NCBI RefSeq assembly: GCF_021295345.1 | Contig: NZ_JAIMJB010000008.1 | Span: 62,001 to 126,000 of the forward strand | Source: Motilimonas eburnea | GTDB lineage: Bacteria > Pseudomonadota > Gammaproteobacteria > Enterobacterales > CBDFNC01 | Direction of reading: 5' to 3' | DNA: 64,000 nt | In this document: piece by piece, positions 1 through 64,000 of the stretch | How the letters are laid out: every line of letters begins with the position of its first letter | Position numbering within the stretch: the first letter of the stretch is position 1 | Translations under genes and position numbers: made by a program | The notes under the pieces: generated by a model | The model's input: the letters and a program-made list of their open reading frames with translations, nothing else | What the model was told of the DNA's origin: nothing | Database searches by the model: none

Positions 1-216
1 ACAGGTGAATCTTGTGAAGATGCCGTGTCATACCAGATGTCAAGGTGTGACTCACCCACTTGCGAGTTCTCGGTGATGCCTCAATACCTGATTAATGCAC
101 TTAACTCAGCGCATGGTGATACCGCGATTGTCAAATGTGGGCAGCCAAATTTACCTATTTCTATCTGCACCTCACAATCAAATAATGTATGTGTGATAGC
201 TCCCTGTCGCGCTTAA
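1..216 (+). CDS. C-terminal end of a cysteine-rich protein (partial)
   Basis: The frame is open from the first base, so this is the last 71 residues of a gene that begins before the window. Seven cysteines lie in these residues (positions 5, 16, 21, 46, 56, 64 and 69 of the fragment), which suggests an exported, disulfide-bonded protein. A GTG at 25 could be taken as a start, but the upstream frame reads on without a stop. I cannot name the family. Cys-rich mating-pair proteins of F-like systems are one possibility, but the fragment is too short to tell. The stop codon sits only 8 bp before the promoter of the PRTRC block. Confidence 0.6.
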   Translation, partial: TGESCEDAVSYQMSRCDSPTCEFSVMPQYLINALNSAHGDTAIVKCGQPNLPISICTSQSNNVCVIAPCRA

Positions 217-223
217 TTTTTCG

Positions 224-252
224 GTAGCGGCTCTGTAAACCAGTGATTAAAT
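224..252 (+). promoter_or_regulatory. GTAGCG-class promoter upstream of PRTRC parB
   Basis: GTAGCGGC begins at 224 and the -10-like hexamer TTAAAT lies at 247-252, 17 bp after GTAGCG. The ATG is 64 bp from the first G. It shares the block ATTAAATA with the site at 2180. Confidence 0.7.
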
Positions 253-287
253 AAACCTCGTAAACAAAACGTCTGGAGACACAAAAT

Positions 288-2177
288 ATGGTTACTGCAA
301 CAGAAAATAGCTTTTACGATAAGATGGTTGATGTGTCTGAGCTTTCAGCCTCTACCCCTTTAGCGCAGCAAAATGAAACAACGGCAAATGCTAATGCACC
401 TGTCATCATTTGGTTTGATGATAACGGTTCACAGCATATCGACCTAACGGGCGTGAAAGATAACGACCAGTTCATGCTGCCCGTTAGCCAGTTACAGGTT
501 TTTACTCTTGGTAACGTGCGTAAATCTCGTAATGAGAAAGCGTTTCGTGAATTAGTGCAAGATGTGAAAATCAACGGCGTTATTCAGCCCATCGCCATCC
601 GTGTTATCGACAAAGGCCATGCCGAAATTTTGGCGGGAGAAGGCCGTTGGTTGGCCTCCAAAGAGATTGGCTTACCTGCCATTCCTGTGATTGTTAAAGA
701 CGTTAACGATCAGCAAGCTATCGCTATTAATCTATCTGAAAACCTTAACCGTGAGGGTGTTTCCATCCTTGACCAAGCGGAATCTGCACAGCGTTATGTG
801 ACCTTATTTGAGGGTGATAGAAACGCCGCTGCCGCCGAGCTAGGTTGGTCACGCGCCAAGTTAGATAAACGATTAGAGCTGCTTAAATGCTCCGATAAAA
901 TTAAGGCTTACCTCGACCAAGGTAAAATCAATGTGGAAGTGGCGTTGATCTTATCTTCTTTCCCAGCCGACCGCCAAGACGCAACCGCTGATACCTGTGT
1001 TGAGGAAAAATGGACTGCGGCCTATGCGCGTACTCGCGTAGCTAAAGCCCAAATGCCTCTCGATACAGCTATCTTTTGCACTCAGGCATGTGCAACTTGT
1101 GAGCATAATACTGGCTTGCAAGGTGAACTCATGTCTGATTTATTCGGTGAAACAGCGCCTTCGTTATGCTCAAATCGCAAATGCTATAAAGAAAAGACGT
1201 TACAGGCTTTGGAAGTTAAAAAGGCCGAAGCCGAGCAGCAATACGGCAAAGTGCTATTTTGGTCAGAAGTGTCACCAGAAGATAGCAATGTTGTTTGTCC
1301 TGATGTGATGGGTGCAGAGCAATTTGCCAATGGCTGTACGGGTTGTGCCAGTAATGCTTGTGTACTTGATGACCGTTTAGGTGTTGAAGGGAATGTTTAT
1401 CCCAATACGTGTGTCGATAAGGCTTGTTTCATTAAATTAACTACCCCCGCCAAGGTCAAAGAAACGGCGACTAATGCGGTTGAAGTAACAGATGATACCT
1501 CAACCGAACCATCCGCCAAGAAAGGCACGAAAGGCACGAAAGCAACTAAAGCAACTAAAGCAACTAAAGCAACTAAAGCAAAGCCTGTGATACAAAAAAC
1601 GCCGCAAAAAGTCATGGATTTTCATCGTGGTTTACTCCGCAAAGCCGCCCTTTGCTTTACCAAAGATCCACTATATATGCTGTCGTTGAGTGTCGCTTCG
1701 TTGTGTGAATCTACGGGCTTTAAACCAACCATTGATAATTATCCTCGCAATTTAAATCAGCAAGTCGTATTCGGTTTATCATTGCCACTTGAACAGCTCC
1801 AAAAAACCAGCCTTGAGGCGGTGGCATGGCTGTTAGAAAACGAAGCACAAGACACGCACAGCCACACTAAACGAACTCCTATCGACCTTGCCATTGATTT
1901 ACTCAAGACTCGCAGTGACGCTATCGATTTAGCTAAGGCGCAGTGGTTCGCTAACAACGAAACACTCAAACTTTACAACCAAGCTGATATTGTGGCCTTC
2001 GCGGAGCAATCGGGTTTCGCGGCGGCTTATGCTGCAAGTTGTGGTGAAAAAGGCGAGGCCGCTTGGAAAAAAGCGGCAAATGGCAAAAAATCGGAGCTAA
2101 TCAAGTTGATCACCTCAACCACTTTCGATTGGTCTGATTTTGCCCCTCAATCCATGCTTGGTTTGATTAACAAATAG
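288..2177 (+). CDS. PRTRC-system ParB-family protein
   Basis: This 629-residue protein has a ParB/Srx N-terminal domain at roughly residues 65-165, with the ERxRA-like segment GEGRWLAS and the NLSENLNREG stretch typical of ParB boxes. A helix-turn-helix-like region follows. The middle has scattered cysteine pairs (residues ~265-375) that may bind zinc. A Thr-Lys-Ala-rich linker made of 9-bp repeats lies at residues ~410-430, before a conserved C-terminal domain. Long ParB proteins of this build head PRTRC cassettes (ParB-related, ThiF-related cassette), and the order of the following genes fits. It probably binds DNA; its role in the cassette is not established. It is a separate family from the partition ParB at 45.5 kb. 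The ATG at 288 follows the SD-like CTGGAG. Confidence 0.85.
   Translation: MVTATENSFYDKMVDVSELSASTPLAQQNETTANANAPVIIWFDDNGSQHIDLTGVKDNDQFMLPVSQLQVFTLGNVRKSRNEKAFRELVQDVKINGVIQPIAIRVIDKGHAEILAGEGRWLASKEIGLPAIPVIVKDVNDQQAIAINLSENLNREGVSILDQAESAQRYVTLFEGDRNAAAAELGWSRAKLDKRLELLKCSDKIKAYLDQGKINVEVALILSSFPADRQDATADTCVEEKWTAAYARTRVAKAQMPLDTAIFCTQACATCEHNTGLQGELMSDLFGETAPSLCSNRKCYKEKTLQALEVKKAEAEQQYGKVLFWSEVSPEDSNVVCPDVMGAEQFANGCTGCASNACVLDDRLGVEGNVYPNTCVDKACFIKLTTPAKVKETATNAVEVTDDTSTEPSAKKGTKGTKATKATKATKATKAKPVIQKTPQKVMDFHRGLLRKAALCFTKDPLYMLSLSVASLCESTGFKPTIDNYPRNLNQQVVFGLSLPLEQLQKTSLEAVAWLLENEAQDTHSHTKRTPIDLAIDLLKTRSDAIDLAKAQWFANNETLKLYNQADIVAFAEQSGFAAAYAASCGEKGEAAWKKAANGKKSELIKLITSTTFDWSDFAPQSMLGLINK
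1522..1580 (+). repeat. 9-bp in-frame tandem repeats inside the PRTRC parB gene
   Basis: Two copies close to GGCACGAAA are followed by four copies of GCAACTAAA and a partial copy. They encode a repeating Lys-Gly-Thr / Lys-Ala-Thr linker. The unit length keeps the reading frame, so copy number could vary without harming the gene. Confidence 0.85.
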
Positions 2178-2179
2178 CA

Positions 2180-2208
2180 GTAGCGGCACACGGAAGTGCT
2201 GATTAAAT
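2180..2208 (+). promoter_or_regulatory. GTAGCG-class promoter upstream of PRTRC-E
   Basis: GTAGCGGC starts at 2180, three bases after the parB stop codon. TTAAAT lies at 2203-2208 after a 17-bp gap, and the ATG is 60 bp from the first G. Confidence 0.7.
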
Positions 2209-2239
2209 AGCTTGGTCAATTACTTATATCGAGGTTTAT

Positions 2240-2749
2240 ATGTCTATTTTTTCCGCTATTGATTTACTGATGCAGCAAGCCAATGTTGGTGAGCTAACCC
2301 TTCGCTTACATCGCGTAGATGGTCAACTACACGTTTGTATTACCAACGATCTGGCCACCAGCTCGAAAGAGTATCATTTTGATGCCAAGGCGCAAAAAGC
2401 CAACGCGCTTCGCGCTGAAATCGCTAAGTCACTCAATGTTAATGGTAGCCCAGCCATGCTCGACCAAGGCTTCGCGCAAACACTGACTCATTACGCCCAA
2501 AGCTTTGCCCCTGCGACCCATGCTCTGACCGCACTACAAAGTGATTTAGGTGTTAAATCAGCCGCTTTGAACACGGCCATCAGCCCCAATCAGCCTCAAG
2601 CTAAATCAACCCCTGCTGCAACTACACAAGCTTCTGCGCCGAATCCAGCACAAGCAGAGACAGCTCAAGCGGCGGTAGATGCCCCAGTACCCGCGCCAGC
2701 AACCAACACGGTGTCGTCTATTGACGATGAGGATGAAGGCTCACTATAA
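2240..2749 (+). CDS. PRTRC-system protein E
   Basis: This 169-residue protein has a folded N-terminal part (about residues 1-100) and a long Ala/Pro/Thr/Gln-rich tail ending in the acidic run IDDEDEGSL. Position between the PRTRC ParB and the ubiquitin-like PRTRC-C, length and the N-terminal pattern match PRTRC protein E. No catalytic motif is visible. The low-complexity tail looks disordered and may be a partner-binding arm. The ATG at 2240 follows TCGAGGTTTAT, an acceptable SD. The gene for PRTRC-C starts 13 bp after the stop, so the two are co-transcribed from the promoter at 2180. Confidence 0.7.
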   Translation: MSIFSAIDLLMQQANVGELTLRLHRVDGQLHVCITNDLATSSKEYHFDAKAQKANALRAEIAKSLNVNGSPAMLDQGFAQTLTHYAQSFAPATHALTALQSDLGVKSAALNTAISPNQPQAKSTPAATTQASAPNPAQAETAQAAVDAPVPAPATNTVSSIDDEDEGSL

Positions 2750-2761
2750 GGAGTGGACACT

Positions 2762-2992
2762 ATGTTAACCATCAACTCAAACCCAGTGTCGTTTTTGGAC
2801 TTGAACGGTATCCGTATTGATTTTCCAAGTCGTGATATGACATTGGCGCAAGCCATTCGCGCCCTGACACCGCGCTTTCCACAGCTTCGCCACACTCATG
2901 TTTATCCAGAAGATTGTGTGCCTGTGATGGTAGACGGTGAGTTACAGCACAAGTACCCAGTGTTGTTAGCACCACCAAAAACAAATGGCTAA
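2762..2992 (+). CDS. PRTRC-system protein C, ubiquitin-like beta-grasp protein
   Basis: This 76-residue protein matches the PRTRC-C / Prok_Ub type of ubiquitin-like protein in size and pattern: a short N-terminal strand pair (residues ~8-22), a helix at TLAQAIRALTP, and the later strands with VPVMVDGEL. In comparative studies such proteins occur beside E1-like and E2-like genes, as here (ThiF-like at 5246, E2-like B at 4506). The C-terminus ends in Asn-Gly after a Pro-rich segment rather than a clear Gly-Gly. I chose the ATG at 2762 because AAGGAG at 2748-2753 is 8 bp before it; a GTG at 2753 is overlapped by that SD. Confidence 0.75.
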   Translation: MLTINSNPVSFLDLNGIRIDFPSRDMTLAQAIRALTPRFPQLRHTHVYPEDCVPVMVDGELQHKYPVLLAPPKTNG

Positions 2993-3008
2993 TCAGGGAG
3001 TAGCGGCT

Positions 3009-3230
3009 ATGAATATTGATGAAAGAATAACGATATGGGCTGACGAAGCCGCATTGTTTGAAGCAGAAAACAGCAATGCGCTTTCTTCATGGCAATTCCA
3101 ATATTCTTCAAATAGGCGAGAAAAATGGCAACTCAGCTTACAACATCAAGAAGCGATTTCCGCATTGTTGCGGCAACCAGCCTCCATGGGGAGGGAGCTC
3201 TACAGCTCCGAACTCCCTCCGCTTATGTAG
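3009..3230 (+). CDS. Small hypothetical protein overlapping the start of PRTRC-F
   Basis: This 73-residue reading frame starts at an ATG with a good SD (GGGAG at 2996-3000) and encodes a mostly helical, hydrophilic peptide beginning MNIDERITIWADEAALFEAE. It overlaps the first 106 bp of the next gene in another frame. It may be a genuine short gene translated first and coupled to PRTRC-F, or an old 5' part of that gene. I do not recognise the family. The SD and protein-like composition argue for translation; the long overlap argues for caution. Confidence 0.5.
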   Translation: MNIDERITIWADEAALFEAENSNALSSWQFQYSSNRREKWQLSLQHQEAISALLRQPASMGRELYSSELPPLM

Positions 3231-4453
3231 CGCCAACCAACCTTAATTATGTACCATGGTACGCACAAAGCCCCGTTACGGGGCAAAAGCTATCACTCAA
3301 TAAAACAGGAAGGAACAAGCTTAATATCGCCAAGCCCAAGTTTGAGGATCTTCAAGTCGTCAAGTACGCTAATGATTGGCGGCTTATTTTGTCTAGTGCG
3401 TGGCGTCTGAATATCCTGTCAGAGCTAGACATTGTTGATTTTATCAAGCTACCTCAAGGCTCTTTCGCGCAAGTAGATAAAGGTAATGAGCTTCGACTTG
3501 AAGTGATAAAAGCTATCGAGCAACAAGCTAAACAGTATCAACAAGAAACAGAGGGGGGGTTCGCCGCTCTCAATCTTCCTTTTCCAACGAAATACATAAA
3601 AAACTGCGAAGAAGTATTTGGCTGCATATCACTAAGCAATATCTCCGACCAGTATGATTGCAATTATAATGGCTTCAAGTTGCGCCTGACGCGAGACAGT
3701 AATCTCGTTGTTATATCTGCCCCTGTTGCCAAATTATCTTACTCCACTCCCCTTAAAAGCGCTTATTATCAGTTTGCTAAAGCGATCTCTTTCCTTGGGA
3801 GGGTAATGCCTAGTGATGACTTGCTTGAGTGTGCTACATCTATGTCGATGCTCGGTGAGGCTTGCGAAGATCTGACAGCCAGTGATTATGAAGTTATTGG
3901 GACGCTTGTGGAAGATGACGACATTATTGCTTGGATGACTGAGCACTACCCCAGTTCAGCGGAGTATCTTGATGATATTTATGGCGAAAATGAGTGGGGT
4001 GTTAATGTTGCCGATTACGTGCATGGCAAGCTCGCTCTAAAGCAAGATTTTGCCATGCAACAAGATAACTTCCTTTCTATGTCAGACAAATTGGAAAATT
4101 TGACTGTTCAATTAGCGGCCTTGAATGAAAACGAAACAGAGGCAGAAGCGGCGCTCTATTTAGCCCATTTAATTTCATTGCTTTTGTCTCAGTATGACTT
4201 TAATGCGTCCCACTTTGAGCCTCTAAGCGATATGGATTTAGCCTATAACTGCGCGATGGATTTTGGTTTTGGCTTTGAAGAAGAATACTTAGAAAGCATG
4301 AATGATTACCTTGCTGAAACGGGTGAAATAGCGATAGCGCACATCGATCTGTCTAAAGGGGATTACCACCGTTCCTTAAAAAATTGGGTTGTGGCGAATA
4401 ACGTCATGTGCGCCTTTGCTGAGCATGTTGATCGCATTGTTGAAGCGCAGTAG
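3125..4453 (+). CDS. PRTRC-system protein F
   Basis: This acidic protein of 442 residues lies in the PRTRC order ParB-E-C-F-B-ThiF, which is the main reason for the call. Its length suits the family. It shows no recognised catalytic motif; the middle is rich in Asp/Glu and aromatic residues and may be an adaptor. The ATG at 3125 follows AGGCGAGAAAA. The first 35 residues overlap the small ORF ending at 3230, so the true start could lie a little later, but no strong alternative start is visible. Its TAG stop is inside the GTAGCGCC box of the next promoter. Confidence 0.65.
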   Translation: MATQLTTSRSDFRIVAATSLHGEGALQLRTPSAYVAPTNLNYVPWYAQSPVTGQKLSLNKTGRNKLNIAKPKFEDLQVVKYANDWRLILSSAWRLNILSELDIVDFIKLPQGSFAQVDKGNELRLEVIKAIEQQAKQYQQETEGGFAALNLPFPTKYIKNCEEVFGCISLSNISDQYDCNYNGFKLRLTRDSNLVVISAPVAKLSYSTPLKSAYYQFAKAISFLGRVMPSDDLLECATSMSMLGEACEDLTASDYEVIGTLVEDDDIIAWMTEHYPSSAEYLDDIYGENEWGVNVADYVHGKLALKQDFAMQQDNFLSMSDKLENLTVQLAALNENETEAEAALYLAHLISLLLSQYDFNASHFEPLSDMDLAYNCAMDFGFGFEEEYLESMNDYLAETGEIAIAHIDLSKGDYHRSLKNWVVANNVMCAFAEHVDRIVEAQ

Positions 4454-4478
4454 CGCCTTACTCAAACAAGGGCATACT
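4450..4478 (+). promoter_or_regulatory. GTAGCG-class promoter upstream of PRTRC-B
   Basis: GTAGCGCC at 4450 contains the TAG stop of the preceding gene. CATACT lies at 4473-4478 after a 17-bp gap, and the ATG is 56 bp from the first G. Confidence 0.7.
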
Positions 4479-4505
4479 GTTTCAAACAGTTAATAGGAAT
4501 GCATC

Positions 4506-5246
4506 ATGCTAACAGTCTCTACTAATAATTCATCCGAGCAGTTAACACCTGCACCTAAACCAACTCCTATCGCAGCTTTGACACTGTATGGCTTCGATAG
4601 CAAGGTGGTGGCAATCAGTCGTCATAAGATTAATCGTGACGGTCGCACAGGGCAAGGCCAGTTAGTCGATCCTCAAGCCTGTTTAACTTTACTGATGAAT
4701 GACTTAACTCAATCAAATAAAGATGATTCCAAGGCCAGTAATGTCATCCTGCCACAGAATATTTTAATTAATAACGCGAAAGGCGTTTGCTGGCACACGA
4801 AGCGCCAACGCCGCCGCATGTGGTTCACCGGCAAGGATCATGTTTGTCTTAACGTGGAATGGCCTCCGCTATTGTGGTGTTGGAGTGTCGATGGTGGTAT
4901 CCATATTTTTGCCCTTGCAAGCAACACTCGCCCCACGATGAACTCGCGTATTTACCACTCACCCCTTTGTAATATTAATGGCAAAGGCTCTCTCTGTGTG
5001 GGAAGCGCAAAACCCACCGTCAGTACCAGTGTGCATCACTTAAAAGAGTGTGAAGCCAGTTTGTTTGATAGCAACTTCTCACACACCAATGGCTCTCACA
5101 CTCACAAATTAGAAATCTATCAAGGCTCGGCTGGTAACTTTAAATACTGGCGCGAAAAAGAGAAAACCAAGGGGCGAGTGAAGGTAGCGGAGCTTCAATA
5201 CTATGGCACACTGGCTGAAACCTTAGATAAAATTGGAGCTATCTAA
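4506..5246 (+). CDS. PRTRC-system protein B, prokaryotic E2-like (Prok-E2_D type)
   Basis: This 246-residue protein has the features of PRTRC-B: an N-terminal strand region, the pair of tryptophans in WCWSVDGGIHIFAL, then YHSPLCNINGKGSLCVGS, where a cysteine takes the place expected for the catalytic residue of E2-like folds. Families of this kind (Prok-E2_D) are predicted to carry a ubiquitin-like protein between an E1 and a target. In the window it sits between F and the ThiF-like E1. The stop overlaps the ATG of the ThiF gene (TAATG), so translation is coupled. The catalytic role is a family-level prediction. Confidence 0.75.
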   Translation: MLTVSTNNSSEQLTPAPKPTPIAALTLYGFDSKVVAISRHKINRDGRTGQGQLVDPQACLTLLMNDLTQSNKDDSKASNVILPQNILINNAKGVCWHTKRQRRRMWFTGKDHVCLNVEWPPLLWCWSVDGGIHIFALASNTRPTMNSRIYHSPLCNINGKGSLCVGSAKPTVSTSVHHLKECEASLFDSNFSHTNGSHTHKLEIYQGSAGNFKYWREKEKTKGRVKVAELQYYGTLAETLDKIGAI

Positions 5247-6025
5247 TGAAACTAACAATGCCTAATGACTGGGTAAACGGCGCTATCAAGATCACCGTGG
5301 CGGGTGCGGGTGGCACTGGCGCTGCCTTGTTGACTGAGCTGTTTCAAATGGACAGCCTGATCCGCAGCTTGAGCAACGAGCAACGCTGGCTCGATGTGAC
5401 CGTATATGATGACGCTTGCGTATCCCCCGCCAATCTCGGTCGTCAATCGTTTTGGGCGGCTGATGTAGGCCGACCCAAGGCCGAGGTTTTGGTTAACCGC
5501 ATTAACCAATGGGGCGGCGTAAAGTGGTCGTATGTGATCAAAAAATTCCAGCCACGCAATCTGGATACTCGCAAAACGGAATTAATCATTACTGCTGTTG
5601 ATGTGCCATCGGTGCGCCGAGCCATTGGCGAGCATTATCAGTTTGCTAAGGAAGGCCAGCACTTGTGGCTCGATTTTGGTAACGGTAAAGATCAGTCTCA
5701 ATGCGTTATCGGCCATATCGCCAAACCAAACAACACCAACCGTGTTCCGAACTTTTGGCATCTATATAAAGACCATCTTGCCACCATGATAGATGATACC
5801 AGTCGCTCATGCTCTACCGAGCAAGCCATCGAAAAGCAAGATTATGGCGTCAATAAAAGCATTGTGCTGTTTGGTTGTCAGCTTCTTTGGCAGATTTTGC
5901 GTTATGGCGAAACCAAGTATTTTGGCTGCTTTCAAGATCTCACTGAGCTGGACTGTCAGGGTATGTTAATTGATAAGCAAACCATTGCCTCATTTGGTGT
6001 GGATGTTGATCAATTTTACGCTTAA
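5246..6025 (+). CDS. PRTRC-system ThiF-family protein (E1-like)
   Basis: This is a 259-residue E1/ThiF-like adenylating enzyme. The nucleotide-binding loop GAGGTGAA lies near residues 20-27, followed by YDDACVSPANLGRQ, the usual acidic-Asn-Arg-Gln segment of ThiF/MoeB proteins, and by KAEVLVNRIN. Residue SCSTEQA in the second half offers a candidate thiol for thioester transfer. It should activate the C-terminus of a ubiquitin-like protein, most simply PRTRC-C at 2762, for passage to PRTRC-B. Start and stop overlap the upstream gene, in keeping with one operon. Confidence 0.85.
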   Translation: MKLTMPNDWVNGAIKITVAGAGGTGAALLTELFQMDSLIRSLSNEQRWLDVTVYDDACVSPANLGRQSFWAADVGRPKAEVLVNRINQWGGVKWSYVIKKFQPRNLDTRKTELIITAVDVPSVRRAIGEHYQFAKEGQHLWLDFGNGKDQSQCVIGHIAKPNNTNRVPNFWHLYKDHLATMIDDTSRSCSTEQAIEKQDYGVNKSIVLFGCQLLWQILRYGETKYFGCFQDLTELDCQGMLIDKQTIASFGVDVDQFYA

Positions 6026-6046
6026 TTGGGTTAATTGGAGGTCGTG

Positions 6047-6694
6047 ATGAAGTACCGTAAAATCTCACAGCTTGATCCAGTTATGTTGTTAACTGCACAA
6101 TTTCGCCGCTCTCACATCCCTATTTGCCAAGTCGATCTGGATGCTCACGCTGCAAGACTGGACTTGCTATTTAAGCCACATAAGCGTAAATACCTCAACC
6201 GTGTCAGCGCCAATATGCTGTTTAAGAATATCAATGCAATGACCGAGCTATCCACTACTGAGCATGATTGTTTGCGTTACACGGCCTTGGTGTTCAGTGA
6301 GTGGCAGCGCGGCTATTTTTCTAAACCCGTTCAGTGCGTGAAGCTGGCTTGTCCATACTGCCAATCACATTGCTCTATCGATCATGACACTCAAATGTAT
6401 TGCTGTGACAATAAGGACTGCGATGCCTCGGTTCCATATTGGCAAGGCGATCATTTACCGCTTGGGACACCAGCTAATGCCGAACTGCGACAACAGCGGC
6501 AAGCAGTAGAATCCCTTGTAGTCCCCGTCTTAGCTAATAACATTCTGACTAAAGTGGATCTGCATAAACGCTTACTAAAATGCCTTGGTATGCCTCCCAA
6601 GTCTCTGTTTAACATTTACAACTTGGATTCGACCCAGTGTGACATTGTGAGTAACGCGCTAATCAAGCTGCAACCAGTACAGAGGGCGATGTGA
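6047..6694 (+). CDS. Hypothetical protein with a four-cysteine zinc-ribbon-like segment
   Basis: This 215-residue protein has no family name that I recognise. A candidate zinc site lies at residues ~100-130: CPYC, then CSID, CCDNKDC. The rest is probably helical. It follows the ThiF gene by 21 bp with a strong SD (GGAGG before the ATG at 6047) and overlaps the next gene by TGATG, so it belongs to the PRTRC operon. Neither this protein nor the next shows the HxH-x7-SxxD signature of JAB peptidases that many PRTRC cassettes carry. Confidence 0.65.
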   Translation: MKYRKISQLDPVMLLTAQFRRSHIPICQVDLDAHAARLDLLFKPHKRKYLNRVSANMLFKNINAMTELSTTEHDCLRYTALVFSEWQRGYFSKPVQCVKLACPYCQSHCSIDHDTQMYCCDNKDCDASVPYWQGDHLPLGTPANAELRQQRQAVESLVVPVLANNILTKVDLHKRLLKCLGMPPKSLFNIYNLDSTQCDIVSNALIKLQPVQRAM

Positions 6695-7326
6695 TGGATT
6701 TGTCAGACGTATGCTGGGTTGTGCCATCCTCCCTATCAAAATCGCCGCTAACAGCACTGCATGAGCAATTCTCTAGCCGTTATCCCTGCGTTTTCATTCC
6801 TGTAGTTGATGAAGGGGGTTGGCTAAGTTATGGCCGAGCAAAATTTCAGTTGATCTCGTTTTGGAATAAGGCCATCTTATCGCCTTCAATGCACAACTGC
6901 TTTCGACTCAATGCGGCCCCAATAGCGTCTCAGCCTGACGATGAATTTTATTTATCGCCCCTCAAGGATTTATTTTTTCCCGGTAACTTTGCCATCGCTA
7001 AGTCCTGGCATTGTCCGACACCCACTTTTTCTGTCGGTGTCTTGATTACCTCCCCCGTCGAACAATGGCAATCACGCGCATTGAGGTTACTGTCCAATAA
7101 AGACAGCGTGCAACTTTATTGCCTTGATTACCACCGTCATCATATCTCGCCAGTCGTTGATGCTCGCCACTGGCAAACTTTTGATCTGCCTTGTACTGGC
7201 GACTTTGCCTCAGATGTCATTGCGCTGAGTTTTTATTGTCAGGCAATGATTGTCGTTGGTTTCATTGAACCTGAACTAGCCAATTTTCTAACGGATCAAG
7301 GCATCACCCTTCGCGTCATCCAATAG
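6694..7326 (+). CDS. Hypothetical protein at the end of the PRTRC operon
   Basis: This protein of 210 residues starts at an ATG overlapping the upstream stop, with GAGGG 8 bp before it. It contains many aromatic and Pro residues and no transmembrane segment or catalytic motif that I can identify. Position alone would make PRTRC-A a candidate, but the JAB metal-binding signature is absent: the His-rich stretch YHRHHISPVVD does not fit it. It ends 22 bp before the promoter of the giant methylase-helicase gene. Confidence 0.6.
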   Translation: MDLSDVCWVVPSSLSKSPLTALHEQFSSRYPCVFIPVVDEGGWLSYGRAKFQLISFWNKAILSPSMHNCFRLNAAPIASQPDDEFYLSPLKDLFFPGNFAIAKSWHCPTPTFSVGVLITSPVEQWQSRALRLLSNKDSVQLYCLDYHRHHISPVVDARHWQTFDLPCTGDFASDVIALSFYCQAMIVVGFIEPELANFLTDQGITLRVIQ

Positions 7327-7348
7327 CCTTTTGGCCGAAATTTTAGCG

Positions 7349-7377
7349 GTAGCGCCCTCTCCCCTCAGTGGTTTAAT
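7349..7377 (+). promoter_or_regulatory. GTAGCG-class promoter upstream of the methylase-helicase gene
   Basis: GTAGCGCC at 7349, TTTAAT at 7372-7377 with a 17-bp gap, and the ATG 59 bp from the first G. Confidence 0.7.
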
Positions 7378-7407
7378 GCTCCTTGTTAACTAACGAGGGC
7401 GAAATTT

Positions 7408-10400
7408 ATGAATCTACAAACTACGGGGCATTTCTTAGACTTTCTACTAGAACAGCCTATGAACACGGTTGCTATCGCGGTTGAAAGCACCCTTGGTCAT
7501 CAAGATCCCATCTTGAACAATATTGAATGTATTAAGGTCATTAATGCCCTGAAAGAAAGCGGCAAACGCCCAACAAGCGATGAATTGAAATTGCTTAAAA
7601 GCTTTCAATGTTGGGGGAAGTTTGCGCAAGCATTTGAAGCTGATCATAAACACAATGATGCTTTACGCATTCATTTAACGTCTGAGCAATACGAAGCCGC
7701 CGCCACATCTTTAAACACGGCATTTTATACGCCTGACTCACTAAAAGATGCTTTATATCGTACTATTTTGCGCCTTGGCTTTGATGAAAACGGCCTGTTA
7801 CTCGACCCGAGCACAGGCACAGGGATCTTTTTAAATGTGCCTAGCCAACTTAGAAATTGTAAAAAGTTCGCTATTGAACTCGACCCCAGCACAGGCCAGC
7901 TCGCCCGTTTTTGCCACCCTGAAGCTGAGGTTTATGTTAATCAGCGTTTTGAGCATGTTGATTTACCTCATTCGGGCCAATTCAGCCTGGCGGTTTCTAA
8001 TGTCCCGTTCGGCAAATTACCCGCGCAAGACAACAAGCGCTACAAAGAAAAAATGTCGATTCATAATTACTTCATTCGCCGCATGATTGATGAAATCCAC
8101 TGTGGGGGGCTGGTCGCCGTGATTGTCAGTGCATGGTTTTTAGACTCAAAAAATGACATTGCTCGTCGCGCCATCGCATCACAAGCTAAACTCACCTGTG
8201 CGGTACGTTTGCCAAGTGAGGTATTTAACGAGTCAGGTGCCGATGTGGTCACCGATATACTTATTTTTCAAAAAGTAGGCGCTGAGTTTGGCGATGTTAA
8301 CGCGCCTTGGGTTTCCACGGCTGACACCCAAGACAGTGCGGGTAACCCTCTCACCATTAACCAAATTTACCTTGATCATCCCGAATATATCATAGGCTCA
8401 CTATCAGCCCCTTCAAGCTTTCACGCTAGCTGCTCTGTCGTGTCTCAACCTGACTTTGCAAACGCTTTACAAGCCGCCCTTGATAATCAATCTCTCAATC
8501 CTGTTTTTCATCGTCCACGCCTCGACTACTCACAAACAGATAACGGGTTCACCTTTGATGCTGCTGAGTTGGCCTATCCTGCCCAGCCTTTTGAATTTAC
8601 CCAGCTAAACACCGGAGAGTTAGTGCAACGCCTTGAAGATAAAATTAACCAAGATGGCGCAAATGTCGCTTACTTCCGCTATGTCGATACCAATAACGCG
8701 GTTCATTGCCAGCGCATTCGAGCAAGCCTACCCATTAAGCAAGCCCTTAAAAATCTGCTGAAATTTGAAACGTCTACCAGTCACAGCAAGACAGTAATTG
8801 ACCAAGCTAGAGCTGAGTTAAATGTTTATTATCAATCCTTTGTGTCAAAGTTTGGCTGTTTTCATAGTGTGGGAGTTGAGCGCGCGCTTTCTAGCGATCC
8901 CTACTACTACCGCCTTAAAGCCCTAGAGATAAATTACGATAAAGGGATCAGCAAAGCTCAAGCGAGAAAGCTAGGTATTCCAGAAGTCAAGCCTAGCTGG
9001 GAGCCAGCCAAAATATTATCTGAACGTGTTTTTAAGCCGTATCAAGCCCCAACAACCGCCAATAACCCAGTTGAAGCGCTTTATATTTCATTGCAAGAGC
9101 TAGATTGCATCGATATTAATTACATTGCTAAACTCACGAAGCGCACGGTTGATGACTGCCTTGATGCCTTACGAGGTCTGATATTCAAAGATCCTAACGA
9201 CCCTAGCCAATGGCTGCTAGGCGCTAGCTATTTGTCAGGCAATTTACGTCAAAAAATCACCGATGCGGAAACAGCCGCGCACAACGATCCCAGTTTTAAA
9301 GATAATATCCAAGCACTTAGAGCCGCGCTGCCTGCACCATTAAGCGCCGCAGATATTACCGTTCAACTCCACTCAAGCTGGGTTCCTTGCCAGTATTTCA
9401 CTGATTTTATTTGCTCTTTGGTCGGTGAGCGAAGCCGTGTAAAAGTAGTGTATGCTGCGGGTCGCTTCTATGTCGAGGGGTACGCAAGCTCTCACGTTGC
9501 CAATACTCAAACCTACGGCACCAAGCGCAAAAGCTGTTTAGAACTGCTTAATCTCATTATGAATAACAGTGAGGTAGTCGTTAAAGACCCACATCCAACC
9601 GAGGATAAATATATTGTTAATGAGGTGGAAACCACCAACGCGCTTGATGCCGCAAACACCATTAAAGAAGAATTCAATCAGTGGATTTTTAAAGATGAAA
9701 CCCGCCGCGCCGATCTGGTGGCTATTTACAATGACACCTTTAATGTCTGGGCTAAACCTTGTTTTGATGGCGCTCACCTCACATTAAGACATTGCACCAT
9801 GACCCCTTATGAACACCAAAAGACCCTTATTTGGCGCTCATTATTTAGCAATAACTTATTGATTGATGCTTGTGTTGGGGCGGGTAAAACGCTCACCCAA
9901 ATAGCCTCCATAATGGAGCATCGACGCTTAAAAGGTTATCGCGCTATGGTCGTGATGCCAAACCATCTTGTTAGTCAATTTAGTGAAGCGGCGCTTTCTT
10001 TGTATCCTACCGCCAATGTGTTAACCCTAGATCCCTCCCTTATGTCTACCAAATATCGCGCCGAGACATTGGCAAGGATCAGTATTACCGACTTTGATAT
10101 GTGCATCATTCCATTGTCCTCGTTTACCATGTTGCCAATGCCAACCGATACCGAGCGCGAGGTATTAGAACAAGAAATTGATACCATCTTAACGGGTATT
10201 CAACTGCTTGATGATGCGAACATTTCAGTTAAACGCTTAATGAAAAAGAAGGAAACACTTGAAGCCAAGTTACAAGAACTCACTGATCGTCATATCGAAA
10301 GCACAATTACTTGGGATGACTTAAATATTGATATGCTGCTCGTAGATGAAGCGCATTATATTAAAAACGTGCCGTTTGCGTGTGGGCTAAGCGGCGTATG

Positions 10401-12423
10401 CGGGATTGGTAACCCTAATGGCAGTAAACGAGCTTATAACGCGCTGATCAAGGTACGCAATATTCAAAACAAAGGCGGTAAAGTCATTTTTTCAACCGGA
10501 ACCGTGCTCAGCAACAGTGTTAGCGAGGTGTATAATTACATCAAATACCTATGCCCGCAGGAACTTGAACGCTTAAACCTTGGCTATTTTGATGTGTTTA
10601 GCTCGTTATTTGCGATCCCTGAAAGCCAATATGAGGTCGCACCTTCGGGTAAAGGTTACAAAATCCGTACCCGCCTACGCCGCTTCTGCAATCTACCTGA
10701 GCTTTCCAACTTGTATTCTTCGTTTGCTGAGACCATTACCAAAGATGAGCTAGGTAACGCTTTGCCTCGCTTAACTGATGGTCGCCCCGCCATCCCGCCA
10801 ATGAAAAACGGCCAAAAAACCATTGTTACACTGGATGCTTGCGAGGCGCAAACCGACATTTTTAACCAAATTGTTGAAGATGCTAAAGACTTAGGCCCCG
10901 GCAAAAACAACATGCTTGAGCTAATGACAAGAGGCCGTTTAGCTGCTGTTGACCCTCGTATTATCGATCCCTTTGCTAATACCACCAGCAACCGTTTGCA
11001 TGCCGTAGTTTCTAATGTGGTTAGCAAATATCACGAGTTTAATAATGTGTTGGGAACACAGATCCTATTTTGCGACACCTCAGTACCCGCTAGAGCAAAA
11101 GCAGGAGCCAATAAAACCCTACTAAAATTGTTTGCTGATGCGGAAAATGGCAATCAAAAAGCGCAAGCTGAGTTGGATAAACTTGACCCAGCCCTTGTTG
11201 CCAGTATCGCTAAATCTTCTTTTTCATTCTATGACGAAGTAACAAGCTTGCTAGCTGAGCACATACCCGCTGAACAAATCGCTGTGATCCACGATTACAG
11301 CACCGACACCAAACGCCAAGAATTGTCACGAATGCTGAACGCGGGGAAAATTCGAGTGTTACTGGCTTCTACTGCCCTTGCGGGATCTGGCTTAAACGTA
11401 AATCAAAAACTCTGCGCCTTGCATCATTTAGATGTGCCCTATCGCCCGAGTGATTTTGAGCAACGAAGCGGGCGTATGGATCGCGTTGGTAATTTACTGT
11501 GGCAAGCCTCCCCTGATTTTTATATTGAGGAGTTCATTTACTGCACAAGAGGGACGCTTGATTCGTTCATGTACGGCCTATTGGAAACCAAAGCCACCAT
11601 GATCAAGCAATTCCAAACGGGCGACTTAAATACCCGTGAAATTTCAGAGTGTGATAATGAAATGACGTTTGCTGAAATCAAAGCGGCCGTGAGTGATAAC
11701 CCCCTCATTTTAGAGCATGTAAAAGGGGTTAGTCGGATCAAACAGCTTAAAATTTTAGAAAGACGCTACCAGCAGCGCGAGTTTGAATATCAAGACACTA
11801 TCGCTTATTTAACTAAACTAAATAAGCGCCTGACTAAGCTTATCCCCCTTGTTAACGCTGACGCTGCCAACCACTCGGCAAACAAGCATTCTGAGGGTGA
11901 CACCTTTTCGATTGAGATTGATAGCTCTCACTATGACTTCAAAGGTACTGTTTATAACCCTTTCTCTCGCTCAGCGCCGACCCCTAACGAGCAAGGCGCA
12001 GTTAACGCCCTAGCCGTGGCCGCAAAATCGTTTTCTCGTTTTGCGAAAATTGGGGATGATAAGATCATTGGCTCATACCATGGCTTTGATATTGCAATCA
12101 TCATACCTAGCTCTGCGCAGCGTTGGCGCAACCTGAGTAGCCTTGATGTGATTGTTGAACTACGCGGTAAAGCAAGCTATGAGGTGAAACCTAACAAAAT
12201 GAATTACAGATCCATTGTTAACGAGTTTGATCGTATTCTAAATAGCCTGACCTCCCTCGGCTTCACTTATGCTGCAACCATCGAAAGAAATAATTTAGAC
12301 ATTGAAAACGCCAAATCACAACTTGGCAAACCTTTTGCCCATAAAGACGAGCTGGCAACGCTCTCTCAACGAGTACACGACATTGAAATATTACTCGCAG
12401 AGCAAACCGCTCAGGCGGCATAA
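7408..12423 (+). CDS. Giant N12-class adenine methylase / SF2 helicase fusion
   Basis: This protein of 1671 residues joins an N-terminal AdoMet-dependent methylase to a C-terminal superfamily 2 helicase. The methylase has LLDPSTGTG (motif I, ~residue 131) and SNVPFG (motif IV, ~193), a variant known in the N12-class (COG4646) proteins. The helicase has a Walker A-like GAGKT (~827), DEAH in LLVDEAHYIK (~979), STGT (motif III) and QRSGRMDRVG (motif VI, ~1351). Proteins of this design are common on large plasmids and phages; phage P1 DarB, which protects incoming DNA from type I restriction, has a similar layout. An anti-restriction or DNA-remodelling role is therefore an inference. The gene has its own promoter and a good terminator at its end. 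Confidence 0.85.
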   Translation: MNLQTTGHFLDFLLEQPMNTVAIAVESTLGHQDPILNNIECIKVINALKESGKRPTSDELKLLKSFQCWGKFAQAFEADHKHNDALRIHLTSEQYEAAATSLNTAFYTPDSLKDALYRTILRLGFDENGLLLDPSTGTGIFLNVPSQLRNCKKFAIELDPSTGQLARFCHPEAEVYVNQRFEHVDLPHSGQFSLAVSNVPFGKLPAQDNKRYKEKMSIHNYFIRRMIDEIHCGGLVAVIVSAWFLDSKNDIARRAIASQAKLTCAVRLPSEVFNESGADVVTDILIFQKVGAEFGDVNAPWVSTADTQDSAGNPLTINQIYLDHPEYIIGSLSAPSSFHASCSVVSQPDFANALQAALDNQSLNPVFHRPRLDYSQTDNGFTFDAAELAYPAQPFEFTQLNTGELVQRLEDKINQDGANVAYFRYVDTNNAVHCQRIRASLPIKQALKNLLKFETSTSHSKTVIDQARAELNVYYQSFVSKFGCFHSVGVERALSSDPYYYRLKALEINYDKGISKAQARKLGIPEVKPSWEPAKILSERVFKPYQAPTTANNPVEALYISLQELDCIDINYIAKLTKRTVDDCLDALRGLIFKDPNDPSQWLLGASYLSGNLRQKITDAETAAHNDPSFKDNIQALRAALPAPLSAADITVQLHSSWVPCQYFTDFICSLVGERSRVKVVYAAGRFYVEGYASSHVANTQTYGTKRKSCLELLNLIMNNSEVVVKDPHPTEDKYIVNEVETTNALDAANTIKEEFNQWIFKDETRRADLVAIYNDTFNVWAKPCFDGAHLTLRHCTMTPYEHQKTLIWRSLFSNNLLIDACVGAGKTLTQIASIMEHRRLKGYRAMVVMPNHLVSQFSEAALSLYPTANVLTLDPSLMSTKYRAETLARISITDFDMCIIPLSSFTMLPMPTDTEREVLEQEIDTILTGIQLLDDANISVKRLMKKKETLEAKLQELTDRHIESTITWDDLNIDMLLVDEAHYIKNVPFACGLSGVCGIGNPNGSKRAYNALIKVRNIQNKGGKVIFSTGTVLSNSVSEVYNYIKYLCPQELERLNLGYFDVFSSLFAIPESQYEVAPSGKGYKIRTRLRRFCNLPELSNLYSSFAETITKDELGNALPRLTDGRPAIPPMKNGQKTIVTLDACEAQTDIFNQIVEDAKDLGPGKNNMLELMTRGRLAAVDPRIIDPFANTTSNRLHAVVSNVVSKYHEFNNVLGTQILFCDTSVPARAKAGANKTLLKLFADAENGNQKAQAELDKLDPALVASIAKSSFSFYDEVTSLLAEHIPAEQIAVIHDYSTDTKRQELSRMLNAGKIRVLLASTALAGSGLNVNQKLCALHHLDVPYRPSDFEQRSGRMDRVGNLLWQASPDFYIEEFIYCTRGTLDSFMYGLLETKATMIKQFQTGDLNTREISECDNEMTFAEIKAAVSDNPLILEHVKGVSRIKQLKILERRYQQREFEYQDTIAYLTKLNKRLTKLIPLVNADAANHSANKHSEGDTFSIEIDSSHYDFKGTVYNPFSRSAPTPNEQGAVNALAVAAKSFSRFAKIGDDKIIGSYHGFDIAIIIPSSAQRWRNLSSLDVIVELRGKASYEVKPNKMNYRSIVNEFDRILNSLTSLGFTYAATIERNNLDIENAKSQLGKPFAHKDELATLSQRVHDIEILLAEQTAQAA

Positions 12424-12435
12424 CACCCTTACAAT

Positions 12436-12460
12436 AAAGCCCCACATATGGGGCTTTTTT
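12436..12460 (+). terminator. Rho-independent terminator after the methylase-helicase gene
   Basis: An 8-bp perfect stem (AAAGCCCC / GGGGCTTT) with a 6-base loop is followed by a T-run, 13 bp after the stop codon. Confidence 0.9.
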
Positions 12461-12525
12461 CATTGGATCACTCAAATAATGTCTCTGCGTGACATTGTGT
12501 TTCAAAAAAATCTTTACTATTGGCG

Positions 12526-12554
12526 GTAGCGGCTTTGTTTATTAAGGATAAAGT
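12526..12554 (+). promoter_or_regulatory. GTAGCG-class promoter upstream of ssb
   Basis: GTAGCGGC at 12526 and TAAAGT at 12549-12554 with a 17-bp gap. The ATG of ssb is 98 bp from the first G, giving a longer leader than most sites of this class. Confidence 0.65.
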
Positions 12555-12623
12555 AGCTGTGTCGGTTGGGTTAGGAAGCAGTAAACAGTAAGCCCAATTT
12601 TTTATTAATAGTAAGAGGTGCTT

Positions 12624-13193
12624 ATGTCTAGTCGTGGGGTGAATAAAGTTATTTTGGTCGGCAACTTAGGCCAAGATCCGGAAGTGCGCTATATGCCAAA
12701 TGGCGGTGCTGTAGCTAATATAACCATCGCAACATCTGAATCATGGCGGGACAAGTCCACAGGGGAGCAAAGAGAGAAAACAGAGTGGCATAAGGTGTCG
12801 CTGTTTGGAAAAGTGGCTGAGGTAGCCGGTGAATACTTGCGAAAAGGCTCACAAGTTTACATCGAAGGTCAATTACAGACTCGAAAATGGCAAGATCAGC
12901 AAGGCCAAGACCGCTATACCACGGAAGTCGTTGTTCAAGGCTACAATGGTGTAATGCAGATGCTCGGTGGTCGAGGTCAAGGCCAAGGCCAGAATCAAGG
13001 TCAAGGCCAGAACCAAGGTCGTGCCCAAGGTCAAGGTCAGAATCAAAGCTGGGGTCAGCCACCGCAAGGCCAAAATCAAGGCTGGGGTAAACCACAACAA
13101 CCAAATCAACCTCAACAACATCGGAACCAAGGTGGTCACTCTACGGGTCAACCCCGGTATGATGAACCGCCGATGGATTTCGATGATGACTAG
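12624..13193 (+). CDS. ssb: Single-stranded DNA-binding protein (SSB)
   Basis: This 189-residue SSB starts with the classic [20 protein letters not shown] and has the OB-fold through about residue 112 ([36 protein letters not shown]). A Gly-Gln-Asn-rich linker made of repeated short units runs from ~113 to ~180. The tail reads PPMDFDDD and then stops, so the final Ile-Pro-Phe of the usual acidic tip is missing. That tip is what host repair enzymes bind. I chose the ATG at 12624 because AAGAGG lies 6 bp before it; a GTG at 12618 overlaps the SD. SSBs on conjugative plasmids coat the incoming strand. Confidence 0.95.
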
Positions 13194-13269
13194 CCTGTGC
13201 TGGCATCCCATTCTAAGTCAGTAAACGGCATTCGCTAATTGTGCCTGTCAAAGTAAATTAGTCAGAAAC

Positions 13270-13292
13270 AGCCCCGAAATTTTGGGGCTTTC
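13270..13292 (+). terminator. Terminator-like hairpin after ssb
   Basis: AGCCCC and GGGGCT form a 6-bp stem followed by a short T-run, 76 bp after the ssb stop. The T-run is weak. Confidence 0.65.
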
Positions 13293-13324
13293 GCAGTAAG
13301 AGCGTTTGTTAATTAGGAGCTAAT

Positions 13325-13849
13325 GTGGATACAGTTGATCATCGTCATTCAATGATTACATTTGCTGCCGCCGTTTATGGCTCATGTAGCAATGGGGCGG
13401 AGTTAATTCAAGAAATAGAGTCTCTCAACGATGTTGCAGATAAGGTGTCCGTCACTGCCCTCAGTTCGATTGAAATAGCAGAATGTTATCACTCTTGGAC
13501 CGTGCAGGATTTGTTGAACAATCTCGATGCCGACTTAAATAACATGCAATTATTTAAAATGTCTTTGCAGGAGAATATCAAAACAGCACTAATTTGTTGG
13601 CAAACTCATGGTTACACACCCACTGACTTTACCGGGTTAGACATGGATTTGCTTGGTACTGTCGGACTTCGACTTTGCTCAATTTTTGTCACTCGGGATG
13701 GCAAACAATTGCACTACAATAATGGCCTGTGGCGGCACTATGACGCTGTATTTACCCCTTCAAAAGAAGGCCTTCCTTGTGATGAGTTTGGCGAAGCACT
13801 GGCTGGTAGCTTTAGCTTTTTCCGCAGGAGCGAAACTCAATGTCATTAA
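13325..13849 (+). CDS. Hypothetical protein
   Basis: This 174-residue protein starts at a GTG with AGGAGC 5 bp upstream. Composition is that of a soluble, acidic cytoplasmic protein with a helical middle part. I do not recognise its family and see no metal or nucleotide site. It lies between ssb and another unknown gene on the same strand and has no GTAGCG-class site before it; the hairpin at 13270 separates it from ssb. Confidence 0.6.
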   Translation: MDTVDHRHSMITFAAAVYGSCSNGAELIQEIESLNDVADKVSVTALSSIEIAECYHSWTVQDLLNNLDADLNNMQLFKMSLQENIKTALICWQTHGYTPTDFTGLDMDLLGTVGLRLCSIFVTRDGKQLHYNNGLWRHYDAVFTPSKEGLPCDEFGEALAGSFSFFRRSETQCH

Positions 13850-13942
13850 ACACTTAGATTGCGATCATTTAGCTTTGAAATGTAACTTTGCTCTGTCGCA
13901 GCATTGTAATATTGAATAAGCCAAGCATGTTGCGGAGGGTTT

Positions 13943-14374
13943 ATGCAGGATTGTGAAGTTAAGCTTTTTGACCTAAAGGACTTTTTCAGAACATTCGTGT
14001 TTGGTTTTTGTGACAGCAAAGTGCAAGTAACACAGAAACTGGACTACCTTTGCTACGAACCATCGCTTGATTGTGTGATTTTCTGCAATGATGTGCTGGA
14101 GTTATCCAGCCAAAGCAACTTGCTAACAGTATTAACACCTAATGGACTATTCACAACGAGTCGATTAGAAGCACTCAACAAAGTGCATGAGCGAGTCATA
14201 GTCAGTTTGCATGATTGTTTAAGTGACCACTGCAAAAACACAATTACCGTTTACGCTGGCCGTGCCGCCAAAAGCTCTCACCCATTAGCCAATAAACACT
14301 TAGTCGGGGCGGCAATGGGTAAACAAAAGTCAGCGGTAAGCGTTATTGAGATTAATTATTGGAACCACTTTTGA
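13943..14374 (+). CDS. Hypothetical protein
   Basis: This 143-residue protein starts at an ATG with a strong SD (GGAGGG). The N-terminal half is Cys- and Phe-rich (DFFRTFVFGFCDSK), the C-terminal half more basic. No family is recognised. It lies 93 bp after the preceding gene and only 7 bp before the secreted nuclease gene, so the last two are probably co-transcribed. Confidence 0.6.
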   Translation: MQDCEVKLFDLKDFFRTFVFGFCDSKVQVTQKLDYLCYEPSLDCVIFCNDVLELSSQSNLLTVLTPNGLFTTSRLEALNKVHERVIVSLHDCLSDHCKNTITVYAGRAAKSSHPLANKHLVGAAMGKQKSAVSVIEINYWNHF

Positions 14375-14381
14375 GGAAATT

Positions 14382-14927
14382 ATGAAGCTTGTAACATTGC
14401 TTTTAGCTGCCTTAACTTTTACTTCAATGAGTGTGGCTTATGCCACTAAACCGATCCCTAAATATGATCGGGATGAATGGCTTCCGAGCTGGCCAGACTT
14501 AGATGGTGATTGCATCAATGAGCGTCACGAATTATTGATATCCACCTCACTCAAGCCTGTCAAAATGAGTAACAACGGATGTTATGTGCAATCGGGTTAT
14601 TGGCTAGATCCCTACACAGGCAAATACCATACTCAAGCAAGAGATATGCAAATTGAGCACTTAGTGTCCCTCGTCGATGCCCATTATAGCGGCGGTTATA
14701 AATTTACCCTCGAACAGAAACGCAAGTTTGCCCTTGATCGTAGCAATCTGAGAGTGGTTTACGGTCAAATCAACCAAGACAAATCCGGTAAGCGACCATC
14801 AAAATGGATGCCCCCATTAGGGTCATTTCAATGTGAGTTTGCGACAACCTATAAGCAAGTTAAGGCAAAGTACGGTTTATCCATTTCCCAAAAAGATCAA
14901 AAAACACTGTCTAAAGCATGTAATTGA
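14382..14927 (+). CDS. Secreted HNH-family endonuclease
   Basis: This protein of 181 residues has a clear Sec signal peptide (MKLVTLLLAALTFTSMSVAYA). The mature part carries WPDLDGDCINERHELL, then QIEHLVSLVDAHYSGG, FALDRSNLRVVYGQINQDK and PSKWMPP. This is the EHxV...D-x-NL...N-x-x-K pattern of DUF1524/HNH nucleases, with His in IEH as the expected catalytic base and two cysteines that could pair in the periplasm. The ATG at 14382 follows GAGG. Such a nuclease would act outside the cytoplasm, for instance on DNA in the periplasm; the plasmid's benefit from it is open. Confidence 0.8.
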   Translation: MKLVTLLLAALTFTSMSVAYATKPIPKYDRDEWLPSWPDLDGDCINERHELLISTSLKPVKMSNNGCYVQSGYWLDPYTGKYHTQARDMQIEHLVSLVDAHYSGGYKFTLEQKRKFALDRSNLRVVYGQINQDKSGKRPSKWMPPLGSFQCEFATTYKQVKAKYGLSISQKDQKTLSKACN

Positions 14928-14935
14928 GGTACTTT

Positions 14936-15259
14936 ATGAAACTTGAACTTCCGATTGCAAACACGGGCCAACCCATCGCCACACTCGCAAATGAAGTGTT
15001 GATCCACTTGATTAATAATCAACTGATTCCTAAGGGGTATGTGTTGGCTAAGTCGTACCCTCTGGAAAGAATACAAGCACTTGAAAATGGTACATCGGTC
15101 GTTATTCCGCTGGCTTACTTTAAAGATAATGCCGAGATTAGCGGGGAGGCCGTTCTTCTCATTGCCGATCATGAAGCACAAGTAAACATGACTTGCTCTG
15201 GCAAACATTTACTTCGCTGTTGTATTAAATTTGAGCAGCCATGCCTTTGCGCGTCATGA
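14936..15259 (+). CDS. Hypothetical protein
   Basis: This protein of 107 residues starts 9 bp after the nuclease stop, at an ATG with GAGG 7 bp upstream. It looks like a small soluble alpha/beta protein (LANEVLIHLINNQLIPKGYVL). No family is recognised. Tight spacing to the nuclease suggests co-expression; whether it is an immunity partner for the nuclease cannot be judged, and it has no signal peptide. Confidence 0.6.
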   Translation: MKLELPIANTGQPIATLANEVLIHLINNQLIPKGYVLAKSYPLERIQALENGTSVVIPLAYFKDNAEISGEAVLLIADHEAQVNMTCSGKHLLRCCIKFEQPCLCAS

Positions 15260-15484
15260 TCTTAAGTTGATACCGATTGCTCCTTCCGTACAGGCTGGAG
15301 CAATCAAACCATCGTTTTAAGTTTGGCGATTTCAGCCTGAAATTATTAAGCCTTTTAATGAATTTTCAGTGTGTTAAAAGCAAATTTTGCTGGCGAATTT
15401 TGAACGCTAATCACCTAAATCAACGTTCACCGATCAACTTATCTTGCAGCCAGGGTGGATACTTGTGTTACACCACCAAGATGC
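15260..15484. other. Intergenic region between convergent genes
   Basis: No coding frame of note is seen. It contains a short hairpin (GCTCC / GGAGC at about 15279-15304) and a parS-like element at 15324-15343, listed separately. Confidence 0.5.
15324..15343. promoter_or_regulatory. P1-like parS element (second copy)
   Basis: TGGCGA (the complement of the P1 box B TCGCCA) runs into ATTTCAG, one base, then CTGAAAT, a perfect 7-bp inverted repeat like P1 box A. The same arrangement occurs just after parB at 45400-45419. It lies 30 kb from the parAB genes. Confidence 0.5.
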
Positions 15485-16393
15485 CTACCCTTTAATCTTT
15501 GCACGAAATAGGTCTTTGACATTTGAAGCGAAATTTAACACCGGCAACCCTAGCTTAGCACCTTCAACCCCCGAAAAATGCGATTGATACTTGGCAATAG
15601 CCTCGTTCAATTCCATCGTCTTCTTGGCATAATCTTGAATATGACGGTGTGTAAACGGATAACCCTGCACATACAATCTTCGCTCTTTCCAATGCTTGTA
15701 TTTAGCTCGATACATATTAGCACCGTAAACTTCATACTCCTTACGAAACTGTATTGCTGTTCGATAAGCGTGTAACTGCCACTCAGCATCAAAATCTTTA
15801 TATCCAAGAGAAAACACGGTAATGATTTGCTTACCTTTAAGATCTCGTGTTACCACCTCATATCGCCGCTCGGTTTTATTTCGCCGCTTGTCGAAATTAT
15901 GCACATAGCGCACACCTTCAAATTTCGTCGAATCATTACGCGTATCAGCGCTAATGTCGATCTCTGATCTATCCGTTTCAGTTAACAACTCCACCAGCTC
16001 ATCACTCTCGATACTTTCTTGCAATGACAACCTGACTTGTTGCGGTTTACTGATAACAGGAGCGCCCCGGCGATACGAGTCTGCACGTTTTTTTACTGCC
16101 CGGAATTGCTCTACTTTTCTGATAGCCCGCTCTACGGCAGCATTTACACCACCATGGTCACCATAGACAAAGACTTCACCGAGGTTCTTGCCATCACGCA
16201 TAAATCGCATTTGTACTGATGTATCGCTATTAAAGCTCAGTCCATGTTTATCTTCGCGCAAAATGTCCTTGAGTGATTCCTTCAAACCTTTGGGGAACCC
16301 ATCTTCCATCTTAGGAGCAACAATATTCTTGTTGCCCATCTTGGTTAATTTTGCCCTTCTCTTTTTTTTGGGCTGCGTTGATTTTGGTGTCAC
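15485..16393 (-). CDS. Hypothetical protein with AP2-like DNA-binding regions
   Basis: This basic protein of 302 residues has an N-terminal Lys/Arg-rich arm. Its central and C-terminal parts read GVRYVHNFDKRRNK...TVFSLGYKDFDAEWQLHAYRTAIQFRKEYEVYG, which has the order of strands and helix seen in AP2-type DNA-binding domains of phage and plasmid proteins. An earlier stretch, RFMRDGKNLGEVFVYGDHGG, may be a second copy. The start is probably GTG at 16393; an ATG at 16339 is an alternative. It is the only minus-strand gene between 0 and 19 kb apart from a tiny ORF, and could be a regulator. Confidence 0.55.
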   Translation of the reverse strand: MTPKSTQPKKKRRAKLTKMGNKNIVAPKMEDGFPKGLKESLKDILREDKHGLSFNSDTSVQMRFMRDGKNLGEVFVYGDHGGVNAAVERAIRKVEQFRAVKKRADSYRRGAPVISKPQQVRLSLQESIESDELVELLTETDRSEIDISADTRNDSTKFEGVRYVHNFDKRRNKTERRYEVVTRDLKGKQIITVFSLGYKDFDAEWQLHAYRTAIQFRKEYEVYGANMYRAKYKHWKERRLYVQGYPFTHRHIQDYAKKTMELNEAIAKYQSHFSGVEGAKLGLPVLNFASNVKDLFRAKIKG

Positions 16394-16498
16394 AGTAAGA
16401 CTCTAATTATTGCTTGCTCTGATCAAAGCTTAACACATCATGCAAAGTTATCGGAGATTTGAGTGCCTGTCATAAAGATGTTCTTTTGAATTTATTTG

Positions 16499-16527
16499 GT
16501 AGCGCCGATGCCATTTGCGGTCACACT
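16499..16527 (+). promoter_or_regulatory. GTAGCG-class promoter upstream of the BRCT gene
   Basis: GTAGCGCC at 16499, CACACT at 16522-16527 with a 17-bp gap, and the ATG 65 bp from the first G. Confidence 0.65.
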
Positions 16528-16563
16528 AAGCGTCATACAGCAAAGTAACAGGCGCAAATTATC

Positions 16564-16941
16564 ATGTCTGAGTTAAACCAAGAATTTATTTCATCCATGT
16601 TCTGTCTATCAGCTCACTTGCATACCCAAAATGAGTCTGTGCCAGATAACACAGTTCCTTTTATCGCTACCAAGTCGCAACCAAAGACTGAAACTAGCCA
16701 AAATCAGCTTCTTTTAACAGGCTATACGGTGGCGTTCACCGGCAAGATGTCTTTACCTAGAGTGGAAATGGAGGAACAAGCATGCGCTCATGGCGCGTGG
16801 ATCGGTAAAACAGTGAACTCAACTACAGATATTTTGGTCACCGGCGAGCGTGTTGGCAAAGTCACAATCGACAAAGCGAGAAGTCTAGGGGTCTCCTTAT
16901 TCACGGAAGATGAGTACCGTCATCAATTTAATGTGTTTTAA
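16564..16941 (+). CDS. Stand-alone BRCT-domain protein
   Basis: This protein of 125 residues has a disordered-looking N-terminus (~1-50) followed by one BRCT domain: GYTVAFTGKMSLPRVEMEEQ, then NSTTDILVTGERVGKVTIDKA and a final LFTEDEYRHQF. The Gly-Thr/Lys pair and the Trp-lacking C-terminus resemble the BRCT of bacterial DNA ligases, and it aligns by eye with the C-terminus of the plasmid LigA at 19759. It probably binds DNA ends or phosphorylated partners. The VRR-NUC nuclease gene follows 5 bp after the stop, so both share the promoter at 16499. Confidence 0.8.
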   Translation: MSELNQEFISSMFCLSAHLHTQNESVPDNTVPFIATKSQPKTETSQNQLLLTGYTVAFTGKMSLPRVEMEEQACAHGAWIGKTVNSTTDILVTGERVGKVTIDKARSLGVSLFTEDEYRHQFNVF

Positions 16942-16946
16942 TCCTT

Positions 16947-17615
16947 ATGCCTCAGCCAAACGCTAAAGCCTTGCTCGCTCAATCTCAATATGGCAAGCGC
17001 TCGACTAAACGCCTTGTTGATGTCGGTGCAGGGTTTAATAAAACGCGAATGTCGAGCAAAGATTACCAAGCCTTGTTACTGCAAGGCTCTAAAAAGAAGG
17101 TGGAGCGCGCAGCCGCAAATAAAGTTCATTTCTTAGCCGACCCCCACACAAAGGAAATTGTCCGGCTTGAAAAAATGGACAAGCTCCCCACTCGGCTATT
17201 AGAACACTACCACCAATGCCTGTATTTTCAATGGTTGCTGTCGAAGTATGATGATGAATATCGTAGCACTTTTGCGGTGCCAAACGGTGGTTATCGAACC
17301 AAGACAGAGCGAGTGGCTTTTATCGCCGAAGGGGTTAAGTCAGGCATACCCGATGTACTCATGCTCACACCTCGCGGGAAATATCACGGCCTGATGCTGG
17401 AGTTTAAACGGCCTTTGACCAGTTTTAAGTATCACTCTCAAGCACTAACGGCTGTGAAGCCAGAGCAAGTGAATACCTGCCTTCACTTTCAGTCGTTAGG
17501 TTTTTGTGTCGCCGTGGTCTTTGGTATTGATGAAGCAAAGGCGGTGACGGAGCATTACTTAGTTAATAAGCCAATGCCTGAATTATTCTTTAAGTTGGAG
17601 AGAGTTAATGGGTAG
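16947..17615 (+). CDS. VRR-NUC domain nuclease
   Basis: This 222-residue protein carries a VRR-NUC fold of the PD-(D/E)XK superfamily at about residues 85-210. The visible elements are FAVPNGGYRTKTERVAFIAEG, GVKSGIPDVLML with the catalytic Asp, LEFKR with the Glu-x-Lys pair, then a Gln-rich helix with EQVNTCLHFQSLGFCVAV. The first 80 residues are basic. Nucleases of this type act on branched or single-strand DNA structures. The gene follows the BRCT gene by 5 bp without a clear SD, which suggests translational coupling. The TAG stop lies in the GTAGCGCC box of the next promoter. Confidence 0.8.
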   Translation: MPQPNAKALLAQSQYGKRSTKRLVDVGAGFNKTRMSSKDYQALLLQGSKKKVERAAANKVHFLADPHTKEIVRLEKMDKLPTRLLEHYHQCLYFQWLLSKYDDEYRSTFAVPNGGYRTKTERVAFIAEGVKSGIPDVLMLTPRGKYHGLMLEFKRPLTSFKYHSQALTAVKPEQVNTCLHFQSLGFCVAVVFGIDEAKAVTEHYLVNKPMPELFFKLERVNG

Positions 17616-17640
17616 CGCCTTTGTGTTTTAGCTTGATCAT
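17612..17640 (+). promoter_or_regulatory. GTAGCG-class promoter upstream of the RecE-like exonuclease
   Basis: GTAGCGCC at 17612 includes the upstream stop codon. GATCAT lies at 17635-17640 after a 17-bp gap and runs into CATAGATAC, close to the best -10 block. The ATG is 62 bp from the first G. Confidence 0.65.
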
Positions 17641-17673
17641 AGATACATCAAACAACGCAACGAGGTGAACATC

Positions 17674-18927
17674 ATGGCATTAACAGCAATAACAAACGAT
17701 TTTGAAGTACCTAAGAGCTTGGCTGAATTGCTGCTTGAGTCATCAGCTTGTAAAGCCGATTTCCCAGTGGCCATCACTCCCGCCTTTGACAATATGGGTC
17801 GCCCCAACTTTTTAGATGCTAATGGCCAACCTGTCGCTGGCGTCTTTGCCGATGTACCCAATGACGATTACCATGCAATTCCGGCTGTGAGTTCATCAAA
17901 GCTAAAAACCTTTGCCAAAACCCCTGCTCACTACAAACGCGCTTATTTAGATTCCATTTGCCGCGCTCGCACGAACGCCTATAAGCGCACTATGGATACG
18001 GGTAGTCACGGTCATACATTGATCCTTGAGCCAGAGCTGTTCTATGGCATGTACCAACGCGACCTTAACCCACTTGATTACCCAAACGCCATTTCAAAGG
18101 TTGATGAATTAAAAGCAGAACTAAAGTCTCGTGGCCTTAAAACGTCAGGGCTTCGCGCCGATTTAATCGCCCGTTTGCATGAGGCCGCACCAGAAGTAGC
18201 TATCTTTGATGTATTGCAAAAGAATCACCGTGACGAGTTCATTAAGTCTCAGTTCGACAATATTATTGAAACGGATGCCGAGCTATTGGAAACAGCCAAG
18301 CTCATTGGGGTTAGCACAGAAGGCAAACGTGATGAAATTGTCGAGGCTATTCTTGCCAAGGAGCCGAGCGTTAATATCTATGAAAAGTGTGTAGAAGCTC
18401 GCTGTATCGATCCGATTGTGTGGGATGATGCTCACCGCATTTTAGAATCGAAAAAGCGTAACCCGCTCATGGAGCTGGCGATTAAAGATGGCATGGCTGA
18501 GTTGACGGTGATCGCCAAATGCAAAATTACAGGCATGTGGCTTAAAGTGAAGTTTGATTGGCTGCGCTTCGATATGATTGCTGTGGATGTTAAAACGTCA
18601 GGCGTTACCGCTAGCCCAGATGGATTTGCTCGCCAAGCGGCTAACCTGCGCTACGATCTACAAGAGAGCTTTTACACCTATGTACCTAGCTTGCTGGGTA
18701 TTGATATTAAAGCGTTTGCGTTTGCTGTTGTGGAATACGGTGAGGCCGATATTGCTGAAATGTATGAACTTGACCAACGAGCTAAGTACAAAGCAACCAA
18801 GGACTTGTACTACTTCTTAGAAGAAATGAAAGACTGCATCGACAATGATACTTGGTACGGTTATACCAATCCTGCCGATGGCTTACAATGCACAGTATTG
18901 TCATTGCCTGCCTATCATTACAAATGA
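17674..18927 (+). CDS. RecE-like exonuclease with a SAP domain
   Basis: This protein of 417 residues begins with the RecE-type entry DYHAIPAVSSSKLKTFAKTP at about residue 63. The nuclease core includes FDWLR.DMIAVDVKTSG (~293-310), in which the Asp and the VDVK motif are the expected metal ligands and lysine, and QAANLRYDLQESFY. A SAP-like helix pair lies at about 140-175 (VDELKAELKSRGLKTSGLRA), and a second similar one near 212-230. RecE enzymes resect 5' ends for annealing by RecT; no RecT or Bet gene is in the window. The ATG at 17674 follows ACGAGGTG; a GTG at 17665 is less likely. Confidence 0.75.
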   Translation: MALTAITNDFEVPKSLAELLLESSACKADFPVAITPAFDNMGRPNFLDANGQPVAGVFADVPNDDYHAIPAVSSSKLKTFAKTPAHYKRAYLDSICRARTNAYKRTMDTGSHGHTLILEPELFYGMYQRDLNPLDYPNAISKVDELKAELKSRGLKTSGLRADLIARLHEAAPEVAIFDVLQKNHRDEFIKSQFDNIIETDAELLETAKLIGVSTEGKRDEIVEAILAKEPSVNIYEKCVEARCIDPIVWDDAHRILESKKRNPLMELAIKDGMAELTVIAKCKITGMWLKVKFDWLRFDMIAVDVKTSGVTASPDGFARQAANLRYDLQESFYTYVPSLLGIDIKAFAFAVVEYGEADIAEMYELDQRAKYKATKDLYYFLEEMKDCIDNDTWYGYTNPADGLQCTVLSLPAYHYK

Positions 18928-18936
18928 TCATTATCC

Positions 18937-18974
18937 ACCGACTTACCCACTGTTTTTTGGGATAAGTCGGTTTA
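18937..18974 (+). terminator. Terminator-like hairpin after the RecE-like gene
   Basis: ACCGACTTA and TAAGTCGGT form a 9-bp perfect stem, extended by CCCA/TGGG around a T-rich loop. It lies 9 bp after the stop and is followed by only three T residues. Confidence 0.65.
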
Positions 18975-19058
18975 CCCCAGTTTTTTCAGTACCTTGCATC
19001 AAGCCAGTTCAGTGTCATTGATGTACCACTGTGTTGATTCGACCTGTCCCCACCAAGC

Positions 19059-19292
19059 TCACTTGACTAAATGCCGATACCCTCTTTTGCCTTGAGTTTC
19101 ATGTTGTGGCGGCATGACATTATCATGCTTCGGTAGCTTTACTGGCTTTTGCCCGTAACTGGCGGTTCTTCCATCAATGGTTCGTAACTCGGCCCCAGCA
19201 AATTTCCCAAAGTGCTCAGCTATCAAGGCAAGGTCGTCTACCAAACCATCAACACTTTTTGCTAGCTCGTAAAACTCACGTTTTCTGTTCAT
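19059..19292 (-). CDS. Small hypothetical protein
   Basis: This is a 77-residue reading frame on the opposite strand to its neighbours. The N-terminal half looks helical (FYELAKSVDGLVDDLALIAEHFGKFAG), the C-terminal part basic. The SD is weak (TTGAGCA). The family is unknown. It is listed because the composition is protein-like and it fills a gap without any competing frame. Confidence 0.4.
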   Translation of the reverse strand: MNRKREFYELAKSVDGLVDDLALIAEHFGKFAGAELRTIDGRTASYGQKPVKLPKHDNVMPPQHETQGKRGYRHLVK

Positions 19293-19448
19293 GCTTGCTC
19301 AACCATGATGACTTAATTGCATGTATTGTGGGTCAAACATAGCAGGGATAGTTACATTAGAAGCGCGATTTTTGCCTCGCTATTGTGACTGGCCTAATTT
19401 GAAATATGTCATTCTTACACAGTCCGTGTTCTATTTGAGTCAGACCTT

Positions 19449-19838
19449 ATGAAATTTTTCCATATTTCCTTCCCGATTGATGACTTGTTGTTGCTTGACG
19501 ATGAATCGATCCAAAGCTTAAACATGACTGATGCCCGCGGAAAGCCTGTAGAAGTTGACATGATCCGTAATGTAGCCCTACACGCTAAAAGTCTTGGGTT
19601 TACATTTCTCCCGCCTTGTCGTGAGTGTGACAGCACTGGCCGATGCCTTGGCCATCCGATCGCCCACACACCATTAAGCGAGCTTAAAAACCGAGTAGCG
19701 CCTCCCTCAATTGAAGCCAATATAGCGGTATCAATAAAACCACAAAGGAAAGCACTCAATGCAAAACACTATGAAGAAAATCAGCAACCCAAGCTTGGCG
19801 TTTCCTCCGTCCATGCTCAGCGAATCACAGCTCGTTGA
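19449..19838 (+). CDS. Hypothetical protein overlapping the DNA ligase start
   Basis: This 129-residue frame has a protein-like first part (residues 1-85) with CRECDSTGRC, a DnaJ-like cysteine pair cluster. Its last 27 residues overlap the ligase gene in another frame, and the GTAGCG-class promoter of the ligase lies inside it at 19695. The tail beyond about residue 82 may be an accidental extension of a shortened gene. The family is unknown. Confidence 0.5.
   Translation: MKFFHISFPIDDLLLLDDESIQSLNMTDARGKPVEVDMIRNVALHAKSLGFTFLPPCRECDSTGRCLGHPIAHTPLSELKNRVAPPSIEANIAVSIKPQRKALNAKHYEENQQPKLGVSSVHAQRITAR
19695..19723 (+). promoter_or_regulatory. GTAGCG-class promoter upstream of the DNA ligase
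   Basis: GTAGCGCC at 19695 and CAATAT at 19718-19723 with a 17-bp gap, within the longer block CCAATATAGCGGTA. The ATG of the ligase is 64 bp from the first G. The site lies inside the 3' part of the previous frame. Confidence 0.7.
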
Positions 19839-21681
19839 ACTGTGTGAGGAACTTGATAGCTACTACCGATCGGGCAATCCACAGGTTAGCAACACGGTAT
19901 TTGATAGCTACTATGACCAGCTTAAAGCAGTCAATCCACATCACCCTTTTGTAAACCAGCCGCAAGCCGAGTTTGTTGCCATTGTTGGTGCTAAAGGCCG
20001 CATTAAGCATCCTGAACACAACCCTATGTTATCTACTGATAAAGCCAAATCATTCAACGAGGTTGAGAAGTGGCTAAAAAGCGGTCAGCAAGCTGCCAAG
20101 GCGATTGGTTTAGATAAATTAATCATTCGTCTTACACCCAAGCTAGATGGCTGTGCTTGTCGCTCAGAGCGCAATAATACCTTGCTCGTTACTCGTGGCG
20201 AAGATGGCTTTGGACGCGACATTTCTCATTTACACCAAGCAGGTCTTAGTGTCAAAGCGAATATGGATCGTCAACATGACAAAGGTGAAATTGTTATCGC
20301 CAGTCATTTGTTCCACAAGCACTTTGCAGACAAATTTGCAGATGAGCGTGCCTTTGTTGCAGGGATTGTTAACAGCGAATCGCTATCGCAAGAAGCCACA
20401 AAAGCCCTTCAAGGCGGCATGATTGAGTTGGTGGTGTATCAAGATATAGATGGTGCGATTGAAGTGGATGACACGATCTTTGTGCGCGAATATGACTCGC
20501 TGATTGCCAGCATCTACGAACATTGCATTTATCCGATGGATGGCGTGGTTGCTGAGTTTGTCGATCCTGTCCTGAAGGAGCGCTTAGGCTCATGCTCTCA
20601 TCACCACCATTGGCAAGTCGCCATTAAACAAATGGGTGAAACAGCGGTAACACCTGTGACCAGTATTCGCTGGACGGTTGGCCGCACAGGTGTGGTTGTA
20701 CCAACCGCATTCTATGACAGTGTTTACCTTTCTAACGCTAATCTCAATAAGGCCACACTGCATCACGCTCAGCATGTATTAGATCAACAAATCGGGATTG
20801 GCGCGCTCATTGAAATAACACGATCAGGCTCGATTATCCCAACATACCTTAGAACCGTAAAACCAGTAGAGCCTGTATTACCAACGAAATGCCCTTGCTG
20901 TGCTAGTGAATTAACGTGGGATAGCGTTAATTTGGTTTGCCCAAACAACCTGACTTGTTCCGCGCAAGCCTCACGCAAAATCCAGCATCATTTTAAGACT
21001 ATCGGGGTGTTAGGTTTTGGTGATGTAACTTGTGATCTTCTCGCCAATCATGGCTTTGGCATTGCAGATATTTACACTGCAAATGCGGATGAACTCACCG
21101 AGGCTGGCATTAATGCGGGTGATGCTACCAACCTTGTTACTGAAATAAACCGCGCTATTACTGAGCCGCTAGAAGATACGCTGCTGCTTGCTTCGCTAGG
21201 TATTCACTGCTTGGGTAAGGGCAATAGCCGCAAATTACTCGCTCATTACAAAATCACTGATTTACTTTGCGAGATTGACCCCGTGGATATCGAGAAAATT
21301 TCAGGTTTTGGCGATACCAGTTCAATTCAAGTTAGTGCTGATCTGCAATCGCAAGGTGAACTGTTATCGACACTTCTGCAACAAGGTTTCCACTTAGTTG
21401 AGCAACCATTGAGTGATGCCATTGCTGAGCCTCTAACACTAGGTTCTTCAGCCCTATTAAGTGGTTTACGCGTTTGCTTCACTGGAACAATGCAACAAGC
21501 CAAGCGTAGTGATATGGAGGATCAGGCTCGCGCTCTTGGCGCTCAAGTCCAGTCAAATGTGAACTCTGTTACTGACCTGCTGGTGGTCGGAGACAAAGCA
21601 GGCTCAAAGCTAGCTAAGGCTCAAAAACTAGGCGTTCGCATATTGTGCGAGCAGGAATATAACCGCGAATTTTTAATTTAA
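19759..21681 (+). CDS. ligA: NAD-dependent DNA ligase
   Basis: This is a complete 640-residue LigA-type ligase, slightly shorter than chromosomal LigA. It has the N-terminal NAD-binding helical region, the adenylation motif KLDG (active-site Lys near residue 128), RGEDGFGRD, an OB region, a four-cysteine zinc finger (CPCC...CPNNLTC, ~380-400), helix-hairpin-helix repeats and a C-terminal BRCT domain (~565-640). It seals nicks using NAD. A second LigA on a plasmid is uncommon and suggests some independence in lagging-strand synthesis or in recircularising transferred DNA. The start at 19759 is supported by AAAGGAA and by the promoter 64 bp upstream. Confidence 0.9.
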   Translation: MQNTMKKISNPSLAFPPSMLSESQLVELCEELDSYYRSGNPQVSNTVFDSYYDQLKAVNPHHPFVNQPQAEFVAIVGAKGRIKHPEHNPMLSTDKAKSFNEVEKWLKSGQQAAKAIGLDKLIIRLTPKLDGCACRSERNNTLLVTRGEDGFGRDISHLHQAGLSVKANMDRQHDKGEIVIASHLFHKHFADKFADERAFVAGIVNSESLSQEATKALQGGMIELVVYQDIDGAIEVDDTIFVREYDSLIASIYEHCIYPMDGVVAEFVDPVLKERLGSCSHHHHWQVAIKQMGETAVTPVTSIRWTVGRTGVVVPTAFYDSVYLSNANLNKATLHHAQHVLDQQIGIGALIEITRSGSIIPTYLRTVKPVEPVLPTKCPCCASELTWDSVNLVCPNNLTCSAQASRKIQHHFKTIGVLGFGDVTCDLLANHGFGIADIYTANADELTEAGINAGDATNLVTEINRAITEPLEDTLLLASLGIHCLGKGNSRKLLAHYKITDLLCEIDPVDIEKISGFGDTSSIQVSADLQSQGELLSTLLQQGFHLVEQPLSDAIAEPLTLGSSALLSGLRVCFTGTMQQAKRSDMEDQARALGAQVQSNVNSVTDLLVVGDKAGSKLAKAQKLGVRILCEQEYNREFLI

Positions 21682-21726
21682 GTCTAAGGGCTAGTCATCA
21701 TGGCTAGCCCAACTTTGGAGGTTTAT

Positions 21727-22092
21727 ATGCGTAATATCATAGCGTTTCTACTTTTAGCTCTGTGCCCATTTACTTTGTCTGCCAATGACTTTTTTGGTGA
21801 CTATCAGTACACGACTCCTGGTCGTGTAGCTGAGACAGCACAGGGTAACACGGTTGCGCTTGACCGACTATTAGTCGTGTTTCATCTTGATGCTTCAATT
21901 AGTCAAGAGCTGGTGTATCAACTAGCAAAATCAACGCAATCAAGCGTTCTAGGGCGCGTATCTCAAGCAAATGGTTATGTATTCTCCGTTAATGCAAATG
22001 ACTTGGAAGAGCTGGTGCTTTACATGGAGCATTATAAACAATTTGCCGAGTACGTTAATGTGGTTGTTCCCGATGTCATTGTTAGTCAGTAG
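21727..22092 (+). CDS. Small secreted hypothetical protein
   Basis: This 121-residue protein starts at the ATG at 21727 after GGAGG. Its N-terminus is a signal peptide (MRNIIAFLLLALCPFTLSAN) with a likely cut after LSA. The mature part of about 100 residues has no cysteine and no recognised motif; VALDRLLVVFHL and VVVPDVIVSQ look like strands. It is probably periplasmic. It follows the ligase by 45 bp and may be read through from it. Confidence 0.6.
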   Translation: MRNIIAFLLLALCPFTLSANDFFGDYQYTTPGRVAETAQGNTVALDRLLVVFHLDASISQELVYQLAKSTQSSVLGRVSQANGYVFSVNANDLEELVLYMEHYKQFAEYVNVVVPDVIVSQ

Positions 22093-22136
22093 TTAAATTT
22101 TTTGAATTAATTTCGTCATAATTTAAGGTGATTTCT

Positions 22137-22400
22137 ATGTTGAGTAATGATGGTTACAATATTACAGAACACGCGTATATGCGCTTCAAGCAACGATGCT
22201 CGAGCGTGGGCACAAAAAGCGTTGCATCACTGGTGTCATTGCTCGATGAGGCAAGTTCACAAAACGCTAAAAAGATCCCTTCAGTAAAAAAACGTTGTAA
22301 ATCAGCCCGGGCCCAGGGTCTTCGCTTTAAAGCAACCAAAGGGCGATTTGTATTCCTTTTGTCCAACGAAAATACACTCATAACTTGCTATCAAGCCTGA
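22137..22400 (+). CDS. Small basic hypothetical protein
   Basis: This is an 87-residue basic protein. The segment ITEHAYMRFKQRC near the N-terminus recalls the HA-x-x-R-x-x-QR start of small toxin-like or DUF4258-like proteins, and the end GRFVFLLSNENTLITCYQA has strand character. The match is only a pattern by eye. The ATG at 22137 follows AAGGTGA. No antitoxin partner is adjacent. Confidence 0.5.
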   Translation: MLSNDGYNITEHAYMRFKQRCSSVGTKSVASLVSLLDEASSQNAKKIPSVKKRCKSARAQGLRFKATKGRFVFLLSNENTLITCYQA

Positions 22401-22706
22401 AAGTTGGTGCTTATAGCCAAGCACAAGGTGATGCCAGAAAAATGCGCTAAGCTTGCTGGCGTCGCCGGTTATCCATAGTTCCAATAAGTCCCCATTGAAG
22501 TAATTCGGTTCAGGTTGTTAACCCCTTTTAACAGGACAACCAAAAGGATTAAACCAATCTTTAACTTTGAGAGCTTAAATCCCATCTAAGCATGCATGAT
22601 AGTTAAGAATGGATCACTTGGTACATCCAAAATGGTCTCGTTATTGTCATTGCCACTTCTTCTCTGTTGATAAGATCACTCCTAGTTTAGGAATGAGGAG
22701 AATGGC
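22401..22706. other. Intergenic region with one inverted repeat
   Basis: No convincing gene is present. GGTTGT (22513-22518) and ACAACC (22536-22541) form an inverted repeat around TTAACCCCTTTTAACAGG, without a T-run, so it looks more like an operator than a terminator. Confidence 0.5.
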
Positions 22707-23072
22707 ATGATGAGTCGATCAAATCTTGCTCAAAATCAGACAGGGGAACATTTAAAGAACCTCATAGGTAAACGGTTTGGGAAATTGACAGTTCTTACGG
22801 AGGCTAAACCGACTCCGAGAAGCTTACGTTTTGGCACGTTGTTTACACTCACTCTAGATGCGAGGTGCGATTGCGGGAACGTCGTAAGTATTCCTTTAAA
22901 TCGGCTCACATCACGTCGAAATTTGCATTGTTCCGATTGCACCCTCTCCAACAAAAGCTGGCTCTATCTGGTGCCAAAAAGGGAAGACACTGACTCACAA
23001 ATAATGTCTTTGAATGTTTTAGCTAAAGGGCGGATTAGGTTAACATTTCTTGGCGGTAAAACCGCTAAATAG
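22707..23072 (+). CDS. Hypothetical protein with a phage-type zinc-binding pattern
   Basis: This protein of 121 residues contains LIGKRFGKLTVLTEAKP, then ARCDCGN, LNRLTSRRNLHCSDC. The GKRFGKLTV opening followed by C-x-CG and later C-x-x-C is common in small phage and plasmid proteins that carry or accompany HNH/AP2 domains. The C-terminal 40 residues are basic. The start has GAGGAG upstream. It probably binds DNA through a zinc knuckle; its precise role is unknown. Confidence 0.6.
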   Translation: MMSRSNLAQNQTGEHLKNLIGKRFGKLTVLTEAKPTPRSLRFGTLFTLTLDARCDCGNVVSIPLNRLTSRRNLHCSDCTLSNKSWLYLVPKREDTDSQIMSLNVLAKGRIRLTFLGGKTAK

Positions 23073-23097
23073 CGCCTAATTCAAAGTGTACTAAAAT
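23069..23097 (+). promoter_or_regulatory. GTAGCG-class promoter (one mismatch) upstream of the acidic protein gene
   Basis: ATAGCGCC at 23069 overlaps the upstream stop codon. TAAAAT lies at 23092-23097 with the 17-bp gap, and the ATG is 62 bp away. Confidence 0.6.
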
Positions 23098-23130
23098 ATA
23101 GTTCAAAGGTAGAAAAAAAGGTCAATATTT

Positions 23131-23388
23131 ATGTCTTGGTTTGCTTCCATTATCACACCAGAGGAAATCCTTGAGGATATCCATCCTGATTGGCAGGGTT
23201 ATGTCAATCGAGGTAAACCTTCACCGTGCAACGCAGTAGATACGATCGTTGCACAAGACAACTCTCTCGAAGATGACGAATATGAGTTGTTTCCTTCTGA
23301 TGGCAATACAGAATTGAATTCTATGTTAAATGGTGACACATTTGATCAACTAATGCACATTAATGTGTTTAGTGACATTGATGACTAG
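23131..23388 (+). CDS. Small, strongly acidic hypothetical protein
   Basis: This 85-residue protein has 19 Asp/Glu against only 2 Lys/Arg, a net charge near -17. Acidic residues cluster at EDDEYE and in the C-terminal FSDIDD. It has no recognised domain. The charge and size are those of DNA-mimic proteins (Ocr-like, some anti-CRISPRs), but nothing in the sequence proves that function. It has its own GTAGCG-class promoter and sits at the end of the plus-strand DNA-processing block. Confidence 0.6.
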   Translation: MSWFASIITPEEILEDIHPDWQGYVNRGKPSPCNAVDTIVAQDNSLEDDEYELFPSDGNTELNSMLNGDTFDQLMHINVFSDIDD

Positions 23389-23438
23389 TAACTACTCACG
23401 ACCTTCATATCAGTTGACTATACGGCGAAATGGTTACC

Positions 23439-23879
23439 CTATGAGTTGGTCAAAAAATATAGATCTACGAAACAAATTGCGTCCCCAATAAATGTTTCGA
23501 CTTCACTTGCAAACGAGCTTGCAAGTCTGCCGATACGAAAGTCAATGGCTCTAGTTATAATTAGGCTTTTACTTGGACCTGCAATAAACTTCAAAGTAGG
23601 ATTTTGTTCATTTAATATATTTACCTCTCTATAGGTTAAACTTTTATTTATCGGAATATGAGCATTTAATAGAAGGTAATTCGACAAACACTCTTTACTC
23701 CAAGCCATTTCTACGTCTATAGACTTAATTCCGATACTCCATCCAGAAGAAAACTGCCAAGAATATACACCTCCATCCTCCCGGTGTATGGTATTTGAGT
23801 CATACCTTTCAATAATTGGTGAGATCGTGCCACAAACCTCTTCTGGTGAAAGTGACTCAATTATAATTAGTTCATTCAT
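23439..23879 (-). CDS. Hypothetical protein, possibly YbjN-like
   Basis: This 146-residue protein has an N-terminal strand-helix part with YSWQFSSGWSIGI and VEMAWSKECLSNYLLLNAHIP. The pattern recalls small YbjN or secretion-chaperone-like folds, but this is only a visual impression. Its ATG overlaps the end of the HDOD gene by 8 bp, so the two are co-translated. It is the last gene of the minus-strand transfer block. Confidence 0.55.
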   Translation of the reverse strand: MNELIIIESLSPEEVCGTISPIIERYDSNTIHREDGGVYSWQFSSGWSIGIKSIDVEMAWSKECLSNYLLLNAHIPINKSLTYREVNILNEQNPTLKFIAGPSKSLIITRAIDFRIGRLASSFASEVETFIGDAICFVDLYFLTNS

Positions 23880-24717
23880 CTAAATCTAAACCTAGCTCTG
23901 TTGTATTTAAATCAATGTTATCAAAGGAAAAACCTACTTGCTCTAAATAATCTATAGTATTTAGGTTTGCTTGAGGTTCGTGTGTATTTTTTGCAGCAAG
24001 TAGACAATGACGCTCCTGAGCCTGTTCCACCAATTCGAAGCTTGGTGATTCAATGTACAATAAATCCTCCTGGTATCCTTTCGACAGTCCCCATCGCTGT
24101 ATCATGTGTCTCCCAAGCTTTGGCCTGAGTAGCTCAATGACCGGATTGGTGATGGCCCTGGCATGAAAGTTACCTTTTTGTTTTTCTTGTGCAAAATAGC
24201 GAATGATGGGGATTGCTCCAACATAGTAACACAGGGCCTTTGCTTGAACTCTTTCAACAATTATATCTGGATTGTTCAAGGTAGCTTGGTTACCAAAGCA
24301 AACAGCGAGCTTTGCCATTTGCTGTGACAAGCGCCAGTAATATCTAAATTGCTCATTGAGATCGGGATGATTGTTTAATTGCGATTGATAAACAGAACGG
24401 ATCCCGATGGACGTGACGATCTCTTTTAGCTTTTTCAGGCCAAGGCGTTTGACGGCATCTTCAATTGTTTCGCAAGGGACCCTTCCCGCACAGAACATGG
24501 CAGCGTTGGCCGTTTTCAGGGTTGCTAGGCCTATGGCCATATCAGAAGCAATTATTGCGGCAATATCTTTCATACTTTGTTGCGAGGCTAATGCATCATT
24601 AAATGATGTAATGGTTTCCGGAAAAGCGGGAATTATTAGCTCGCCGGTCGATAACTGTTTAATGATAGTGGCTGTTGCTCTTTTCGTTTCTTCATTTACA
24701 GCAGAAGTAATCGGCAT
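23872..24717 (-). CDS. HDOD-domain protein
   Basis: This 281-residue protein carries an HDOD domain over most of its length: LIIPAFPETITSFNDAL, IIASDMAIGLATLKTANAA, ETIEDAVKRLGLKKLKEIVTSIG and a later CYYVGAIPIIRYFA where true HD enzymes would have metal ligands. HDOD proteins are regulatory and lack phosphohydrolase activity. It sits downstream of traC and a small membrane protein. How it connects to transfer is not shown by the sequence; a signal-transduction role is the family expectation. Confidence 0.8.
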   Translation of the reverse strand: MPITSAVNEETKRATATIIKQLSTGELIIPAFPETITSFNDALASQQSMKDIAAIIASDMAIGLATLKTANAAMFCAGRVPCETIEDAVKRLGLKKLKEIVTSIGIRSVYQSQLNNHPDLNEQFRYYWRLSQQMAKLAVCFGNQATLNNPDIIVERVQAKALCYYVGAIPIIRYFAQEKQKGNFHARAITNPVIELLRPKLGRHMIQRWGLSKGYQEDLLYIESPSFELVEQAQERHCLLAAKNTHEPQANLNTIDYLEQVGFSFDNIDLNTTELGLDLDE

Positions 24718-24844
24718 TATTTATACCCTACGAATTTACATGTCAATAGTGGTTGGAATTTATCATTATTCAGGCACAGAGCTAAACCATTCTTAATCGA
24801 TTACTCATTTTTTAGATCATTTTTTCACAGCCAAAATATAAAAG

Positions 24845-24886
24845 GGGGTACGGAAGCCTCATTTTTTCTATGGAGCTTCCGTATCA
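24845..24886 (-). terminator. Terminator-like hairpin between the small membrane gene and the HDOD gene
   Basis: TACGGAAGC and GCTTCCGTA form a 9-bp inverted repeat. On the minus strand it is followed by a C-run and TTTTATATTTT. It lies directly after the stop of the small membrane protein gene. Confidence 0.65.
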
Positions 24887-24887
24887 C

Positions 24888-25094
24888 TTACTGACTTGCT
24901 TTTTCTTTTCGAAAGTAGGAGTAAAGCCCAATAGCAGACGAAAGCGCTACGATTAAGGCAATTTCACCGTAATCTGTTAGAGAGGTGTCACTTGAAATTG
25001 TGAGCCAACAAAGAAGACTTAGAGAAAGACAACCAAAAAAAGTCATCAAACTTCCTTTTAGTTTATTGCTATTAAAAGACATTGTATTTTTCAT
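24888..25094 (-). CDS. Small membrane protein with two transmembrane segments
   Basis: This 68-residue protein has two hydrophobic segments (about LMTFFGCLSLSLLCWLTI and IALIVALSSAIGLYSYF) joined by a short acidic loop, with a basic C-terminus RKEKASQ. I chose the ATG at 25094 because AAGGTG lies 6 bp upstream. The family is unknown. It follows the cold-shock-domain gene by 25 bp in the tra operon. Confidence 0.6.
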   Translation of the reverse strand: MKNTMSFNSNKLKGSLMTFFGCLSLSLLCWLTISSDTSLTDYGEIALIVALSSAIGLYSYFRKEKASQ

Positions 25095-25119
25095 ATTGTT
25101 CACCTTTATGGTATGCCAG

Positions 25120-25392
25120 CTATTTTAGCTGTTCTTTAAACATCTCAACTGCGTAGGCAGTCTTACCTTTTACTGTTTGTCGAACTTTAAATTTAACCAA
25201 TTCGCCCTTAGACAACCGAGCTCGTTTCTCTACTGTGTTTATTTCCCGGTAATGCAACATAATGTCTGGCTGATTTAACAAGCCAAAATCAGACTGTGAC
25301 AGTTCGCATATAAACCCATAGCCAGTATTATTGTTAAACCACTTAACTACGCCAAAATGCCACGTGCTCTCACGAGTTAGCTTTATTGTCAT
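25120..25392 (-). CDS. Cold-shock-domain protein
   Basis: This 90-residue protein begins near MTIKLTRESTWHFG and contains GVVKWFNNNTGYGFI, the KWF and RNP1-like GYGFI of cold-shock domains. The RNP2 region is replaced by PDIMLHYREIN rather than the usual VFVHxS. It should bind single-stranded RNA or DNA. The start overlaps the traC stop by 23 bp with GAGGAAG just upstream. A CSD protein at the end of a conjugation operon may chaperone mRNA or the transferred strand. Confidence 0.75.
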   Translation of the reverse strand: MTIKLTRESTWHFGVVKWFNNNTGYGFICELSQSDFGLLNQPDIMLHYREINTVEKRARLSKGELVKFKVRQTVKGKTAYAVEMFKEQLK

Positions 25393-28150
25393 ACACTTCC
25401 TCAAGCACCTGGAGCTTCCACTTGTCTCGCTCATCAATAATCGAGTCATCGTCGCCTACACCATTTGCACGGTACTCAGCTGCCATTTCTTTATAGGCAA
25501 GCTCTATCGCTTTTAATCGAGAGTGGCCCATATCCAAGAATTTCTTAACCCTGCTTCGATCACTGGGTTTAGTTGAGTAAACAAGCAACGATTCTTTTGG
25601 CAGGATAAGCCGGCACACCTCACTCGATTGCTCATGCCTTACCATCATTTCGGCATATTGTCCGGCCACGGTATTGAGTGAATGAAGCAAGGTAAACTCT
25701 GTTTCACTGCCATAGTAAGCTTTTTCTGTTCTCAGCTTTTCTATGGCTTCAGGTAATTGCCCTAACGTAATTTTCCATGGTGAGTTATCAACAACAGCAC
25801 GTCCCGTAGGCGACTCGTAACAATCCATTAGGCTTTGAGTAATAACGATACCCGCTGCCCCCGTTTTCCTGAAACGGCGCCAGCCCGCCTCTAAGAATTT
25901 TGCAAAGAAGTTACTGTTTGCTTGGTTGCTTCCACCTTCATCAACTTTCAAAAATTCCCATGCTTCGTCGAGAATGAATAGTTTTCGCTTAAGCGTGCCA
26001 GCTGTCTGGAAAAATGAATTCTGTGCTTGTTGGATAATGGCCATCAACACCACTGTTTGCAGATGAGGCATACCCTTGAGCTCTTCTAGCTCACAACAGA
26101 CGAGGTTGGCAGAGAAGTCTACCGCGGGAAAACGAGTTGAAAACAAGTCACCGTAGATCCCACCTTCACAAAATGGCTGTAACTGCTCACCGATATCTTT
26201 GACTCGCTTATCTTCATGCGCCAAACAACGTCTTGCGAACTCTGTTACATCGGCTTTGCTTCCGAGCTCAGCATGAAGATTGGTCATAATTGAGAGCATG
26301 ACCGCGCTTTGATAGTCATCAATGTTCCCGCTTTCCGAGGCCATCATTTTTAGCATGTTCAACACCATGATGGACTGCATCATTTTGTCTACAGCGATTT
26401 CACTTGCTCCAGATACACCGGCATCCGTATCTAATTGGTTTTCGCTTATCTTCGCGGCTCTTATCGTTTCTTCAGTGGTCATAGGAGTGAAACTGGAAAA
26501 GGCCGAAAATGGATTGAGAGATAAACCGCAGCCCTGCCCAAAGGTAATATATTGGCTGGATTTATACTGCGCACATAAGTTTTCGTATGAACGCCCCACA
26601 TCAATAACGATTGCCTGGCCACCATCTCGGAAATATTTCATCTTATCTTTAGGTAATCGCATGTTGTCCCAATGACGGTTTACCCCTGACCCCAAATAGC
26701 AATCGAGCAGTTTACCGACAAACACGGATTTACCTTTACCTGAGGTCGCAGAAACCACGCAGTTATATGATCCGTTGGTCTCAAATAAATCCATGGAAAA
26801 CACCTGCCCTTCACGGGTAAATAACGTCATGACCGGATAAGCCGTATTTCCCTTCCAAGGACCCATATAAGGACATAAGAAAGATAAGGCGCGAGAAGTA
26901 AAAATTTCATAACGCTCTAAGGTTTCAACGGCTTTTGGATCGATACCCATAGGCATAGTATTTGCGAACAAAGGAGCTAGTAGATAATGATCTTCTACCA
27001 AATCTAAATGTTGGCCATTCGCAAAACTCTTTAACTGCTCTACGCTGTTAGTCACACTTTCTTTCGTTTGGCCGATCACCATGAACTGCAAGTATGAATT
27101 CGTTAATTTGGCCTTTTCCTCGTTAATTTCATGCTCTATAGCCCTGAAATCTTCAAATTGATACCTTAGTTTGCTGCTCCATTTTAACGTCGGTCCATGA
27201 GCTTGGTTGATGATGAACGACTTTTTTGCATTAAAATTACTGAGCATTTTTGATTGGTTTGGGAAATGTATATTTTGTGTGATGATGACATTATCCAATA
27301 CCGCGTTTTCCCAACGACCCTCTTTCCAATCGGCAATAATGTCGTACATAAAACCAAACCCCATCAACTTGGGATAGCTTTCTACCGACAACATTTTTAT
27401 GTATGCTTCATGGCGCCCATCAGGCCTATCTACCTGAATACCTTCAACTTCTAATGCAATTCGATTACCTTTTTCGAGCACTTGATTTGATAGTGGCGCG
27501 GATCCTGACGCTCGCACTTTATCTTTGCGCCAAAGTGCATCAGGACGACGCTGCAATAGAATTTGCATTCGATATAGCCAATCTTCATCATCCATTAGCA
27601 TGGGTGATAGGTTCAGGTTCTTTAAATGTGCCGAGATACTTTTTCTGGTCTTAATAAAGGAAAGTTGTTCATCATCACTCGGGAATAACTTCGCTATCGG
27701 CATCTTAATGGATACCCAGACTTCATAGTTCTTCGCCTTCATACCCGATTCTGGATGAATGGCTTGGTCAACGCATGTCTTTAGATAACGATAATCCAGC
27801 TCATTCAGTAAATCCGCCTGTTCTTCATCATTTTGATTTGCCCTACCCCCACGGATACTACTAAAGCCATATAGAATAGACCGAATATCCGGAAGCGGGA
27901 CAAGCTGTATTTGCATACAAAAGTCATCTGGGTATTCATCTTTAAACATCGCCGTTAGAGTGTTCTTGTGTTTTATCGTACACCCAGGTGATGGCTGACA
28001 AACCCAAGTCGAAGCGATATACCCGCCTTCACAAATAAAGATTTTGGGTTGTGGAATAAAGTCCACGACCGGCATTAGCGACCCAACCTTATCATAATCT
28101 AAGGTTCGATTTTGACGCTCTAAAAAGCCAGATAGCATAACCATTGACAT
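25370..28150 (-). CDS. traC: TraC, VirB4-like conjugation ATPase
   Basis: This protein of 926 residues has the build of F-type TraC. Walker A is SGKGKSVFVG (~residue 470), Walker B is KLFILDEAWEFL (~720), and the region between matches the VirB4/TraC family. It is a cytoplasmic ATPase attached to the inner membrane that powers pilus assembly. Three ATG codons lie close together (28150, 28144, 28138); AAAAGG is too near the first, so the second may be used. The gene lies downstream of traV, as in F-like and SXT-type systems, and 40 bp after it. Confidence 0.9.
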   Translation of the reverse strand: MSMVMLSGFLERQNRTLDYDKVGSLMPVVDFIPQPKIFICEGGYIASTWVCQPSPGCTIKHKNTLTAMFKDEYPDDFCMQIQLVPLPDIRSILYGFSSIRGGRANQNDEEQADLLNELDYRYLKTCVDQAIHPESGMKAKNYEVWVSIKMPIAKLFPSDDEQLSFIKTRKSISAHLKNLNLSPMLMDDEDWLYRMQILLQRRPDALWRKDKVRASGSAPLSNQVLEKGNRIALEVEGIQVDRPDGRHEAYIKMLSVESYPKLMGFGFMYDIIADWKEGRWENAVLDNVIITQNIHFPNQSKMLSNFNAKKSFIINQAHGPTLKWSSKLRYQFEDFRAIEHEINEEKAKLTNSYLQFMVIGQTKESVTNSVEQLKSFANGQHLDLVEDHYLLAPLFANTMPMGIDPKAVETLERYEIFTSRALSFLCPYMGPWKGNTAYPVMTLFTREGQVFSMDLFETNGSYNCVVSATSGKGKSVFVGKLLDCYLGSGVNRHWDNMRLPKDKMKYFRDGGQAIVIDVGRSYENLCAQYKSSQYITFGQGCGLSLNPFSAFSSFTPMTTEETIRAAKISENQLDTDAGVSGASEIAVDKMMQSIMVLNMLKMMASESGNIDDYQSAVMLSIMTNLHAELGSKADVTEFARRCLAHEDKRVKDIGEQLQPFCEGGIYGDLFSTRFPAVDFSANLVCCELEELKGMPHLQTVVLMAIIQQAQNSFFQTAGTLKRKLFILDEAWEFLKVDEGGSNQANSNFFAKFLEAGWRRFRKTGAAGIVITQSLMDCYESPTGRAVVDNSPWKITLGQLPEAIEKLRTEKAYYGSETEFTLLHSLNTVAGQYAEMMVRHEQSSEVCRLILPKESLLVYSTKPSDRSRVKKFLDMGHSRLKAIELAYKEMAAEYRANGVGDDDSIIDERDKWKLQVLEEVYDNKANS

Positions 28151-28190
28151 TACCTTTTATTGTCTTACTTCTGAAACCTACACTTGAAGA

Positions 28191-28811
28191 TCATTCGGGT
28201 GCAATTCTGTATCCCATGCCATTAGGTCTAACGCCCGGGTTACTCATCTTGCTCTTCGTTTCATCCTTCGCTTGCTTTCTTACTGAAAACGGGACGATGC
28301 GATTGACATTTTTGTTGACGGACTTACCAACAACCCAACGCTCGGGCTCAACTTCAACATACATGTAGCCTGGTAAGTGCAAGTCATTGTTTTTATCAGT
28401 CCAAGCTGCGACATAGATGCGCATGACTTTTGGTGGCTTTAAGATCCCGCGTGGATCGGGCGCTTCGATGCCTTTAAAATCATCAACCGCTTTGTAATTG
28501 GCAAACGTCGTGGGCACCGGTTTATTTCCCGCTTCGTCATTTTCTTTTTTGATCTTTTCTGCCAATAGTGCTTTTTCGCTGCCACTCTCACTATTGGCAC
28601 CAGTCTTTCCCTCATCTGACGATTCAGTCATTTCAGCATGAAGGTTAGCTTTGTTGTCTGTTAACTGGTAAATTTCGCGTGGGCCTTTACACATCGAGCC
28701 GCTAGGCCCTCCTGGACAATAGGCTTCTTCGTCACCAATAGTTAGGAGGCCACTACAACCGCTTAGAAGCAGGGAGCCCGCCAGCATTGTTATCACTAAT
28801 TTAAACATCAT
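28191..28811 (-). CDS. traV: TraV, outer-membrane lipoprotein of the transfer channel
   Basis: This 206-residue lipoprotein has a signal peptide ending in the lipobox LSGC (Cys19). The next part, YCPGGPSGSMCKGPREIY, has the paired cysteines seen in TraV. TraV anchors TraK and TraB to form the channel spanning the envelope. The C-terminal domain ends RPNGMGYRIAPE. Its first ATG overlaps the stop of the small ORF upstream, which suggests translational coupling. Confidence 0.85.
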   Translation of the reverse strand: MMFKLVITMLAGSLLLSGCSGLLTIGDEEAYCPGGPSGSMCKGPREIYQLTDNKANLHAEMTESSDEGKTGANSESGSEKALLAEKIKKENDEAGNKPVPTTFANYKAVDDFKGIEAPDPRGILKPPKVMRIYVAAWTDKNNDLHLPGYMYVEVEPERWVVGKSVNKNVNRIVPFSVRKQAKDETKSKMSNPGVRPNGMGYRIAPE

Positions 28812-28963
28812 GTTTCCTCTTCTGAACTTGTTCGATGGTTAATAAACGGGACCTTTAATGCATCAGTAGGGCGACCTTGACAGTCTTGCTCATTGAATAA
28901 ATCAAGTTGCCTTGCGTCCCAGTAGTCTGATTTGGAGGATTGACGAGACCTTATTTTTTTCAT
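28808..28963 (-). CDS. 51-residue hypothetical protein between dsbC-like and traV
   Basis: This short gene has an excellent SD (GGAGGGCG just before the ATG at 28963) and its TGA stop overlaps the traV ATG. It encodes a basic, soluble peptide starting MKKIRSRQSSKSDYWDARQL. The family is unknown. The tight fit between the two neighbours is the main support. Confidence 0.6.
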   Translation of the reverse strand: MKKIRSRQSSKSDYWDARQLDLFNEQDCQGRPTDALKVPFINHRTSSEEET

Positions 28964-28988
28964 CACGCCCTCCGTCGTATTCAATCCG

Positions 28989-29750
28989 TTATTGGACAGC
29001 TAAAAACGCGTCCATGTCTTCTGGAACACCTAAATGCCTGAGCCCATCATTTCTGACCACGACAGGTACCTGTTGAAGCTGAAGAAGCATTGAGGCCACG
29101 ATGTTTGCGTACAGTTCTTTTACGCCGCAATCTTCTTTTTGTTCGAGCTCTTGGTAATCGCTATCAGCCGCTTTTAAGAGTGCTTGCCGCTTATCTTTTG
29201 CGCACCATACTTGTTTTGCCACTTGTCGGGACTGAGGATCTTTGCGAGGCATTAGTACCACATCAAAGCTGTATTTAGCTTCTTGCTCCACCAGCTTTAT
29301 CATCACTTGACTGTATTGCTCTGTTGGATCGAGAAAGATGTAGCCTTTCTTTTCGCCTTGGCCAATGTGTATTGTGGCTAAGTTGTCCTGTGTTTTTGAT
29401 GTACCAACCAACGAACTTAGCGGGACTCTGTAGGTGCTTCGCGCCTGCTCAGGCGTTGTGATACCTTTCCTGTTCCATGTGTCGGTCAGCTGCCCTTTAA
29501 TGATGAAACGCCCGTTTGACGTTGCAAAATAAACGCCTTCTTCAGTTTCAACTAAGTTCAAATCTTTAATTGGCAAAGCTTGAATAGCTAGAATATTCGA
29601 GCGAGGCTTTTCAAATGTATCAATACCCCCAGTTTGTTGCTCGCTACTTTGTACTGCGCCACCAGCATTATCGCTTTGGGCTTCGTTGGCATAACAGGGT
29701 AATAGCGTAAATGTCATTACCGTGGCGAGAATCAATTTTCGCGTAGACAT
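28989..29750 (-). CDS. DsbC-like periplasmic protein without the CXXC active site
   Basis: This 253-residue protein has a signal peptide (cut near CYA-NEA) and the DsbC dimerisation domain (LVETEEGVYFATSNGRFIIKG). The thioredoxin-like domain follows, but the segment where DsbC has F-x-DP-x-CxYC reads FLDPTEQYSQ (~residue 138-147), so both redox cysteines are gone. The two structural cysteines of DsbC (in VWCAKDKRQAL and KEDCGVKELY) are kept. It sits where SXT/IncC-type tra operons carry dsbC. It probably works as a chaperone or structural part rather than an isomerase. Confidence 0.8.
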   Translation of the reverse strand: MSTRKLILATVMTFTLLPCYANEAQSDNAGGAVQSSEQQTGGIDTFEKPRSNILAIQALPIKDLNLVETEEGVYFATSNGRFIIKGQLTDTWNRKGITTPEQARSTYRVPLSSLVGTSKTQDNLATIHIGQGEKKGYIFLDPTEQYSQVMIKLVEQEAKYSFDVVLMPRKDPQSRQVAKQVWCAKDKRQALLKAADSDYQELEQKEDCGVKELYANIVASMLLQLQQVPVVVRNDGLRHLGVPEDMDAFLAVQ

Positions 29751-29853
29751 GGCTTACCTCAACTGTGATTGTGATTGTGAATGTGAATATTCAGTTTAAT
29801 TGCTAATTTCGGACTGAAGTTTCACTTCCAGCGCGATTTTCAGCTTTCTAATG

Positions 29854-30297
29854 CTATTTAATTGACACCTCTAGTAGGTTGTCCATTTCAGATCTGGTTC
29901 GAGGTATGTACCTCTCGCTCGCAGGGGTCACCTTTATATTTAACTCCAAGGCCTTCGCTTTTATTTCACTGATAGTGAACTGTTCCAGTTTGTAAGCGTC
30001 CGGCATGGCCAGAACCGATTCACGGTCAATCAATATTGTCCCCTGCTTGGCGGCAATCTTTTTAACTAGTTCAAGGTATTCAGCGATATCGACAGGCAAA
30101 TACCCCTTACTCAAAAGGTCTGCCACCACTTCAGATTGGTTAAGCACTTTAATGCTTAAACCTGTGTCAATCTGGCTCAATCGGTTGTCGATGTAATGCT
30201 CAAGGTAATAGCGCGATGCCGCAAACATTGCTCCAAAAAAGATGATGAAGATAATTACTTTTTCCAGAAATGGGGTCGCTTTTTTGTTGGTATTCAT
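29854..30297 (-). CDS. TrbI-like inner-membrane protein
   Basis: This 147-residue protein has one transmembrane segment near the N-terminus (VIIFIIFFGAMFAASRYY) and a periplasmic part. The stretch ILIDRESVLAMPDAYKLEQFT resembles ILVSPAVVQGAPD of F TrbI, as does the overall layout. F TrbI affects pilus retraction. The ATG at 30297 has AGGAGAAGAAG upstream and is 10 bp after the traB stop; a longer frame into traB is unlikely. The name is based on pattern and position only. Confidence 0.55.
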   Translation of the reverse strand: MNTNKKATPFLEKVIIFIIFFGAMFAASRYYLEHYIDNRLSQIDTGLSIKVLNQSEVVADLLSKGYLPVDIAEYLELVKKIAAKQGTILIDRESVLAMPDAYKLEQFTISEIKAKALELNIKVTPASERYIPRTRSEMDNLLEVSIK

Positions 30298-30307
30298 GCT
30301 TCTTCTC

Positions 30308-31663
30308 CTAATCTGGTACTTTGATGGTGAAGCCTTTTTGGACAACAAAACTAACGCCCACGCCAGGAGGGATTTCAATTACCGGATACATTTCATCGGC
30401 TAACTTTGTGTAGTATTCTGCAAGCTTATCCATGGCATTCGAAGCACCTTGAAATGCGCCAGCGCCAAACGCATCACCAAAGTTAGGCATTTGAAAAGTC
30501 GACGTATCACTGGGATCTGTTTGAACCACATTAACAGCGCGCGGTGATGCCGCGTTTGCAAAGCCCGAAACAAAACCTGCAGCCATCGCACGAGCCATTA
30601 TTGCGCCATTTTTGCTGACTAGATGGCCTTTGATTCCAGCTTTGCCGTCAAAATCCGACACTGCAAATGCGTTCAGTGATGTTTCCGTGGCTTTACCATC
30701 AATGATACAACTGAGATTGGTGGTTCTCATGTAAGCTCGGCCAGAGCTCATCTGCCCATAACCCGATACCATGACATGACAATCTTCAAAGTTTGCTCTG
30801 TAGTGGTTAGGTAACATGGTATCTAACTTTACTCTCATTAAAGCGGGCATTGGGTTCGCTTGGCCTTGGCTGTTCGTTGGCGCATCATATCCCGTAATGG
30901 CTACGGTCGTAATAATAGAGCCTGAAGGGATAAAGATGTCATTGTCGCCTTCTTCCGACGGTTTCGATGACTTGGATTTTGTCCCTTTCGTACTTTGAGT
31001 TTCTTCCCCAGACTCAACCACCTGGTTGCTCATTACTTGGGTAGTTGGCGCATATTCTTCAATGTCCCCACGACCGTTAATCACCCTGACTCGTTTTGAA
31101 GAAATCGTTCTCATCCGCTTGGTTTCAAGCTTAGGCAGTGTTGAATTGCCTGTATAAGCAGCGGGGCTCGCTTCACCATTCCCTTGATTCACCCTTGGAT
31201 CATTACCCGCGACACGGCGAAACTTACCATCGGACGAACGCCCACCGACTTTTGCCCTGCCCTGTCCATCATGGCCGTCGTTAATCATCTGTTTGAGCGC
31301 TTTAACATGCTGACTCAAGGTCGCTATTTGTTGATCTTGCTTAGCTACCATTTCGTCAATCTCAGTTCTCAACTGCTCATTTTTTCGCCTTTCTGCTTCT
31401 ACGGCCGCTTCTCGCTGCTGAATCTCTTTTGTCGCCTGCTCATACATTTGTTGTATGGATCCTTGATCGACCGATTCTACTGCATCGCGTTTAAATACTG
31501 ATGTTTCGACCTCAGCTTTGACGCGTTTTTTTCTTACTACATCTTCAGGAAAAAATACGTCCATAAACATGAATGCCACACCGATAAAGGCCAACCCCAT
31601 CACGGTATAACGCACTTTGGGCTTAGCCCAGCTCTCTTGTAAGGAGCGCATGATTGAATTCAT
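30308..31663 (-). CDS. traB: TraB, VirB10-like channel protein
   Basis: This protein of 451 residues has one N-terminal transmembrane segment (VMGLAFIGVAFMFMDVFF), a coiled-coil stretch rich in Gln/Glu/Arg (~65-125), a Ser/Lys/Glu-rich linker, and the C-terminal TrbI/VirB10 domain with IFIPSGSIITTVAITGYDAP. TraB spans the periplasm between the inner membrane and the TraV/TraK ring. It starts 1 bp after the traK stop and is followed closely by the trbI-like gene. Confidence 0.9.
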   Translation of the reverse strand: MNSIMRSLQESWAKPKVRYTVMGLAFIGVAFMFMDVFFPEDVVRKKRVKAEVETSVFKRDAVESVDQGSIQQMYEQATKEIQQREAAVEAERRKNEQLRTEIDEMVAKQDQQIATLSQHVKALKQMINDGHDGQGRAKVGGRSSDGKFRRVAGNDPRVNQGNGEASPAAYTGNSTLPKLETKRMRTISSKRVRVINGRGDIEEYAPTTQVMSNQVVESGEETQSTKGTKSKSSKPSEEGDNDIFIPSGSIITTVAITGYDAPTNSQGQANPMPALMRVKLDTMLPNHYRANFEDCHVMVSGYGQMSSGRAYMRTTNLSCIIDGKATETSLNAFAVSDFDGKAGIKGHLVSKNGAIMARAMAAGFVSGFANAASPRAVNVVQTDPSDTSTFQMPNFGDAFGAGAFQGASNAMDKLAEYYTKLADEMYPVIEIPPGVGVSFVVQKGFTIKVPD

Positions 31664-31664
31664 C

Positions 31665-32819
31665 TTATCTCTCCCCTCTTACGCGTTTACGAAGTTGAGG
31701 ACCTTGTTTGTGGAATTTGTCCCGTAAGATGTACATCTCTGTTTTTTCACCTGGCCTTAGCAGTGTTTTTTCGAGTACGCCCACGGCGATGACATCCGGC
31801 CCCAAGCATTGCTGCTCTTCAATGAGGTAATCTCGCTTACGTGTATTCACAATTTCCACAACGTCAATGAAGTAGTAGCTGCCGATGTAGCGCTCGACCA
31901 CATCTTGTTTTACATGGGCCTGACATGGGCGCAAATGAGCTGCAGAAAGGTCACTTAATGTTGTTTCGGTATAACCTTCAGGGATAAAGGTCTGCGCTAT
32001 CGGCGTTAATGCACTTCTTATTGTCTCAACATGGCTATTTGTGGTTTTAACATTTTCATTGAGCATGGCGACCTTTTCTTCAACTTCTAGTTTTTCCTGC
32101 TCTTTAATGTATTTAACCCCTTTTTGCCGCATGTTCTTGGGCACGATGTTGTCAATTTCAATCATTGCTGGAGGCACTGTAACCGGCACCAGTGTAATGT
32201 TAAATGCTGACTCTGGTACGCCAGCTTCAAACAATAACAGGTCAACAGGATTATCCGATTTTGGTGTGACATACACGAAACCGTCTTCAACAAACACCAC
32301 CGCATCGGCTTCTTCTGTCGAAGTATTGACCATGACAACATTGAAGTTTGTTTGAATTCGGTTTTGCATGCCATAAGCACCGGGGGCCATGAGATTTGCT
32401 CCTGGTTTTACTTTGTCAAAGCGCTGCACTGCTTTATATTGGCTTTTGGCAATATCCTGCATCGACATTGAAGGCTCGGATTGGGTTGCAGCTTGATTGA
32501 TACGAGGTCGACCATACTCGTCAACTTCTTCATACTCATATCTCACTTCTTTCCCTGCATTGCTATTTCCATCATTAAAAAGCTTGATAATGTCTTTACC
32601 TGCATCTTTTTGCAGGGCGACCTTATTCATGACAGACTTACTTTCTGTCCCTGCCTCACCCCCTTGCTCCGTTCCCGCATCATATTCTAAAGGAGGCATA
32701 CTTAATGCCGTTGAATTTAATTCCGTAACAGGCATGGATAAATCGAGGTTATCTTGATTGGCAAACCCTGAAGCACTCAAACCAGAAGCGATTAGTATGG
32801 CCATTGTTGTTACTTTCAT
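31665..32819 (-). CDS. traK: TraK, secretin-like transfer channel protein
   Basis: This 384-residue protein has a signal peptide (MKVTTMAILIASGLSASGFA) and a mature part with the TraK/VirB9 features, a long disordered segment (~45-125) and a C-terminal beta domain that includes RYIGSYYFIDVVEIVNTRKR. It forms the outer ring with TraV and TraB. It is longer than F TraK, largely from the N-terminal extension, as in SXT-type TraK. Its start overlaps the traE stop. Confidence 0.85.
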   Translation of the reverse strand: MKVTTMAILIASGLSASGFANQDNLDLSMPVTELNSTALSMPPLEYDAGTEQGGEAGTESKSVMNKVALQKDAGKDIIKLFNDGNSNAGKEVRYEYEEVDEYGRPRINQAATQSEPSMSMQDIAKSQYKAVQRFDKVKPGANLMAPGAYGMQNRIQTNFNVVMVNTSTEEADAVVFVEDGFVYVTPKSDNPVDLLLFEAGVPESAFNITLVPVTVPPAMIEIDNIVPKNMRQKGVKYIKEQEKLEVEEKVAMLNENVKTTNSHVETIRSALTPIAQTFIPEGYTETTLSDLSAAHLRPCQAHVKQDVVERYIGSYYFIDVVEIVNTRKRDYLIEEQQCLGPDVIAVGVLEKTLLRPGEKTEMYILRDKFHKQGPQLRKRVRGER

Positions 32820-33505
32820 TTTGCTTCTCCCTCTGCACTGGCTACGACATCTTGCATCTCATCGTCGTAATACTGATCTTCACGGAGTTTTACAGACACA
32901 TCATCGTCTTTCTTTCGTTTTCGATTTATCTTGGGTGCACCGCTGTATTGGTCGAGAAAGGTGACACGCGGACTACCCAAGCCATCCATTAAGACCTTAA
33001 ACTCATAAGTCCAACGCTGCGGGGTGGGCGATTTGTTGTTCATTGTGGAAACAGAAAGCTCACCCCAAACCCAGACCACATCTTGCTTGGGATCGTAAGC
33101 CATATCCTGAGGAACAAATGTTTGCTCTGCGTTTCGGGCTTTAAGCATGGCAACAAACTTCTCTATTTCTTCTTTTTTCTGCCGCTTCAAACGAGGAGAT
33201 AGATAGCTGTTTATTTCCGATACCACTAACTCAACGTTTTTTGGGCCCACGTTGCCGATCAGGATAGCAAGGTATAGCGACCAACCTTTTTTCCAATTGC
33301 TATTGGCTTTATTTCCAATGACCTCAATTTTTTCACCTTTGTATGTTGGTGATGTCATAATCGTTTTCGTATCTTTATTGAGAATGACAACTAGAGCGAT
33401 GACTAATCCCAGTGCTAAGACTAAGACTGCCAGTGCGTTGATATTTGCCGCGGATACCGCATTGCTCCACGATTTTGCTGATTTTGAACGTGAATTTTGA
33501 AACAT
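32816..33505 (-). CDS. traE: TraE, VirB8-like inner-membrane protein
   Basis: This 229-residue protein has one transmembrane helix (ALAVLVLALGLVIALVVIL) and a VirB8-like periplasmic domain with WKKGWSLYLAILIGNVGPKN. The C-terminal tail is highly charged (KINRKRKKDDD). I chose the ATG at 33505 because GAGGG lies 8 bp upstream; another ATG at 33532 has no SD. It is placed between traL and traK as in all F-like operons. Confidence 0.85.
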   Translation of the reverse strand: MFQNSRSKSAKSWSNAVSAANINALAVLVLALGLVIALVVILNKDTKTIMTSPTYKGEKIEVIGNKANSNWKKGWSLYLAILIGNVGPKNVELVVSEINSYLSPRLKRQKKEEIEKFVAMLKARNAEQTFVPQDMAYDPKQDVVWVWGELSVSTMNNKSPTPQRWTYEFKVLMDGLGSPRVTFLDQYSGAPKINRKRKKDDDVSVKLREDQYYDDEMQDVVASAEGEAK

Positions 33506-33553
33506 TCTATTACCCTCGCGCAAACCCATCATTGCGCAAAAATGTTGTTGAAA

Positions 33554-33859
33554 TTAACGGAAATACTCTCTGGTTAAAGGATTTTTGATACTCGAAGTTT
33601 CCTTGCTTGGCAGTATTCCATGCCACCACAAAGCATGACGAAGATAACCTCGGCACTTATTTTTGGACAATTTCTTGGATAACACGATATATGCTATCGC
33701 AATCAGAATTGACCACCCTGCCTGCTCGAGAATATTTCCTGCACCAATAATGCAGAGAAAGATTCCGATTTGACGCACATCGAACCAAACCACTTGAAGC
33801 GGCGCATTCACTCGATATGGCATTTGGTATGTTGGCGATTTCGCTTTTTGCTCACTCAT
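33554..33859 (-). CDS. traL: TraL, pilus assembly membrane protein
   Basis: This 101-residue protein matches TraL in size and pattern: MPYRVNAPLQVVWFDVRQIG, two adjacent membrane segments (IFLCIIGAGNIL and ILIAIAYIVLS) and a final HALWWHGILPS. TraL helps to start pilus assembly. AAGGTGG precedes the ATG. A 12-bp inverted repeat separates it from traA. Confidence 0.85.
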   Translation of the reverse strand: MSEQKAKSPTYQMPYRVNAPLQVVWFDVRQIGIFLCIIGAGNILEQAGWSILIAIAYIVLSKKLSKNKCRGYLRHALWWHGILPSKETSSIKNPLTREYFR

Positions 33860-33883
33860 CTAACCACCTTACAAAAAAGGTTA

Positions 33884-33915
33884 AGAGTAAAAGCCGCCCT
33901 AACTCGGCTTTTACT
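33884..33915 (-). terminator. Perfect 12-bp hairpin between traA and traL
   Basis: GAGTAAAAGCCG and CGGCTTTTACTC flank an 8-base loop just after the pilin stop. On the minus strand a TTTTTT run follows a few bases later. It probably acts as a partial terminator or as a 3' stabiliser that raises pilin mRNA over the rest of the operon. Confidence 0.8.
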
Positions 33916-33926
33916 CTGTCGCTGAC

Positions 33927-34280
33927 TTAAAAAATGGTTGCCGTTAGGCCGAATGCTGCGATCACATCTTCCGCTTGACCCATGATGGCGCAAAATAGCA
34001 AAGAGCCAATGGCCATCATAAAGTTTGGTTTCAAGATACTGAAAAAGAACGCCGACATGAGTGAAATAACCGCGATCAGTTTTGCAGGAGAGCCAACCGC
34101 CCAGGTCTGGACCATATCCCATAAAGGATCAAAGCCAGTTGAGTCTTGACCAGCAATCGCATTACTGACTAAAAATATGGCCATGACAGCCATGGCGACA
34201 ATTAACACTTTAAGGTTGGTTTTATCACTCTCATTTTGTGACATTTGGGGTGCCACTTGGTTTGCTGCTAATAGTTCCAT
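33927..34280 (-). CDS. traA: TraA, pilin precursor
   Basis: This 117-residue protein has a first hydrophobic segment (LIVAMAVMAIFLVSNAIAGQ) with a likely cut after AIA or AGQ, then a mature part of about 65 residues with two hydrophobic segments (LIAVISLMSAFFFSIL and FMMAIGSLLFCAIMG), as in F-type pilins. It opens the transfer operon, in the order traA-L-E-K-B. The ATG at 34280 has TTGGAG upstream. The C-terminal FGLTATIF is hydrophobic. Confidence 0.8.
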   Translation of the reverse strand: MELLAANQVAPQMSQNESDKTNLKVLIVAMAVMAIFLVSNAIAGQDSTGFDPLWDMVQTWAVGSPAKLIAVISLMSAFFFSILKPNFMMAIGSLLFCAIMGQAEDVIAAFGLTATIF

Positions 34281-34354
34281 TTGATGCTCCAATTTTGGTT
34301 TATTGAACAAGCAGAACAATACTAAGAGCTTTTCTGGCTAAAAAATTTCATTTC

Positions 34355-34373
34355 AAGCACCGATTTAGTGCTT
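34355..34373 (-). promoter_or_regulatory. Inverted repeat upstream of traA
   Basis: AAGCAC and GTGCTT flank 7 bases. It lies 75-93 bp upstream of the traA ATG. A TAGTAT hexamer on the minus strand near 34320 has no good -35 partner, so an activator site in this position would make sense. Confidence 0.45.
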
Positions 34374-34455
34374 CTAAGTGAAAGTTCATTATTCTGGGTG
34401 GTGCTTAACTTTCCCTGTGTCACAATAACTGAATAACGGCGGATAGGAGGTGGTG

Positions 34456-34719
34456 ATGGAAACCTGTACCAATCAAATGTCGCTTAAAGGCACAAAAGGC
34501 TTTAATCTTGTTATTGAGCGCGGCGTTAGAGAGTTTAAGCTGTTTGTTTGTAAAGGTGGTCGAGTGGTGCCTCATTATCGCTGGATTGTTATCGGCTACA
34601 ACGAAGCTAGCAATTGTGGTGGGCTCATCCCCGCACTACTAAAACGATTTCGATTCATACCACGTCATCAAATGGATGCCCACCGAGTTGACGCTATCGT
34701 TGAATCATTGAAGTGTTAG
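34456..34719 (+). CDS. Small hypothetical protein
   Basis: This 87-residue basic protein starts at an ATG with a strong SD (TAGGAGG, 5 bp spacing). It reads as a compact alpha/beta protein with GRVVPHYRWIVIGYNEASNCGG. The family is unknown. It is divergent from traA, so the 175 bp between them hold promoters for both directions. Confidence 0.6.
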   Translation: METCTNQMSLKGTKGFNLVIERGVREFKLFVCKGGRVVPHYRWIVIGYNEASNCGGLIPALLKRFRFIPRHQMDAHRVDAIVESLKC

Positions 34720-34987
34720 CTAAAACGCTATACAACCCGTCTCGCGTTTTCTCTGTGAGCCCAAGCGCTGCACTTTCTCAATTCCCTGTAATATTAACTA
34801 TTTTTTCCGTTAACCGGGCTCCGGATGAATTCGCTCTGGTCGCAAAAAATATTGTCCGTTGTGCCTCTTGGAGCTTCGGCGCCTGTCATTATTCCAAAGC
34901 GCTAAGCTGCCAGCAAACGACCTAAATCAGCGCCCGTTTGAACACCGCTAATATTTTTGGAAACCATATAAACTCTCCACTAGTTGA
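34720..34987. other. Intergenic region without a supported gene
   Basis: A frame of about 70 residues from 34713 has no SD and poor composition. Nothing else was found apart from the promoter that starts at 34988. Confidence 0.5.
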
Positions 34988-35016
34988 GTAGCGCTTCCGC
35001 CACTTGGGGTTACTGT
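34988..35016 (+). promoter_or_regulatory. GTAGCG-class promoter (one mismatch) upstream of the 35-kb gene
   Basis: GTAGCGCT at 34988, TACTGT at 35011-35016 with a 17-bp gap, and the ATG 59 bp away. Confidence 0.6.
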
Positions 35017-35046
35017 GACCACAGGCCACCCGATAGGAGAAATCTC

Positions 35047-36177
35047 ATGATTCGCTACATCGAAAATAAGTTGACCAATCAAGATAAAATTGATCGCACT
35101 CATCACACTGAAACCATGCTGACGGCCAAGGCCAAGCTTGGGGCTCGCAACTTAAATGCTTTAACCAGTGCGGATCATACTATAAAAGCACGCCTAGCCG
35201 CTTTTAAAGGAGTTAAGGGCGGAAAAAGGCTGACGCAAAAACGTGCGCTTGAGCTTTATGACGAATACACCTCAGCTTTTTCAGCGCTGGTTTCACTAAA
35301 GAGAAAAGCTCGCTACAACGAGTACCCATTTGCATCCCCCAGTCGTTTTAGTCAACAAATGAGTAAACAGACTGCACAAATGCACCGAGATATTTCTCGC
35401 CGCTCGTCAAACCAAGCCATTGCGCGTGCAACTAATCGACGTATTGAATTAATAGAAAAGTATATTGATCGTGTAACGCCAGACACCAGTGGTTCTAAGT
35501 ACATTGCTGTGACTCTAACAGACAGCCCCGCTGAGGTGGATTACAGCTCATATACTGACAAAGGTGAGCAATATTCAAGTCGATGCACCTATCGCAAAAC
35601 AGATCTTAACATTAAAGTCACGCTTCCAAGCAATTGGTATTCCCGCGTCTATAAAAAAGGCCTTGGCGAAATTGATGGCTTGTTCACTCTCGATATTTCA
35701 TCTGCCTTAGTTGGTGAGTACGGTGAAGGCGTTGATGTTCGAGCAGCGACATGGTTAGTTAGAAGCTTGGGCTCATCTTTTACTGTAAAACGAGGTTTTA
35801 TCGCTCGAAGCGGAACTGCCTCTTATCACGGCAAAACATTATCGAGCGCTGTGCATGGCCTCGCCAAAAAACGGAATATGCAAGTATTCTTAAAAATGCC
35901 TAAAGGTAAAATTCTTGAGCAAGCAAGTAAGCTAGTCAAAGCGGTTCCCAACATCAAAGTTAAGCTAAGTGACTCAAGAGCCGTGGGTAACTGTTTTTGG
36001 GGGACGCAAGACTTCGTATATCGCCATGGCTTTAACGTCGACCTTACCGATCCGAAAGCGTTTATTACACTCGAACAGTTGCTCGAAGCTATTAAAAAAG
36101 AGCCTCGGCCAGAAGCCTTTGCTGTCGTCTACCGGATTTTAAAAAAACACAAAACCAACATTGATATTGCAGCTTAA
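35047..36177 (+). CDS. Hypothetical protein
   Basis: This basic protein of 376 residues has an N-terminal half rich in Arg/Lys/Gln helices (QMSKQTAQMHRDISRRSSNQ) and a C-terminal half with mixed structure. No family is recognised and no nuclease or polymerase motif is seen. The ATG at 35047 has TAGGAGA upstream; the longer frame from 34984 would include the promoter and is rejected. A weak GC-rich hairpin with five T residues lies just after the stop. Confidence 0.6.
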   Translation: MIRYIENKLTNQDKIDRTHHTETMLTAKAKLGARNLNALTSADHTIKARLAAFKGVKGGKRLTQKRALELYDEYTSAFSALVSLKRKARYNEYPFASPSRFSQQMSKQTAQMHRDISRRSSNQAIARATNRRIELIEKYIDRVTPDTSGSKYIAVTLTDSPAEVDYSSYTDKGEQYSSRCTYRKTDLNIKVTLPSNWYSRVYKKGLGEIDGLFTLDISSALVGEYGEGVDVRAATWLVRSLGSSFTVKRGFIARSGTASYHGKTLSSAVHGLAKKRNMQVFLKMPKGKILEQASKLVKAVPNIKVKLSDSRAVGNCFWGTQDFVYRHGFNVDLTDPKAFITLEQLLEAIKKEPRPEAFAVVYRILKKHKTNIDIAA

Positions 36178-36294
36178 GCAACTGGCGCTACACGCCTTTT
36201 TACTTTGTACTGGTCTTATTTTCATTTATAGTATCAATTAAATAAGCTCTGTCGCACAGACAGCTCTCCACACTAATCAACGCATAGGTGACAC

Positions 36295-36576
36295 ATGACA
36301 AACAATGATGTATTTAGGTCCGTCCTCCATTTGACCGGTGTGAGTCGCAATAAGGCGCTACTCATCGAAATTTTTGCCCTTGGCGGCATTACGGCTACTG
36401 ACTCAAAGATCAAAGGTTGGCGCACCGCTCTTGATCATCATCGCGCCTCGCACATGCCTGATTTTGTCTTAGAAGGATTTTTTCAAGGTTTATTTAAGTA
36501 TCGCGATGCTCAATTAGAAAAAGGGATTACGGTGTTTAACTTCGGCTTGCCCGATTCGATTTCGAGATCGAAGTAA
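36295..36576 (+). CDS. DUF1456-like protein, single repeat
   Basis: This protein of 93 residues begins MTNNDVFRSVLHLTGVSR and continues with LIEIFALGG, WRTALDHHRASHMPDFVLEGFFQGLFKYRD. This is the pattern of one half of YehS/DUF1456 proteins, which normally carry two such repeats in about 150 residues. The function of the family is unknown. It precedes the next gene by 14 bp and probably forms an operon with it and the RadD-like helicase. Confidence 0.7.
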   Translation: MTNNDVFRSVLHLTGVSRNKALLIEIFALGGITATDSKIKGWRTALDHHRASHMPDFVLEGFFQGLFKYRDAQLEKGITVFNFGLPDSISRSK

Positions 36577-36590
36577 AGGGGAAGAACTTA

Positions 36591-37205
36591 GTGAAGGTTT
36601 TAGCCCCTTACGAGCTCGAACGCCTTGCCCGTATAGTTCAACAAAATAACCCAAAAACTTCCTGCTGGTCATTGTTAGTGCTAGCGGAGCTAGTGAGCCG
36701 AACAACGCCAGATAGCCAATGGCATCGAGCTAGAGATTTGGTGCTGGCAGTTGATCCCGATTGGAGCAAAAAAGATTGTAGTCATATTATTGAATCCCTT
36801 GAGCAAATATCACTGATCGACAAGGACACGATTTCCTCTGGCAGCGCGCGCTTTGATCCCATCATTATACGCCTCAAGCCCAACGTAATGCTTAATGTTA
36901 TTGACGCAGCCAGTTACGATGGTGTTATTTCATTAAAACTATTAGAAAACACAAAAACGTGCATGAGAGTGAACCGCCGACAATCACCATCAATACTGCT
37001 GGCGCTCATTGCTATTTTTGTACGTAAAATTTCTTACTCGGGCGAGTTTTATCAGTATATCGCTAGCGGCGGCAATAGTAGAAAGTCATTGCTCGACAAA
37101 CTTTCCCAAGCGGGCATTATTTATCAAGTCAAAGTCAGTGACGCGAGTAAAACAGGCACGCTCATCTACCCGGTTGATGACATCATTTTAGGAGACAGTG
37201 AATGA
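36591..37205 (+). CDS. Hypothetical protein upstream of a RadD-like helicase
   Basis: This 204-residue protein starts at GTG with GGGGAAG 7 bp upstream. The first 90 residues look like a winged-helix region (CWSLLVLAELVSR...DLVLAVDPDWSKKDCSHIIESLEQISLI). Its stop overlaps the ATG of the helicase, so the pair is translationally coupled. A DNA-binding partner for the helicase is a reasonable guess but is not shown. Confidence 0.6.
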   Translation: MKVLAPYELERLARIVQQNNPKTSCWSLLVLAELVSRTTPDSQWHRARDLVLAVDPDWSKKDCSHIIESLEQISLIDKDTISSGSARFDPIIIRLKPNVMLNVIDAASYDGVISLKLLENTKTCMRVNRRQSPSILLALIAIFVRKISYSGEFYQYIASGGNSRKSLLDKLSQAGIIYQVKVSDASKTGTLIYPVDDIILGDSE

Positions 37206-38584
37206 TTTACGAGCTAAGGCATTATCAACAGCAAGCCGTAAACAAGATCATGGATTCCATTGCTCATCATCCACATTCAAACCCGCTGTGTGTCGTACCC
37301 TGTGGGGCTGGGAAATCGCTGATCATTGCCACCTTGGTCAGCAAACTCATCGATAAGCAAATCTTGGTGTGCACCCCCCGCAAAAAGTTACTGCAGCAAA
37401 ATGCAACTTACATAGCTGATCATGGTGTATGTAGCTCAGCATTTGGCGATGACACCGGCCATGAGCATAATGTGATCCTTGGAACCTATCAAACCCTAAT
37501 TAACCGCGATATTAAAGCCCCGGACATTATCATCGTTGATGAATGCCATCTGGTGCCAGAGGATGATAGCGCCTATGCTGCTTTACTTGCTCAGTATCCA
37601 GATGCAATCGTAATCGGCTTAACCGCAACCCCCTTTAGAGGTCGCAAACAGATCTTTGAAGGCAGTAAGGCGCGCTGGCGAAAAGTCTACGAAATAGACA
37701 TCCTCACCCTCATCGAGCAAGGCTATTTAGTTGGCGTGCACTCTGTACCAGGCTTTGGTGACGACAGTGAATATTCGACACTCAACGATGACGCAGATTT
37801 AGAAGCAAGGTCAGCCTCCGCGATTCACCAAGCTATACGAATTAATACGTCCGATCAGCGTAACGCGATTTTAGTGTTTGCCCGTGACATTTCCCATGCT
37901 GTCATGCTGACACAATTTCTCACTGATGCCGGGGAAGCTGCTTTTATTGTTCACTCGAAACAACCAGAGATAGAGCAAGAGCAAGCCTTCAGGTTATTTT
38001 CAAACCCGCATGGCCGACGCTGGCTAGTCAATGTGGGGATGTTGACCACGGGTGTCGACTTACCATTTGTCGATGCTATTGTCCTAATGAGACATATTTC
38101 GTCCATTGCGCTTTACATTCAAATCGTTGGCCGAGGCATGCGCGTTCATCCCAACAAGCGCGATTGCTTATTGTCGGACTTTGCGGATAACGTCAATCGC
38201 CATGGCTGTATAGATGATTTGGTTTTTGACCAAATTAAACTCTCTGGCGCAGGCAATGGCGCGAAACCTTGTCCAAATTGCCGAGCGTTTAATCCCTTGG
38301 TAGCGAAAACATGCAGCCGTTGCGGGGAAGCATTCAGTTTTAAATTGCATTTGAATGATTTAGCGAGTCATGCCCCAGTGTTATCGCGTGATATTCGCGT
38401 CTCTAAGGTCATATCGGTAAATGTTGCCAAAACGGATAACGTGTATTTACACTCGATAGCAACGGAAAGTGGCGATAATGTCACGCTGGTACAACGTAGC
38501 GTTAAAACCATAGGGACGGGTACCAAAATCAGTTACGAGCGAATTAAAGACGAGCACTTCAAGCTACTTCGATTAATTAGTTAG
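37202..38584 (+). CDS. RadD-like SF2 helicase with a C-terminal zinc finger
   Basis: This 460-residue helicase has PCGAGKS (Walker A, ~35-41), VDECHLV (DECH box), GLTATPFRG (motif III), TTGVDLPFVD (motif V) and QIVGRGMRVHP (motif VI). Near residues 358-380 is a zinc finger CPNC...CSRCG. The layout, with a short helicase core and a zinc ribbon, matches RadD/YejH, a helicase that works with SSB in recombination repair. If so, the plasmid SSB with its changed tip may affect the pairing. The last 75 residues are beta-rich. Confidence 0.8.
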   Translation: MIYELRHYQQQAVNKIMDSIAHHPHSNPLCVVPCGAGKSLIIATLVSKLIDKQILVCTPRKKLLQQNATYIADHGVCSSAFGDDTGHEHNVILGTYQTLINRDIKAPDIIIVDECHLVPEDDSAYAALLAQYPDAIVIGLTATPFRGRKQIFEGSKARWRKVYEIDILTLIEQGYLVGVHSVPGFGDDSEYSTLNDDADLEARSASAIHQAIRINTSDQRNAILVFARDISHAVMLTQFLTDAGEAAFIVHSKQPEIEQEQAFRLFSNPHGRRWLVNVGMLTTGVDLPFVDAIVLMRHISSIALYIQIVGRGMRVHPNKRDCLLSDFADNVNRHGCIDDLVFDQIKLSGAGNGAKPCPNCRAFNPLVAKTCSRCGEAFSFKLHLNDLASHAPVLSRDIRVSKVISVNVAKTDNVYLHSIATESGDNVTLVQRSVKTIGTGTKISYERIKDEHFKLLRLIS

Positions 38585-38595
38585 CCCTTGACGCA

Positions 38596-38624
38596 GTAGC
38601 GCCCTATCCCATTAGCTTTAACCT
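38596..38624 (+). promoter_or_regulatory. GTAGCG-class promoter upstream of the methylase
   Basis: GTAGCGCC at 38596 and TAACCT at 38619-38624 with a 17-bp gap, in the block TTAACCTAGCTCC. The ATG is 61 bp from the first G. Confidence 0.7.
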
Positions 38625-38656
38625 AGCTCCTGTCTACTAAACAGGAGCTACTTATT

Positions 38657-39368
38657 ATGTCAGTACAACAAGAAATCCTAAACTCTATCGCTATCATGCA
38701 GCCTGTCGGCAATCAGTTGTTATTGCCAACGGATACCCAGCTGACGAATTATGCCCAAGTAAAAAAAGTGTTAATCAAAGCCGGTGGCACATACAAACGC
38801 GGTGGTTACTTTGAGTTTAAGACTTCTGCCTCAGATATTGTCACTTCCTTGTTAGGTGGTGAAAAGCTAGATGACAATAAAAGACTTTCAAATGTTCTTT
38901 ACCCCAAAATCTCGCGCTCAAGCCATGGCAGAGAAAGCCAACCTTAAAGCTGGTGGACGAGTTTTAGAGCCTTCGGCTGGCCACGGAGCCTTGATTAATG
39001 CGGCTCTCGCTATCGCGCCAGATAGCGATATAGTGGCTGTCGAGCTCAATACTGGCAATGCGAAGGTGCTGAAAAGTAAAGAAGGAATTCAGCTTCATAA
39101 TGCGGATTTTTTAACTCTGACGCCATCCGATTTAGGCTTATTCGATTCCATACTGATTAATCCTCCTTTCACAAAGAACCAAGATATTAAACACATTCTA
39201 CACGCTGCTAAATTTATGGCGCCTAATTCAACCTTAGTAGCCATCGCCAGCACGTCATGGCTCACAGGAAGCCAAAAGATACAGGAAGGTTTTCGACTTT
39301 GGCTTGGGGTGGTAGGCGCAACCATCGAAGAATTACCTGTGGGCGAAATTTGGAGCCGATGGCCATGA
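38657..39368 (+). pseudogene. DNA adenine-methylase-like gene split by a +1 frameshift
   Basis: The first frame (38657-38947) encodes the N-terminal domain seen before many phage methylases (VKKVLIKAGGTYKRGGYFEF). The second (38871-39368) encodes the methylase core with FFTPKSRAQAM, VLEPSAGHGALI (motif I) and ILINPPF (motif IV, NPPF). The join is at an AAAA run (38879-38882): removing one A gives the continuous reading DDNKDFQMFFTPKS, which is what intact relatives have. It is therefore either a real 1-nt insertion or a sequencing slip. The second frame has its own ATG at 38871 with AGGTGG upstream, so the core might still be made. Confidence 0.75.
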
Positions 39369-39380
39369 ATAACCCAATCG

Positions 39381-39409
39381 GTAGCGCCTTTTAGTATTGG
39401 TTTTATGAT
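39381..39409 (+). promoter_or_regulatory. GTAGCG-class promoter
   Basis: GTAGCGCC at 39381, TATGAT at 39404-39409 with a 17-bp gap, and the ATG 61 bp away. Confidence 0.7.
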
Positions 39410-39441
39410 GCAGCTAACTCTCACTAAAAGGCTTAGCTACT

Positions 39442-39897
39442 ATGGCATCAGAAAACACATACTGGAACAACAGCGGCAAATACCAAGCGGTTTACGATGA
39501 ATGTTGCAAATATATTCCAGAGACGGGCAAGACTAATGACGTTGGGATAGAAGCGCTACGAGTAGCATCAAATGCCTATTACGATTTCTACAATAACGGT
39601 GGTGCAAATCGTTACTTACGATTAAAACCCATGCTTGAGACCTTAAAATTTAAACGTGGGAGCGCTGGATCAAGGGCTTTAACACGACTAAAAACCTTTA
39701 GCACTACTTCCGATGCCTGTTTGCCAAAGTCCCTTAAGCCGGTGTTTGAAGATATTCTTAACGCTGTGCTGGAAGCTTACTTTTACAATGTAAAACTGGA
39801 CGCTGAAACTAAAAAATGTCCACCAGCCAAGTTGAACGCTGACTGGACACCGATTAGCTCACTGACTGACAGCATTCTTTTCAGTGTGTTAGCTTGA
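39442..39897 (+). CDS. Hypothetical protein, paralogue family A member 1
   Basis: This 151-residue protein is related to the genes at 43097 and 43562. Shared points are GKYQ near the N-terminus, a central AYYDFYNNGG, LKFKRGSAGSRALTRLK, a middle LPKSLKPVFEDILNAVLEAYF and a final W-x-PISSL-x-DSI. The fold is probably all-helical. No catalytic residues stand out. The family name is unknown to me. Confidence 0.65.
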   Translation: MASENTYWNNSGKYQAVYDECCKYIPETGKTNDVGIEALRVASNAYYDFYNNGGANRYLRLKPMLETLKFKRGSAGSRALTRLKTFSTTSDACLPKSLKPVFEDILNAVLEAYFYNVKLDAETKKCPPAKLNADWTPISSLTDSILFSVLA

Positions 39898-39945
39898 TTG
39901 AGTTTCTGTGTCTTGTTTAATCGCTATGGCTTTAAGGAGATCAGT

Positions 39946-40158
39946 ATGGCAGTTCATTTAGTACCAGACAGCAACAGCTTAGACATGATTGGTCCTTATT
40001 TGGCAGCTAAAGCCGTTTGCCCTTACTGCCAAAAGGAAAATGTGTTTTTGCGGCTAGAGGGGCCGACAAGCCCAGTAAAGCCAGTTTTGGTTTGCTCACA
40101 CATTCGTGCTCATGTCATTGACGATGACGGTGTGAGCAATTTTGAGTTTGAAGACTAA
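39946..40158 (+). CDS. Small hypothetical protein with a zinc-ribbon-like motif
   Basis: This protein of 70 residues starts at an ATG with AAGGAG upstream. It contains CPYC and, 25 residues later, CSHIRAH, which could together bind zinc. It is acidic at the C-terminus (SNFEFED). The family is unknown. It lies 48 bp after the preceding gene and probably shares its promoter. Confidence 0.6.
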   Translation: MAVHLVPDSNSLDMIGPYLAAKAVCPYCQKENVFLRLEGPTSPVKPVLVCSHIRAHVIDDDGVSNFEFED

Positions 40159-40172
40159 ACCAACGGAGACAA

Positions 40173-40652
40173 ATGACTGTATTTCTCTCAGCCCCGTCTC
40201 TGTTAAGTAATGACAGTATGCGGGGTTTTCAGCAACGCTTTGTCCAACGAGGCCTGCAAGTCAGTGGTTATCGCAATCTCAACAAACAAGGTTATTTTTC
40301 TTTATTGTCTCGTGAGGGTGTAGATAAGGGCAGGGTGATATGCCATGCCCCTGCTTTTCATTTACGCAGCGGTAAACAACCAGCCATCAAAATATCCTCG
40401 GCATCACAGCAACGCGCCCAGCGCTAACAACAACGCAACGTGCATGCTTTTTGTAACGGTGAGCTGGTGGATGTGTTCGCAAGGCAGCTGGCCGAGCAGG
40501 AGTTGGTTGATTTAGGTTTTTTGGCACTTACCTATAATCCGTTTTTGCATCACTGTTTTACTTACGTTTTGTCTCAGCGTGACTTTGTAGAATCAGATAA
40601 ACCCCACGACATCATTCTTTGCGGCTCATACGCGTGGGTCAAACCGCGATAG
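40173..40652 (+). pseudogene. Hypothetical gene with an in-frame stop (two halves)
   Basis: The first half (40173-40427, 84 residues) has a good SD (GGAG). It ends in TAA at 40425. The same frame then continues without another stop through 40652 (70 residues from a GTG at 40440) but that second start has no SD. Together they would encode about 159 residues. A nonsense change in a once longer gene explains this best; two separate small genes remain possible. No family is recognised. Confidence 0.5.
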
Positions 40653-40661
40653 CGATTGCCA

Positions 40662-40690
40662 GTAGCGCCTATTGTTATTCGTTTCATTAT
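40662..40690 (+). promoter_or_regulatory. GTAGCG-class promoter upstream of family B member 1
   Basis: GTAGCGCC at 40662, CATTAT at 40685-40690 with a 17-bp gap, and the chosen ATG 71 bp away. Confidence 0.65.
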
Positions 40691-40732
40691 TTACCTTGTC
40701 GAAACGAAATCCAACAAATGCGAGGCGTTAAA

Positions 40733-41536
40733 ATGTCAAAATCTGAAATAGTTACGTTTGAAGAAGATATTAAGTTTGATGAAGGCTCTGAGATTGAGGA
40801 TCTTACTGGCTCGCAAGAATACGATGCTTTTTTAAGAACCGGAGTGTTCCTTGACTCAATCAAAGCTGATCCGCTTTTTTATTGGTTCGTAACGGGATTA
40901 GAAATAGTGGCTATTAAAAACGAAAATGGCCAATTCAATGCTAATGACCCGCGCATCGTCGCCCACATGGACCAACGGGGTGAAACAGACAACAGCATGT
41001 TAATGCAGTATGACGCTATCTTGATTTGCCCTCAAACTCAGGTGTCAATCTACATGGAGAGTCCAAAAGGTAAGATCTACTCAAATTACCACTGCGTAGT
41101 TGAGAGCGAAGATTACACCAGCACAAACCTTATCGAGTGCGCCGCCCATCTATTTGACTGGTTAAAATCAATGAGTCGTTTTGAATTTAGCCCTCAACCA
41201 CATCAATACACAGGCACCTCTAATACCCCAGCCAGCTTAAACGGGCTATCACTGATTAATCCCGTTAACTTTCCCGCATTGCATAATGAACATAGTGACA
41301 GCGTTTGTTTTCTCTTATGTCCAATCCGCAATCTCTATCTAAAAGTATTGAAAGCGGATGCAGATGTTATCCCAGCAGGACAAAGTAAATATGGTGTTTA
41401 TGTGACGTCTGTTAATGCTAGCGATGACTCAACAACCTCTACGATCTTGTGTCGCACGAATGATGAACAAGAAATGCTAAACGTGCTTATTTACAACGTG
41501 TGCTATCCCATTGGCGATGCTCAGCGACCTTGTTAA
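40733..41536 (+). CDS. Hypothetical protein, paralogue family B member 1
   Basis: This 267-residue acidic protein is related to the next gene at 41615. Shared stretches are ADPLFYWFVTGLE, YDAILICPQTQVSIYM, YHCVVES and AAHLFDWLKS, then a C-terminal FLLCPIRNLYLKVL. The pattern looks like a two-domain alpha/beta protein. The family is not recognised. I chose the ATG at 40733, after GAGGCG; a nearby ATG at 40718 is possible. The frame open from 40619 would include the promoter and is not used. Confidence 0.65.
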   Translation: MSKSEIVTFEEDIKFDEGSEIEDLTGSQEYDAFLRTGVFLDSIKADPLFYWFVTGLEIVAIKNENGQFNANDPRIVAHMDQRGETDNSMLMQYDAILICPQTQVSIYMESPKGKIYSNYHCVVESEDYTSTNLIECAAHLFDWLKSMSRFEFSPQPHQYTGTSNTPASLNGLSLINPVNFPALHNEHSDSVCFLLCPIRNLYLKVLKADADVIPAGQSKYGVYVTSVNASDDSTTSTILCRTNDEQEMLNVLIYNVCYPIGDAQRPC

Positions 41537-41547
41537 GTAAGCGCTTG

Positions 41548-41576
41548 GTAGCGCCAAGCCTTACTCAACTCACAAT
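41548..41576 (+). promoter_or_regulatory. GTAGCG-class promoter upstream of family B member 2
   Basis: GTAGCGCC at 41548, CACAAT at 41571-41576 with a 17-bp gap, and the ATG 67 bp away. Confidence 0.65.
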
Positions 41577-41614
41577 CAATCTTAATGTAATCCACCAGCA
41601 CACAAGGAAACACT

Positions 41615-42388
41615 ATGAGCCGCTCTAGCACCTTCTCAGAAGCAGTGATATACGAAAATTCAGAGGCTGAATATATTGATGCCGTGGTCGCTGATCCGAT
41701 GTTCTACTGGTTTATCACGGGGCTGCAACGCATTAACCTCGATAGCAGCGCTCCATTGACTCAGGAATCACCCGAGTTAGCAGAAATCATTAGCAGCAAA
41801 GCTCAACTGATTGATGAATTACTCGAAAACAGTCAGCGCTTGGCTGACTATGACGCTGTACTGTATTGCCCTCACACCTTTGCGTATTTGTTAATGAAGG
41901 ATGGTGATGAGGAAGCACTGCCAACATATCACTGCGTCATCGAAAATCGTACCTTCCAGAGCCACTACCTTGTGCCGGTTGCCGCCTCAATGTTTGATTG
42001 GGTAACTAGCTCAGGTGGGTTTAAGCCAAGCTATCATCGTCAAAAGTTGATCGAAAATAAGCATTCGCAGCCGAAGGAAACTAACATTGATTGGTTTACC
42101 ATACTCGATCACCGCAATTTCCCAATAGCTATTCAAGCCGACACGAATAGTGACAGTTATACATTCGTGCTGTGTCCAGCCAGAGCCATTAATTTGTATG
42201 TCCTAGATTTTCATTTGGTGGAGAATACGCCCCCTGTTAACCGTGCTTATACCGTAGTGCAATGCTGGGACAAAGATAGTCGCTATCCCCAAGAAATCTT
42301 GTTTGAAAGTGACTCGGAAGAAGATCTTTATGCCTATTTGGTGGATAGCGCCTTATACCCCAATGACAGCAAAAAACGTCCAGTTTAG
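41615..42388 (+). CDS. Hypothetical protein, paralogue family B member 2
   Basis: This 257-residue acidic protein is a diverged copy of the preceding gene. ADPMFYWFITGLQRI, YDAVLYCPHTFAYLLM, YHCVIENRTFQSHYLVPVAA, SMFDWV and FVLCPARAINLYVL align with it by eye. The duplication is old, as the two differ in most other positions, and each copy has its own promoter. The function is unknown. AAGGAA precedes the ATG. Confidence 0.65.
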   Translation: MSRSSTFSEAVIYENSEAEYIDAVVADPMFYWFITGLQRINLDSSAPLTQESPELAEIISSKAQLIDELLENSQRLADYDAVLYCPHTFAYLLMKDGDEEALPTYHCVIENRTFQSHYLVPVAASMFDWVTSSGGFKPSYHRQKLIENKHSQPKETNIDWFTILDHRNFPIAIQADTNSDSYTFVLCPARAINLYVLDFHLVENTPPVNRAYTVVQCWDKDSRYPQEILFESDSEEDLYAYLVDSALYPNDSKKRPV

Positions 42389-42400
42389 TCTTTATCATCG

Positions 42401-42429
42401 GTAGCGCCTTTGCTCAGCTAACTTAATAT
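42401..42429 (+). promoter_or_regulatory. GTAGCG-class promoter upstream of the DUF262 gene (best copy)
   Basis: GTAGCGCC at 42401 and TAATAT at 42424-42429 with a 17-bp gap, in the block TTAATATAGCTAC. It is the clearest example, with the site at 43044. The ATG is 102 bp from the first G. Confidence 0.75.
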
Positions 42430-42502
42430 AGCTACTACCAAATGTTGCCTGTCACCAGTTCAGTGGTGTCAGTTTAAATATCAATAATTAGGAGACATGA
42501 TA

Positions 42503-43006
42503 ATGAGATTACCTAAGCCAGTTATTCGCTTTGCTTCTTCATCAACCTCAATTCATGCCTTGGTTGCTAATTCCGGTTTTGGCAAAGAAGCATACCCTTG
42601 GACTAATCGTTTTATCGGTCGATTTCCATTACCTTCATGGCAACGGGAACTGGTTTGGTCGCAAGAACAAAAAATCTCTTTCATCGAGAGCGTCTTTATG
42701 GGGTATGACCTTGGTAGCGTGATGATTAATGACTATCTCGAAATGACCAATGGCACCATGAGTCCAATGAGTGACATTCTAATTGATGGCCAGCAACGCG
42801 TATCAGCTATCAATGATTTCATAACGGATCAGTTTCCTGTTAATGGTCTGTTCTGGAAGGATTTAACCAGAATTGAACGCCGTACCTTTCTTGAGCGTGA
42901 AATGGGTAAAAAGATGGTTTCATGTTTCGACGAAGATAAGCTCAAATTGGTATATAACCACCTAAACTTTTCCGGTGTAAGACATTCTCAAAGTGAGATG
43001 GCTTAA
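42503..43006 (+). CDS. DUF262/GmrS-like single-domain protein
   Basis: This protein of 167 residues matches the DUF262 (ParB-like) N-terminal domain of GmrSD-type enzymes: FPLPSWQRELVWSQEQKISFIESVFMGYDLGS, then LIDGQQRVSAINDFIT and a late YNHLNFSGVRHS. Full GmrS/GmrSD proteins are several hundred residues longer and have an HNH domain, which is missing here. DUF262 binds nucleotides in some restriction systems. The ATG at 42503 is chosen because AGGAG lies 8 bp before it. A stand-alone domain might be a decoy or an antagonist; this is speculation. Confidence 0.75.
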   Translation: MRLPKPVIRFASSSTSIHALVANSGFGKEAYPWTNRFIGRFPLPSWQRELVWSQEQKISFIESVFMGYDLGSVMINDYLEMTNGTMSPMSDILIDGQQRVSAINDFITDQFPVNGLFWKDLTRIERRTFLEREMGKKMVSCFDEDKLKLVYNHLNFSGVRHSQSEMA

Positions 43007-43043
43007 CATTCACCTTTAAGTTGCCCATTAGCCTAAGTCATCG

Positions 43044-43072
43044 GTAGCGCCTTTTTTTGGCGGGCTTAGTAT
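43044..43072 (+). promoter_or_regulatory. GTAGCG-class promoter upstream of family A member 2
   Basis: GTAGCGCC at 43044 and TAGTAT at 43067-43072 with a 17-bp gap, in the block TTAGTATAGCTAC. The ATG is 53 bp away. Confidence 0.75.
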
Positions 43073-43096
43073 AGCTACATCCAAGGAGGCGCATTT

Positions 43097-43549
43097 ATGG
43101 CAAATACTTACTTTGAAGGCACAGGTAAATACCAAAGCAAATTTAATGAACTTCGTGAGCACATTGCGAGAGTTGGCAAATCGAATCTATCTAGCCATCG
43201 GTTGACATTATTTAGCCGAGCCTCTGATACCTATTGCTTGTATCACAATGGCGGGGATTTTATCCGTATTCCCTCTGTTATCCGCCTGCTCGACAAGATT
43301 AAGTTTAAGGATAATATGGATGGCATAAAAGCCGTTATCCAACTAAAGAAATACTCCCAGCCTCATTACGAAACCCTACCTTTCGGCCTAGAGCCGCATT
43401 TTGAGGCGCTATTAGACGCGATGTTGGAAGAATGGTTTTTTGTGACGCACACTCCACTAAGTCCCAATAACGCTCAACCAGTTACAAAGCAAGTCGACAC
43501 AATGATGTCGTGGCTACCCGTAAGCTCTCTTGCTCATTCAATTTTGTAA
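43097..43549 (+). CDS. Hypothetical protein, paralogue family A member 2
   Basis: This 150-residue protein is a relative of the genes at 39442 and 43562. It keeps GKYQSKF, a central YHNGGD, IKFKDNMDGIKAVIQLK, LPFGLEPHFEALLDAMLEEWFF and a last W-LPVSSLAHSIL. AAGGAGG precedes the ATG. It forms an operon with the next gene, which begins 12 bp after its stop. Confidence 0.65.
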   Translation: MANTYFEGTGKYQSKFNELREHIARVGKSNLSSHRLTLFSRASDTYCLYHNGGDFIRIPSVIRLLDKIKFKDNMDGIKAVIQLKKYSQPHYETLPFGLEPHFEALLDAMLEEWFFVTHTPLSPNNAQPVTKQVDTMMSWLPVSSLAHSIL

Positions 43550-43561
43550 CAGAGGTTGTCA

Positions 43562-43993
43562 ATGTCTGATCATACTGGATGGCATCACCAAGGCTACATC
43601 AATGGGGCAGGGAGGTATCAAGCCTGCTTTGAGGCAAATGTAGCCAATCTGTCTTCGATGGCCGCACTAAAAGATGAAAGCATCGGCATGCTTCATTACG
43701 CCTTTAACGCCTACACGGATTATTTCTCTGCTGGTGGCATTAACAGGCCAACACGACTGCGGCGAATGCTAGAGTCGGTAGAATTGAAAAGAGGCAGCAA
43801 TGGCTCTGCGGCGCTGCAACGCTTAAAAAATTACAACACCAAAACCAGAAAAGAGTTACCAATGGGACTTGAGGGTGTCTATGAGTGCATTATGGATGCC
43901 GTTTTAGAGCAATATTTTAATGCGGAGACCTTTGGTTTTGGCTCGGGTGATTGGAAACCGATATTCTCACTGCATGACAGTGTTCGTTGTTAA
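43562..43993 (+). CDS. Hypothetical protein, paralogue family A member 3
   Basis: This 143-residue protein is the third member of the family, with GAGRYQACF, AFNAYTDYFSAGG, VELKRGSNGSAALQRLK, LPMGLEGVYECIMDAVLEQYF and W-KPIFSLHDSV. It is closest by eye to the 39442 protein. The ATG at 43562 has AGAGG 6 bp upstream. It is followed 25 bp later by the GNAT gene. Confidence 0.65.
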   Translation: MSDHTGWHHQGYINGAGRYQACFEANVANLSSMAALKDESIGMLHYAFNAYTDYFSAGGINRPTRLRRMLESVELKRGSNGSAALQRLKNYNTKTRKELPMGLEGVYECIMDAVLEQYFNAETFGFGSGDWKPIFSLHDSVRC

Positions 43994-44018
43994 ATTTAAT
44001 TAACAGTAAGGGCGTTTT

Positions 44019-44384
44019 ATGGAAGCTGGTTACGAAGATATTTACTCGAACGATTCATACATTGATTCGGAGATTGATGGTAATAGGGCGCTGGTTCACA
44101 TGCTTTATGTGCCGCCTCACTTAAGAGGTCAAAAGCAAGGAACAACCGTATTCAAAGTCTTTCTATCTTCGCTGCCTGCTCACGTTGAGGTGGTGCGTTT
44201 AAAGGCCACTGCACTTGGCTCTGGCGATACCCTTCCTTTCTGGCTCGCTTTGGGCTTCACTCCTGCTTATGCTGGAGGCAACGAAGAAACACGCAATATC
44301 CTTCATTTGCCCGTAAATGGCCATTCATTGCCAGCCGTAGAAGAATTAGCCCTTGATGAAGAACGCCATTATATCTTTGATTGA
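44019..44384 (+). CDS. GNAT-like acetyltransferase
   Basis: This 121-residue protein contains LVHMLYVPPHLRGQKQGTTVF, which is the strand followed by the R-G-x-x-x-G acetyl-CoA loop (R/Q-x-x-G-x-G/A variant) of GNAT enzymes, then LKATALGSGDTLPFWLALGFTPAY, matching the terminal FW/Y-x-x-x-GF strand. The N-terminus is short, so it is a minimal GNAT. Substrate unknown. It is probably transcribed from the promoter at 43044. Confidence 0.65.
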   Translation: MEAGYEDIYSNDSYIDSEIDGNRALVHMLYVPPHLRGQKQGTTVFKVFLSSLPAHVEVVRLKATALGSGDTLPFWLALGFTPAYAGGNEETRNILHLPVNGHSLPAVEELALDEERHYIFD

Positions 44385-44403
44385 ACAATTCAATGATTAA
44401 GCG

Positions 44404-44432
44404 GTAGCGCCTATTTAATGAGGCGGTATTAT
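44404..44432 (+). promoter_or_regulatory. GTAGCG-class promoter without a following gene
   Basis: GTAGCGCC at 44404 and TATTAT at 44427-44432 with a 17-bp gap. The next clear signal is a terminator about 110 bp later. Confidence 0.65.
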
Positions 44433-44438
44433 TAACTC

Positions 44439-44560
44439 AATGGCTAAGGGGAGTCATTGGTCTTAAAGGGATGTTCACTCGTTGCTTAAAGCAATCGAAT
44501 AAAATGGATTGGGGTAAAATGAGGAAAAAGCTAAGAAGCCCGTGCAATGCGGGTTTTTTG
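44439..44560 (+). ncRNA. Candidate small RNA between a GTAGCG-class promoter and a terminator
   Basis: From the expected start near 44439 to the T-run at 44559 is about 120 nt with no gene that has a good SD. A 45-residue frame from 44472 crosses the terminator and could encode a peptide with one membrane segment, but its SD is poor. The terminator is CCCG-N7-CGGG followed by TTTTTT. Confidence 0.4.
44538..44559 (+). terminator. Rho-independent terminator of the candidate small RNA
   Basis: CCCG (44539-44542) and CGGG (44550-44553) pair around a 7-base loop; six T residues follow. Confidence 0.7.
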
Positions 44561-44684
44561 CTATTTGGAATTTGTATAATTGGGTTCTCGTTTAGTGTGC
44601 AGCTCTGACAAATTTGTGTGAACACATTTCAGGCTTTTGTTTCGGTATAGTCATTTTCAGTTAAACAACAACGGAGTTCCAACT

Positions 44685-44981
44685 ATGTTATTTGCTTTTG
44701 TTAGTCGCCACACACCTACACCTGAGCAGTTTCAATTAGCCCAAGCCAAAGGCATCACCTTAGAGCATGTTGGCGATATGGATGCGTTTACGGTGACTTC
44801 TGGCGATGTTTACGCCAAGGGTGCGTATGAAGGGGTTGTTTGCGTACATCCTGCCGCAGCAATGCGCTTGTGCCATACCTTCTTGATTGGTGTTTTTGAA
44901 AATGAAAACAGAGCGCCCGAAGGAGAACGTCCCAGTTTCTCAGCTAAAGCTTTGCATGTTTACGATTCGATCAGCAATTAA
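44685..44981 (+). CDS. Small hypothetical protein next to the CRISPR-like element
   Basis: This protein of 98 residues begins MLFAFVSRHTPTPEQFQLAQ and has a central DAFTVTSGDVYAKGAYEGVVCVHPAAA. The F-VSRH opening and the GD/V...A layout recall small CRISPR-associated or ring-nuclease-like proteins such as the Csx16 (VVA1548) type, but the resemblance is weak and by eye. CGGAG lies 9 bp before the ATG. TATAGT at 44646-44651 is a possible -10 for it. It ends 25 bp before the promoter of the repeat-spacer unit. Confidence 0.6.
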   Translation: MLFAFVSRHTPTPEQFQLAQAKGITLEHVGDMDAFTVTSGDVYAKGAYEGVVCVHPAAAMRLCHTFLIGVFENENRAPEGERPSFSAKALHVYDSISN

Positions 44982-45005
44982 CGAGCAGTCTAATCAGCTT
45001 GATTT

Positions 45006-45033
45006 TTGCAAGTTTTATAAACTTTGCTATAGT
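45006..45033 (+). promoter_or_regulatory. Sigma70-like promoter of the CRISPR-like RNA
   Basis: TTGCAA (45006-45011), a 16-bp gap, then TATAGT (45028-45033). Transcription would start near 45040, nine bases before the first repeat. Confidence 0.65.
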
Positions 45034-45048
45034 GAAAATGTATAGAGA

Positions 45049-45136
45049 TATTACTGCTGAATAAGTAGCTGACCATAGAACGACACGAACTGATGTTGAA
45101 ATCTCTCAGACTACTGCCGAATAGGTAGTTTAATCA
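45049..45136 (+). CRISPR. Orphan repeat-spacer-repeat unit of type I-F geometry
   Basis: Two 28-nt repeats (45049-45076 and 45109-45136) enclose a 32-nt spacer (45077-45108), a 60-bp period as in type I-F arrays. Each repeat has a 5-bp stem and the 5-nt loop GAATA: CTGCT/AGTAG in the first, CTGCC/GGTAG in the second. The two changed bases pair with each other (U-A becomes C-G). The core ACTGCCGA-TAGGTAG is close to repeats I recall from Vibrio I-F3 systems. The 5' handle of the crRNA would be CTGACCAT. It has its own promoter and terminator, and no cas gene is in the window. Confidence 0.65.
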
Positions 45137-45140
45137 GACA

Positions 45141-45166
45141 AAAAGCCCGCACTTAAGCGGGCTTTT
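45141..45166 (+). terminator. Strong, bidirectional terminator after the CRISPR-like unit
   Basis: AAAAGCCCGC and GCGGGCTTTT form a perfect 10-bp stem around a 6-base loop, with A and T runs on the two sides. It serves the plus-strand RNA and the small minus-strand gene that ends at 45168. Confidence 0.9.
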
Positions 45167-45167
45167 G

Positions 45168-45290
45168 TTATTTAGAAGCTTTGATAATTCCAAGCAGTCG
45201 ATCAAAGTCTTGCTTGGACATAGCAGGTAGTTTCACAGCTTGATGGTTGGCAATGGCTGCGGCTATTGTTAAAATCTGGGCTACTGACAT
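45168..45290 (-). CDS. 40-residue hypothetical protein
   Basis: This is a short gene starting at an ATG with AGAGGAT upstream, encoding MSVAQILTIAAAIANHQAV and then a basic helix SKQDFDRLLGIIKASK. Its stop lies at the edge of the bidirectional terminator, which supports the reading direction. The family is unknown. Confidence 0.5.
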   Translation of the reverse strand: MSVAQILTIAAAIANHQAVKLPAMSKQDFDRLLGIIKASK

Positions 45291-45389
45291 TTGTTGATCC
45301 TCTTCAATGTTGGTGTTGAAAGGGTAGGGGCCTGTGAGTTTGGCGACTGGAGGCACTTACCCTTTTGCTTTTCTTAGCTACTTTTTTGC

Positions 45390-45473
45390 CTGAAATTCTT
45401 GGCGATTTCAGTCTGAAATTATTTTCACATTTATAATAATTACAAACACTTAACCCATGAAATCGCTTGGCGA
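45390..45473. promoter_or_regulatory. P1-like parS cluster downstream of parB
   Basis: Box A-like CTGAAAT (45390-45396), box B-like TGGCGA (45400-45405), ATTTCAG (45405-45411), CTGAAAT (45413-45419), TGAAAT (45458-45463) and a second TGGCGA (45468-45473). In P1, parS is built from ATTTCA-type A boxes and TCGCCA B boxes directly downstream of parB. The resemblance is from memory. Confidence 0.6.
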
Positions 45474-45476
45474 AAA

Positions 45477-46433
45477 TTACGCGTTTTTCGCGATAATTTC
45501 GCTGATAGCTAACTCGATTTCTTGCAGTGTTTCTTTGTCTAAACGGTTAAATTCAAAGCTGGTGAAGCGTCCTTTCACTTTCTTACGAGCAAACTGATCT
45601 TTATTTTTGAATTGCGCAAGTTCAGTCACCTTAGTTTTTATTGCCTTGGGCTTATCCAACAACAATTTACTGTGCTTGCCATAAAGCTTAATTAACTCGT
45701 CTTTTGCCTCGTCATTGGTTAGCTCATCGCTGAAGCTGTCCTTATCAACCATGACATGAGTTATCAGGTCGTCCAAGGTCACCCCTTTGGCCTGTAGTGC
45801 TTCTTGGATAGAGAGCAATTGTTTGTACTCATTATGTGACAACAAAGAGTAGTCCGGGAACACGCTGAGCATTTCCGATGGCACGCTGGCCGCTTGCAGT
45901 GCACGGGTCACTTTAGCCGCAGACAAACCGCGCTCTTGCGCGATTTCCTTTTGATTAAGGCCACTGTCTTTTAATGACATTAACTCTAACCCGAGTTCAC
46001 GCAGGTTATGCTCTTTGGCTGTTTGGATGTCACGGGCAAGCTGCTTAGCATCATCAGCAGAGATTTCTTCGTCAGCAACGAGGTAATCAAGCCCAACATG
46101 CTCAAGGATGGCTGCTTTTCTACGACGAGAGCCATCAAGGGTGTTGACTTTGCCATTGCTGGCCACAAAACCAATAGCCGGGAAGAATTGTTGTACTTTG
46201 ATAGTACGGCGAATGTCGAGCAATGACTCTGGTGTTAAGCCTGCTTGGTCACGGCCATTGGTTGAGGTTTCAACAAACGTCGAATCTTCCAGTTTATCCG
46301 CTTCAATATGCTGCTTTTTGAATGTGACTTTACGGCCTGATTTCAGGGTAAAGGTCACACCTTGTTCTGCAGTAGGGTCGCTAAATGTGGTCTTACCCAA
46401 GGTACGGCCAATTGTTGCTCTTTTTGCGGTCAT
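45477..46433 (-). CDS. parB: ParB partition protein (type Ia partner)
   Basis: This 318-residue protein has an N-terminal region with RRTIKVQQFFPAIGF, a ParB-type DGSRRRKAAILEHVG box (~105-120), and a central HTH (LNQKEIAQERGLSAAKVTRALQAA, ~170-195) like P1/F ParB. The C-terminal part is Lys-rich and probably dimerises. It is read 2 bp after parA, in the usual par order. The parS-like boxes lie just beyond its stop. It should bind parS and load on the nucleoid with ParA. Confidence 0.85.
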   Translation of the reverse strand: MTAKRATIGRTLGKTTFSDPTAEQGVTFTLKSGRKVTFKKQHIEADKLEDSTFVETSTNGRDQAGLTPESLLDIRRTIKVQQFFPAIGFVASNGKVNTLDGSRRRKAAILEHVGLDYLVADEEISADDAKQLARDIQTAKEHNLRELGLELMSLKDSGLNQKEIAQERGLSAAKVTRALQAASVPSEMLSVFPDYSLLSHNEYKQLLSIQEALQAKGVTLDDLITHVMVDKDSFSDELTNDEAKDELIKLYGKHSKLLLDKPKAIKTKVTELAQFKNKDQFARKKVKGRFTSFEFNRLDKETLQEIELAISEIIAKNA

Positions 46434-46435
46434 AA

Positions 46436-47635
46436 TTAGTTAGCTCTTATAAATTCAATTCGATCAAATACTGCTTTCGCAAAATCTTCTGCCGCTGCCT
46501 TGGCCTTTTTCAATGCCTCCGCACTACCAACATAGGTCGCTGGATTGGCCGAGATCACGGTATCAAAGGACTCACCACAGCGCTCAAAACCATCTAGCCG
46601 CGGCAGTGACACGTCAAGCATATCGCCACCAAAGATTTCTTTTGCCAAAGAATGACAAAGCTTATGGTCAGCTTTATTGGCAAGTTTGCTCATAAATCCA
46701 ATACAAGCCTGCACTTTTACCTCACTGCCATCTTGCTCCAGAATTTCAATTAGCTCTGGTAATCGAGTGAGGTACTTCAATGTTGAGTGAAAATCGACCT
46801 GTGCTGGTGGAATAGGGGTGAAAATAATATCGGACGCCGCAAACGCGTTGTTTAAGAAGGCGTCTAAGTGTGGGCCACTGTCAATAAAGATGAAGTCATA
46901 GTCTGACGCTATCTTGTCGATGACATTTTGCTTTAACACCATATGAATATTTTGACCGGGTAAGTGTTCAGCACATAGCTGCTCCCAGTTTGACGCTAAA
47001 AAGGCATCATCAATGGATGCAGGCATGATATCGACACCATCAATCGCTGACTTGACGATAAATTCTTCCAGTAGCTCTTCTCGCGTGACGTTCTGCAGCA
47101 TGGCTTGGGCGCCAGTAGCTTCAACACTGCCATAGCTCTTGGTGTGATTCAAAAACATGGTACCAGATGCTTGCGGGTCTAAGTCTATGACCAAGATACG
47201 AAGATCTTCTTTAAGTAGGTTAGGGTGCGCTCGTAGTCCGTGCGCGGTGGTTACCGTGGCCACAGTTTTCGCAACACCGCCTTTCAAGTTACCCATAAAG
47301 ATAACAAACGCCTCATTAAAGCGATCACGGTACTTAGGTACCTGACGGTGAGCATAAATATCTATGATGTTTTGCAAGCTTAAAGCGTACTTTTCTGCTG
47401 TGCCGGCCGCTTTCTTCTCAAATACATAGCCTTCTTGCTCCATTTCAGCAACGGTTTTATCAACCAGCGCTTTAGTGAGGTTAGGAAGCTTAGTTAATGC
47501 AGCTTTTGAGTAGGTTTGATGATAGCCGTTTTCATCCAACTCGTCTTTTTGGGCATTGATTTGTTCGGATAGCGAGCTCAGCATTGATGTTGAGCGTGCC
47601 GCTAGGCGATGAAATTGTTGCTTACTCACGTCCAT
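46436..47635 (-). CDS. parA: ParA partition ATPase (type Ia)
   Basis: This 399-residue protein has an N-terminal HTH-containing extension (~1-105), typical of type Ia ParA that also represses its own promoter, and the deviant Walker A motif KGGVAKT (~117-124). The Walker B-like region is LRILVIDLDPQASGTMF, and later YDFIFIDSGPHLDAFLNNA. It drives plasmid positioning with ParB. A 10-bp inverted repeat upstream at 47652-47688 is a fitting operator. Confidence 0.9.
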   Translation of the reverse strand: MDVSKQQFHRLAARSTSMLSSLSEQINAQKDELDENGYHQTYSKAALTKLPNLTKALVDKTVAEMEQEGYVFEKKAAGTAEKYALSLQNIIDIYAHRQVPKYRDRFNEAFVIFMGNLKGGVAKTVATVTTAHGLRAHPNLLKEDLRILVIDLDPQASGTMFLNHTKSYGSVEATGAQAMLQNVTREELLEEFIVKSAIDGVDIMPASIDDAFLASNWEQLCAEHLPGQNIHMVLKQNVIDKIASDYDFIFIDSGPHLDAFLNNAFAASDIIFTPIPPAQVDFHSTLKYLTRLPELIEILEQDGSEVKVQACIGFMSKLANKADHKLCHSLAKEIFGGDMLDVSLPRLDGFERCGESFDTVISANPATYVGSAEALKKAKAAAEDFAKAVFDRIEFIRAN

Positions 47636-47651
47636 CTGTTCACCTTAAAAT

Positions 47652-47688
47652 ATGCAGCATTTATTGCGTTATGTGGATAATGCTGCAT
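47652..47688 (-). promoter_or_regulatory. Probable ParA operator (inverted repeat)
   Basis: ATGCAGCATT (47652-47661) and AATGCTGCAT (47679-47688) are perfect 10-bp inverted repeats with a 17-bp gap, 17 bp upstream of the parA start codon. It is the natural target for ParA autorepression. Confidence 0.7.
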
Positions 47689-47846
47689 TTTTCAGGATAT
47701 GTAAATTTATTTTTTTATTTTTGTCTAAGAAGGACATTTTGCATTTACGCTGGTTTTTTATACAAAACCAGCTCATGAAGCGAGCAACGCAAGTTAGTCG
47801 ATAAAAAAGGGAGCTTGACGCCCCCCTATTTAATAATGTTCACCGG

Positions 47847-49856
47847 TTAAACCAAGTTAATGATGTACTCTTTTAGAGTATCGGTATCATCTGCATCAAT
47901 ACATGCAAGGGCTCTTGCTCGCAACTGAAAACGCTGGATAAGTGTCGACAAGTCGATCTCCAACTTTTTACCTTGGTCCAGTTCAGTTAAAAGAGAATCT
48001 AACTGTTTTGGGGTTAAAGGCAGTTTCCGATCTAATAGAAATAGATTAAGCGCTTTAAAGGCCGGCTCGATACGCTTCGTAACGGCACTAATATCATTAC
48101 CTGTCAGCTTGGCCACGTCCTCGATGGCGCCATCATACTCATTCTTCGACATGTAACGATGAAAGATGTATTTGGAATGACTCGCTTCTACGGTTAGGGT
48201 GTATTTACGTTTTCTAAGTACAAACGGCTTGGCTTCAAGCTGAAGCGCTTTTAGCATTGGCTGGTCCGGAGTTGTTTGAACGTAGTTGTCATCTTCTAAT
48301 CTGGATGCAACCAAGGGTAAATTAGAGAATTTAACCGCCGATTTTGTACCTCTACCCAACGCTTCTAGTTTTGAAAGATCTATTTCACCATCGCTCAGCA
48401 ATGTATGGCGGATTTTCTCAGGCTGTGAAAGTGCCAATATGTCTGCACTGTCCGCTTCGATTGTAACCTGAAAGATGGGTTTTTTACTGGTAAATTTGTC
48501 TCCGATCACCGTAAATTTACAACCGCCAACAGAGCCTGTGGCTTTTACAGAAACTAATTTCGATCTAACACTTTTACCAGCCCTTATTTCTATCGCAGTG
48601 TCAGCAAAAGCTTTCTTAAAGTCTTTCCACAACATTTTTACTGCTGGGCCCCGGTTTGGATCAGTGTAGTTGATTAATGACGCTAGCTTATCGAGGTCAT
48701 ACACAACCTTTGGCCTTTTGCTAAGAACTATCCGGGTTTGGACATAAAGCATAAACACGGTGAATGGCTGCTGTATTACTTCGACAGGGAATATGAATAG
48801 GGATTTTGTGGTAAACATCTGCCTTAGTACATTCGTATCCCATTTTATAAAGTAGCGATAGGGCAGGGGAGCCGCTATGTTAGCCTTCGTTTTTCTAACC
48901 CTGGCATCCGACTCTACGATCTGAAATAACCGCTTACCACGTTTGTTCTGGTGAACAAACTCGTCATCTTCCGCTGTCAGCTCGAGTGAAAACTTGTTGT
49001 TTTCAACTTGATGAAGCTTGTCATGCACATACTTACGGTTTGGCTCATTCTTACTAAGCCTTAACCATGTCATTAGGTCGTCGCGTGCAATAGGCGTGAT
49101 GTTTTTAATCGAACTTTGACCATTCTTTGAATACAGATCGCCATGGGCAAGGTGGTATGTGATGGTTAAGTTGAGTAAAGCGTAGATAAAGCGAGTATCG
49201 GATACCTCTAAACAACTTAAATCTGATTCCAGTTTAGCTCTGGCCACTAAACGTTTACCGTCTTTGTCTATGGTCTGCAATTGTCTTTCCAGTGAACGTG
49301 TATTTTCACCATCAGCACCTAAGAAGTTTGAAAAAGAGAGTTGTCCAGAAGATCCGAGAAAGGCGTCAAGGATCTTACGTTCCTCAAAAGCATGAAAGTC
49401 ATCGCTTTGCACATCAACGTTATGGCTATATCGCTTCGCTAACGCCATTTCCTGACGATATTGCTCACTTTGGTTAGATGATGTTTCTTGAATCACAACT
49501 GCCGTAACAGGTGCTTTAGAGAGCTTGTTAAACTGGTATGCAAACAAGTTACTTCGGTTAGAGTGGTGTTTGAAGCGCTCTATTTTGCTTAACACCCCTT
49601 TTTCAATGAAGGCCTGCAGTAATCGTGTGGTAGTCGGTAAGCTGAGCCCCAGCAATTTAGACATATCAGATTTTGATATGACCCTATCATCTACTTGCTT
49701 GGCATGATGAAGTAAGATCTCAAGGCGGCTTTTCTGTAAATCTGTCAACGAAGCCAGATCAAGATCGCTCATACTCTCGATGTTAAAATAGATAAGTGAC
49801 CCTAAACGCCAATTTCGATCTGTTTCTACAAAACCATTTTCATCATGAATAAGCAT
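47847..49856 (-). CDS. RctB-like replication initiator
   Basis: This 669-residue protein aligns by eye, from memory, with RctB, the Vibrio chromosome-II initiator of about 658 residues. Matching points are FIYALLNLTITYHLAHGDLY (RctB: LFALFTLTVQYHDHHQDDYH), FIKWDTNVLRQMFTTKSLFIFP followed by VEVIQQPFTVFMLYVQTR (RctB: FLFPPEILKQHTLVFQLYSYFRS), and a late RYMSKNEYDGAIEDVAKLTG. A winged-helix region lies near the N-terminus (SKSDMSKLLGLSLPTTTRLL). It stands next to GATC-bearing iterons and beside parAB, as at chromosome-II origins. Some large marine plasmids carry such proteins. Confidence 0.75.
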   Translation of the reverse strand: MLIHDENGFVETDRNWRLGSLIYFNIESMSDLDLASLTDLQKSRLEILLHHAKQVDDRVISKSDMSKLLGLSLPTTTRLLQAFIEKGVLSKIERFKHHSNRSNLFAYQFNKLSKAPVTAVVIQETSSNQSEQYRQEMALAKRYSHNVDVQSDDFHAFEERKILDAFLGSSGQLSFSNFLGADGENTRSLERQLQTIDKDGKRLVARAKLESDLSCLEVSDTRFIYALLNLTITYHLAHGDLYSKNGQSSIKNITPIARDDLMTWLRLSKNEPNRKYVHDKLHQVENNKFSLELTAEDDEFVHQNKRGKRLFQIVESDARVRKTKANIAAPLPYRYFIKWDTNVLRQMFTTKSLFIFPVEVIQQPFTVFMLYVQTRIVLSKRPKVVYDLDKLASLINYTDPNRGPAVKMLWKDFKKAFADTAIEIRAGKSVRSKLVSVKATGSVGGCKFTVIGDKFTSKKPIFQVTIEADSADILALSQPEKIRHTLLSDGEIDLSKLEALGRGTKSAVKFSNLPLVASRLEDDNYVQTTPDQPMLKALQLEAKPFVLRKRKYTLTVEASHSKYIFHRYMSKNEYDGAIEDVAKLTGNDISAVTKRIEPAFKALNLFLLDRKLPLTPKQLDSLLTELDQGKKLEIDLSTLIQRFQLRARALACIDADDTDTLKEYIINLV

Positions 49857-49960
49857 TTATTGTTTCCTTTAACTAATATCTTATCTCTCTTAACTAAAGA
49901 TCTTTTATCTTAGAGATAATTTAGTCCTTATTTTTCAGTCGCTTGATTAGAAAAAGGCGA
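49857..49960 (-). promoter_or_regulatory. rep upstream region with inverted repeats
   Basis: TTATCTC and GAGATAA repeats surround AAAGATCTTTTATC between the rep start and the iterons. An autoregulatory operator is likely here, but no promoter elements stand out on the minus strand. Confidence 0.4.
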
Positions 49961-50115
49961 CACGATCATTCAAAGAGAGCAACGCGATCAATCAACTAAC
50001 TAAACACGATCAATCGTATAAGCCTACACGATCAATCAAATAACTCAACACGATCATTCAAACAACCCAACGCGATCATTCGTCAATATAACAGCCTAAT
50101 AACAGGTTATCCACA
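49961..50115. other. oriV: Origin of replication: six 22-bp iterons and a DnaA box
   Basis: The core CGATCA occurs at 49963, 49985, 50007, 50029, 50051 and 50073, exactly 22 bp apart, in units like AACACGATCAATCAA. Each carries a GATC Dam site. A perfect DnaA box, TTATCCACA, lies at 50107-50115. The array is just upstream of the RctB-like gene. Vibrio ori2 also has six GATC-containing 12-mers about two helical turns apart plus a DnaA box. Confidence 0.85.
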
Positions 50116-50698
50116 GAGCACCACTCGATCCTCCAACCACACCCTGTTATAAACATCAAAATAAACGCCTGCTCTAATCTTACCACATTACTCAACTAAC
50201 TACTGAAACACTATTTTATTTATAGAATTAGTCGTTGATGGGTTATATCAATTATTACAGTGGCTTAAGTTCTTTTATGGGTGGTTTTTTATTGGAGTTA
50301 AACTCAGATTTTGTGATCTAGCCGCTAGATAATAGTGCAGCTATGAATGATTCAGAAAAAGGATGGGTTGTGCACTATGAGTTTCACTGGCATTGAGTAT
50401 CAATGCAACCAACCATTGCTGAAGATTTGGATTCGCCGTCTGTTACCATGTGGTAATATTTTGGCTCTTGTATTATTTTCAACCAATTATTCAACGATCT
50501 TTCTCACAATTATGGGTGGTTTTTTTGTTGGATACTTCACATAAATCACCGTGTAATCATTGGACTGTTTTACATTGGTTTCGTAGCATTATCTCCATTT
50601 ACCAACGCCATACACAGATGCCAAGATACAATTAGCGGTCGTTCTTAATTAGCGCATCTCAGTTAAAACTGAAGTTATGGTGCTTTTGCTTAGGCTAT
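50116..50698. other. AT-rich region next to the origin with early copies of the GGGTGGTTT motif
   Basis: No supported gene is seen. A frame from 50347 could encode a 65-residue membrane-like peptide but has no SD. GGGTGGTTT followed by TTGGA occurs at 50279 and 50514, before the main array. The AT-rich part near 50120-50240 may be the unwinding region. Confidence 0.5.
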
Positions 50699-51700
50699 GG
50701 GTGGTTTCACACTCGGACACCACAGCACTCCAAATGGGTGGTTTTGCCTTGGACACCATTGCATTCCATCGCCCACCCATTGATTGTATTTGCTTCAAGC
50801 TAGCAAAAGGGTGGTTTCACTCTCGGACACCACGGCACTCCTAATGGGTGGTTTTGCCTTGGACACCATTGCAATCCATCGTTAACCCATTGATTTCATG
50901 TGTATCGACGTATTAAAAGGGTGGTTTCACACTTGGACACCACGGCACTCCTAATGGGTGGTTTTGCCTTGGACACCATTGCAACCCATCGTTAACCCAT
51001 TGATTTCATGTGCATCAACGTATTAAAAGGGTGGTTTCACACTTGGACACCACAGCACACCTAATGGGCGGTTTTGCCTTGGACACCATTGCAACCCATC
51101 GTTAACCCATTGATTCTATGTGCATCAACCTATTAAAAGGGTGGTTTCAGACTTGGACACCACGGCACACCTAATGGGTGGTTTTGCCTTGGACACCATT
51201 GCAACCCATCGTTAACCCATTGATTTCATGTGCATCAATGTATTAAAAGGGTGGTTTCAGACTTGGACACCACGGCACTCCTAATGGGTGGTTTTTCCTT
51301 GGACACCATTGCAACCCATCGTTAACCCATTGATTCTATGTGCATCAACCTATTAAAAGGGTGGTTTCACACTTGGACACCACAGCACACCTAATGGGCG
51401 GTTTTGCCTTGGACACCATTGCAATCCATCGTTAACCCATTGATTCTATGTGCATCAACCAATTAAAAGGGTGGTTTCAGACTTGGACACCACGGCACTC
51501 CTAATGGGTGGTTTTTCCTTGGACACCATTGCAACCCATCGTTAACCCATTGATTCTATGTGCATCAACCAATTAAAAGGGTGGTTTCACACTTGGACAC
51601 CACGACACACCTAATGGGTGGTTTTGCCTTGGACACTATGCAATCCACTGTTAATCCATTGTTTTTATGCACATCAATCTATTAAAGGGTGGCTTCACTC
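50699..51700. repeat. 110-bp tandem repeat array
   Basis: GGGTGGTTTCA(C/G) recurs at 50699, 50809, 50919, 51029, 51139, 51249, 51359, 51469 and 51579, every 110 bp, with a shorter last step at 51687. Each unit holds two copies of GGGTGGTTT followed by TTGGACACCA, 34 and 76 bp apart, and a pair of CCCAT boxes around CGTTAA. Copies are nearly identical. A last isolated copy lies at 51825. No ORF crosses the array. Confidence 0.9.
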
Positions 51701-51861
51701 TCGGACGCTATTGCAACGCACTTGGAGGAGCACGCTTATCCCTATGTTCAACGTCATCTTCTAAATTTATTTGAGTCAACTTATCCTCCTGAAATAATGT
51801 GTGCTTATGAATAACCTAAGGGTGGTTTTAGTTTGGACAAACCACCACAGTCAAACCATCC

Positions 51862-52959
51862 TCAGTAACTCGGCTTTGGGCTGCTATTAGACGTTGCTAC
51901 ATCTTTCAATACCGCTTGCACCACGTGCTCTAAGCTCGCTTCAAACATTGAGCTCCAGCTAAACTTCTGTCTGTTGTATTCTCGAAATGTGTCTAGGTGG
52001 TAGTTGTGACGCAGTGCGTCATAGACTTGGAAGGTGGTCGCTATTTCGTCCACCAGCCCTTTCTCCATTGCTTCCGGCCCTGTCCATACCAATCCCTCAA
52101 AGATGCTCGGGTCGCTTGCAAGCTTGCCTCCTCGCGCTTGCTTAACGGCCGTGACGAACTGTTGGTATAGAGGCTCGATCATCTTATCTTCGATGAACTC
52201 TTTTGCTTCTGGGTTCATTGGCTGGTATGGATCTATTAGCGTTTTGAATTTACCTGCTGATAACGTGCGGCGTTCAACTTGAATAGTCTCGAGTAGATGA
52301 TTAAACCCCCAAGTATCCATACGCACACCTATCGACCCAACAATGCTGGTGCCATGGGCAATGACCTTATCCGCAGCCGAGGCCATGTATATGCAAGCAC
52401 TGGCGCAGGTGTCACCTATAGAGACAATGATTGGCTTTCTATATTGCTCGCAGTTTGTCTCACACTTACTTTCTTTTGTTTGTAAGTCTGAGACTTTCTT
52501 GAACAGGCTTTTGCCTATTTTTTGATTAAGCCAGGCTTCATCCTCCGGGTTAAGTGGGGCAGAGCGGCGGTAATCCATGATGGTTTCATAGAATGACTCT
52601 GATTGAACAGGACTCCCCCCCGGAGAGTCAGCAAGGATTAGAATGGCTTTGGTGTCCGAATTGTTGACAGCATTATACAACGCCTGTGACAACACCATTC
52701 CTGATCCTGTAGGTGAGCCCTCTTGAATTGGTCCTTGTATGCGAATGACGCCGATATGCCGAGCTGGTAACTCTGGCTTGAGAAAGTCACCAAGGCTAGT
52801 GGAAATAACTGTTACCAAGGCGATTAGCAACAAAGCTGTTTTAATAATGGCGCCAACACTAAATACCCGATAAAACTTTTTCAAACTGGTGTTGAGGTTG
52901 TTTTGGCTGGTGACCATTTGGTTAGCCAGTTCTTTTAGTTCGTTGTCTTGCTCTGACAT
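51862..52959 (-). CDS. S49-family (SppA/SohB-like) peptidase
   Basis: This 365-residue protein has an N-terminal membrane anchor (AIIKTALLLIALVTVISTSL) and an S49 domain: ILILADSPGGSPVQ, then GDTCASACIYMASAADKVIA where the Ser of CASA is the catalytic residue, followed by GTSIVGSIGVRMDTWG and a C-terminal GLVDEIA. A loop of about 50 residues with two cysteines is inserted before the active site. It is the last gene of the traI-traD operon. It may clear misfolded membrane proteins or process a mating component. Confidence 0.85.
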   Translation of the reverse strand: MSEQDNELKELANQMVTSQNNLNTSLKKFYRVFSVGAIIKTALLLIALVTVISTSLGDFLKPELPARHIGVIRIQGPIQEGSPTGSGMVLSQALYNAVNNSDTKAILILADSPGGSPVQSESFYETIMDYRRSAPLNPEDEAWLNQKIGKSLFKKVSDLQTKESKCETNCEQYRKPIIVSIGDTCASACIYMASAADKVIAHGTSIVGSIGVRMDTWGFNHLLETIQVERRTLSAGKFKTLIDPYQPMNPEAKEFIEDKMIEPLYQQFVTAVKQARGGKLASDPSIFEGLVWTGPEAMEKGLVDEIATTFQVYDALRHNYHLDTFREYNRQKFSWSSMFEASLEHVVQAVLKDVATSNSSPKPSY

Positions 52960-52973
52960 AATGTTTTCCTTTC

Positions 52974-53663
52974 TTAAATGCCTTTTTGGTATTCGGCGAT
53001 GACCTGCCTCAATAGAATGGCCATGAAGATAATTACGATTGGCGGAACGAGCTGAAATATGCTGGACATTTCTAACGGCACCACGAAGTAGCTAAAAATC
53101 GATAGGAACAAGAGCATTACTGATTTCAGGATAATGCGTGACTTTTTGGTGGTGATACCACCAAGACTATACTTTCTGATTTTTCGTTCGTAATAACCGT
53201 CAGCGAGTACCGCCAAAACGAATGGAATGGCAAGGTGCAACCAGTAAGTGAATACCGATAGGCGGTATATGGTTTGGTACACCGTGAACTTGATGTTGTT
53301 GACGATTTTTATCGTGAATTGTTGGAATTTGCTGAAATTATCGCTCTCATACATTTTGTTTTTTTCAGCGAGTGTGTAATCGAGATATTGCTCTGCTCCG
53401 CTTTGTCTCATTGTGAATTTGTACCAAATGTCAGAGCGTGACTTTACGTCCTTCCATGACTGATCGCCTAGAACCGGGTGGGCGTCACGCATTTCCGTTT
53501 GGACGCCGGCTCTAAAGTCTTCATTCGACCGTACGAAGACATTGAATATCACTGAGCCAAAGAACATGAGGCAGAGGACATAGATAAGGACGGGTCTCTT
53601 ATCGTTGTCGTCTCTTATGCTCTGATCTTCAAGTAGCGCATCATCAAAGATGTTATCAGCCAT
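52974..53663 (-). CDS. DUF4400-like integral membrane protein of the conjugation operon
   Basis: This 229-residue protein has about four transmembrane segments (residues ~25-45, ~145-165, ~180-200 and ~200-222) and a cytoplasmic acidic N-terminus. Its size, topology and position after traD resemble the DUF4400 membrane protein (called TraJ or s043 in SXT-type elements). The identity is by pattern. It lies 14 bp before the S49 peptidase gene. Confidence 0.6.
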   Translation of the reverse strand: MADNIFDDALLEDQSIRDDNDKRPVLIYVLCLMFFGSVIFNVFVRSNEDFRAGVQTEMRDAHPVLGDQSWKDVKSRSDIWYKFTMRQSGAEQYLDYTLAEKNKMYESDNFSKFQQFTIKIVNNIKFTVYQTIYRLSVFTYWLHLAIPFVLAVLADGYYERKIRKYSLGGITTKKSRIILKSVMLLFLSIFSYFVVPLEMSSIFQLVPPIVIIFMAILLRQVIAEYQKGI

Positions 53664-53684
53664 GGTTATCTTCCTTCTGTGATG

Positions 53685-54257
53685 CTAACTGGCATGTCTG
53701 TCTGAGAGACTAGGAATGCCCACCAGCACAAATGCTGAAGGTGGCAGTATTAAGTGAGCTAAAACAAAACTGATTTGCTCATTTTCAAGCCATTTCTTAT
53801 TGATTTCGCCAGTAACTTGAAATGTCTTCCAATCAGATTGCTCAACCCAGTCTCGCAAGTTTGATGTCAAACAATCCCACACTGTGAGAGAAGGGCGGCA
53901 TCGCGGCTGAATGACTCGCTCAATTTCGACTTTAAAGCCCAAAATTAGAGGTAAATGCCGGATGATTTCTATTGCAAAGTTATCGTATGCCGTCTTAAGG
54001 TCTTTATGCTGATGTCGCTCCCATGCACTTAGTGCTGGCTCCAATATGTGCTCGGCCACGGTCTTGCCGTTGGAATCGACCAAGAAGACACTTAAGTAGG
54101 TGGCCAGACGATCAATAATGTCTGTGGCACTGGGCGAGTATAACTTTACGTTGTTTATCCGGTTTTTTGTTCTAGTTGATAACGCTGGTGTCAGCAATTT
54201 GATACCGGAGTTAGAGCCTTTAATTTTCTTCATGTAATCGTCTTTACTGTAAATCAT
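53685..54257 (-). CDS. Hypothetical transfer-operon protein
   Basis: This 190-residue protein starts 4 bp inside the traD stop (ATGA overlap) and is followed by the DUF4400-like gene 21 bp later. It has no membrane segment. Basic stretches at the N-terminus (KKIKGSNSG) and a hydrophobic C-terminus are visible. The family is unknown; position in the traI-traD operon links it to conjugation, perhaps as a partner of TraD. Confidence 0.6.
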   Translation of the reverse strand: MIYSKDDYMKKIKGSNSGIKLLTPALSTRTKNRINNVKLYSPSATDIIDRLATYLSVFLVDSNGKTVAEHILEPALSAWERHQHKDLKTAYDNFAIEIIRHLPLILGFKVEIERVIQPRCRPSLTVWDCLTSNLRDWVEQSDWKTFQVTGEINKKWLENEQISFVLAHLILPPSAFVLVGIPSLSDRHAS

Positions 54258-56146
54258 GCTGCTTCCTCTGTAATGACACCTAAGCGGCCCTTAATTTTCC
54301 GTCCATCGCTTAGGCGGGCAATAAATTGTAATTTTGGTAAGTCACCCAGCAACTCTTGTGGAAATGTTGCCTCTCTGCTTTTTTCAATCCGCTCACCATA
54401 CCCGCTAGAGTAATCTGTCACACCTGTAGCACTGCTGGATTGGCTTTGGGATGATATTGTGGTTGATTTAATATTGGTTTCTCCAAAATTTGATGAGACG
54501 GTTTCTTTTGTCGTCACGTCGTTGACGCGCATTGATATGTAGTTGTTGCATAGGCCTAAGATCCGCTCTGCTGTCGCTGGTGAAGATTTAGCAATAAGGT
54601 CAGCTACGGTTTGCGTCGCGATATACAGTAAGAAATTTGCGCCGCGAGCGGTCGCTAAAAGGTTGACCATCGGGTCATTGATAGATGAGTGTGCCTCATC
54701 GATAAATAGGCTGACGTTTCTCGCTTGGCCATGGCCATAGTTATAACGCTTGGCAGCTTCACTCACGATTGAGCCAAGGATAAGCTTGGAAATATTCCCT
54801 GCGGTAGTCATATCACCAACTGCATCAGAACTGATATAGAGCACTCCCCCTGTCTCAAGCAGGTTGCCAAAGTTAACTTTTAAATCATCATCATTGGCCG
54901 CTGGTGACAGCAAGCTTCGAAGTGGCTCTGCACATAGGTTTGAAAAGGTTGGCAATAGACCGGCCATCATTTTTGAGTAGTGAGCCTGATCGTGGACAAC
55001 TTGCTGCACGATACCTGTGACAACCTCGTGTCGGTCTACTTCACCTGCATTGACCAACCCTTCGTAATAAGCGATAAGTCTTTCTTGACGGCTTCCTTTG
55101 AGGCTATTCAATTGGCCGCCTCGCGTGACTTCCCAATTACTCCCAATGGTTTCAGCAAAGTAATTCTCAAGCACCCGCTCGCATAACTTAAACTTGCCGT
55201 TCATCAGCCCATCGTAGATTTTTACCAGTGTTAAGGTCTCACCGACATAAGTCAGCGCCATCACTACTTGGTACACCGCTTGCCAACCGAAGTTGGAAAA
55301 GGCATCTTCATGCTCTGTGCTGGCAAAGATGTTTTTTATTCGGTCGGGCACTTCTGTCAGTCTTTGATAATTTTCAACTGGATTAATTCGCACCGAGGTT
55401 TGTGGCATAGAGACATCAAACTCAAAGAATTGATCCTCTCTTCCAAGCGCTTTCATTTCGGCTTTTAGTGACTTGCGCCAGCTTTGGTCTTTTTTGGGGT
55501 CAATGACAATCACGATATGACCCATGTGTATGGCGCCAAGTGAGAGCAGCTTTTGAAGTGTGGTTTTACCTGTACCTACGTTGCCAGTGATCATGGTATG
55601 ACCATACCAGCATTCCTCATTCACCATGATACGCTTTTCTTCACCCATTCCCTGGATCCAAGTGCGCCCCCCCAATTTCCTCGCCTCTTTCTTCCAATAC
55701 CACTGGTAAGGACGAAGCAACCATGGAAGCGATATTTCTTGCTGGTCCGCACTTAAGTCCAGGATTTGATAAGCCCGTTGAGCACAGATTGAGTCCCACT
55801 CAAAACCTTCTCCAAGGTAGATTTTTCCTTTGCCTGGCTCGATACGTGAATTCAGTGTATCTATGGCTTTATTCATTTTTCTCAGTTGTGCTGGTGAGAC
55901 GATATTCATTTTGTTTTTGAACAATCTCAATTGCTTGCGCAACAGCGGCATCGCTTGTGCGTAACGTCGAATTGCATTTGCTCCAGCGCCGAACGCCAAA
56001 CCTGTGCTCACACTTAGTTCGATTCCGCCAACGGCAAGCATGATTCCTGCGGCGATCAAATTCAGATTGCCTGCATCTAATTCATAGACGGGCCGATACA
56101 GGTTTTCGATATACCCCGGGTGAAGTCTTTCGGCTTTACTGCTCAT
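54254..56146 (-). CDS. traD: TraD, type IV coupling protein
   Basis: This 630-residue protein has two N-terminal membrane segments (NLIAAGIMLAVGGIEL and the next) and the T4CP ATPase core: GNVGTGKTTLQ (Walker A, ~188), IVIVIDPKKDQSW, SLFIDEAHSSIND (Walker B, ~480) and ATQTVADLIA. It links the relaxosome to the channel and pumps the DNA strand. Length and motifs match the TraD of SXT/IncC/R27-type systems. It overlaps the traI stop by 4 bp. Confidence 0.9.
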   Translation of the reverse strand: MSSKAERLHPGYIENLYRPVYELDAGNLNLIAAGIMLAVGGIELSVSTGLAFGAGANAIRRYAQAMPLLRKQLRLFKNKMNIVSPAQLRKMNKAIDTLNSRIEPGKGKIYLGEGFEWDSICAQRAYQILDLSADQQEISLPWLLRPYQWYWKKEARKLGGRTWIQGMGEEKRIMVNEECWYGHTMITGNVGTGKTTLQKLLSLGAIHMGHIVIVIDPKKDQSWRKSLKAEMKALGREDQFFEFDVSMPQTSVRINPVENYQRLTEVPDRIKNIFASTEHEDAFSNFGWQAVYQVVMALTYVGETLTLVKIYDGLMNGKFKLCERVLENYFAETIGSNWEVTRGGQLNSLKGSRQERLIAYYEGLVNAGEVDRHEVVTGIVQQVVHDQAHYSKMMAGLLPTFSNLCAEPLRSLLSPAANDDDLKVNFGNLLETGGVLYISSDAVGDMTTAGNISKLILGSIVSEAAKRYNYGHGQARNVSLFIDEAHSSINDPMVNLLATARGANFLLYIATQTVADLIAKSSPATAERILGLCNNYISMRVNDVTTKETVSSNFGETNIKSTTISSQSQSSSATGVTDYSSGYGERIEKSREATFPQELLGDLPKLQFIARLSDGRKIKGRLGVITEEAA

Positions 56147-58557
56147 TTATCGCCCCTTACCGCCTCAAAGCGGTCAATGTACTCATTAATGATGGCAACG
56201 TAGGCTTTGCCGTTTTTACTTATCGTTTCGCCAAGTGCTGGTGCCAGTGTTTTTAGGCAATCCTTTATCTTTCCTGCATCGGCGCAGACGGAATGGATGT
56301 AACCGACTTCGAGGTACAATTGATTTTCATCGAACAACATCTTGTCTGCGTTTTTCGCCAGGTGATGTAAAAGCTCATCGATGCTGCTTCCCACCTTCTG
56401 TGAGTTATATGGCATGCTAGGAGTTGATTGCTTGTTGTCTTGCTGTGACTCTGTTTTATTCATTGCTGGAGGCTCCGAATTTTTACTTGAAATGTATTGG
56501 GCGCCAGCCTTTGTGAGTCGTATTACATTGCATTTTGCTCCGTCATGAGCTGCGATTAATTCAGGACTTTTTCTCTCTAGCTCTTGATTGTCTTGTAATG
56601 ACGCCATTACTGATGTTGGACTGCCAAGTGAAGGGATAAGTCGTAGCGCATTGATGGGTGAAAAATACAAGTGGCCGTTGCTTTCAATCAAAATTTCTGC
56701 GCTTCCATTTTGGTCTATGTAACTTTTTATGGTCGACAGCTCTTTACTCGGCTTGTATTCATCCTTAGATACAGAGGTGGATTCACTTTCTCCGTTATTT
56801 GTATGGACTTGGGGTGCTTGCTCATTTTCCACGGTATTTTGAAGGGGGGAGTTTTTGACTTCTGGAGCGGCAACCAGTTGTGAAAAGTCTGTCCCTTGTA
56901 CTGGGTTAAATGGCTGTGTTTCATCCGCATCAACTTTTTTTGTTTTGCGCTTTTTTAGTGTTTGAGTTGCTGATGCTTTTGCCTCTTTGACTGGCTTGTT
57001 TGCATTCTTTGGTTTCACCGGTGATGTTATTGTTTGAGAATTGTTGCCCTTTGACTGTGTTAGTGGTGTCCCAGGCTGAGAATTGTTTGCCTGTGATTGT
57101 GCTGGTGGTGTCGAAGCTTGAGAGTTGTTAGCCTGTGACTGTGCTGGTGATGTCGAAGCTTGAGAGTTGTTAGCCTGTGACTGTGCTGGTGATGTCGAAG
57201 CTTGAGAGTTGTTAGCCTGTGACTGTGCTGGCAACTCTGCAATGCCACTCTCTTTTATTAGTACCATGTCGAAGTTACGATTGAGCTTTAGTATTCCTGT
57301 CATACTGTTTGGCATGGGGACCCCTTCAAACACATAATCCGCCCACACCACACGAACTAGGAACTCCCAAGTAACTGAGATATTTTTGTTTCGGATTTTT
57401 TTTGCATCCTCTTCGGTGTATATGCCAGGGAGGAAGAGGGTGGTTTTTGAGTCTTTATCTGGGTTCCTGATGATGTGATTTTCATAAAGCATGTTGTAAA
57501 CTGTGTTTGTGTCGGCCGGTACAGCAACATTTTTCTTGCGAAGGTATTCAATTACTTCTTGGATTGCCTTGGGCCAAGCAAGGTAAACTTCTTTGTTTAT
57601 GATCCACACATGGCCTTTTGGTTCGTTTATAATCCACTCTGATAACTTAGCTCTGAGTCCTTTCACGATTAACATAACCGTTGATGTGTTTTTCTCTCCG
57701 AGTTGACGATCCCAAGTTTTTTGGATATCTCTCGATGTTGAACGTGAGTCTGCTGTACGAACAGCCTTGGCAATACCTGAAGGACTGTGCTCTAAGCTTG
57801 CCAATACTCGTCCAACTTCCTCATAAACATCATCAGGCCCGTTCGTTAGATAGCGTTTTGCTTCATCAGTGAGAACTTTTGGTAGCATGTGGATCGCTAA
57901 GGATTCATGACCCTTGTGTAATCTCTCTGGTTTCCATTGAACTTTATATCGTTGCACATCGTGGAGCTGACACCATTCAATGAGCGACATCATATGTGGC
58001 CCCCAAATAAGGCCACTCTTCATGCAAATTACACGACAGTCTGATATTGGCTTCCCTGCGTCATGCAATAGTGCGGTAAGCCACGTTGCATAACGCCAAC
58101 GTGGATATCGCAGCACTTCTATATCCGCGGTTGAATTTCGCTCGAAGTGTGAGTTGTTGAATGCTTTAAGCGCCTCCCATGACGTTTCTAATGAATGATA
58201 AAGCAACCCTCCATGCTCGCTGTGGTGCCAGTTCTCGCTGGCTGGAAGTAGGTGGATATATTCTATGTATTGACGAATAACGCCGAGATACAGGTTACCA
58301 AAATTAAACTCTAATGATTCACGATCATCGATTCCTGCTTCATGCTGGATTTTTTTTATCATTGGCTTAACTGCCATGATAATTTCATCGACTTTTTGTG
58401 CTGGAGTGCCATGTGTTGCTGGGGGGTACATCATGAGTTCTCGGGCAGTCAGCATTTCTCCATTATTGACCTCAATTAAGCCATAGTAACGAGCTATCCA
58501 TGGCAAAAAGCCAATTTTGTGTAAATAAGCTGCGAACTTCTCCCCCCGCGTTTTCAT
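56143..58557 (-). CDS. traI: TraI, MOBH-type relaxase
   Basis: This protein of 804 residues has the TraI_2 (MOBH) features: HHSEHGGLLYHSLETSWEA (~110-125), LTALLHDAGKP (~160-170) and LAIHMLPKV, an HD-hydrolase-like set that binds metal and nicks oriT. The C-terminal TraI_2 domain lies at about 305-400, followed by a long, repetitive Gln/Asn/Ser linker (42-bp repeats at 57070-57240) and a second structured part to the end, possibly a winged helix (INALRLIPSLGSPTSVMASL). MOBH relaxases occur in SXT, IncC, R27 and pAQU-type elements. Confidence 0.85.
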   Translation of the reverse strand: MKTRGEKFAAYLHKIGFLPWIARYYGLIEVNNGEMLTARELMMYPPATHGTPAQKVDEIIMAVKPMIKKIQHEAGIDDRESLEFNFGNLYLGVIRQYIEYIHLLPASENWHHSEHGGLLYHSLETSWEALKAFNNSHFERNSTADIEVLRYPRWRYATWLTALLHDAGKPISDCRVICMKSGLIWGPHMMSLIEWCQLHDVQRYKVQWKPERLHKGHESLAIHMLPKVLTDEAKRYLTNGPDDVYEEVGRVLASLEHSPSGIAKAVRTADSRSTSRDIQKTWDRQLGEKNTSTVMLIVKGLRAKLSEWIINEPKGHVWIINKEVYLAWPKAIQEVIEYLRKKNVAVPADTNTVYNMLYENHIIRNPDKDSKTTLFLPGIYTEEDAKKIRNKNISVTWEFLVRVVWADYVFEGVPMPNSMTGILKLNRNFDMVLIKESGIAELPAQSQANNSQASTSPAQSQANNSQASTSPAQSQANNSQASTPPAQSQANNSQPGTPLTQSKGNNSQTITSPVKPKNANKPVKEAKASATQTLKKRKTKKVDADETQPFNPVQGTDFSQLVAAPEVKNSPLQNTVENEQAPQVHTNNGESESTSVSKDEYKPSKELSTIKSYIDQNGSAEILIESNGHLYFSPINALRLIPSLGSPTSVMASLQDNQELERKSPELIAAHDGAKCNVIRLTKAGAQYISSKNSEPPAMNKTESQQDNKQSTPSMPYNSQKVGSSIDELLHHLAKNADKMLFDENQLYLEVGYIHSVCADAGKIKDCLKTLAPALGETISKNGKAYVAIINEYIDRFEAVRGDK
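57070..57240 (-). repeat. 42-bp tandem repeats in traI
   Basis: About three and a half nearly identical 42-bp copies encode repeats of PAQSQANNSQASTS. The first copies are almost identical and the last diverged. The unit keeps the frame, so copy number can change. Confidence 0.9.
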
Positions 58558-59363
58558 GCTGCTTTATCCTCGCTTTCGTTTTCTTCTTTGGTACTCCCAG
58601 CGTCTTCGAGGTTTTTCTGCTCAGCTTCTTCTACGGCGCTAGCAACCGTGTCACTTTCTTGCTTAGGTTCTTTTTCCCCGTCGACGGTTTGTGCATTTTG
58701 TAGAGCTTTGTTTAGTTGAGCGCTTGTTACTTTTTCATCAAAAGATACTCGGTCTTCACGAACTGCCTTTACAAACTCTTGTGGTGAGTAGGAGCCGCCA
58801 TTTCGCCCTGTAATATTTGTTGCAGCGGCAACTCGGCTAGAAATGCGGCTGAAAACATGCTCGATTTGAGTCCGGCAATGCTCTTTTTGTTCATCTGTCA
58901 TTACGCCTTGATACCAAAGATCTTCAGCGAAAGAAGCTTGCTTGTCAGCAATGTGGAGTAAATTGGCCAGCTGAAGGTAAATAGGATGGTTTGCTTCAAC
59001 GGTTAACCTGAATGACTCTGGTACAGTAATTTGGTACCCGCTGTCTGGAATTTGTCCAAACATGGCATTCTGAGCTTCAATTTCTTGCAAGCTGGTAGCT
59101 GCGTCGGAAATAACTTGATTAAACCACTCTTCGACTATTGGCTTAACAACCTTATCGCGAATGATCATGTGGTGTATAACCCCCAGTCTTCGAAAGGCTG
59201 CTTCTGGATTTGCCCGTATACCCAGCGTTGTACTTCGGTCGATAAATGCATATAGCATTTCGGACGTGAATGGCATTTCAATTCGCATTAGTTTGTGTCG
59301 TACAACACGTGGTTTTGTGTTGCGGCTTTGTCTTTTTTTAGAAGGCACCTGTTTATTGCTCAT
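58554..59363 (-). CDS. DUF1845/AcaB-like protein
   Basis: This 269-residue protein has a basic N-terminus and a helical domain with MLYAFIDRSTTLGIRANPEAAFRRLGVIHHMI, similar to the AcaB/DUF1845 (ICE PFL_4669) family as I recall it. The last 60 residues are acidic and disordered. Such proteins act as RHH-type activators of transfer in IncC plasmids. I chose the ATG at 59363 because AGAGGA precedes it; the longer frame to 59441 lies over the next gene. Its stop overlaps the traI start by 4 bp. Confidence 0.5.
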   Translation of the reverse strand: MSNKQVPSKKRQSRNTKPRVVRHKLMRIEMPFTSEMLYAFIDRSTTLGIRANPEAAFRRLGVIHHMIIRDKVVKPIVEEWFNQVISDAATSLQEIEAQNAMFGQIPDSGYQITVPESFRLTVEANHPIYLQLANLLHIADKQASFAEDLWYQGVMTDEQKEHCRTQIEHVFSRISSRVAAATNITGRNGGSYSPQEFVKAVREDRVSFDEKVTSAQLNKALQNAQTVDGEKEPKQESDTVASAVEEAEQKNLEDAGSTKEENESEDKAA

Positions 59364-59835
59364 TATTGTTTTCCTCTGTTTGTGGGGAGGTTTTTTGGAT
59401 GTATTTTCGTTGATAACGGTTAAATAACACCCTGCATTCATGATAAACCTTGAGCTCAGCTCTAAACCTGTTCAATGGCTCCAGGTACTCGTTTATGAGC
59501 TCAATTTCCCAGTCCTGGGCCTGACGTCGGAACTGACTTAATCGATAGCCATCCTTATAAGGCTTAACTCTTTTTGAATAGTGTTTATTTTTCTTACGAA
59601 AAAATGCTTCACCAAAATCTCGCCAGTCTATATCTTCGTGACCAGTGCTAGTCTTTCTCATTAAGGGTGCAAAGCGTCCTAATTGTTTTAGATCCCCTTT
59701 TGCCAGATGTATCGAGTTATGAGCTTTCCATGCCTCCCAATACATATCTACTTGTACTTTTGCTTGGCTTCTTACCTCGGATTCGACCGCATTAATGCTG
59801 CTCAGTAATGAACCCTCGGCGCTCGTTTTAATCAT
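59353..59835 (-). CDS. Hypothetical relaxosome-type protein, possibly MobI-like
   Basis: This 160-residue basic protein is helical, with VDMYWEAWKAHNSIHLAKGDLKQL and DIDWRDFG. Its place as the first gene of the traI operon, beside a palindrome-rich intergenic region, is that of MobI, the oriT-binding protein of SXT/IncC elements, which has similar size and Trp-rich pattern. The identity is a guess from pattern and position. It overlaps the next gene by 11 bp. Confidence 0.45.
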   Translation of the reverse strand: MIKTSAEGSLLSSINAVESEVRSQAKVQVDMYWEAWKAHNSIHLAKGDLKQLGRFAPLMRKTSTGHEDIDWRDFGEAFFRKKNKHYSKRVKPYKDGYRLSQFRRQAQDWEIELINEYLEPLNRFRAELKVYHECRVLFNRYQRKYIQKTSPQTEENNNEQ

Positions 59836-59837
59836 TT

Positions 59838-60071
59838 TTTACCTCTTTATCTGTGTAAAAAAAAAAGGTTTTTGACACACTTGTTGAGGCCATTCCTTTT
59901 AATTTTCTTTTACACTTAATCTTGTGTAAAAATTAATGACGCAAAATCAAGGTTCGACCTGATTTAAATCAACTTTTTTGTTTTACACATATCTGTGTAA
60001 AAACATTTTTATTCATCTATTGGAGTTTTAAATTCCAAAAAAAAATTTCTTTACACTTGTTCTTGTGTAAA
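59838..60071. repeat. Four TTTACAC-GTGTAAA palindromes
   Basis: Palindromes centred near 59848 (left arm imperfect), 59919, 59991 and 60060, about 70 bp apart. Arms are TTTACAC and GTGTAAA with 8 (third copy 6) bases between. They lie between two divergent operons, the first directly before the ATG at 59835. They are candidate operators, a centromere for the ParM-like system, or part of oriT. Confidence 0.85.
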
Positions 60072-60100
60072 GAAATAATTTTCAACTTACTGATTAGCTT

Positions 60101-60458
60101 TAATAGAAAATTAATTCACTTCATTTTTGCACAGACTTACGAACTGAAAATTCATTTCAAGCCGAAATTTTGCTGATCTAATGCGAAACGCACTCTTTGC
60201 TCTTCGTTAGAATGAGTCTGCTTGGACGGCTTATAGGGCGCACTGGCGACCTAGGGGGCGTTGACACGACCTACGAGACGTCACGTTTTAGCTGGAGATG
60301 GTTTATCTAACCCTCCTTTGGGAGGCTTGGCGCCTTGTTGGGCGGAGAGCTCGCCTTATAGAGCGCCTAGGGTTAGGTAAAGAAGTTTGAGAGTGCGCAA
60401 GCAATCAAAACTAACGCTATCTGTACTTATCATTTATATAATTTCGACTGGAGGGGTT
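60101..60458. other. Leader region upstream of the ParM-like gene with GC-rich hairpins
   Basis: It has an AT-rich start and then about 170 bp (60230-60380) of higher GC with short inverted repeats such as CCTCC-GGAGG and GGCG-CGCC. A frame from 60387 reaches the ParM-like gene but has no SD. No gene is supported. Confidence 0.5.
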
Positions 60459-61556
60459 ATGACAGCATTAACTGTGAGGACTATTGATCTGGGGTTTGGT
60501 ACATCTACTGTAGTAACTCAATCGGGTAAGGAGTTTAAATATCGTACATTTCCAAGTATTGCAGCTCCGTTAGAAAAGGGAAAGTCGGATATTACGGCAG
60601 GGGCCTTTTCTCGTAGTGATGTTGTTAAAGTTGATGTTGACGGTGTTTGCTATGCAGTTGGAGAGGATGTCTACAGTTTTGTTGACGGTGCAAATGAATC
60701 TCGAGTATTTAATAGTACATTTATTAAGTCAAAACAGTACAAAGCAGTTTTCCTAGCTTCGTTATCTATGATGGCTGACCTTCCTTTGGATGAGAATGGG
60801 AGCAAGGTTATCGATCTTTTGGCAATGGGGTTGCCTGTTAACAATATGCATTTAAGGGATGAATTGAACGATTTTGCTAAAAGTACACATGTGTTACCTG
60901 ATGGATCTCAAGTTGTCATACGTGAGGCTTGGACAGTTGCGCAACCGCTTGGGGGGTTGCTGTATTATGGTGTCAACTCAAAAGAGGGGTTGTCGACTTT
61001 GCTTAATAAACGGATATTGACATGCGATCCAGGGATGGGAACTTTCGATTGGCTAACGAGCCATGGTCTAAATGTCTTTGAACGACGCTCGGGTTCCAAT
61101 GAATACGGTCTTAACAAAATCCTTTCTGCGGTATCCGATGCAGCTAAACCTGTCTTTGGTTTGGATTTATTGTACGACACAATTGATAGAGCTATTTATC
61201 AAAAGCACAAAGTGCTGAGTATAGCTGGACGTAAGTATCCTTTCCCAAGGTGTGAAGGTAAATTCCAAGATGGTACACCGGCGCTCTTTGGCAACAAGCC
61301 GATTTCATTTGATTTCAGTGCAGACATTAAGCGTGTGACTGATTCTGCTTCTGATTCTTTGCGAAACAATGTTGGTGATGGTCAGGATATCGATCTGATC
61401 CTTGTCACAGGTGGGCCCGCTGAAGTTTATCTTAAGTCAATTTCAGAGTTGTACCCACTTCATGCAGTGGAGCTAGTGCCGAACAGTATAGTTGCAAATG
61501 CGCTAGGGATTCACCAAGCAGCAGTACAAAAAGCAGATAAGTTATTTGCGGCCTAG
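60459..61556 (+). CDS. ParM/StbA-like actin-family partition protein
   Basis: This 365-residue protein has the actin-fold signatures: TVRTIDLGFGTSTVV (phosphate 1), CDPGMGTFDWL (phosphate 2, Asp and Thr in place) and LILVTGGPAEVYLKSI (adenosine motif). ParM-type filaments push plasmids apart with a DNA-binding ParR/StbB. The ATG at 60459 has GGAGG 5 bp upstream. The palindromes upstream may be the centromere. With parAB at 46 kb, the plasmid carries two partition systems. Confidence 0.8.
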   Translation: MTALTVRTIDLGFGTSTVVTQSGKEFKYRTFPSIAAPLEKGKSDITAGAFSRSDVVKVDVDGVCYAVGEDVYSFVDGANESRVFNSTFIKSKQYKAVFLASLSMMADLPLDENGSKVIDLLAMGLPVNNMHLRDELNDFAKSTHVLPDGSQVVIREAWTVAQPLGGLLYYGVNSKEGLSTLLNKRILTCDPGMGTFDWLTSHGLNVFERRSGSNEYGLNKILSAVSDAAKPVFGLDLLYDTIDRAIYQKHKVLSIAGRKYPFPRCEGKFQDGTPALFGNKPISFDFSADIKRVTDSASDSLRNNVGDGQDIDLILVTGGPAEVYLKSISELYPLHAVELVPNSIVANALGIHQAAVQKADKLFAA

Positions 61557-61560
61557 GTAA

Positions 61561-61659
61561 AACAACCATGAATTGAAATTAACAACCATAAGCTGATATG
61601 GGGGCTATGTTTTATCTACTTGTTGAACAAATACACGAAAGTATCAAGTTATGGTTGTT
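61561..61659. repeat. AACAACCAT direct and inverted repeats between the ParM-like gene and the next
   Basis: AACAACCAT at 61561-61569 and 61581-61589, and its inverse ATGGTTGTT at 61651-61659. They probably form an operator or a partner-binding site for the next gene's protein. Confidence 0.6.
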
Positions 61660-61682
61660 CTTAAATTTGTCAGGAGGGGGGG

Positions 61683-62147
61683 ATGTCAGAACAGTTGCAA
61701 ATGAAGCTCATAATCAAAAGAGAACTATATCCAGACATTCATGAGCTTCTTTCTAACTTCGCAAAGAATGTGAGGGCTTATGAGGTAAAAAAAATTCTTG
61801 AAAGTACGTTGTGTGGCCATGCTCAGGCTTTGAAAGAGCAAGGGGTTACAAAAACTCACACAGAACAGTGTCTCATTCGTACTGATTTATGCATTGCTGC
61901 GGCTGTAACCCCTACGCTATTCGAGCGTTTGTCCAAAACTAATCCTCAAGTAAGGGCTGAGTACGTTCGATTTTTGCTTAGGTTAGCTATTCTTGGTGGG
62001 GTAGAGGAAAGTACAAAAACCCCCCTTGTTGTAAGTGTTGTCGACGAACAAACTGAGTTAGATGCAGGCTGTTCAGGGCAAAGTAGCGCAAGCGTGGAAA
62101 AGCTTTGCGTTGACAAAATCGATGTTGATGCACTCGATTTCACCTGA
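61683..62147 (+). CDS. Probable ParR/StbB-like adaptor of the ParM-like system
   Basis: This 154-residue protein starts at an ATG after a strong SD (AGGAGGGGG) 126 bp downstream of the ParM-like gene. The N-terminal part reads as helical (MKLIIKRELYPDIHELLSNFAKNVRAYEVKK), the C-terminal part acidic with KLCVDKIDVDALDF. The size and position match DNA-binding adaptors of type II partition. No RHH motif is obvious, so the name is by context. Confidence 0.55.
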   Translation: MSEQLQMKLIIKRELYPDIHELLSNFAKNVRAYEVKKILESTLCGHAQALKEQGVTKTHTEQCLIRTDLCIAAAVTPTLFERLSKTNPQVRAEYVRFLLRLAILGGVEESTKTPLVVSVVDEQTELDAGCSGQSSASVEKLCVDKIDVDALDFT

Positions 62148-62622
62148 ATATTGGCATCAATCAGCAATATTGAGGCAGGTTATGTTACATCTATATACTA
62201 TTGCATTTATGTTACAAAGAGAGATGGTTTTGGCATCAATCACCGTCTTATTAGAAGAGCTTCCGGTTTGTCAGTAGCTAGGTGTTTTGCTTGTAAGTTT
62301 GAGAATTTGTAGCCCGTTATTGACTCTATTAAAAATTCAAGTAGCTCGATAGCTTGTATTATGCGGAATTCATGTGACCTACTGCAAATTTTGACACAAC
62401 AGAAGCTCCCAAATGTCTAAAATAGATTTTTCTAAGTGTGAAGAATCTCTCAATATTGCAAATTCGATTTTATTTGTTAAGTGTGGTTATAAATTCTGTT
62501 TTTTTGTCTTTGTGTGGTGTTTCAGTTTTTAAAATTCGGAGTTTGATACATTAACATCGCTTGTATCGGTTTTGGTTGTCAATTAAACACACAAAAATTG
62601 TCACAGAGAGACAAATTATTTT
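62148..62622. other. Intergenic region before the FlhDC-like operon
   Basis: No gene is supported. Near 62589-62628 an imperfect inverted repeat pairs ACACAAAAATTGTC with GACA...TTTTTTGTGT. It is placed over the -35 of the promoter below and may be a regulator site. Confidence 0.5.
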
Positions 62623-62651
62623 TTGTGTAGATGAAAAAGTAGGCATAAAAT
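62623..62651 (+). promoter_or_regulatory. Sigma70-like promoter of the FlhD/FlhC-like operon
   Basis: TTGTGT (62623-62628), 17 bp, TAAAAT (62646-62651), 37 bp before the first ATG. The inverted repeat overlaps the -35 element. Confidence 0.6.
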
Positions 62652-62687
62652 ACACACAGTTATTAAGTTTGGGTTTGGAGGAGTAAA

Positions 62688-63020
62688 ATGAAGACTTTCG
62701 ATGATTCAATAAATTCTTTGAAACAGTTGCAGCTGAAGTTTTTAGTTGCTATGCAAGAAATCTCACAACATGACAGCGAGTTAGCGCAAAATCTTCTTTT
62801 TGCAAATAGTTCTGATATAAAACGATTTGCAGATTTACCACGGTCTGATCTGGTTGCAGCCCTTGGTGCGATGTCTCTGCCAATTTTATTTGTGGCTCAT
62901 CCAGAAAGTCGGCCACGTAACGTAAGCCATATGCAAAAGTTTGTTGAAGATGTGTCTTGTTTTGATTCACTAAATATTGATTCAGTCTTACCCAGCCTTG
63001 GAACCGTTTCCAAGCATTAG
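62688..63020 (+). CDS. FlhD-like activator subunit, copy 1
   Basis: This 110-residue protein aligns by eye with FlhD: KQLQLKFLVAMQEISQHDSELAQNLL, then SDIKRFADLPRSDLVAALGAMSLPILF and a region like FRxDDxxxI... SRPRNVSHMQKF. FlhD-type proteins pair with FlhC to activate transcription; SXT SetD and IncC AcaD belong here. GGAGGAG lies 6 bp before the ATG. The gene opens a three-gene operon. Confidence 0.75.
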   Translation: MKTFDDSINSLKQLQLKFLVAMQEISQHDSELAQNLLFANSSDIKRFADLPRSDLVAALGAMSLPILFVAHPESRPRNVSHMQKFVEDVSCFDSLNIDSVLPSLGTVSKH

Positions 63021-63029
63021 GAGTTTGTC

Positions 63030-63461
63030 ATGAATGCCATCGCTTTACATAACCACATAAGCTTGTTCTCAGATGATGAAGATTTGTACGGCAAAAAAGC
63101 CCATCCGGAAAACCCACGGGTTGCAGAGTTACTAGAATTTGTCCAGCGCGTTCAGCAATCATATTTTGTTCATTTGTACGAGTTAGCTAATGCAGACCCT
63201 GAAATGACTTCAGCTATTTTCAAGGTTCCTCTTAGTGAAGTAAATGATTTTGCAAAACTGGACCCCGTAGATATTCATAATTTTCTATCCGAAATTCCTG
63301 CTTCATTTTTGAGTATTCAACACCAACCATTTAGGTACCAGAGACCTAATTCCCCCCTGTCCAAGTTAGCCGATCTAATCGACAGAAATCAGCTTGTTTT
63401 GAGACGCTCTCATGACTGTGAGGAGCGTTGGTATTACTCTAGTTTAGTTTTGGCGGTGTAA
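63030..63461 (+). CDS. FlhD-like activator subunit, copy 2
   Basis: This 143-residue protein is longer by an N-terminal acidic arm (SLFSDDEDLYGKKAHPE). The rest follows the same pattern: LLEFVQRVQQSYFVHLYELANADPEMTSAIF, VNDFAKLDPVDIHNFLSEIPASFLSI and FRYQRPNSPLSKLADLI. It follows copy 1 by 9 bp and overlaps the FlhC-like gene (TAATG). Two different FlhD-like subunits beside one FlhC-like protein are unusual, as most elements of this kind have one of each. Confidence 0.7.
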   Translation: MNAIALHNHISLFSDDEDLYGKKAHPENPRVAELLEFVQRVQQSYFVHLYELANADPEMTSAIFKVPLSEVNDFAKLDPVDIHNFLSEIPASFLSIQHQPFRYQRPNSPLSKLADLIDRNQLVLRRSHDCEERWYYSSLVLAV

Positions 63462-63985
63462 TGATGGCTATTAACTCTCGAATCCAACGTTTGACGGTGT
63501 ATGAAGACTTACTGCGCCTCGGTGCAAGAAATAACATCATTAAACGCTTCTTCCCATCCCCCCATATTGCAAAGCTCATTGGTGAGGTAGAGCCTGAAAC
63601 ACCTCCTGTGAGAGGTGGGGTTAGAAGGTTTTTATCATCAGATGGCCTCTTGATCGCAAATTCTCTTTATAATCGGCTGGCATATTTAGAGCCTGATAAT
63701 GCAGATGCAAGAAGACAAATAAAGCCTGAAACACTTCTGGCTCTAACAAAGTTCGCTCGATTATCACTGCCTCACCATGCCGGCACCTCCGAAGATATTG
63801 ACTGTAATCGTGTTGCTGTCTTGTTTGACTTGATACGAGAAGGACGGTTTTGTAAAGCGACATGCAACGTTTGTGGTGAATCGTTCTTACGATCGGATGA
63901 TTCAGTTGTGTGTACTTGCGTAAAATGCAAGTTTATTTCAGCAGGGAAAAGTAAGTCTAAGCCCGTTAACAACCCCGAACTGTAA
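63461..63985 (+). CDS. FlhC-like activator subunit
   Basis: This 174-residue protein matches FlhC: LRLGARNNIIKRFFPSPHIAKLI near the N-terminus, VAVLFDLIREGRF, then CNVCGESFLRSDDSVVCTCVKC, the four-cysteine zinc site of FlhC (CxxC and CxxC). SetC of SXT and AcaC of IncC are relatives that switch on transfer genes. It is therefore the likely activator of the tra operons, in complex with one or both FlhD-like subunits. The start codon overlaps the upstream stop. Confidence 0.8.
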   Translation: MMAINSRIQRLTVYEDLLRLGARNNIIKRFFPSPHIAKLIGEVEPETPPVRGGVRRFLSSDGLLIANSLYNRLAYLEPDNADARRQIKPETLLALTKFARLSLPHHAGTSEDIDCNRVAVLFDLIREGRFCKATCNVCGESFLRSDDSVVCTCVKCKFISAGKSKSKPVNNPEL

Positions 63986-64000
63986 TCAACAAAGTGGAGA

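Follow-up and report, generated by a model that had tools for sequence, protein, structure and literature searches.

The RNA gene and its plasmid

The window analysed here is a stretch of 64,000 nucleotides from Motilimonas eburnea, which contains a small orphan unit running from a promoter-like site through two type I-F-like repeats, designated R1 and R2, and the 32-nt segment between them to an intrinsic terminator (Table 1); this layout, given in a preliminary description of the locus, can be read directly at positions 45006-45166. The promoter-like site matches the consensus at 9 of 12 positions, and the TGC ahead of TATAGT constitutes an extended -10 element. The cores of the two repeats lie exactly 60 nt apart, and the repeats are identical at 18 of 28 positions over their full length and at 13 of 15 over the core. 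Transcription of the unit would produce an RNA of roughly 125 nt that carries two imitation I-F repeat hairpins.

Table 1. Coordinates of the RNA gene and of the neighbouring parB in the window
Feature	Position	Strand	Remarks
Promoter-like site TTGCAA-16-TATAGT	45006-45033	+	TTGCAA 45006-45011, TATAGT 45028-45033; consensus match only
Possible enclosing helix around R1, 5' strand AGAGAU	45044-45049	+	45049 is also the first base of R1
Repeat R1 TATTACTGCTGAATAAGTAGCTGACCAT	45049-45076	+	sequence reading, profile, fold
R1 core CTGCTGAATAAGTAG	45054-45068	+	
R1 8-nt handle CTGACCAT	45069-45076	+	
32-nt segment between R1 and R2	45077-45108	+	spacer in the preliminary description; target searches negative
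Possible enclosing helix, 3' strand AUCUCU	45101-45106	+	within the 32-nt segment; pairs with 45044-45049
Repeat R2 GACTACTGCCGAATAGGTAGTTTAATCA	45109-45136	+	
R2 core CTGCCGAATAGGTAG	45114-45128	+	
Intrinsic terminator	45141-45166	+	10-bp stem (10 pairs, 6 G-C)
parB	45477-46433	-	PF08775; plasmid backbone neighbour, outside the RNA gene

The window is part of a 211,353-bp contig whose 127-bp terminal overlap indicates that the plasmid is circular, with a length of about 211.2 kb. The plasmid initiator matches the RctB family and adjoins parA and parB, and the nearest relative of ParA is found in Motilimonas cestriensis (90% identity), in agreement with a Motilimonas host. From the rctB-like gene as far as the unit's terminator the backbone is kept in M. 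cestriensis (74% over 5 kb), and past that point it is divergent, the terminator being the end of a conserved parB-side block common to both; the related plasmid region of M. cestriensis does not contain the RNA unit itself. Elsewhere in the window, positions 42497-43006 encode a 169-aa stand-alone GmrSD N-terminal (DUF262) protein, whose domain occurs in several defence systems.

The lack of cas, tns and tniQ genes, which had been remarked on for the window, extends to the whole plasmid, where queries consisting of proteins encoded in the surroundings of I-F3 CASTs or of their repeats detected no Cas or Tns homologue and gave helicase-domain matches only, and neither Cas6f nor TniQ was found in the host assembly, which is 99.95% complete. 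The gene set by which an I-F CRISPR-Cas or I-F3 CAST locus is recognized (cas6f and effector genes, tniQ and tnsABC, nearby or in the cell) does not accompany the unit. One Motilimonas congener possesses a complete I-F1 system, its repeats numbering about 70, so that inhibitable hosts are present within the genus, and another has TniQ; no spacer of the Motilimonas I-F1 array matches the plasmid within 8 mismatches.

Statistical support and folding

R1 and R2 have the features of type I-F repeats, namely a length of 28 nt, a 5-bp stem of the CUGCC/GGCAG type, a 5-nt loop and a 60-nt period, and the earlier assignment of the hairpins to this type is borne out by sequence reading, folding and profile. 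When the 211-kb plasmid was scanned with a position matrix for which 22 other I-F repeats were used and the window repeats left out, the R1 and R2 pair scored 22.5 + 20.2 = 42.7 bits, compared to 23.5 bits for the best pair in 300 shuffles of the plasmid; the two repeats are the top two sites on the + strand, the third scoring 9.8 bits. A pattern derived from the unit, allowing 3 mismatches, matched 18 of 395 genomes of the same order (17 besides the genome of origin), while the reversed pattern used as a control matched none, and the sequences caught in this way resemble I-F arrays or CAST units. No Rfam family is matched by the unit. These results confirm that the RNA unit is real and not a product of chance.

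Folded singly, each repeat is predicted to form a 5-bp stem with a GAAUA loop. In the minimum-energy fold of the whole RNA the two hairpins are not formed, R1 pairing instead with the linker and R2, and the ensemble probability of the two hairpins in the whole RNA is about 0.5. At the inner stem pair R1 has U-A where R2 has C-G, a difference which the preliminary description interpreted as a compensatory change under selection for the fold; across 8 I-F3a-like repeats all 40 of 40 pair cells are standard and both partners of the inner pair are altered in 3, but this is a small test, and CAST repeats already show the U-A/C-G alternation. A 6-bp helix enclosing R1 (Table 1) is at most weakly suggested by the predicted pairing, since an equal helix arises in 918 of 20,000 shuffles and its ensemble probability is about 0.45; its 5' strand stops 4 nt ahead of the R1 core, as does that of two Vibrio relatives.

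Target searches and the 5' handle

No protospacer for the 32-nt segment was found in the host genome, in 395 genomes of the order (up to 3 mismatches, with every sixth base free), in plasmids and phages, or in viral contigs searched with exact patterns, and none was accepted in four Motilimonas genomes (the host and three congeners) when codon-wobble positions were left free. The absence of a protospacer match is common among real spacers and therefore constitutes weak evidence.

Several individual candidates were rejected. A site in mazG of Cronobacter phage CR5 shares 21 identical bp with the segment, but has 7 mismatches over the 32 nt, a disrupted PAM-proximal end and an E value of 0.3, and 77 mazG relatives give nothing better. 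An attachment target in yciA, prompted by the resemblance of the translated segment to YciA, was matched by 0 of 19 genes, and no yciA was detected within the genus Motilimonas at the threshold applied; no attachment site was found in the host with codon wobble allowed; and a 3-mismatch match in genome G002 is no better than chance and falls where no ORF of 100 aa is present.

More telling than the missing protospacer on the question of whether the segment is a spacer is the handle, which was compared with 171 locus-distinct array repeats. Position 5 is C in none of the 171, and position 6 is A in 168 and C in 3; the R1 handle has C at both positions, a combination found in 0 of 171, and the 8-nt 5' handle is not of the usual CUNAGAAA / CUGANAAN type; R1 is identical to CTGATAAT at 6 of 8 handle positions. 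The stem-base residues C6 and G20, on which Cas6f depends, are kept in both R1 and R2. In RacrIF1 the C6/G20 stem bases are needed and an altered handle still leaves substantial inhibition (PMC10651486), so an intact stem base combined with a deviant handle follows the pattern of an RNA anti-CRISPR, in which the stem is essential and the handle is dispensable. The segment is more likely to be a linker than a spacer.

Comparison with known I-F units

For the comparison of repeats, I-F1 and I-F3 loci were drawn from plasmids and genomes. GTAG stems like those of the unit typify I-F3a CASTs, for example the CAST adjoining guaC in genome G370, whose typical repeat has the same core as R2 and whose att-guide unit ends in a repeat with the same core as R1; the likeness to Vibrio I-F3 repeats noted in the preliminary description holds, Vibrio-type I-F3 CASTs having the closest cores. 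The GTAG stem is also present in some I-F1-like arrays (family f27), to which R2 is nearest over the full 28 nt, and the stems of R1 and R2 are closer to I-F3a than to the Motilimonas I-F1 repeat. Like the window unit, the att-guide units of I-F3a CASTs (at guaC in G370 and at folE in genome G050) have one 32-nt segment, a promoter near the first repeat and a diverged second repeat, and their spacers have 8 mismatches to guaC and 6 to folE, respectively. Unlike them, the window unit is without a transposon, Cascade, TniQ or a target found for it, and its handle is without the usual AA at positions 6-7. The G050 locus (L142:10997-11071 and 7065-7096) combines TnsABC with an atypical guide; the match of its spacer lies at the 3' end of folE, an attachment site beyond the four usually listed; no cas genes are present in the stretch examined, from tnsC to the next chromosomal gene.

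The mini-arrays of viruses and plasmids share with the window unit one spacer, two repeats and the absence of cas genes, but their repeats are identical to those of the host (PMC11656645, PMC9071438), whereas R1 differs from R2 and both differ from the I-F1 repeat of the congener. RacrIF1 and the solitary repeat units (PMC10651486) are likewise genes of mobile elements with their own promoter, a C6/G20 I-F hairpin and no cas genes, and that RacrIF1 does not need its handle for activity is a further likeness. The window unit has the hairpin by which Racr candidates are recognized (C6 and G20 at the stem base, no nearby cas), but differs from RacrIF1 in having two repeats exactly 60 nt apart rather than one, a stem with a G-U wobble and a GAATA loop. 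With two repeats it is not a solitary repeat unit, and its handle departs from that of a normal array, which sets it apart as a variant. The search for solitary repeat units drops hits with neighbouring repeats (PMC10651486), and the plasmid CRISPR survey left out two-repeat arrays (PMC9071438); the open-access literature yielded no account of I-F Racr RNAs that are structured or have more than one repeat. I-F3a-like cores with a handle gave 5 matches in viral contigs, none with a second repeat, a chance-like result that was set aside.

Orphan I-F hairpin RNAs on other plasmids

A BLAST search of plasmids with the unit, in which R1 matched at 25 of 27 positions (E 0.3), led to pAM7 of V. rotiferianus and pIFO15642 of V. 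penaeicida, and from these to a V. breoganii plasmid and to pMAO6 of Vibrio sp. MAO6, all of which carry orphan RNA genes (L345:3968-4095 in pAM7, NZ_AP019800; L346; L348:2503-2622, NZ_CP016179; L349:2490-2614, AP029601). These RNAs have three I-F hairpins and no nearby cas genes, and the hairpin spacings of 26/72, 24/66 and 26/73 nt indicate that they are not guide arrays. The first two hairpins are surrounded by a helix of 8-11 bp in which 6 of 11 pairs are altered on both sides among three sequences; only 1 of 500 shuffles is as good as the whole structure, the helix appears in the minimum-energy folds of the pAM7 and V. breoganii RNAs, and a further predicted helix may form a pseudoknot. 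The Vibrio RNAs are apparently an undescribed structured RNA gene of large plasmids.

The Vibrio RNAs resemble the window unit in being orphans, in their promoter-like DNA, in the CTGCTGAATAAGTAG core (CTACTGCATAAGTAG in V. breoganii) followed by a later CTGCCGAAYAGG core, and, in pAM7, pIFO15642 and V. breoganii, in a terminator with AAAGCCCG. They differ from it in having an additional first repeat, a long enclosing helix that covaries, and different spacings. Under a covariance model built on the Vibrio RNAs the window unit scores 25.7 bits, within the 25-39 bits of several real I-F arrays, and outside the cores the alignment similarity is no higher than that of shuffles; membership of the unit in the Vibrio family is thus unsupported, and homology beyond the hairpins is unproven. 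The preliminary description held that its account would fail if the inter-repeat segment proved as conserved as the repeats in related plasmids and the hairpins matched no I-F repeat. In three Vibrio plasmids the segment is indeed conserved, with covarying pairs, and hence is no spacer there; but homology of these to the window segment is not demonstrable, and the hairpins do match I-F repeats.

In pIFO15640 of V. penaeicida (NZ_AP025146; L344:1580-1585, L347 near 47885) the third repeat of the RNA gene is interrupted by an I-F3 CAST of about 58 kb, which sits exactly within it and is accompanied by a 5-bp duplication CCTGC. None of the three CAST spacers matches the insertion site, and insertion guided by the RNA gene itself was rejected: the site lies about 47 nt past a 32-nt stretch after the first repeat, a coincidence which several repeats and distances make easy by chance.

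A contig of Shewanella sp. (NZ_CANLKR010000009; L204:5319-5345) with related parAB has a single I-F3-like repeat, after which comes a terminator-like hairpin. The repeat lies about 0.85 kb downstream of parB, from which one ORF separates it, and scores 32.5 bits, the next best site in 1.9 Mb scoring 15.0. Two P. aeruginosa plasmids (CP075774, L350:1004-1064; NZ_CP129996, L351:1504-1565) carry a pair of identical I-F hairpins, at a distance of 46 or 47 nt from each other, together with a terminator. This unit lies a few hundred bases upstream of acrF1 and is likely to be a two-repeat RNA anti-CRISPR beside a protein anti-CRISPR. The Vibrio, Shewanella and Pseudomonas units indicate that plasmids keep I-F hairpin RNAs that are unable to act as guide arrays. 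A decayed repeat and terminator remnant also lies by parAB in V. alginolyticus pL289 (L353 near 2001-2052) and in many similar Vibrio plasmids of 260-300 kb. The core spacings of 60, 66 and 72 (and 73) nt in the window unit and the Vibrio RNAs are near multiples of 6 nt, the step of the Cas7f filament, which may be a matter of chance.

Discussion

The explanation which we favour, with a probability of about one half, is that the unit encodes a two-repeat, Racr-like RNA decoy, which may derive from the guide unit of a CAST. The argument is built on the intact stems, the deviant handle, the missing partners and analogy. On entering a recipient cell with a type I-F system, either the host's own I-F1 system or an I-F3 CAST, the latter having the most similar repeats, the RNA would meet Cas6f, which would bind and cut the R1 and R2 hairpins; the wrong 5' handle of the product would then prevent the formation of a working Cascade, and Cas6f and Cas7f would be tied up. 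The exact 60-nt geometry suggests that the decoy may have originated as a one-spacer guide unit. Of the functions proposed earlier (borrowing a host I-F system, RNA anti-CRISPR, guidance of a CAST elsewhere), the RNA anti-CRISPR fits best, and those that involve a guide are weakened by the lack of a protospacer, the handle, and the absence of a CAST or Cas6f from the cell. Also in favour of a decoy are the score of 42.7 bits where shuffles reach no more than 23.5, the combination of an assembly without Cas6f or TniQ with a congener that has an I-F1 system, and the lack of a protospacer together with the non-array orphan hairpin RNAs of other plasmids. Against it count the spacing of exactly 60 nt, which is a requirement for guides and differs from the 46, 66, 72 or 73 nt of other orphan units, the restriction of known Racr candidates to single repeats, the unproven homology to the Vibrio RNAs (25.7 bits, in the range of arrays), the stems nearer to I-F3a than to the Motilimonas I-F1 repeat, and the frequency with which real spacers have no known protospacer.

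The main rival is a true one-spacer guide, processed by an I-F effector supplied in trans (an I-F3 CAST or a host I-F1 system) and directed to, for example, a rival plasmid or the attachment site of another host. The exact period and 32-nt spacer length, the cores shared with the G370 CAST repeat and with its last att-guide repeat, the anatomy common to att-guide units and the 6 of 8 handle positions shared with CTGATAAT all agree with such a guide; it is nevertheless a doubtful proposition, if one to be taken seriously, because the host has no effector, handle positions 5-6 are unlike those of all 171 array repeats, and no protospacer was found in any of the sequences searched, even with wobble positions free in the four Motilimonas genomes. 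That the unit has no present function and is what decay has left of a CAST guide unit or CRISPR array would explain the drift of its outer arms and handles and its absence from the related M. cestriensis region, but is improbable given that both stems, the promoter and the terminator are intact, the stem change is compensatory, and the plasmid has no tns or cas fragments. Very improbable is an unrelated plasmid small RNA, regulating copy number, partition or parB, with an accidental I-F resemblance: the unit adjoins parB and its terminator region is common with the parB side, but an independent profile scores it far above shuffles, and its pattern recurs in 18 of 395 genomes of the order with none for the reversed control.

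A bolder extension of the decoy, which we consider rather unlikely, is that RNA decoys of large plasmids are tuned to I-F3 CASTs, whereby the plasmid escapes guide-directed insertion, the decoy acting as an RNA anti-CAST. The window unit, its cores being identical to those of an I-F3a CAST, would be one example; the CAST in pIFO15640 lies inside a repeat of such an RNA gene.

Two-repeat units such as this one fall between the published surveys (PMC9071438, PMC10651486). If the unit is instead a guide, it would be a CAST-type guide carried separately from its machinery. If it is a decoy, then RNA-based CRISPR evasion by plasmids is not confined to the single-repeat Racr but extends to further forms, among them structured RNAs whose helices covary, and its targets may include the CRISPR-guided transposons for which plasmids serve as vehicles.

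Follow-up and report, generated by a model that had tools for sequence, protein, structure and literature searches.

A stretch of 64,000 nucleotides from Motilimonas eburnea (the window) carries, at 62688-63985, three genes in the order D1-D2-C that overlap or almost overlap one another and whose products are related in sequence to FlhD (D1 and D2) and to FlhC (C). They lie among conjugation genes, and the D subunit is also doubled in some of their relatives. A doubled D has precedents; what is new is its division between two genes. We propose that D1-D2-C is an FlhDC-type master activator of the plasmid's own tra genes, in which a D1-D2 heterodimer would replace the FlhD homodimer to give (D1-D2-C)x2, like FlhD4C2, with D1 and D2 specialised for two positions. 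We give this proposal an even chance of being correct.

Operon layout and plasmid setting

The contig carrying the window (C70) has 211,353 bases and an exact overlap of 127 bases between its ends, and is therefore taken to be a circular plasmid of about 211 kb. Its genes include those for a MOBH-type relaxase, TraD, MobI, TraC, TraV, a TrbI/TraB-like protein and a TraK-like protein, as well as TraF, TraH and TraG, which are encoded downstream of the window; judged from this gene content, the plasmid is conjugative. ParA, ParB, a ParM-type protein and an RctB-like initiator are also encoded. Activators of the SetCD/AcaCD kind are described in PMC4542580 as lying near TraG, MobI and a ParM-type partition system, and the same surroundings are found here, with D1-D2-C between mobI/parM and traF-traH-traG (Table 1). 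The three genes are located 3' of parM-parR, and C is followed by a 257-aa gene of unknown kind and then by traF-traH-traG.

Table 1. Features of the window and of related loci discussed in the text
Feature	Position	Strand	Details
TraD coupling protein	54254-56146	-	Pfam TraG-D_C E 5.8e-16
TraI-type (MOBH) relaxase	56143-58557	-	Pfam TraI_2 E 6.5e-47
MobI, divergent	59353-59835	-	Pfam MobI E 1.3e-13
ParM/StbA-type actin-like protein	60387-61556	+	Pfam ALP_N E 3.3e-18; NCBIfam PRTRC_D E 3.7e-42
parR-like gene, adjoins parM	61683-62147	+	weak ParR match, E 0.13; position after parM
Presumed promoter region upstream of D1	62148-62687	+	540 nt; no operator found
D1, first FlhD-type subunit	62688-63020	+	110 aa
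D2, second FlhD-type subunit	63030-63461	+	143 aa
C, FlhC-type subunit	63461-63985	+	174 aa
AcaD of IncA plasmid pRA1	L015:4679-5287		202 aa
AqaD/AsaD-type double Ds	L033:6025-6606; L034:3001-3603		internal FlhD-FlhD tandems
Shewanella FlhDC-type pairs before traF	L064:4223-5643; L065:4385-5727; L066:4549-5891		unannotated

Two other parts of the window are mentioned for completeness. An RctB-like replication protein and a PRTRC gene set (ParB, E, B, ThiF) are found at 47847-49856 and 288-6694, beside a ParM-type protein, and a 1671-aa protein at 7408-12423 has a C-terminal helicase part resembling DISARM DrmD and other anti-phage helicases (E 2e-12), which makes it a possible defence gene.

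The three genes form a single, tightly packed unit of translation. A Shine-Dalgarno sequence, GGAGGAG (62677-62683), lies 4 nt ahead of the D1 ATG; that of D2, AGGAG (63019-63023), overlaps the D1 stop codon, which suggests that translation of D1 and D2 is coupled; and the D2 stop and the C start overlap as TAATG. The codon signal of D1 is not decisive (0.19 for its frame against 0.20 for one antisense frame). As D1 and D2 share one frame, a single read-through protein or a recently split fusion was considered, but this was discarded as D2 has its own Shine-Dalgarno sequence and start codon and is separated from D1 by one TAG and 9 nt; the arrangement is thus not the AcaD type, with two FlhD repeats in one polypeptide. 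A model of the read-through D1-D2 protein was too poor for use (pLDDT 44), although its helix pattern repeats nonetheless. A single change at the junction would give an AcaD-like fusion.

The initial sequence-only reading had proposed that an inverted repeat over the -35 box upstream of D1 reflects feedback or repression. The repeat TTGTC-N7-GACAA is present at 62598-62614, but such repeats occur at chance level: the whole 540-nt region contains 10 inverted repeats with 5-bp arms against a shuffle mean of 11.3, and positions 62561-62687 contain 5 against 3.0 in shuffles, a count reached by 68 of 300 shuffles. A consensus scan detected no plus-strand sigma-70 promoter near this repeat, the sole plus-strand promoter-like match upstream of D1 being a weak one at 62170-62199. 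The repeat was consequently dropped as an operator.

Relationship of D1, D2 and C to FlhD and FlhC

Up to an E value of 10, neither Pfam (PF05247 for FlhD, PF05280 for FlhC) nor NCBIfam assigns D1, D2 or C to FlhD or FlhC. As PMC4542580 calls these models unsuitable for finding such conjugation activators, the missing matches were not treated as defining, and profiles were built from relatives, leaving out all sequences of the window. A profile of six single Ds, run against 1271 sequences with 1000 shuffles, recovered D2 at E 5.4e-9 and D1 at 3.5e-5 (best shuffle, 0.29). The values were 1.5e-9 and 3.8e-6 with eight single Ds (best shuffle, 0.029), and 1.2e-8 and 7e-5 with ten, the last profile also recovering canonical FlhD at 6e-8 (best shuffle, 0.45). 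Four Ds from Vibrio and Photobacterium found D2 (3e-5), with D1 reaching just 0.15, and a profile of four canonical FlhDs alone separated neither D1 nor D2 from shuffles.

A structural model of D1, made from an alignment of only three sequences, had a mean pLDDT of 67 (74-90 at residues 1-60 and below 50 beyond residue 92). In Foldseek, all of its ten best PDB matches were FlhD chains (probability 0.85-0.99, E 0.14-0.74), and VIA-align gave Z scores of 8.7-9.2 for five FlhD entries versus 4.0 for the best non-FlhD entry. A Z score of about 9 is modest for a helical protein, and it is the gap to the non-FlhD entries that counts. From these sequence comparisons D2 can be firmly regarded as FlhD-type, and the same assignment is well supported for D1 by the relatives' profiles together with the fold model, with an identity between the two proteins of about 20%.

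In tblastn searches, C matched annotated FlhC-family regulators of Vibrio plasmids (E 9e-6; ten plasmid records), and a D-like frame was seen upstream of the C match in nine of the ten records, if only by weak tblastn matches (E 0.1-0.2). Four cysteines (C135, C138, C153 and C156) are invariant in all four aligned C sequences; these are the zinc-type cysteines of an FlhC-type subunit. Searches of the genome revealed no further C gene: C itself gave one match and Pfam FlhC gave none. The sequence-only reading of this region as an FlhD-FlhD-FlhC-like operon therefore holds, coordinates included. It had left room for profile searches to place only one of the two small proteins in FlhD; when such searches were run, the family-specific profiles and the D1 model backed both, though Pfam assigns neither.

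The operon shares with flagellar FlhDC the fold of D1, and a single-D profile that recovers FlhD also recovers D1 and D2. It differs in that flagellar FlhDC has one FlhD gene, in that D1 and D2 lack a Pfam match, and in its neighbours, which are conjugation and partition genes rather than flagellar ones. SetCD of the SXT/R391 ICEs is likewise an FlhDC-type transfer activator, with D placed before C and overlapping it. However, SetD is a single protein of 99 aa (L038, an SXT-like element in a genome of the same genus as that of the window) that Pfam FlhD recognises (1.9e-9), while D1 and D2 go unrecognised.

Single and doubled D subunits among relatives

The slot mobI(-) ... D-C-traF-traH-traG recurs in elements of Vibrio, Photobacterium, Pseudoalteromonas, Shewanella and Neiella, with traF directly downstream and, in most of these loci, a divergent mobI upstream. 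A single D precedes C in Vibrio cholerae and V. campbellii (L002, L003), Photobacterium toruni and P. damselae (L007, L009), Pseudoalteromonas spongiae and P. donghaensis (L008, L063) and Neiella holothuriorum (L006/L028). The D-C pairs of these four genera have the slot and gene order seen here and are the nearest sequence relatives of C and D2, but they have one D. Neiella also has an extra gene between C and traF, as here; this gene, of unknown family, encodes 257 aa in the present plasmid (L004:2110-2883) and 208 aa in Neiella (L028:10733-11359).

A six-frame search up to 1.5 kb upstream of D revealed a further D in none of 16 relatives, while recovering D1 of the window at 2e-5 to 5e-8. 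Ten of the 16 have a single D, so that a homodimer suffices in them. As two D genes, the D-D-C arrangement was seen in one genome only. In scans of genome contigs, C alone gave no locus and a four-sequence C alignment gave two; viral contigs yielded no relative. PF05247 had 39 matches in 35 of 349 genomes, none of them adjacent, which is a weak control as this model is blind to D1 and D2. Two candidates for a further doubled D were rejected: a 222-aa protein before an FlhC-like frame in the G719 (L021) locus, which no profile matched convincingly, and a 251-aa neighbour upstream of the FlhC-like protein of Klebsiella plasmid pS245-2 (L067), which was not significantly D-like (0.26). In the latter plasmid the mobI-traF slot (L067:3564-5596) holds an FlhC-like protein of 174 aa (E 2e-4). 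In pNDM-116-14 the annotation omits the D gene at L002:4531-4911, which lies upstream of the annotated FlhC-family gene, and the D gene of Vibrio sp. S9_S30 (L029, about 9527-9925) has an in-frame stop codon, reflecting either decay or a sequencing error.

Doubling by fusion was found in two types of element. AcaD contains two FlhD-like repeats: an AcaD-free profile (eight single Ds and four FlhDs) detected its halves at 1.5e-4 and 2.9e-4 (best shuffles, 0.13), a profile of three N halves (from AcaD, AqaD of pAQU2 and an AsaD-like protein of an Aeromonas caviae plasmid) found the AcaD C half at 1.2e-9, and Pfam FlhD matches two stretches of the protein. To judge from such repeats, AcaD, AqaD and AsaD are tandem FlhD-FlhD fusions; the latter two names come from PMC4542580, and the assignment of L033 and L034 to them is ours, not that paper's. 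The premise of the sequence-only reading that known activators consist of one D and one C is thus in need of revision, as these chains have two FlhD-like repeats each. In the accessible text of PMC4207636, PMC4542580, PMC4605294, PMC4344509, PMC7826253, PMC3915882 and PMC3510510 (subscription papers fell mostly outside the search), AcaD-type proteins are called FlhD-like, and neither a two-repeat AcaD nor a D-D-C operon is described; literature matches to "two FlhD" refer to two FlhDC-type regulators, not to a doubled D.

Like D1-D2-C, the systems AcaCD (IncA/C plasmids), AqaCD (pAQU group) and AsaCD (pAsa4 group) have an FlhC-type C closely preceded by an FlhD-type D, a location near mobI, parM and traFHG, and two FlhD-like repeats per C. 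They differ in carrying these repeats in one chain of about 200 aa instead of two genes, and in the position of the operon, which follows traG and is accompanied by an HTH gene and a transglycosylase gene, whereas D1-D2-C precedes traF. In addition, the AcaD-type halves are more closely related among themselves than any of them is to D1 or D2.

Eight Shewanella plasmid records match in the traF slot, and in the three plasmids examined, C is FlhC-like (E 1e-14 to 1e-16) and D has 203-212 aa. Both repeats were detected in the S. aestuarii D (whole-protein E 1.1e-5), two weak stretches in that of S. xiamenensis (E 0.03, not above the best shuffle of 0.017), and one stretch in that of S. algae (0.008; N half, 3.9e-5), and Pfam matched none of these proteins. 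By these profiles, the doubling is clear for one Shewanella D and suggestive for the two others. The slot, the FlhC-like C and the two FlhD-like repeats are as in D1-D2-C, but the repeats are fused. Several resistance plasmids are among the Shewanella records.

In a tree of 21 D units, D1 and D2 group with the traF-slot single Ds (94/94 on the dividing branch) and the AcaD-type halves are joined (81/76). Sisterhood of D1 and D2 was neither supported nor rejected (p-AU 0.24), and an origin shared with the AcaD/AqaD/AsaD doubling was borderline (p-AU 0.071). A tree of 20 C subunits requires three changes of D number and rejects a single clade of all seven doubled-D rows (p-AU 0.0004), implying that D was doubled at least twice, perhaps three times; a clade of the window with Shewanella is not rejected (p-AU 0.276). 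According to the C tree, the doubling of D1-D2 would have no common origin with that of AcaD, AqaD and AsaD. Half profiles gave no support for equating D1 with the N half and D2 with the C half of AcaD. The Shewanella N-half profile favours D2 (0.005) and the C-half profile D1 (0.076, not significant), which gives no significant pairing of halves, and the order of D1 and D2 matches that of neither the AcaD nor the Shewanella halves.

A proposed D1-D2-C complex and its alternatives

SetCD (PMC4344509) and AcaCD (PMC4207636) are proven tra activators, working from sites that coincide with the -35 box of tra promoters or lie immediately ahead of it. FlhDC is a D4C2 complex with two peripheral FlhD subunits, in which helices 1 and 4 are exposed, and two internal ones, in which these helices are buried, the two kinds adopting different structures (PMC3510510). 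The FlhD dimer thus has two unlike sites, which provides a structural rationale for two specialised Ds. In the complex that we propose, the diverged subunits D1 and D2 would pair with each other, and this heterodimer, replacing an FlhD homodimer or a fused AcaD-type pseudo-dimer, would bind one C. Two such units would then form (D1-D2-C)x2, equivalent to FlhD4C2, with D1 and D2 each specialised for one of the two unlike D positions, the internal or the peripheral one. Fusing two Ds, as in AcaD, or encoding two, as here, may let each site specialise, and the recurrence of D doubling fits selection for unlike D pairs. The complex would bind upstream of tra promoters and recruit RNA polymerase. 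Weighing against the proposal are the 10 relatives with a single D, the mismatch in order between D1-D2 and the fused halves, the long D1 branch, the negative search for a shared tra promoter site and the restriction of the arrangement to one genome.

Direct control of the tra genes by D1-D2-C is suggested by synteny and precedent. A search of 10 hand-chosen candidate tra promoter regions for a shared operator (4+4 dyads) found none, the best log10 score of -4.19 against a null median of -4.0 not being beyond that of random intergenic sets. This null result would also be expected if the operon controlled non-transfer targets, such as host genes, and its adjacency to tra were incidental. However, at least five further genera of bacteria retain this slot next to traF and mobI, and we regard incidental adjacency as very improbable.

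How the two Ds are used allows other readings. The sequence-only reading had offered alternative complexes, mixed complexes or an antagonist; mixed complexes are the option favoured here, while the other two gained no positive evidence. D1 and D2 might each form homodimers in competition for C, so that D1-C and D2-C would be separate activators differing in their promoters or in strength. The single-D relatives demonstrate that one D can serve one C, and at about 20% identity the DNA or partner contacts of D1 and D2 could differ. Yet one operon with overlapping signals would make the two Ds in roughly fixed proportion, only one C gene was found for them to share, and the recurrent two-D fusions in relatives argue for joint use, which renders such competition unlikely.

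The divergence of D1 bears on two further possibilities. Its branch in the D tree is long (2.2 versus 1.2 for D2) and it is shorter than D2, as could be expected of a modulator or antagonist, that is, a diverged copy of FlhD that interferes with D2 dimers or covers a surface and so tunes D2-C; inhibitors, among them YdiV, are also known to target FlhD (PMC3510510). On the other hand, the model of D1 extends over the core of the FlhD fold, D1 retains the part that aligns with the last helix of FlhD, and the literature searched contains no precedent for an FlhD-type antagonist, so that this role seems improbable. The long branch, the occurrence in one genome only and the indecisive codon signal could instead mark D1 as a duplicate that is redundant or in decay and plays no special part. 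This is hard to reconcile with an intact frame preceded by a strong Shine-Dalgarno sequence, and with FlhD-type similarity that is still significant although D1 has diverged deeply from D2 and all the relatives, as neutral decay would have erased such similarity; we judge it to be just as improbable as antagonism.

FlhDC-type complexes switch on the transfer of major mobile elements, and the survey presented here reveals D doubling as recurrent among the activators of conjugative elements. The slot before traF holds unrecognised FlhDC-type pairs, listed as "hypothetical proteins", in plasmids of Shewanella, Pseudoalteromonas and Photobacterium. With slightly less than even confidence, we suggest that FlhD has been doubled at least twice independently in conjugative elements (by fusion in the IncA/C and Shewanella types, and as two genes here), whereby a homodimer whose two positions are not equivalent would have become an obligate pair of unlike subunits, and that the split form would allow the internal and peripheral positions to be mutated and tagged separately. 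In FlhD4C2, four FlhD subunits from one gene are reported to occupy two environments, and the positions are genetically inseparable; if D1 and D2 hold one position each, this plasmid makes them separable. The main value of the finding lies in drawing attention to the double-D architecture of AcaD-type proteins and in the prospect that the two D positions may be separately testable.
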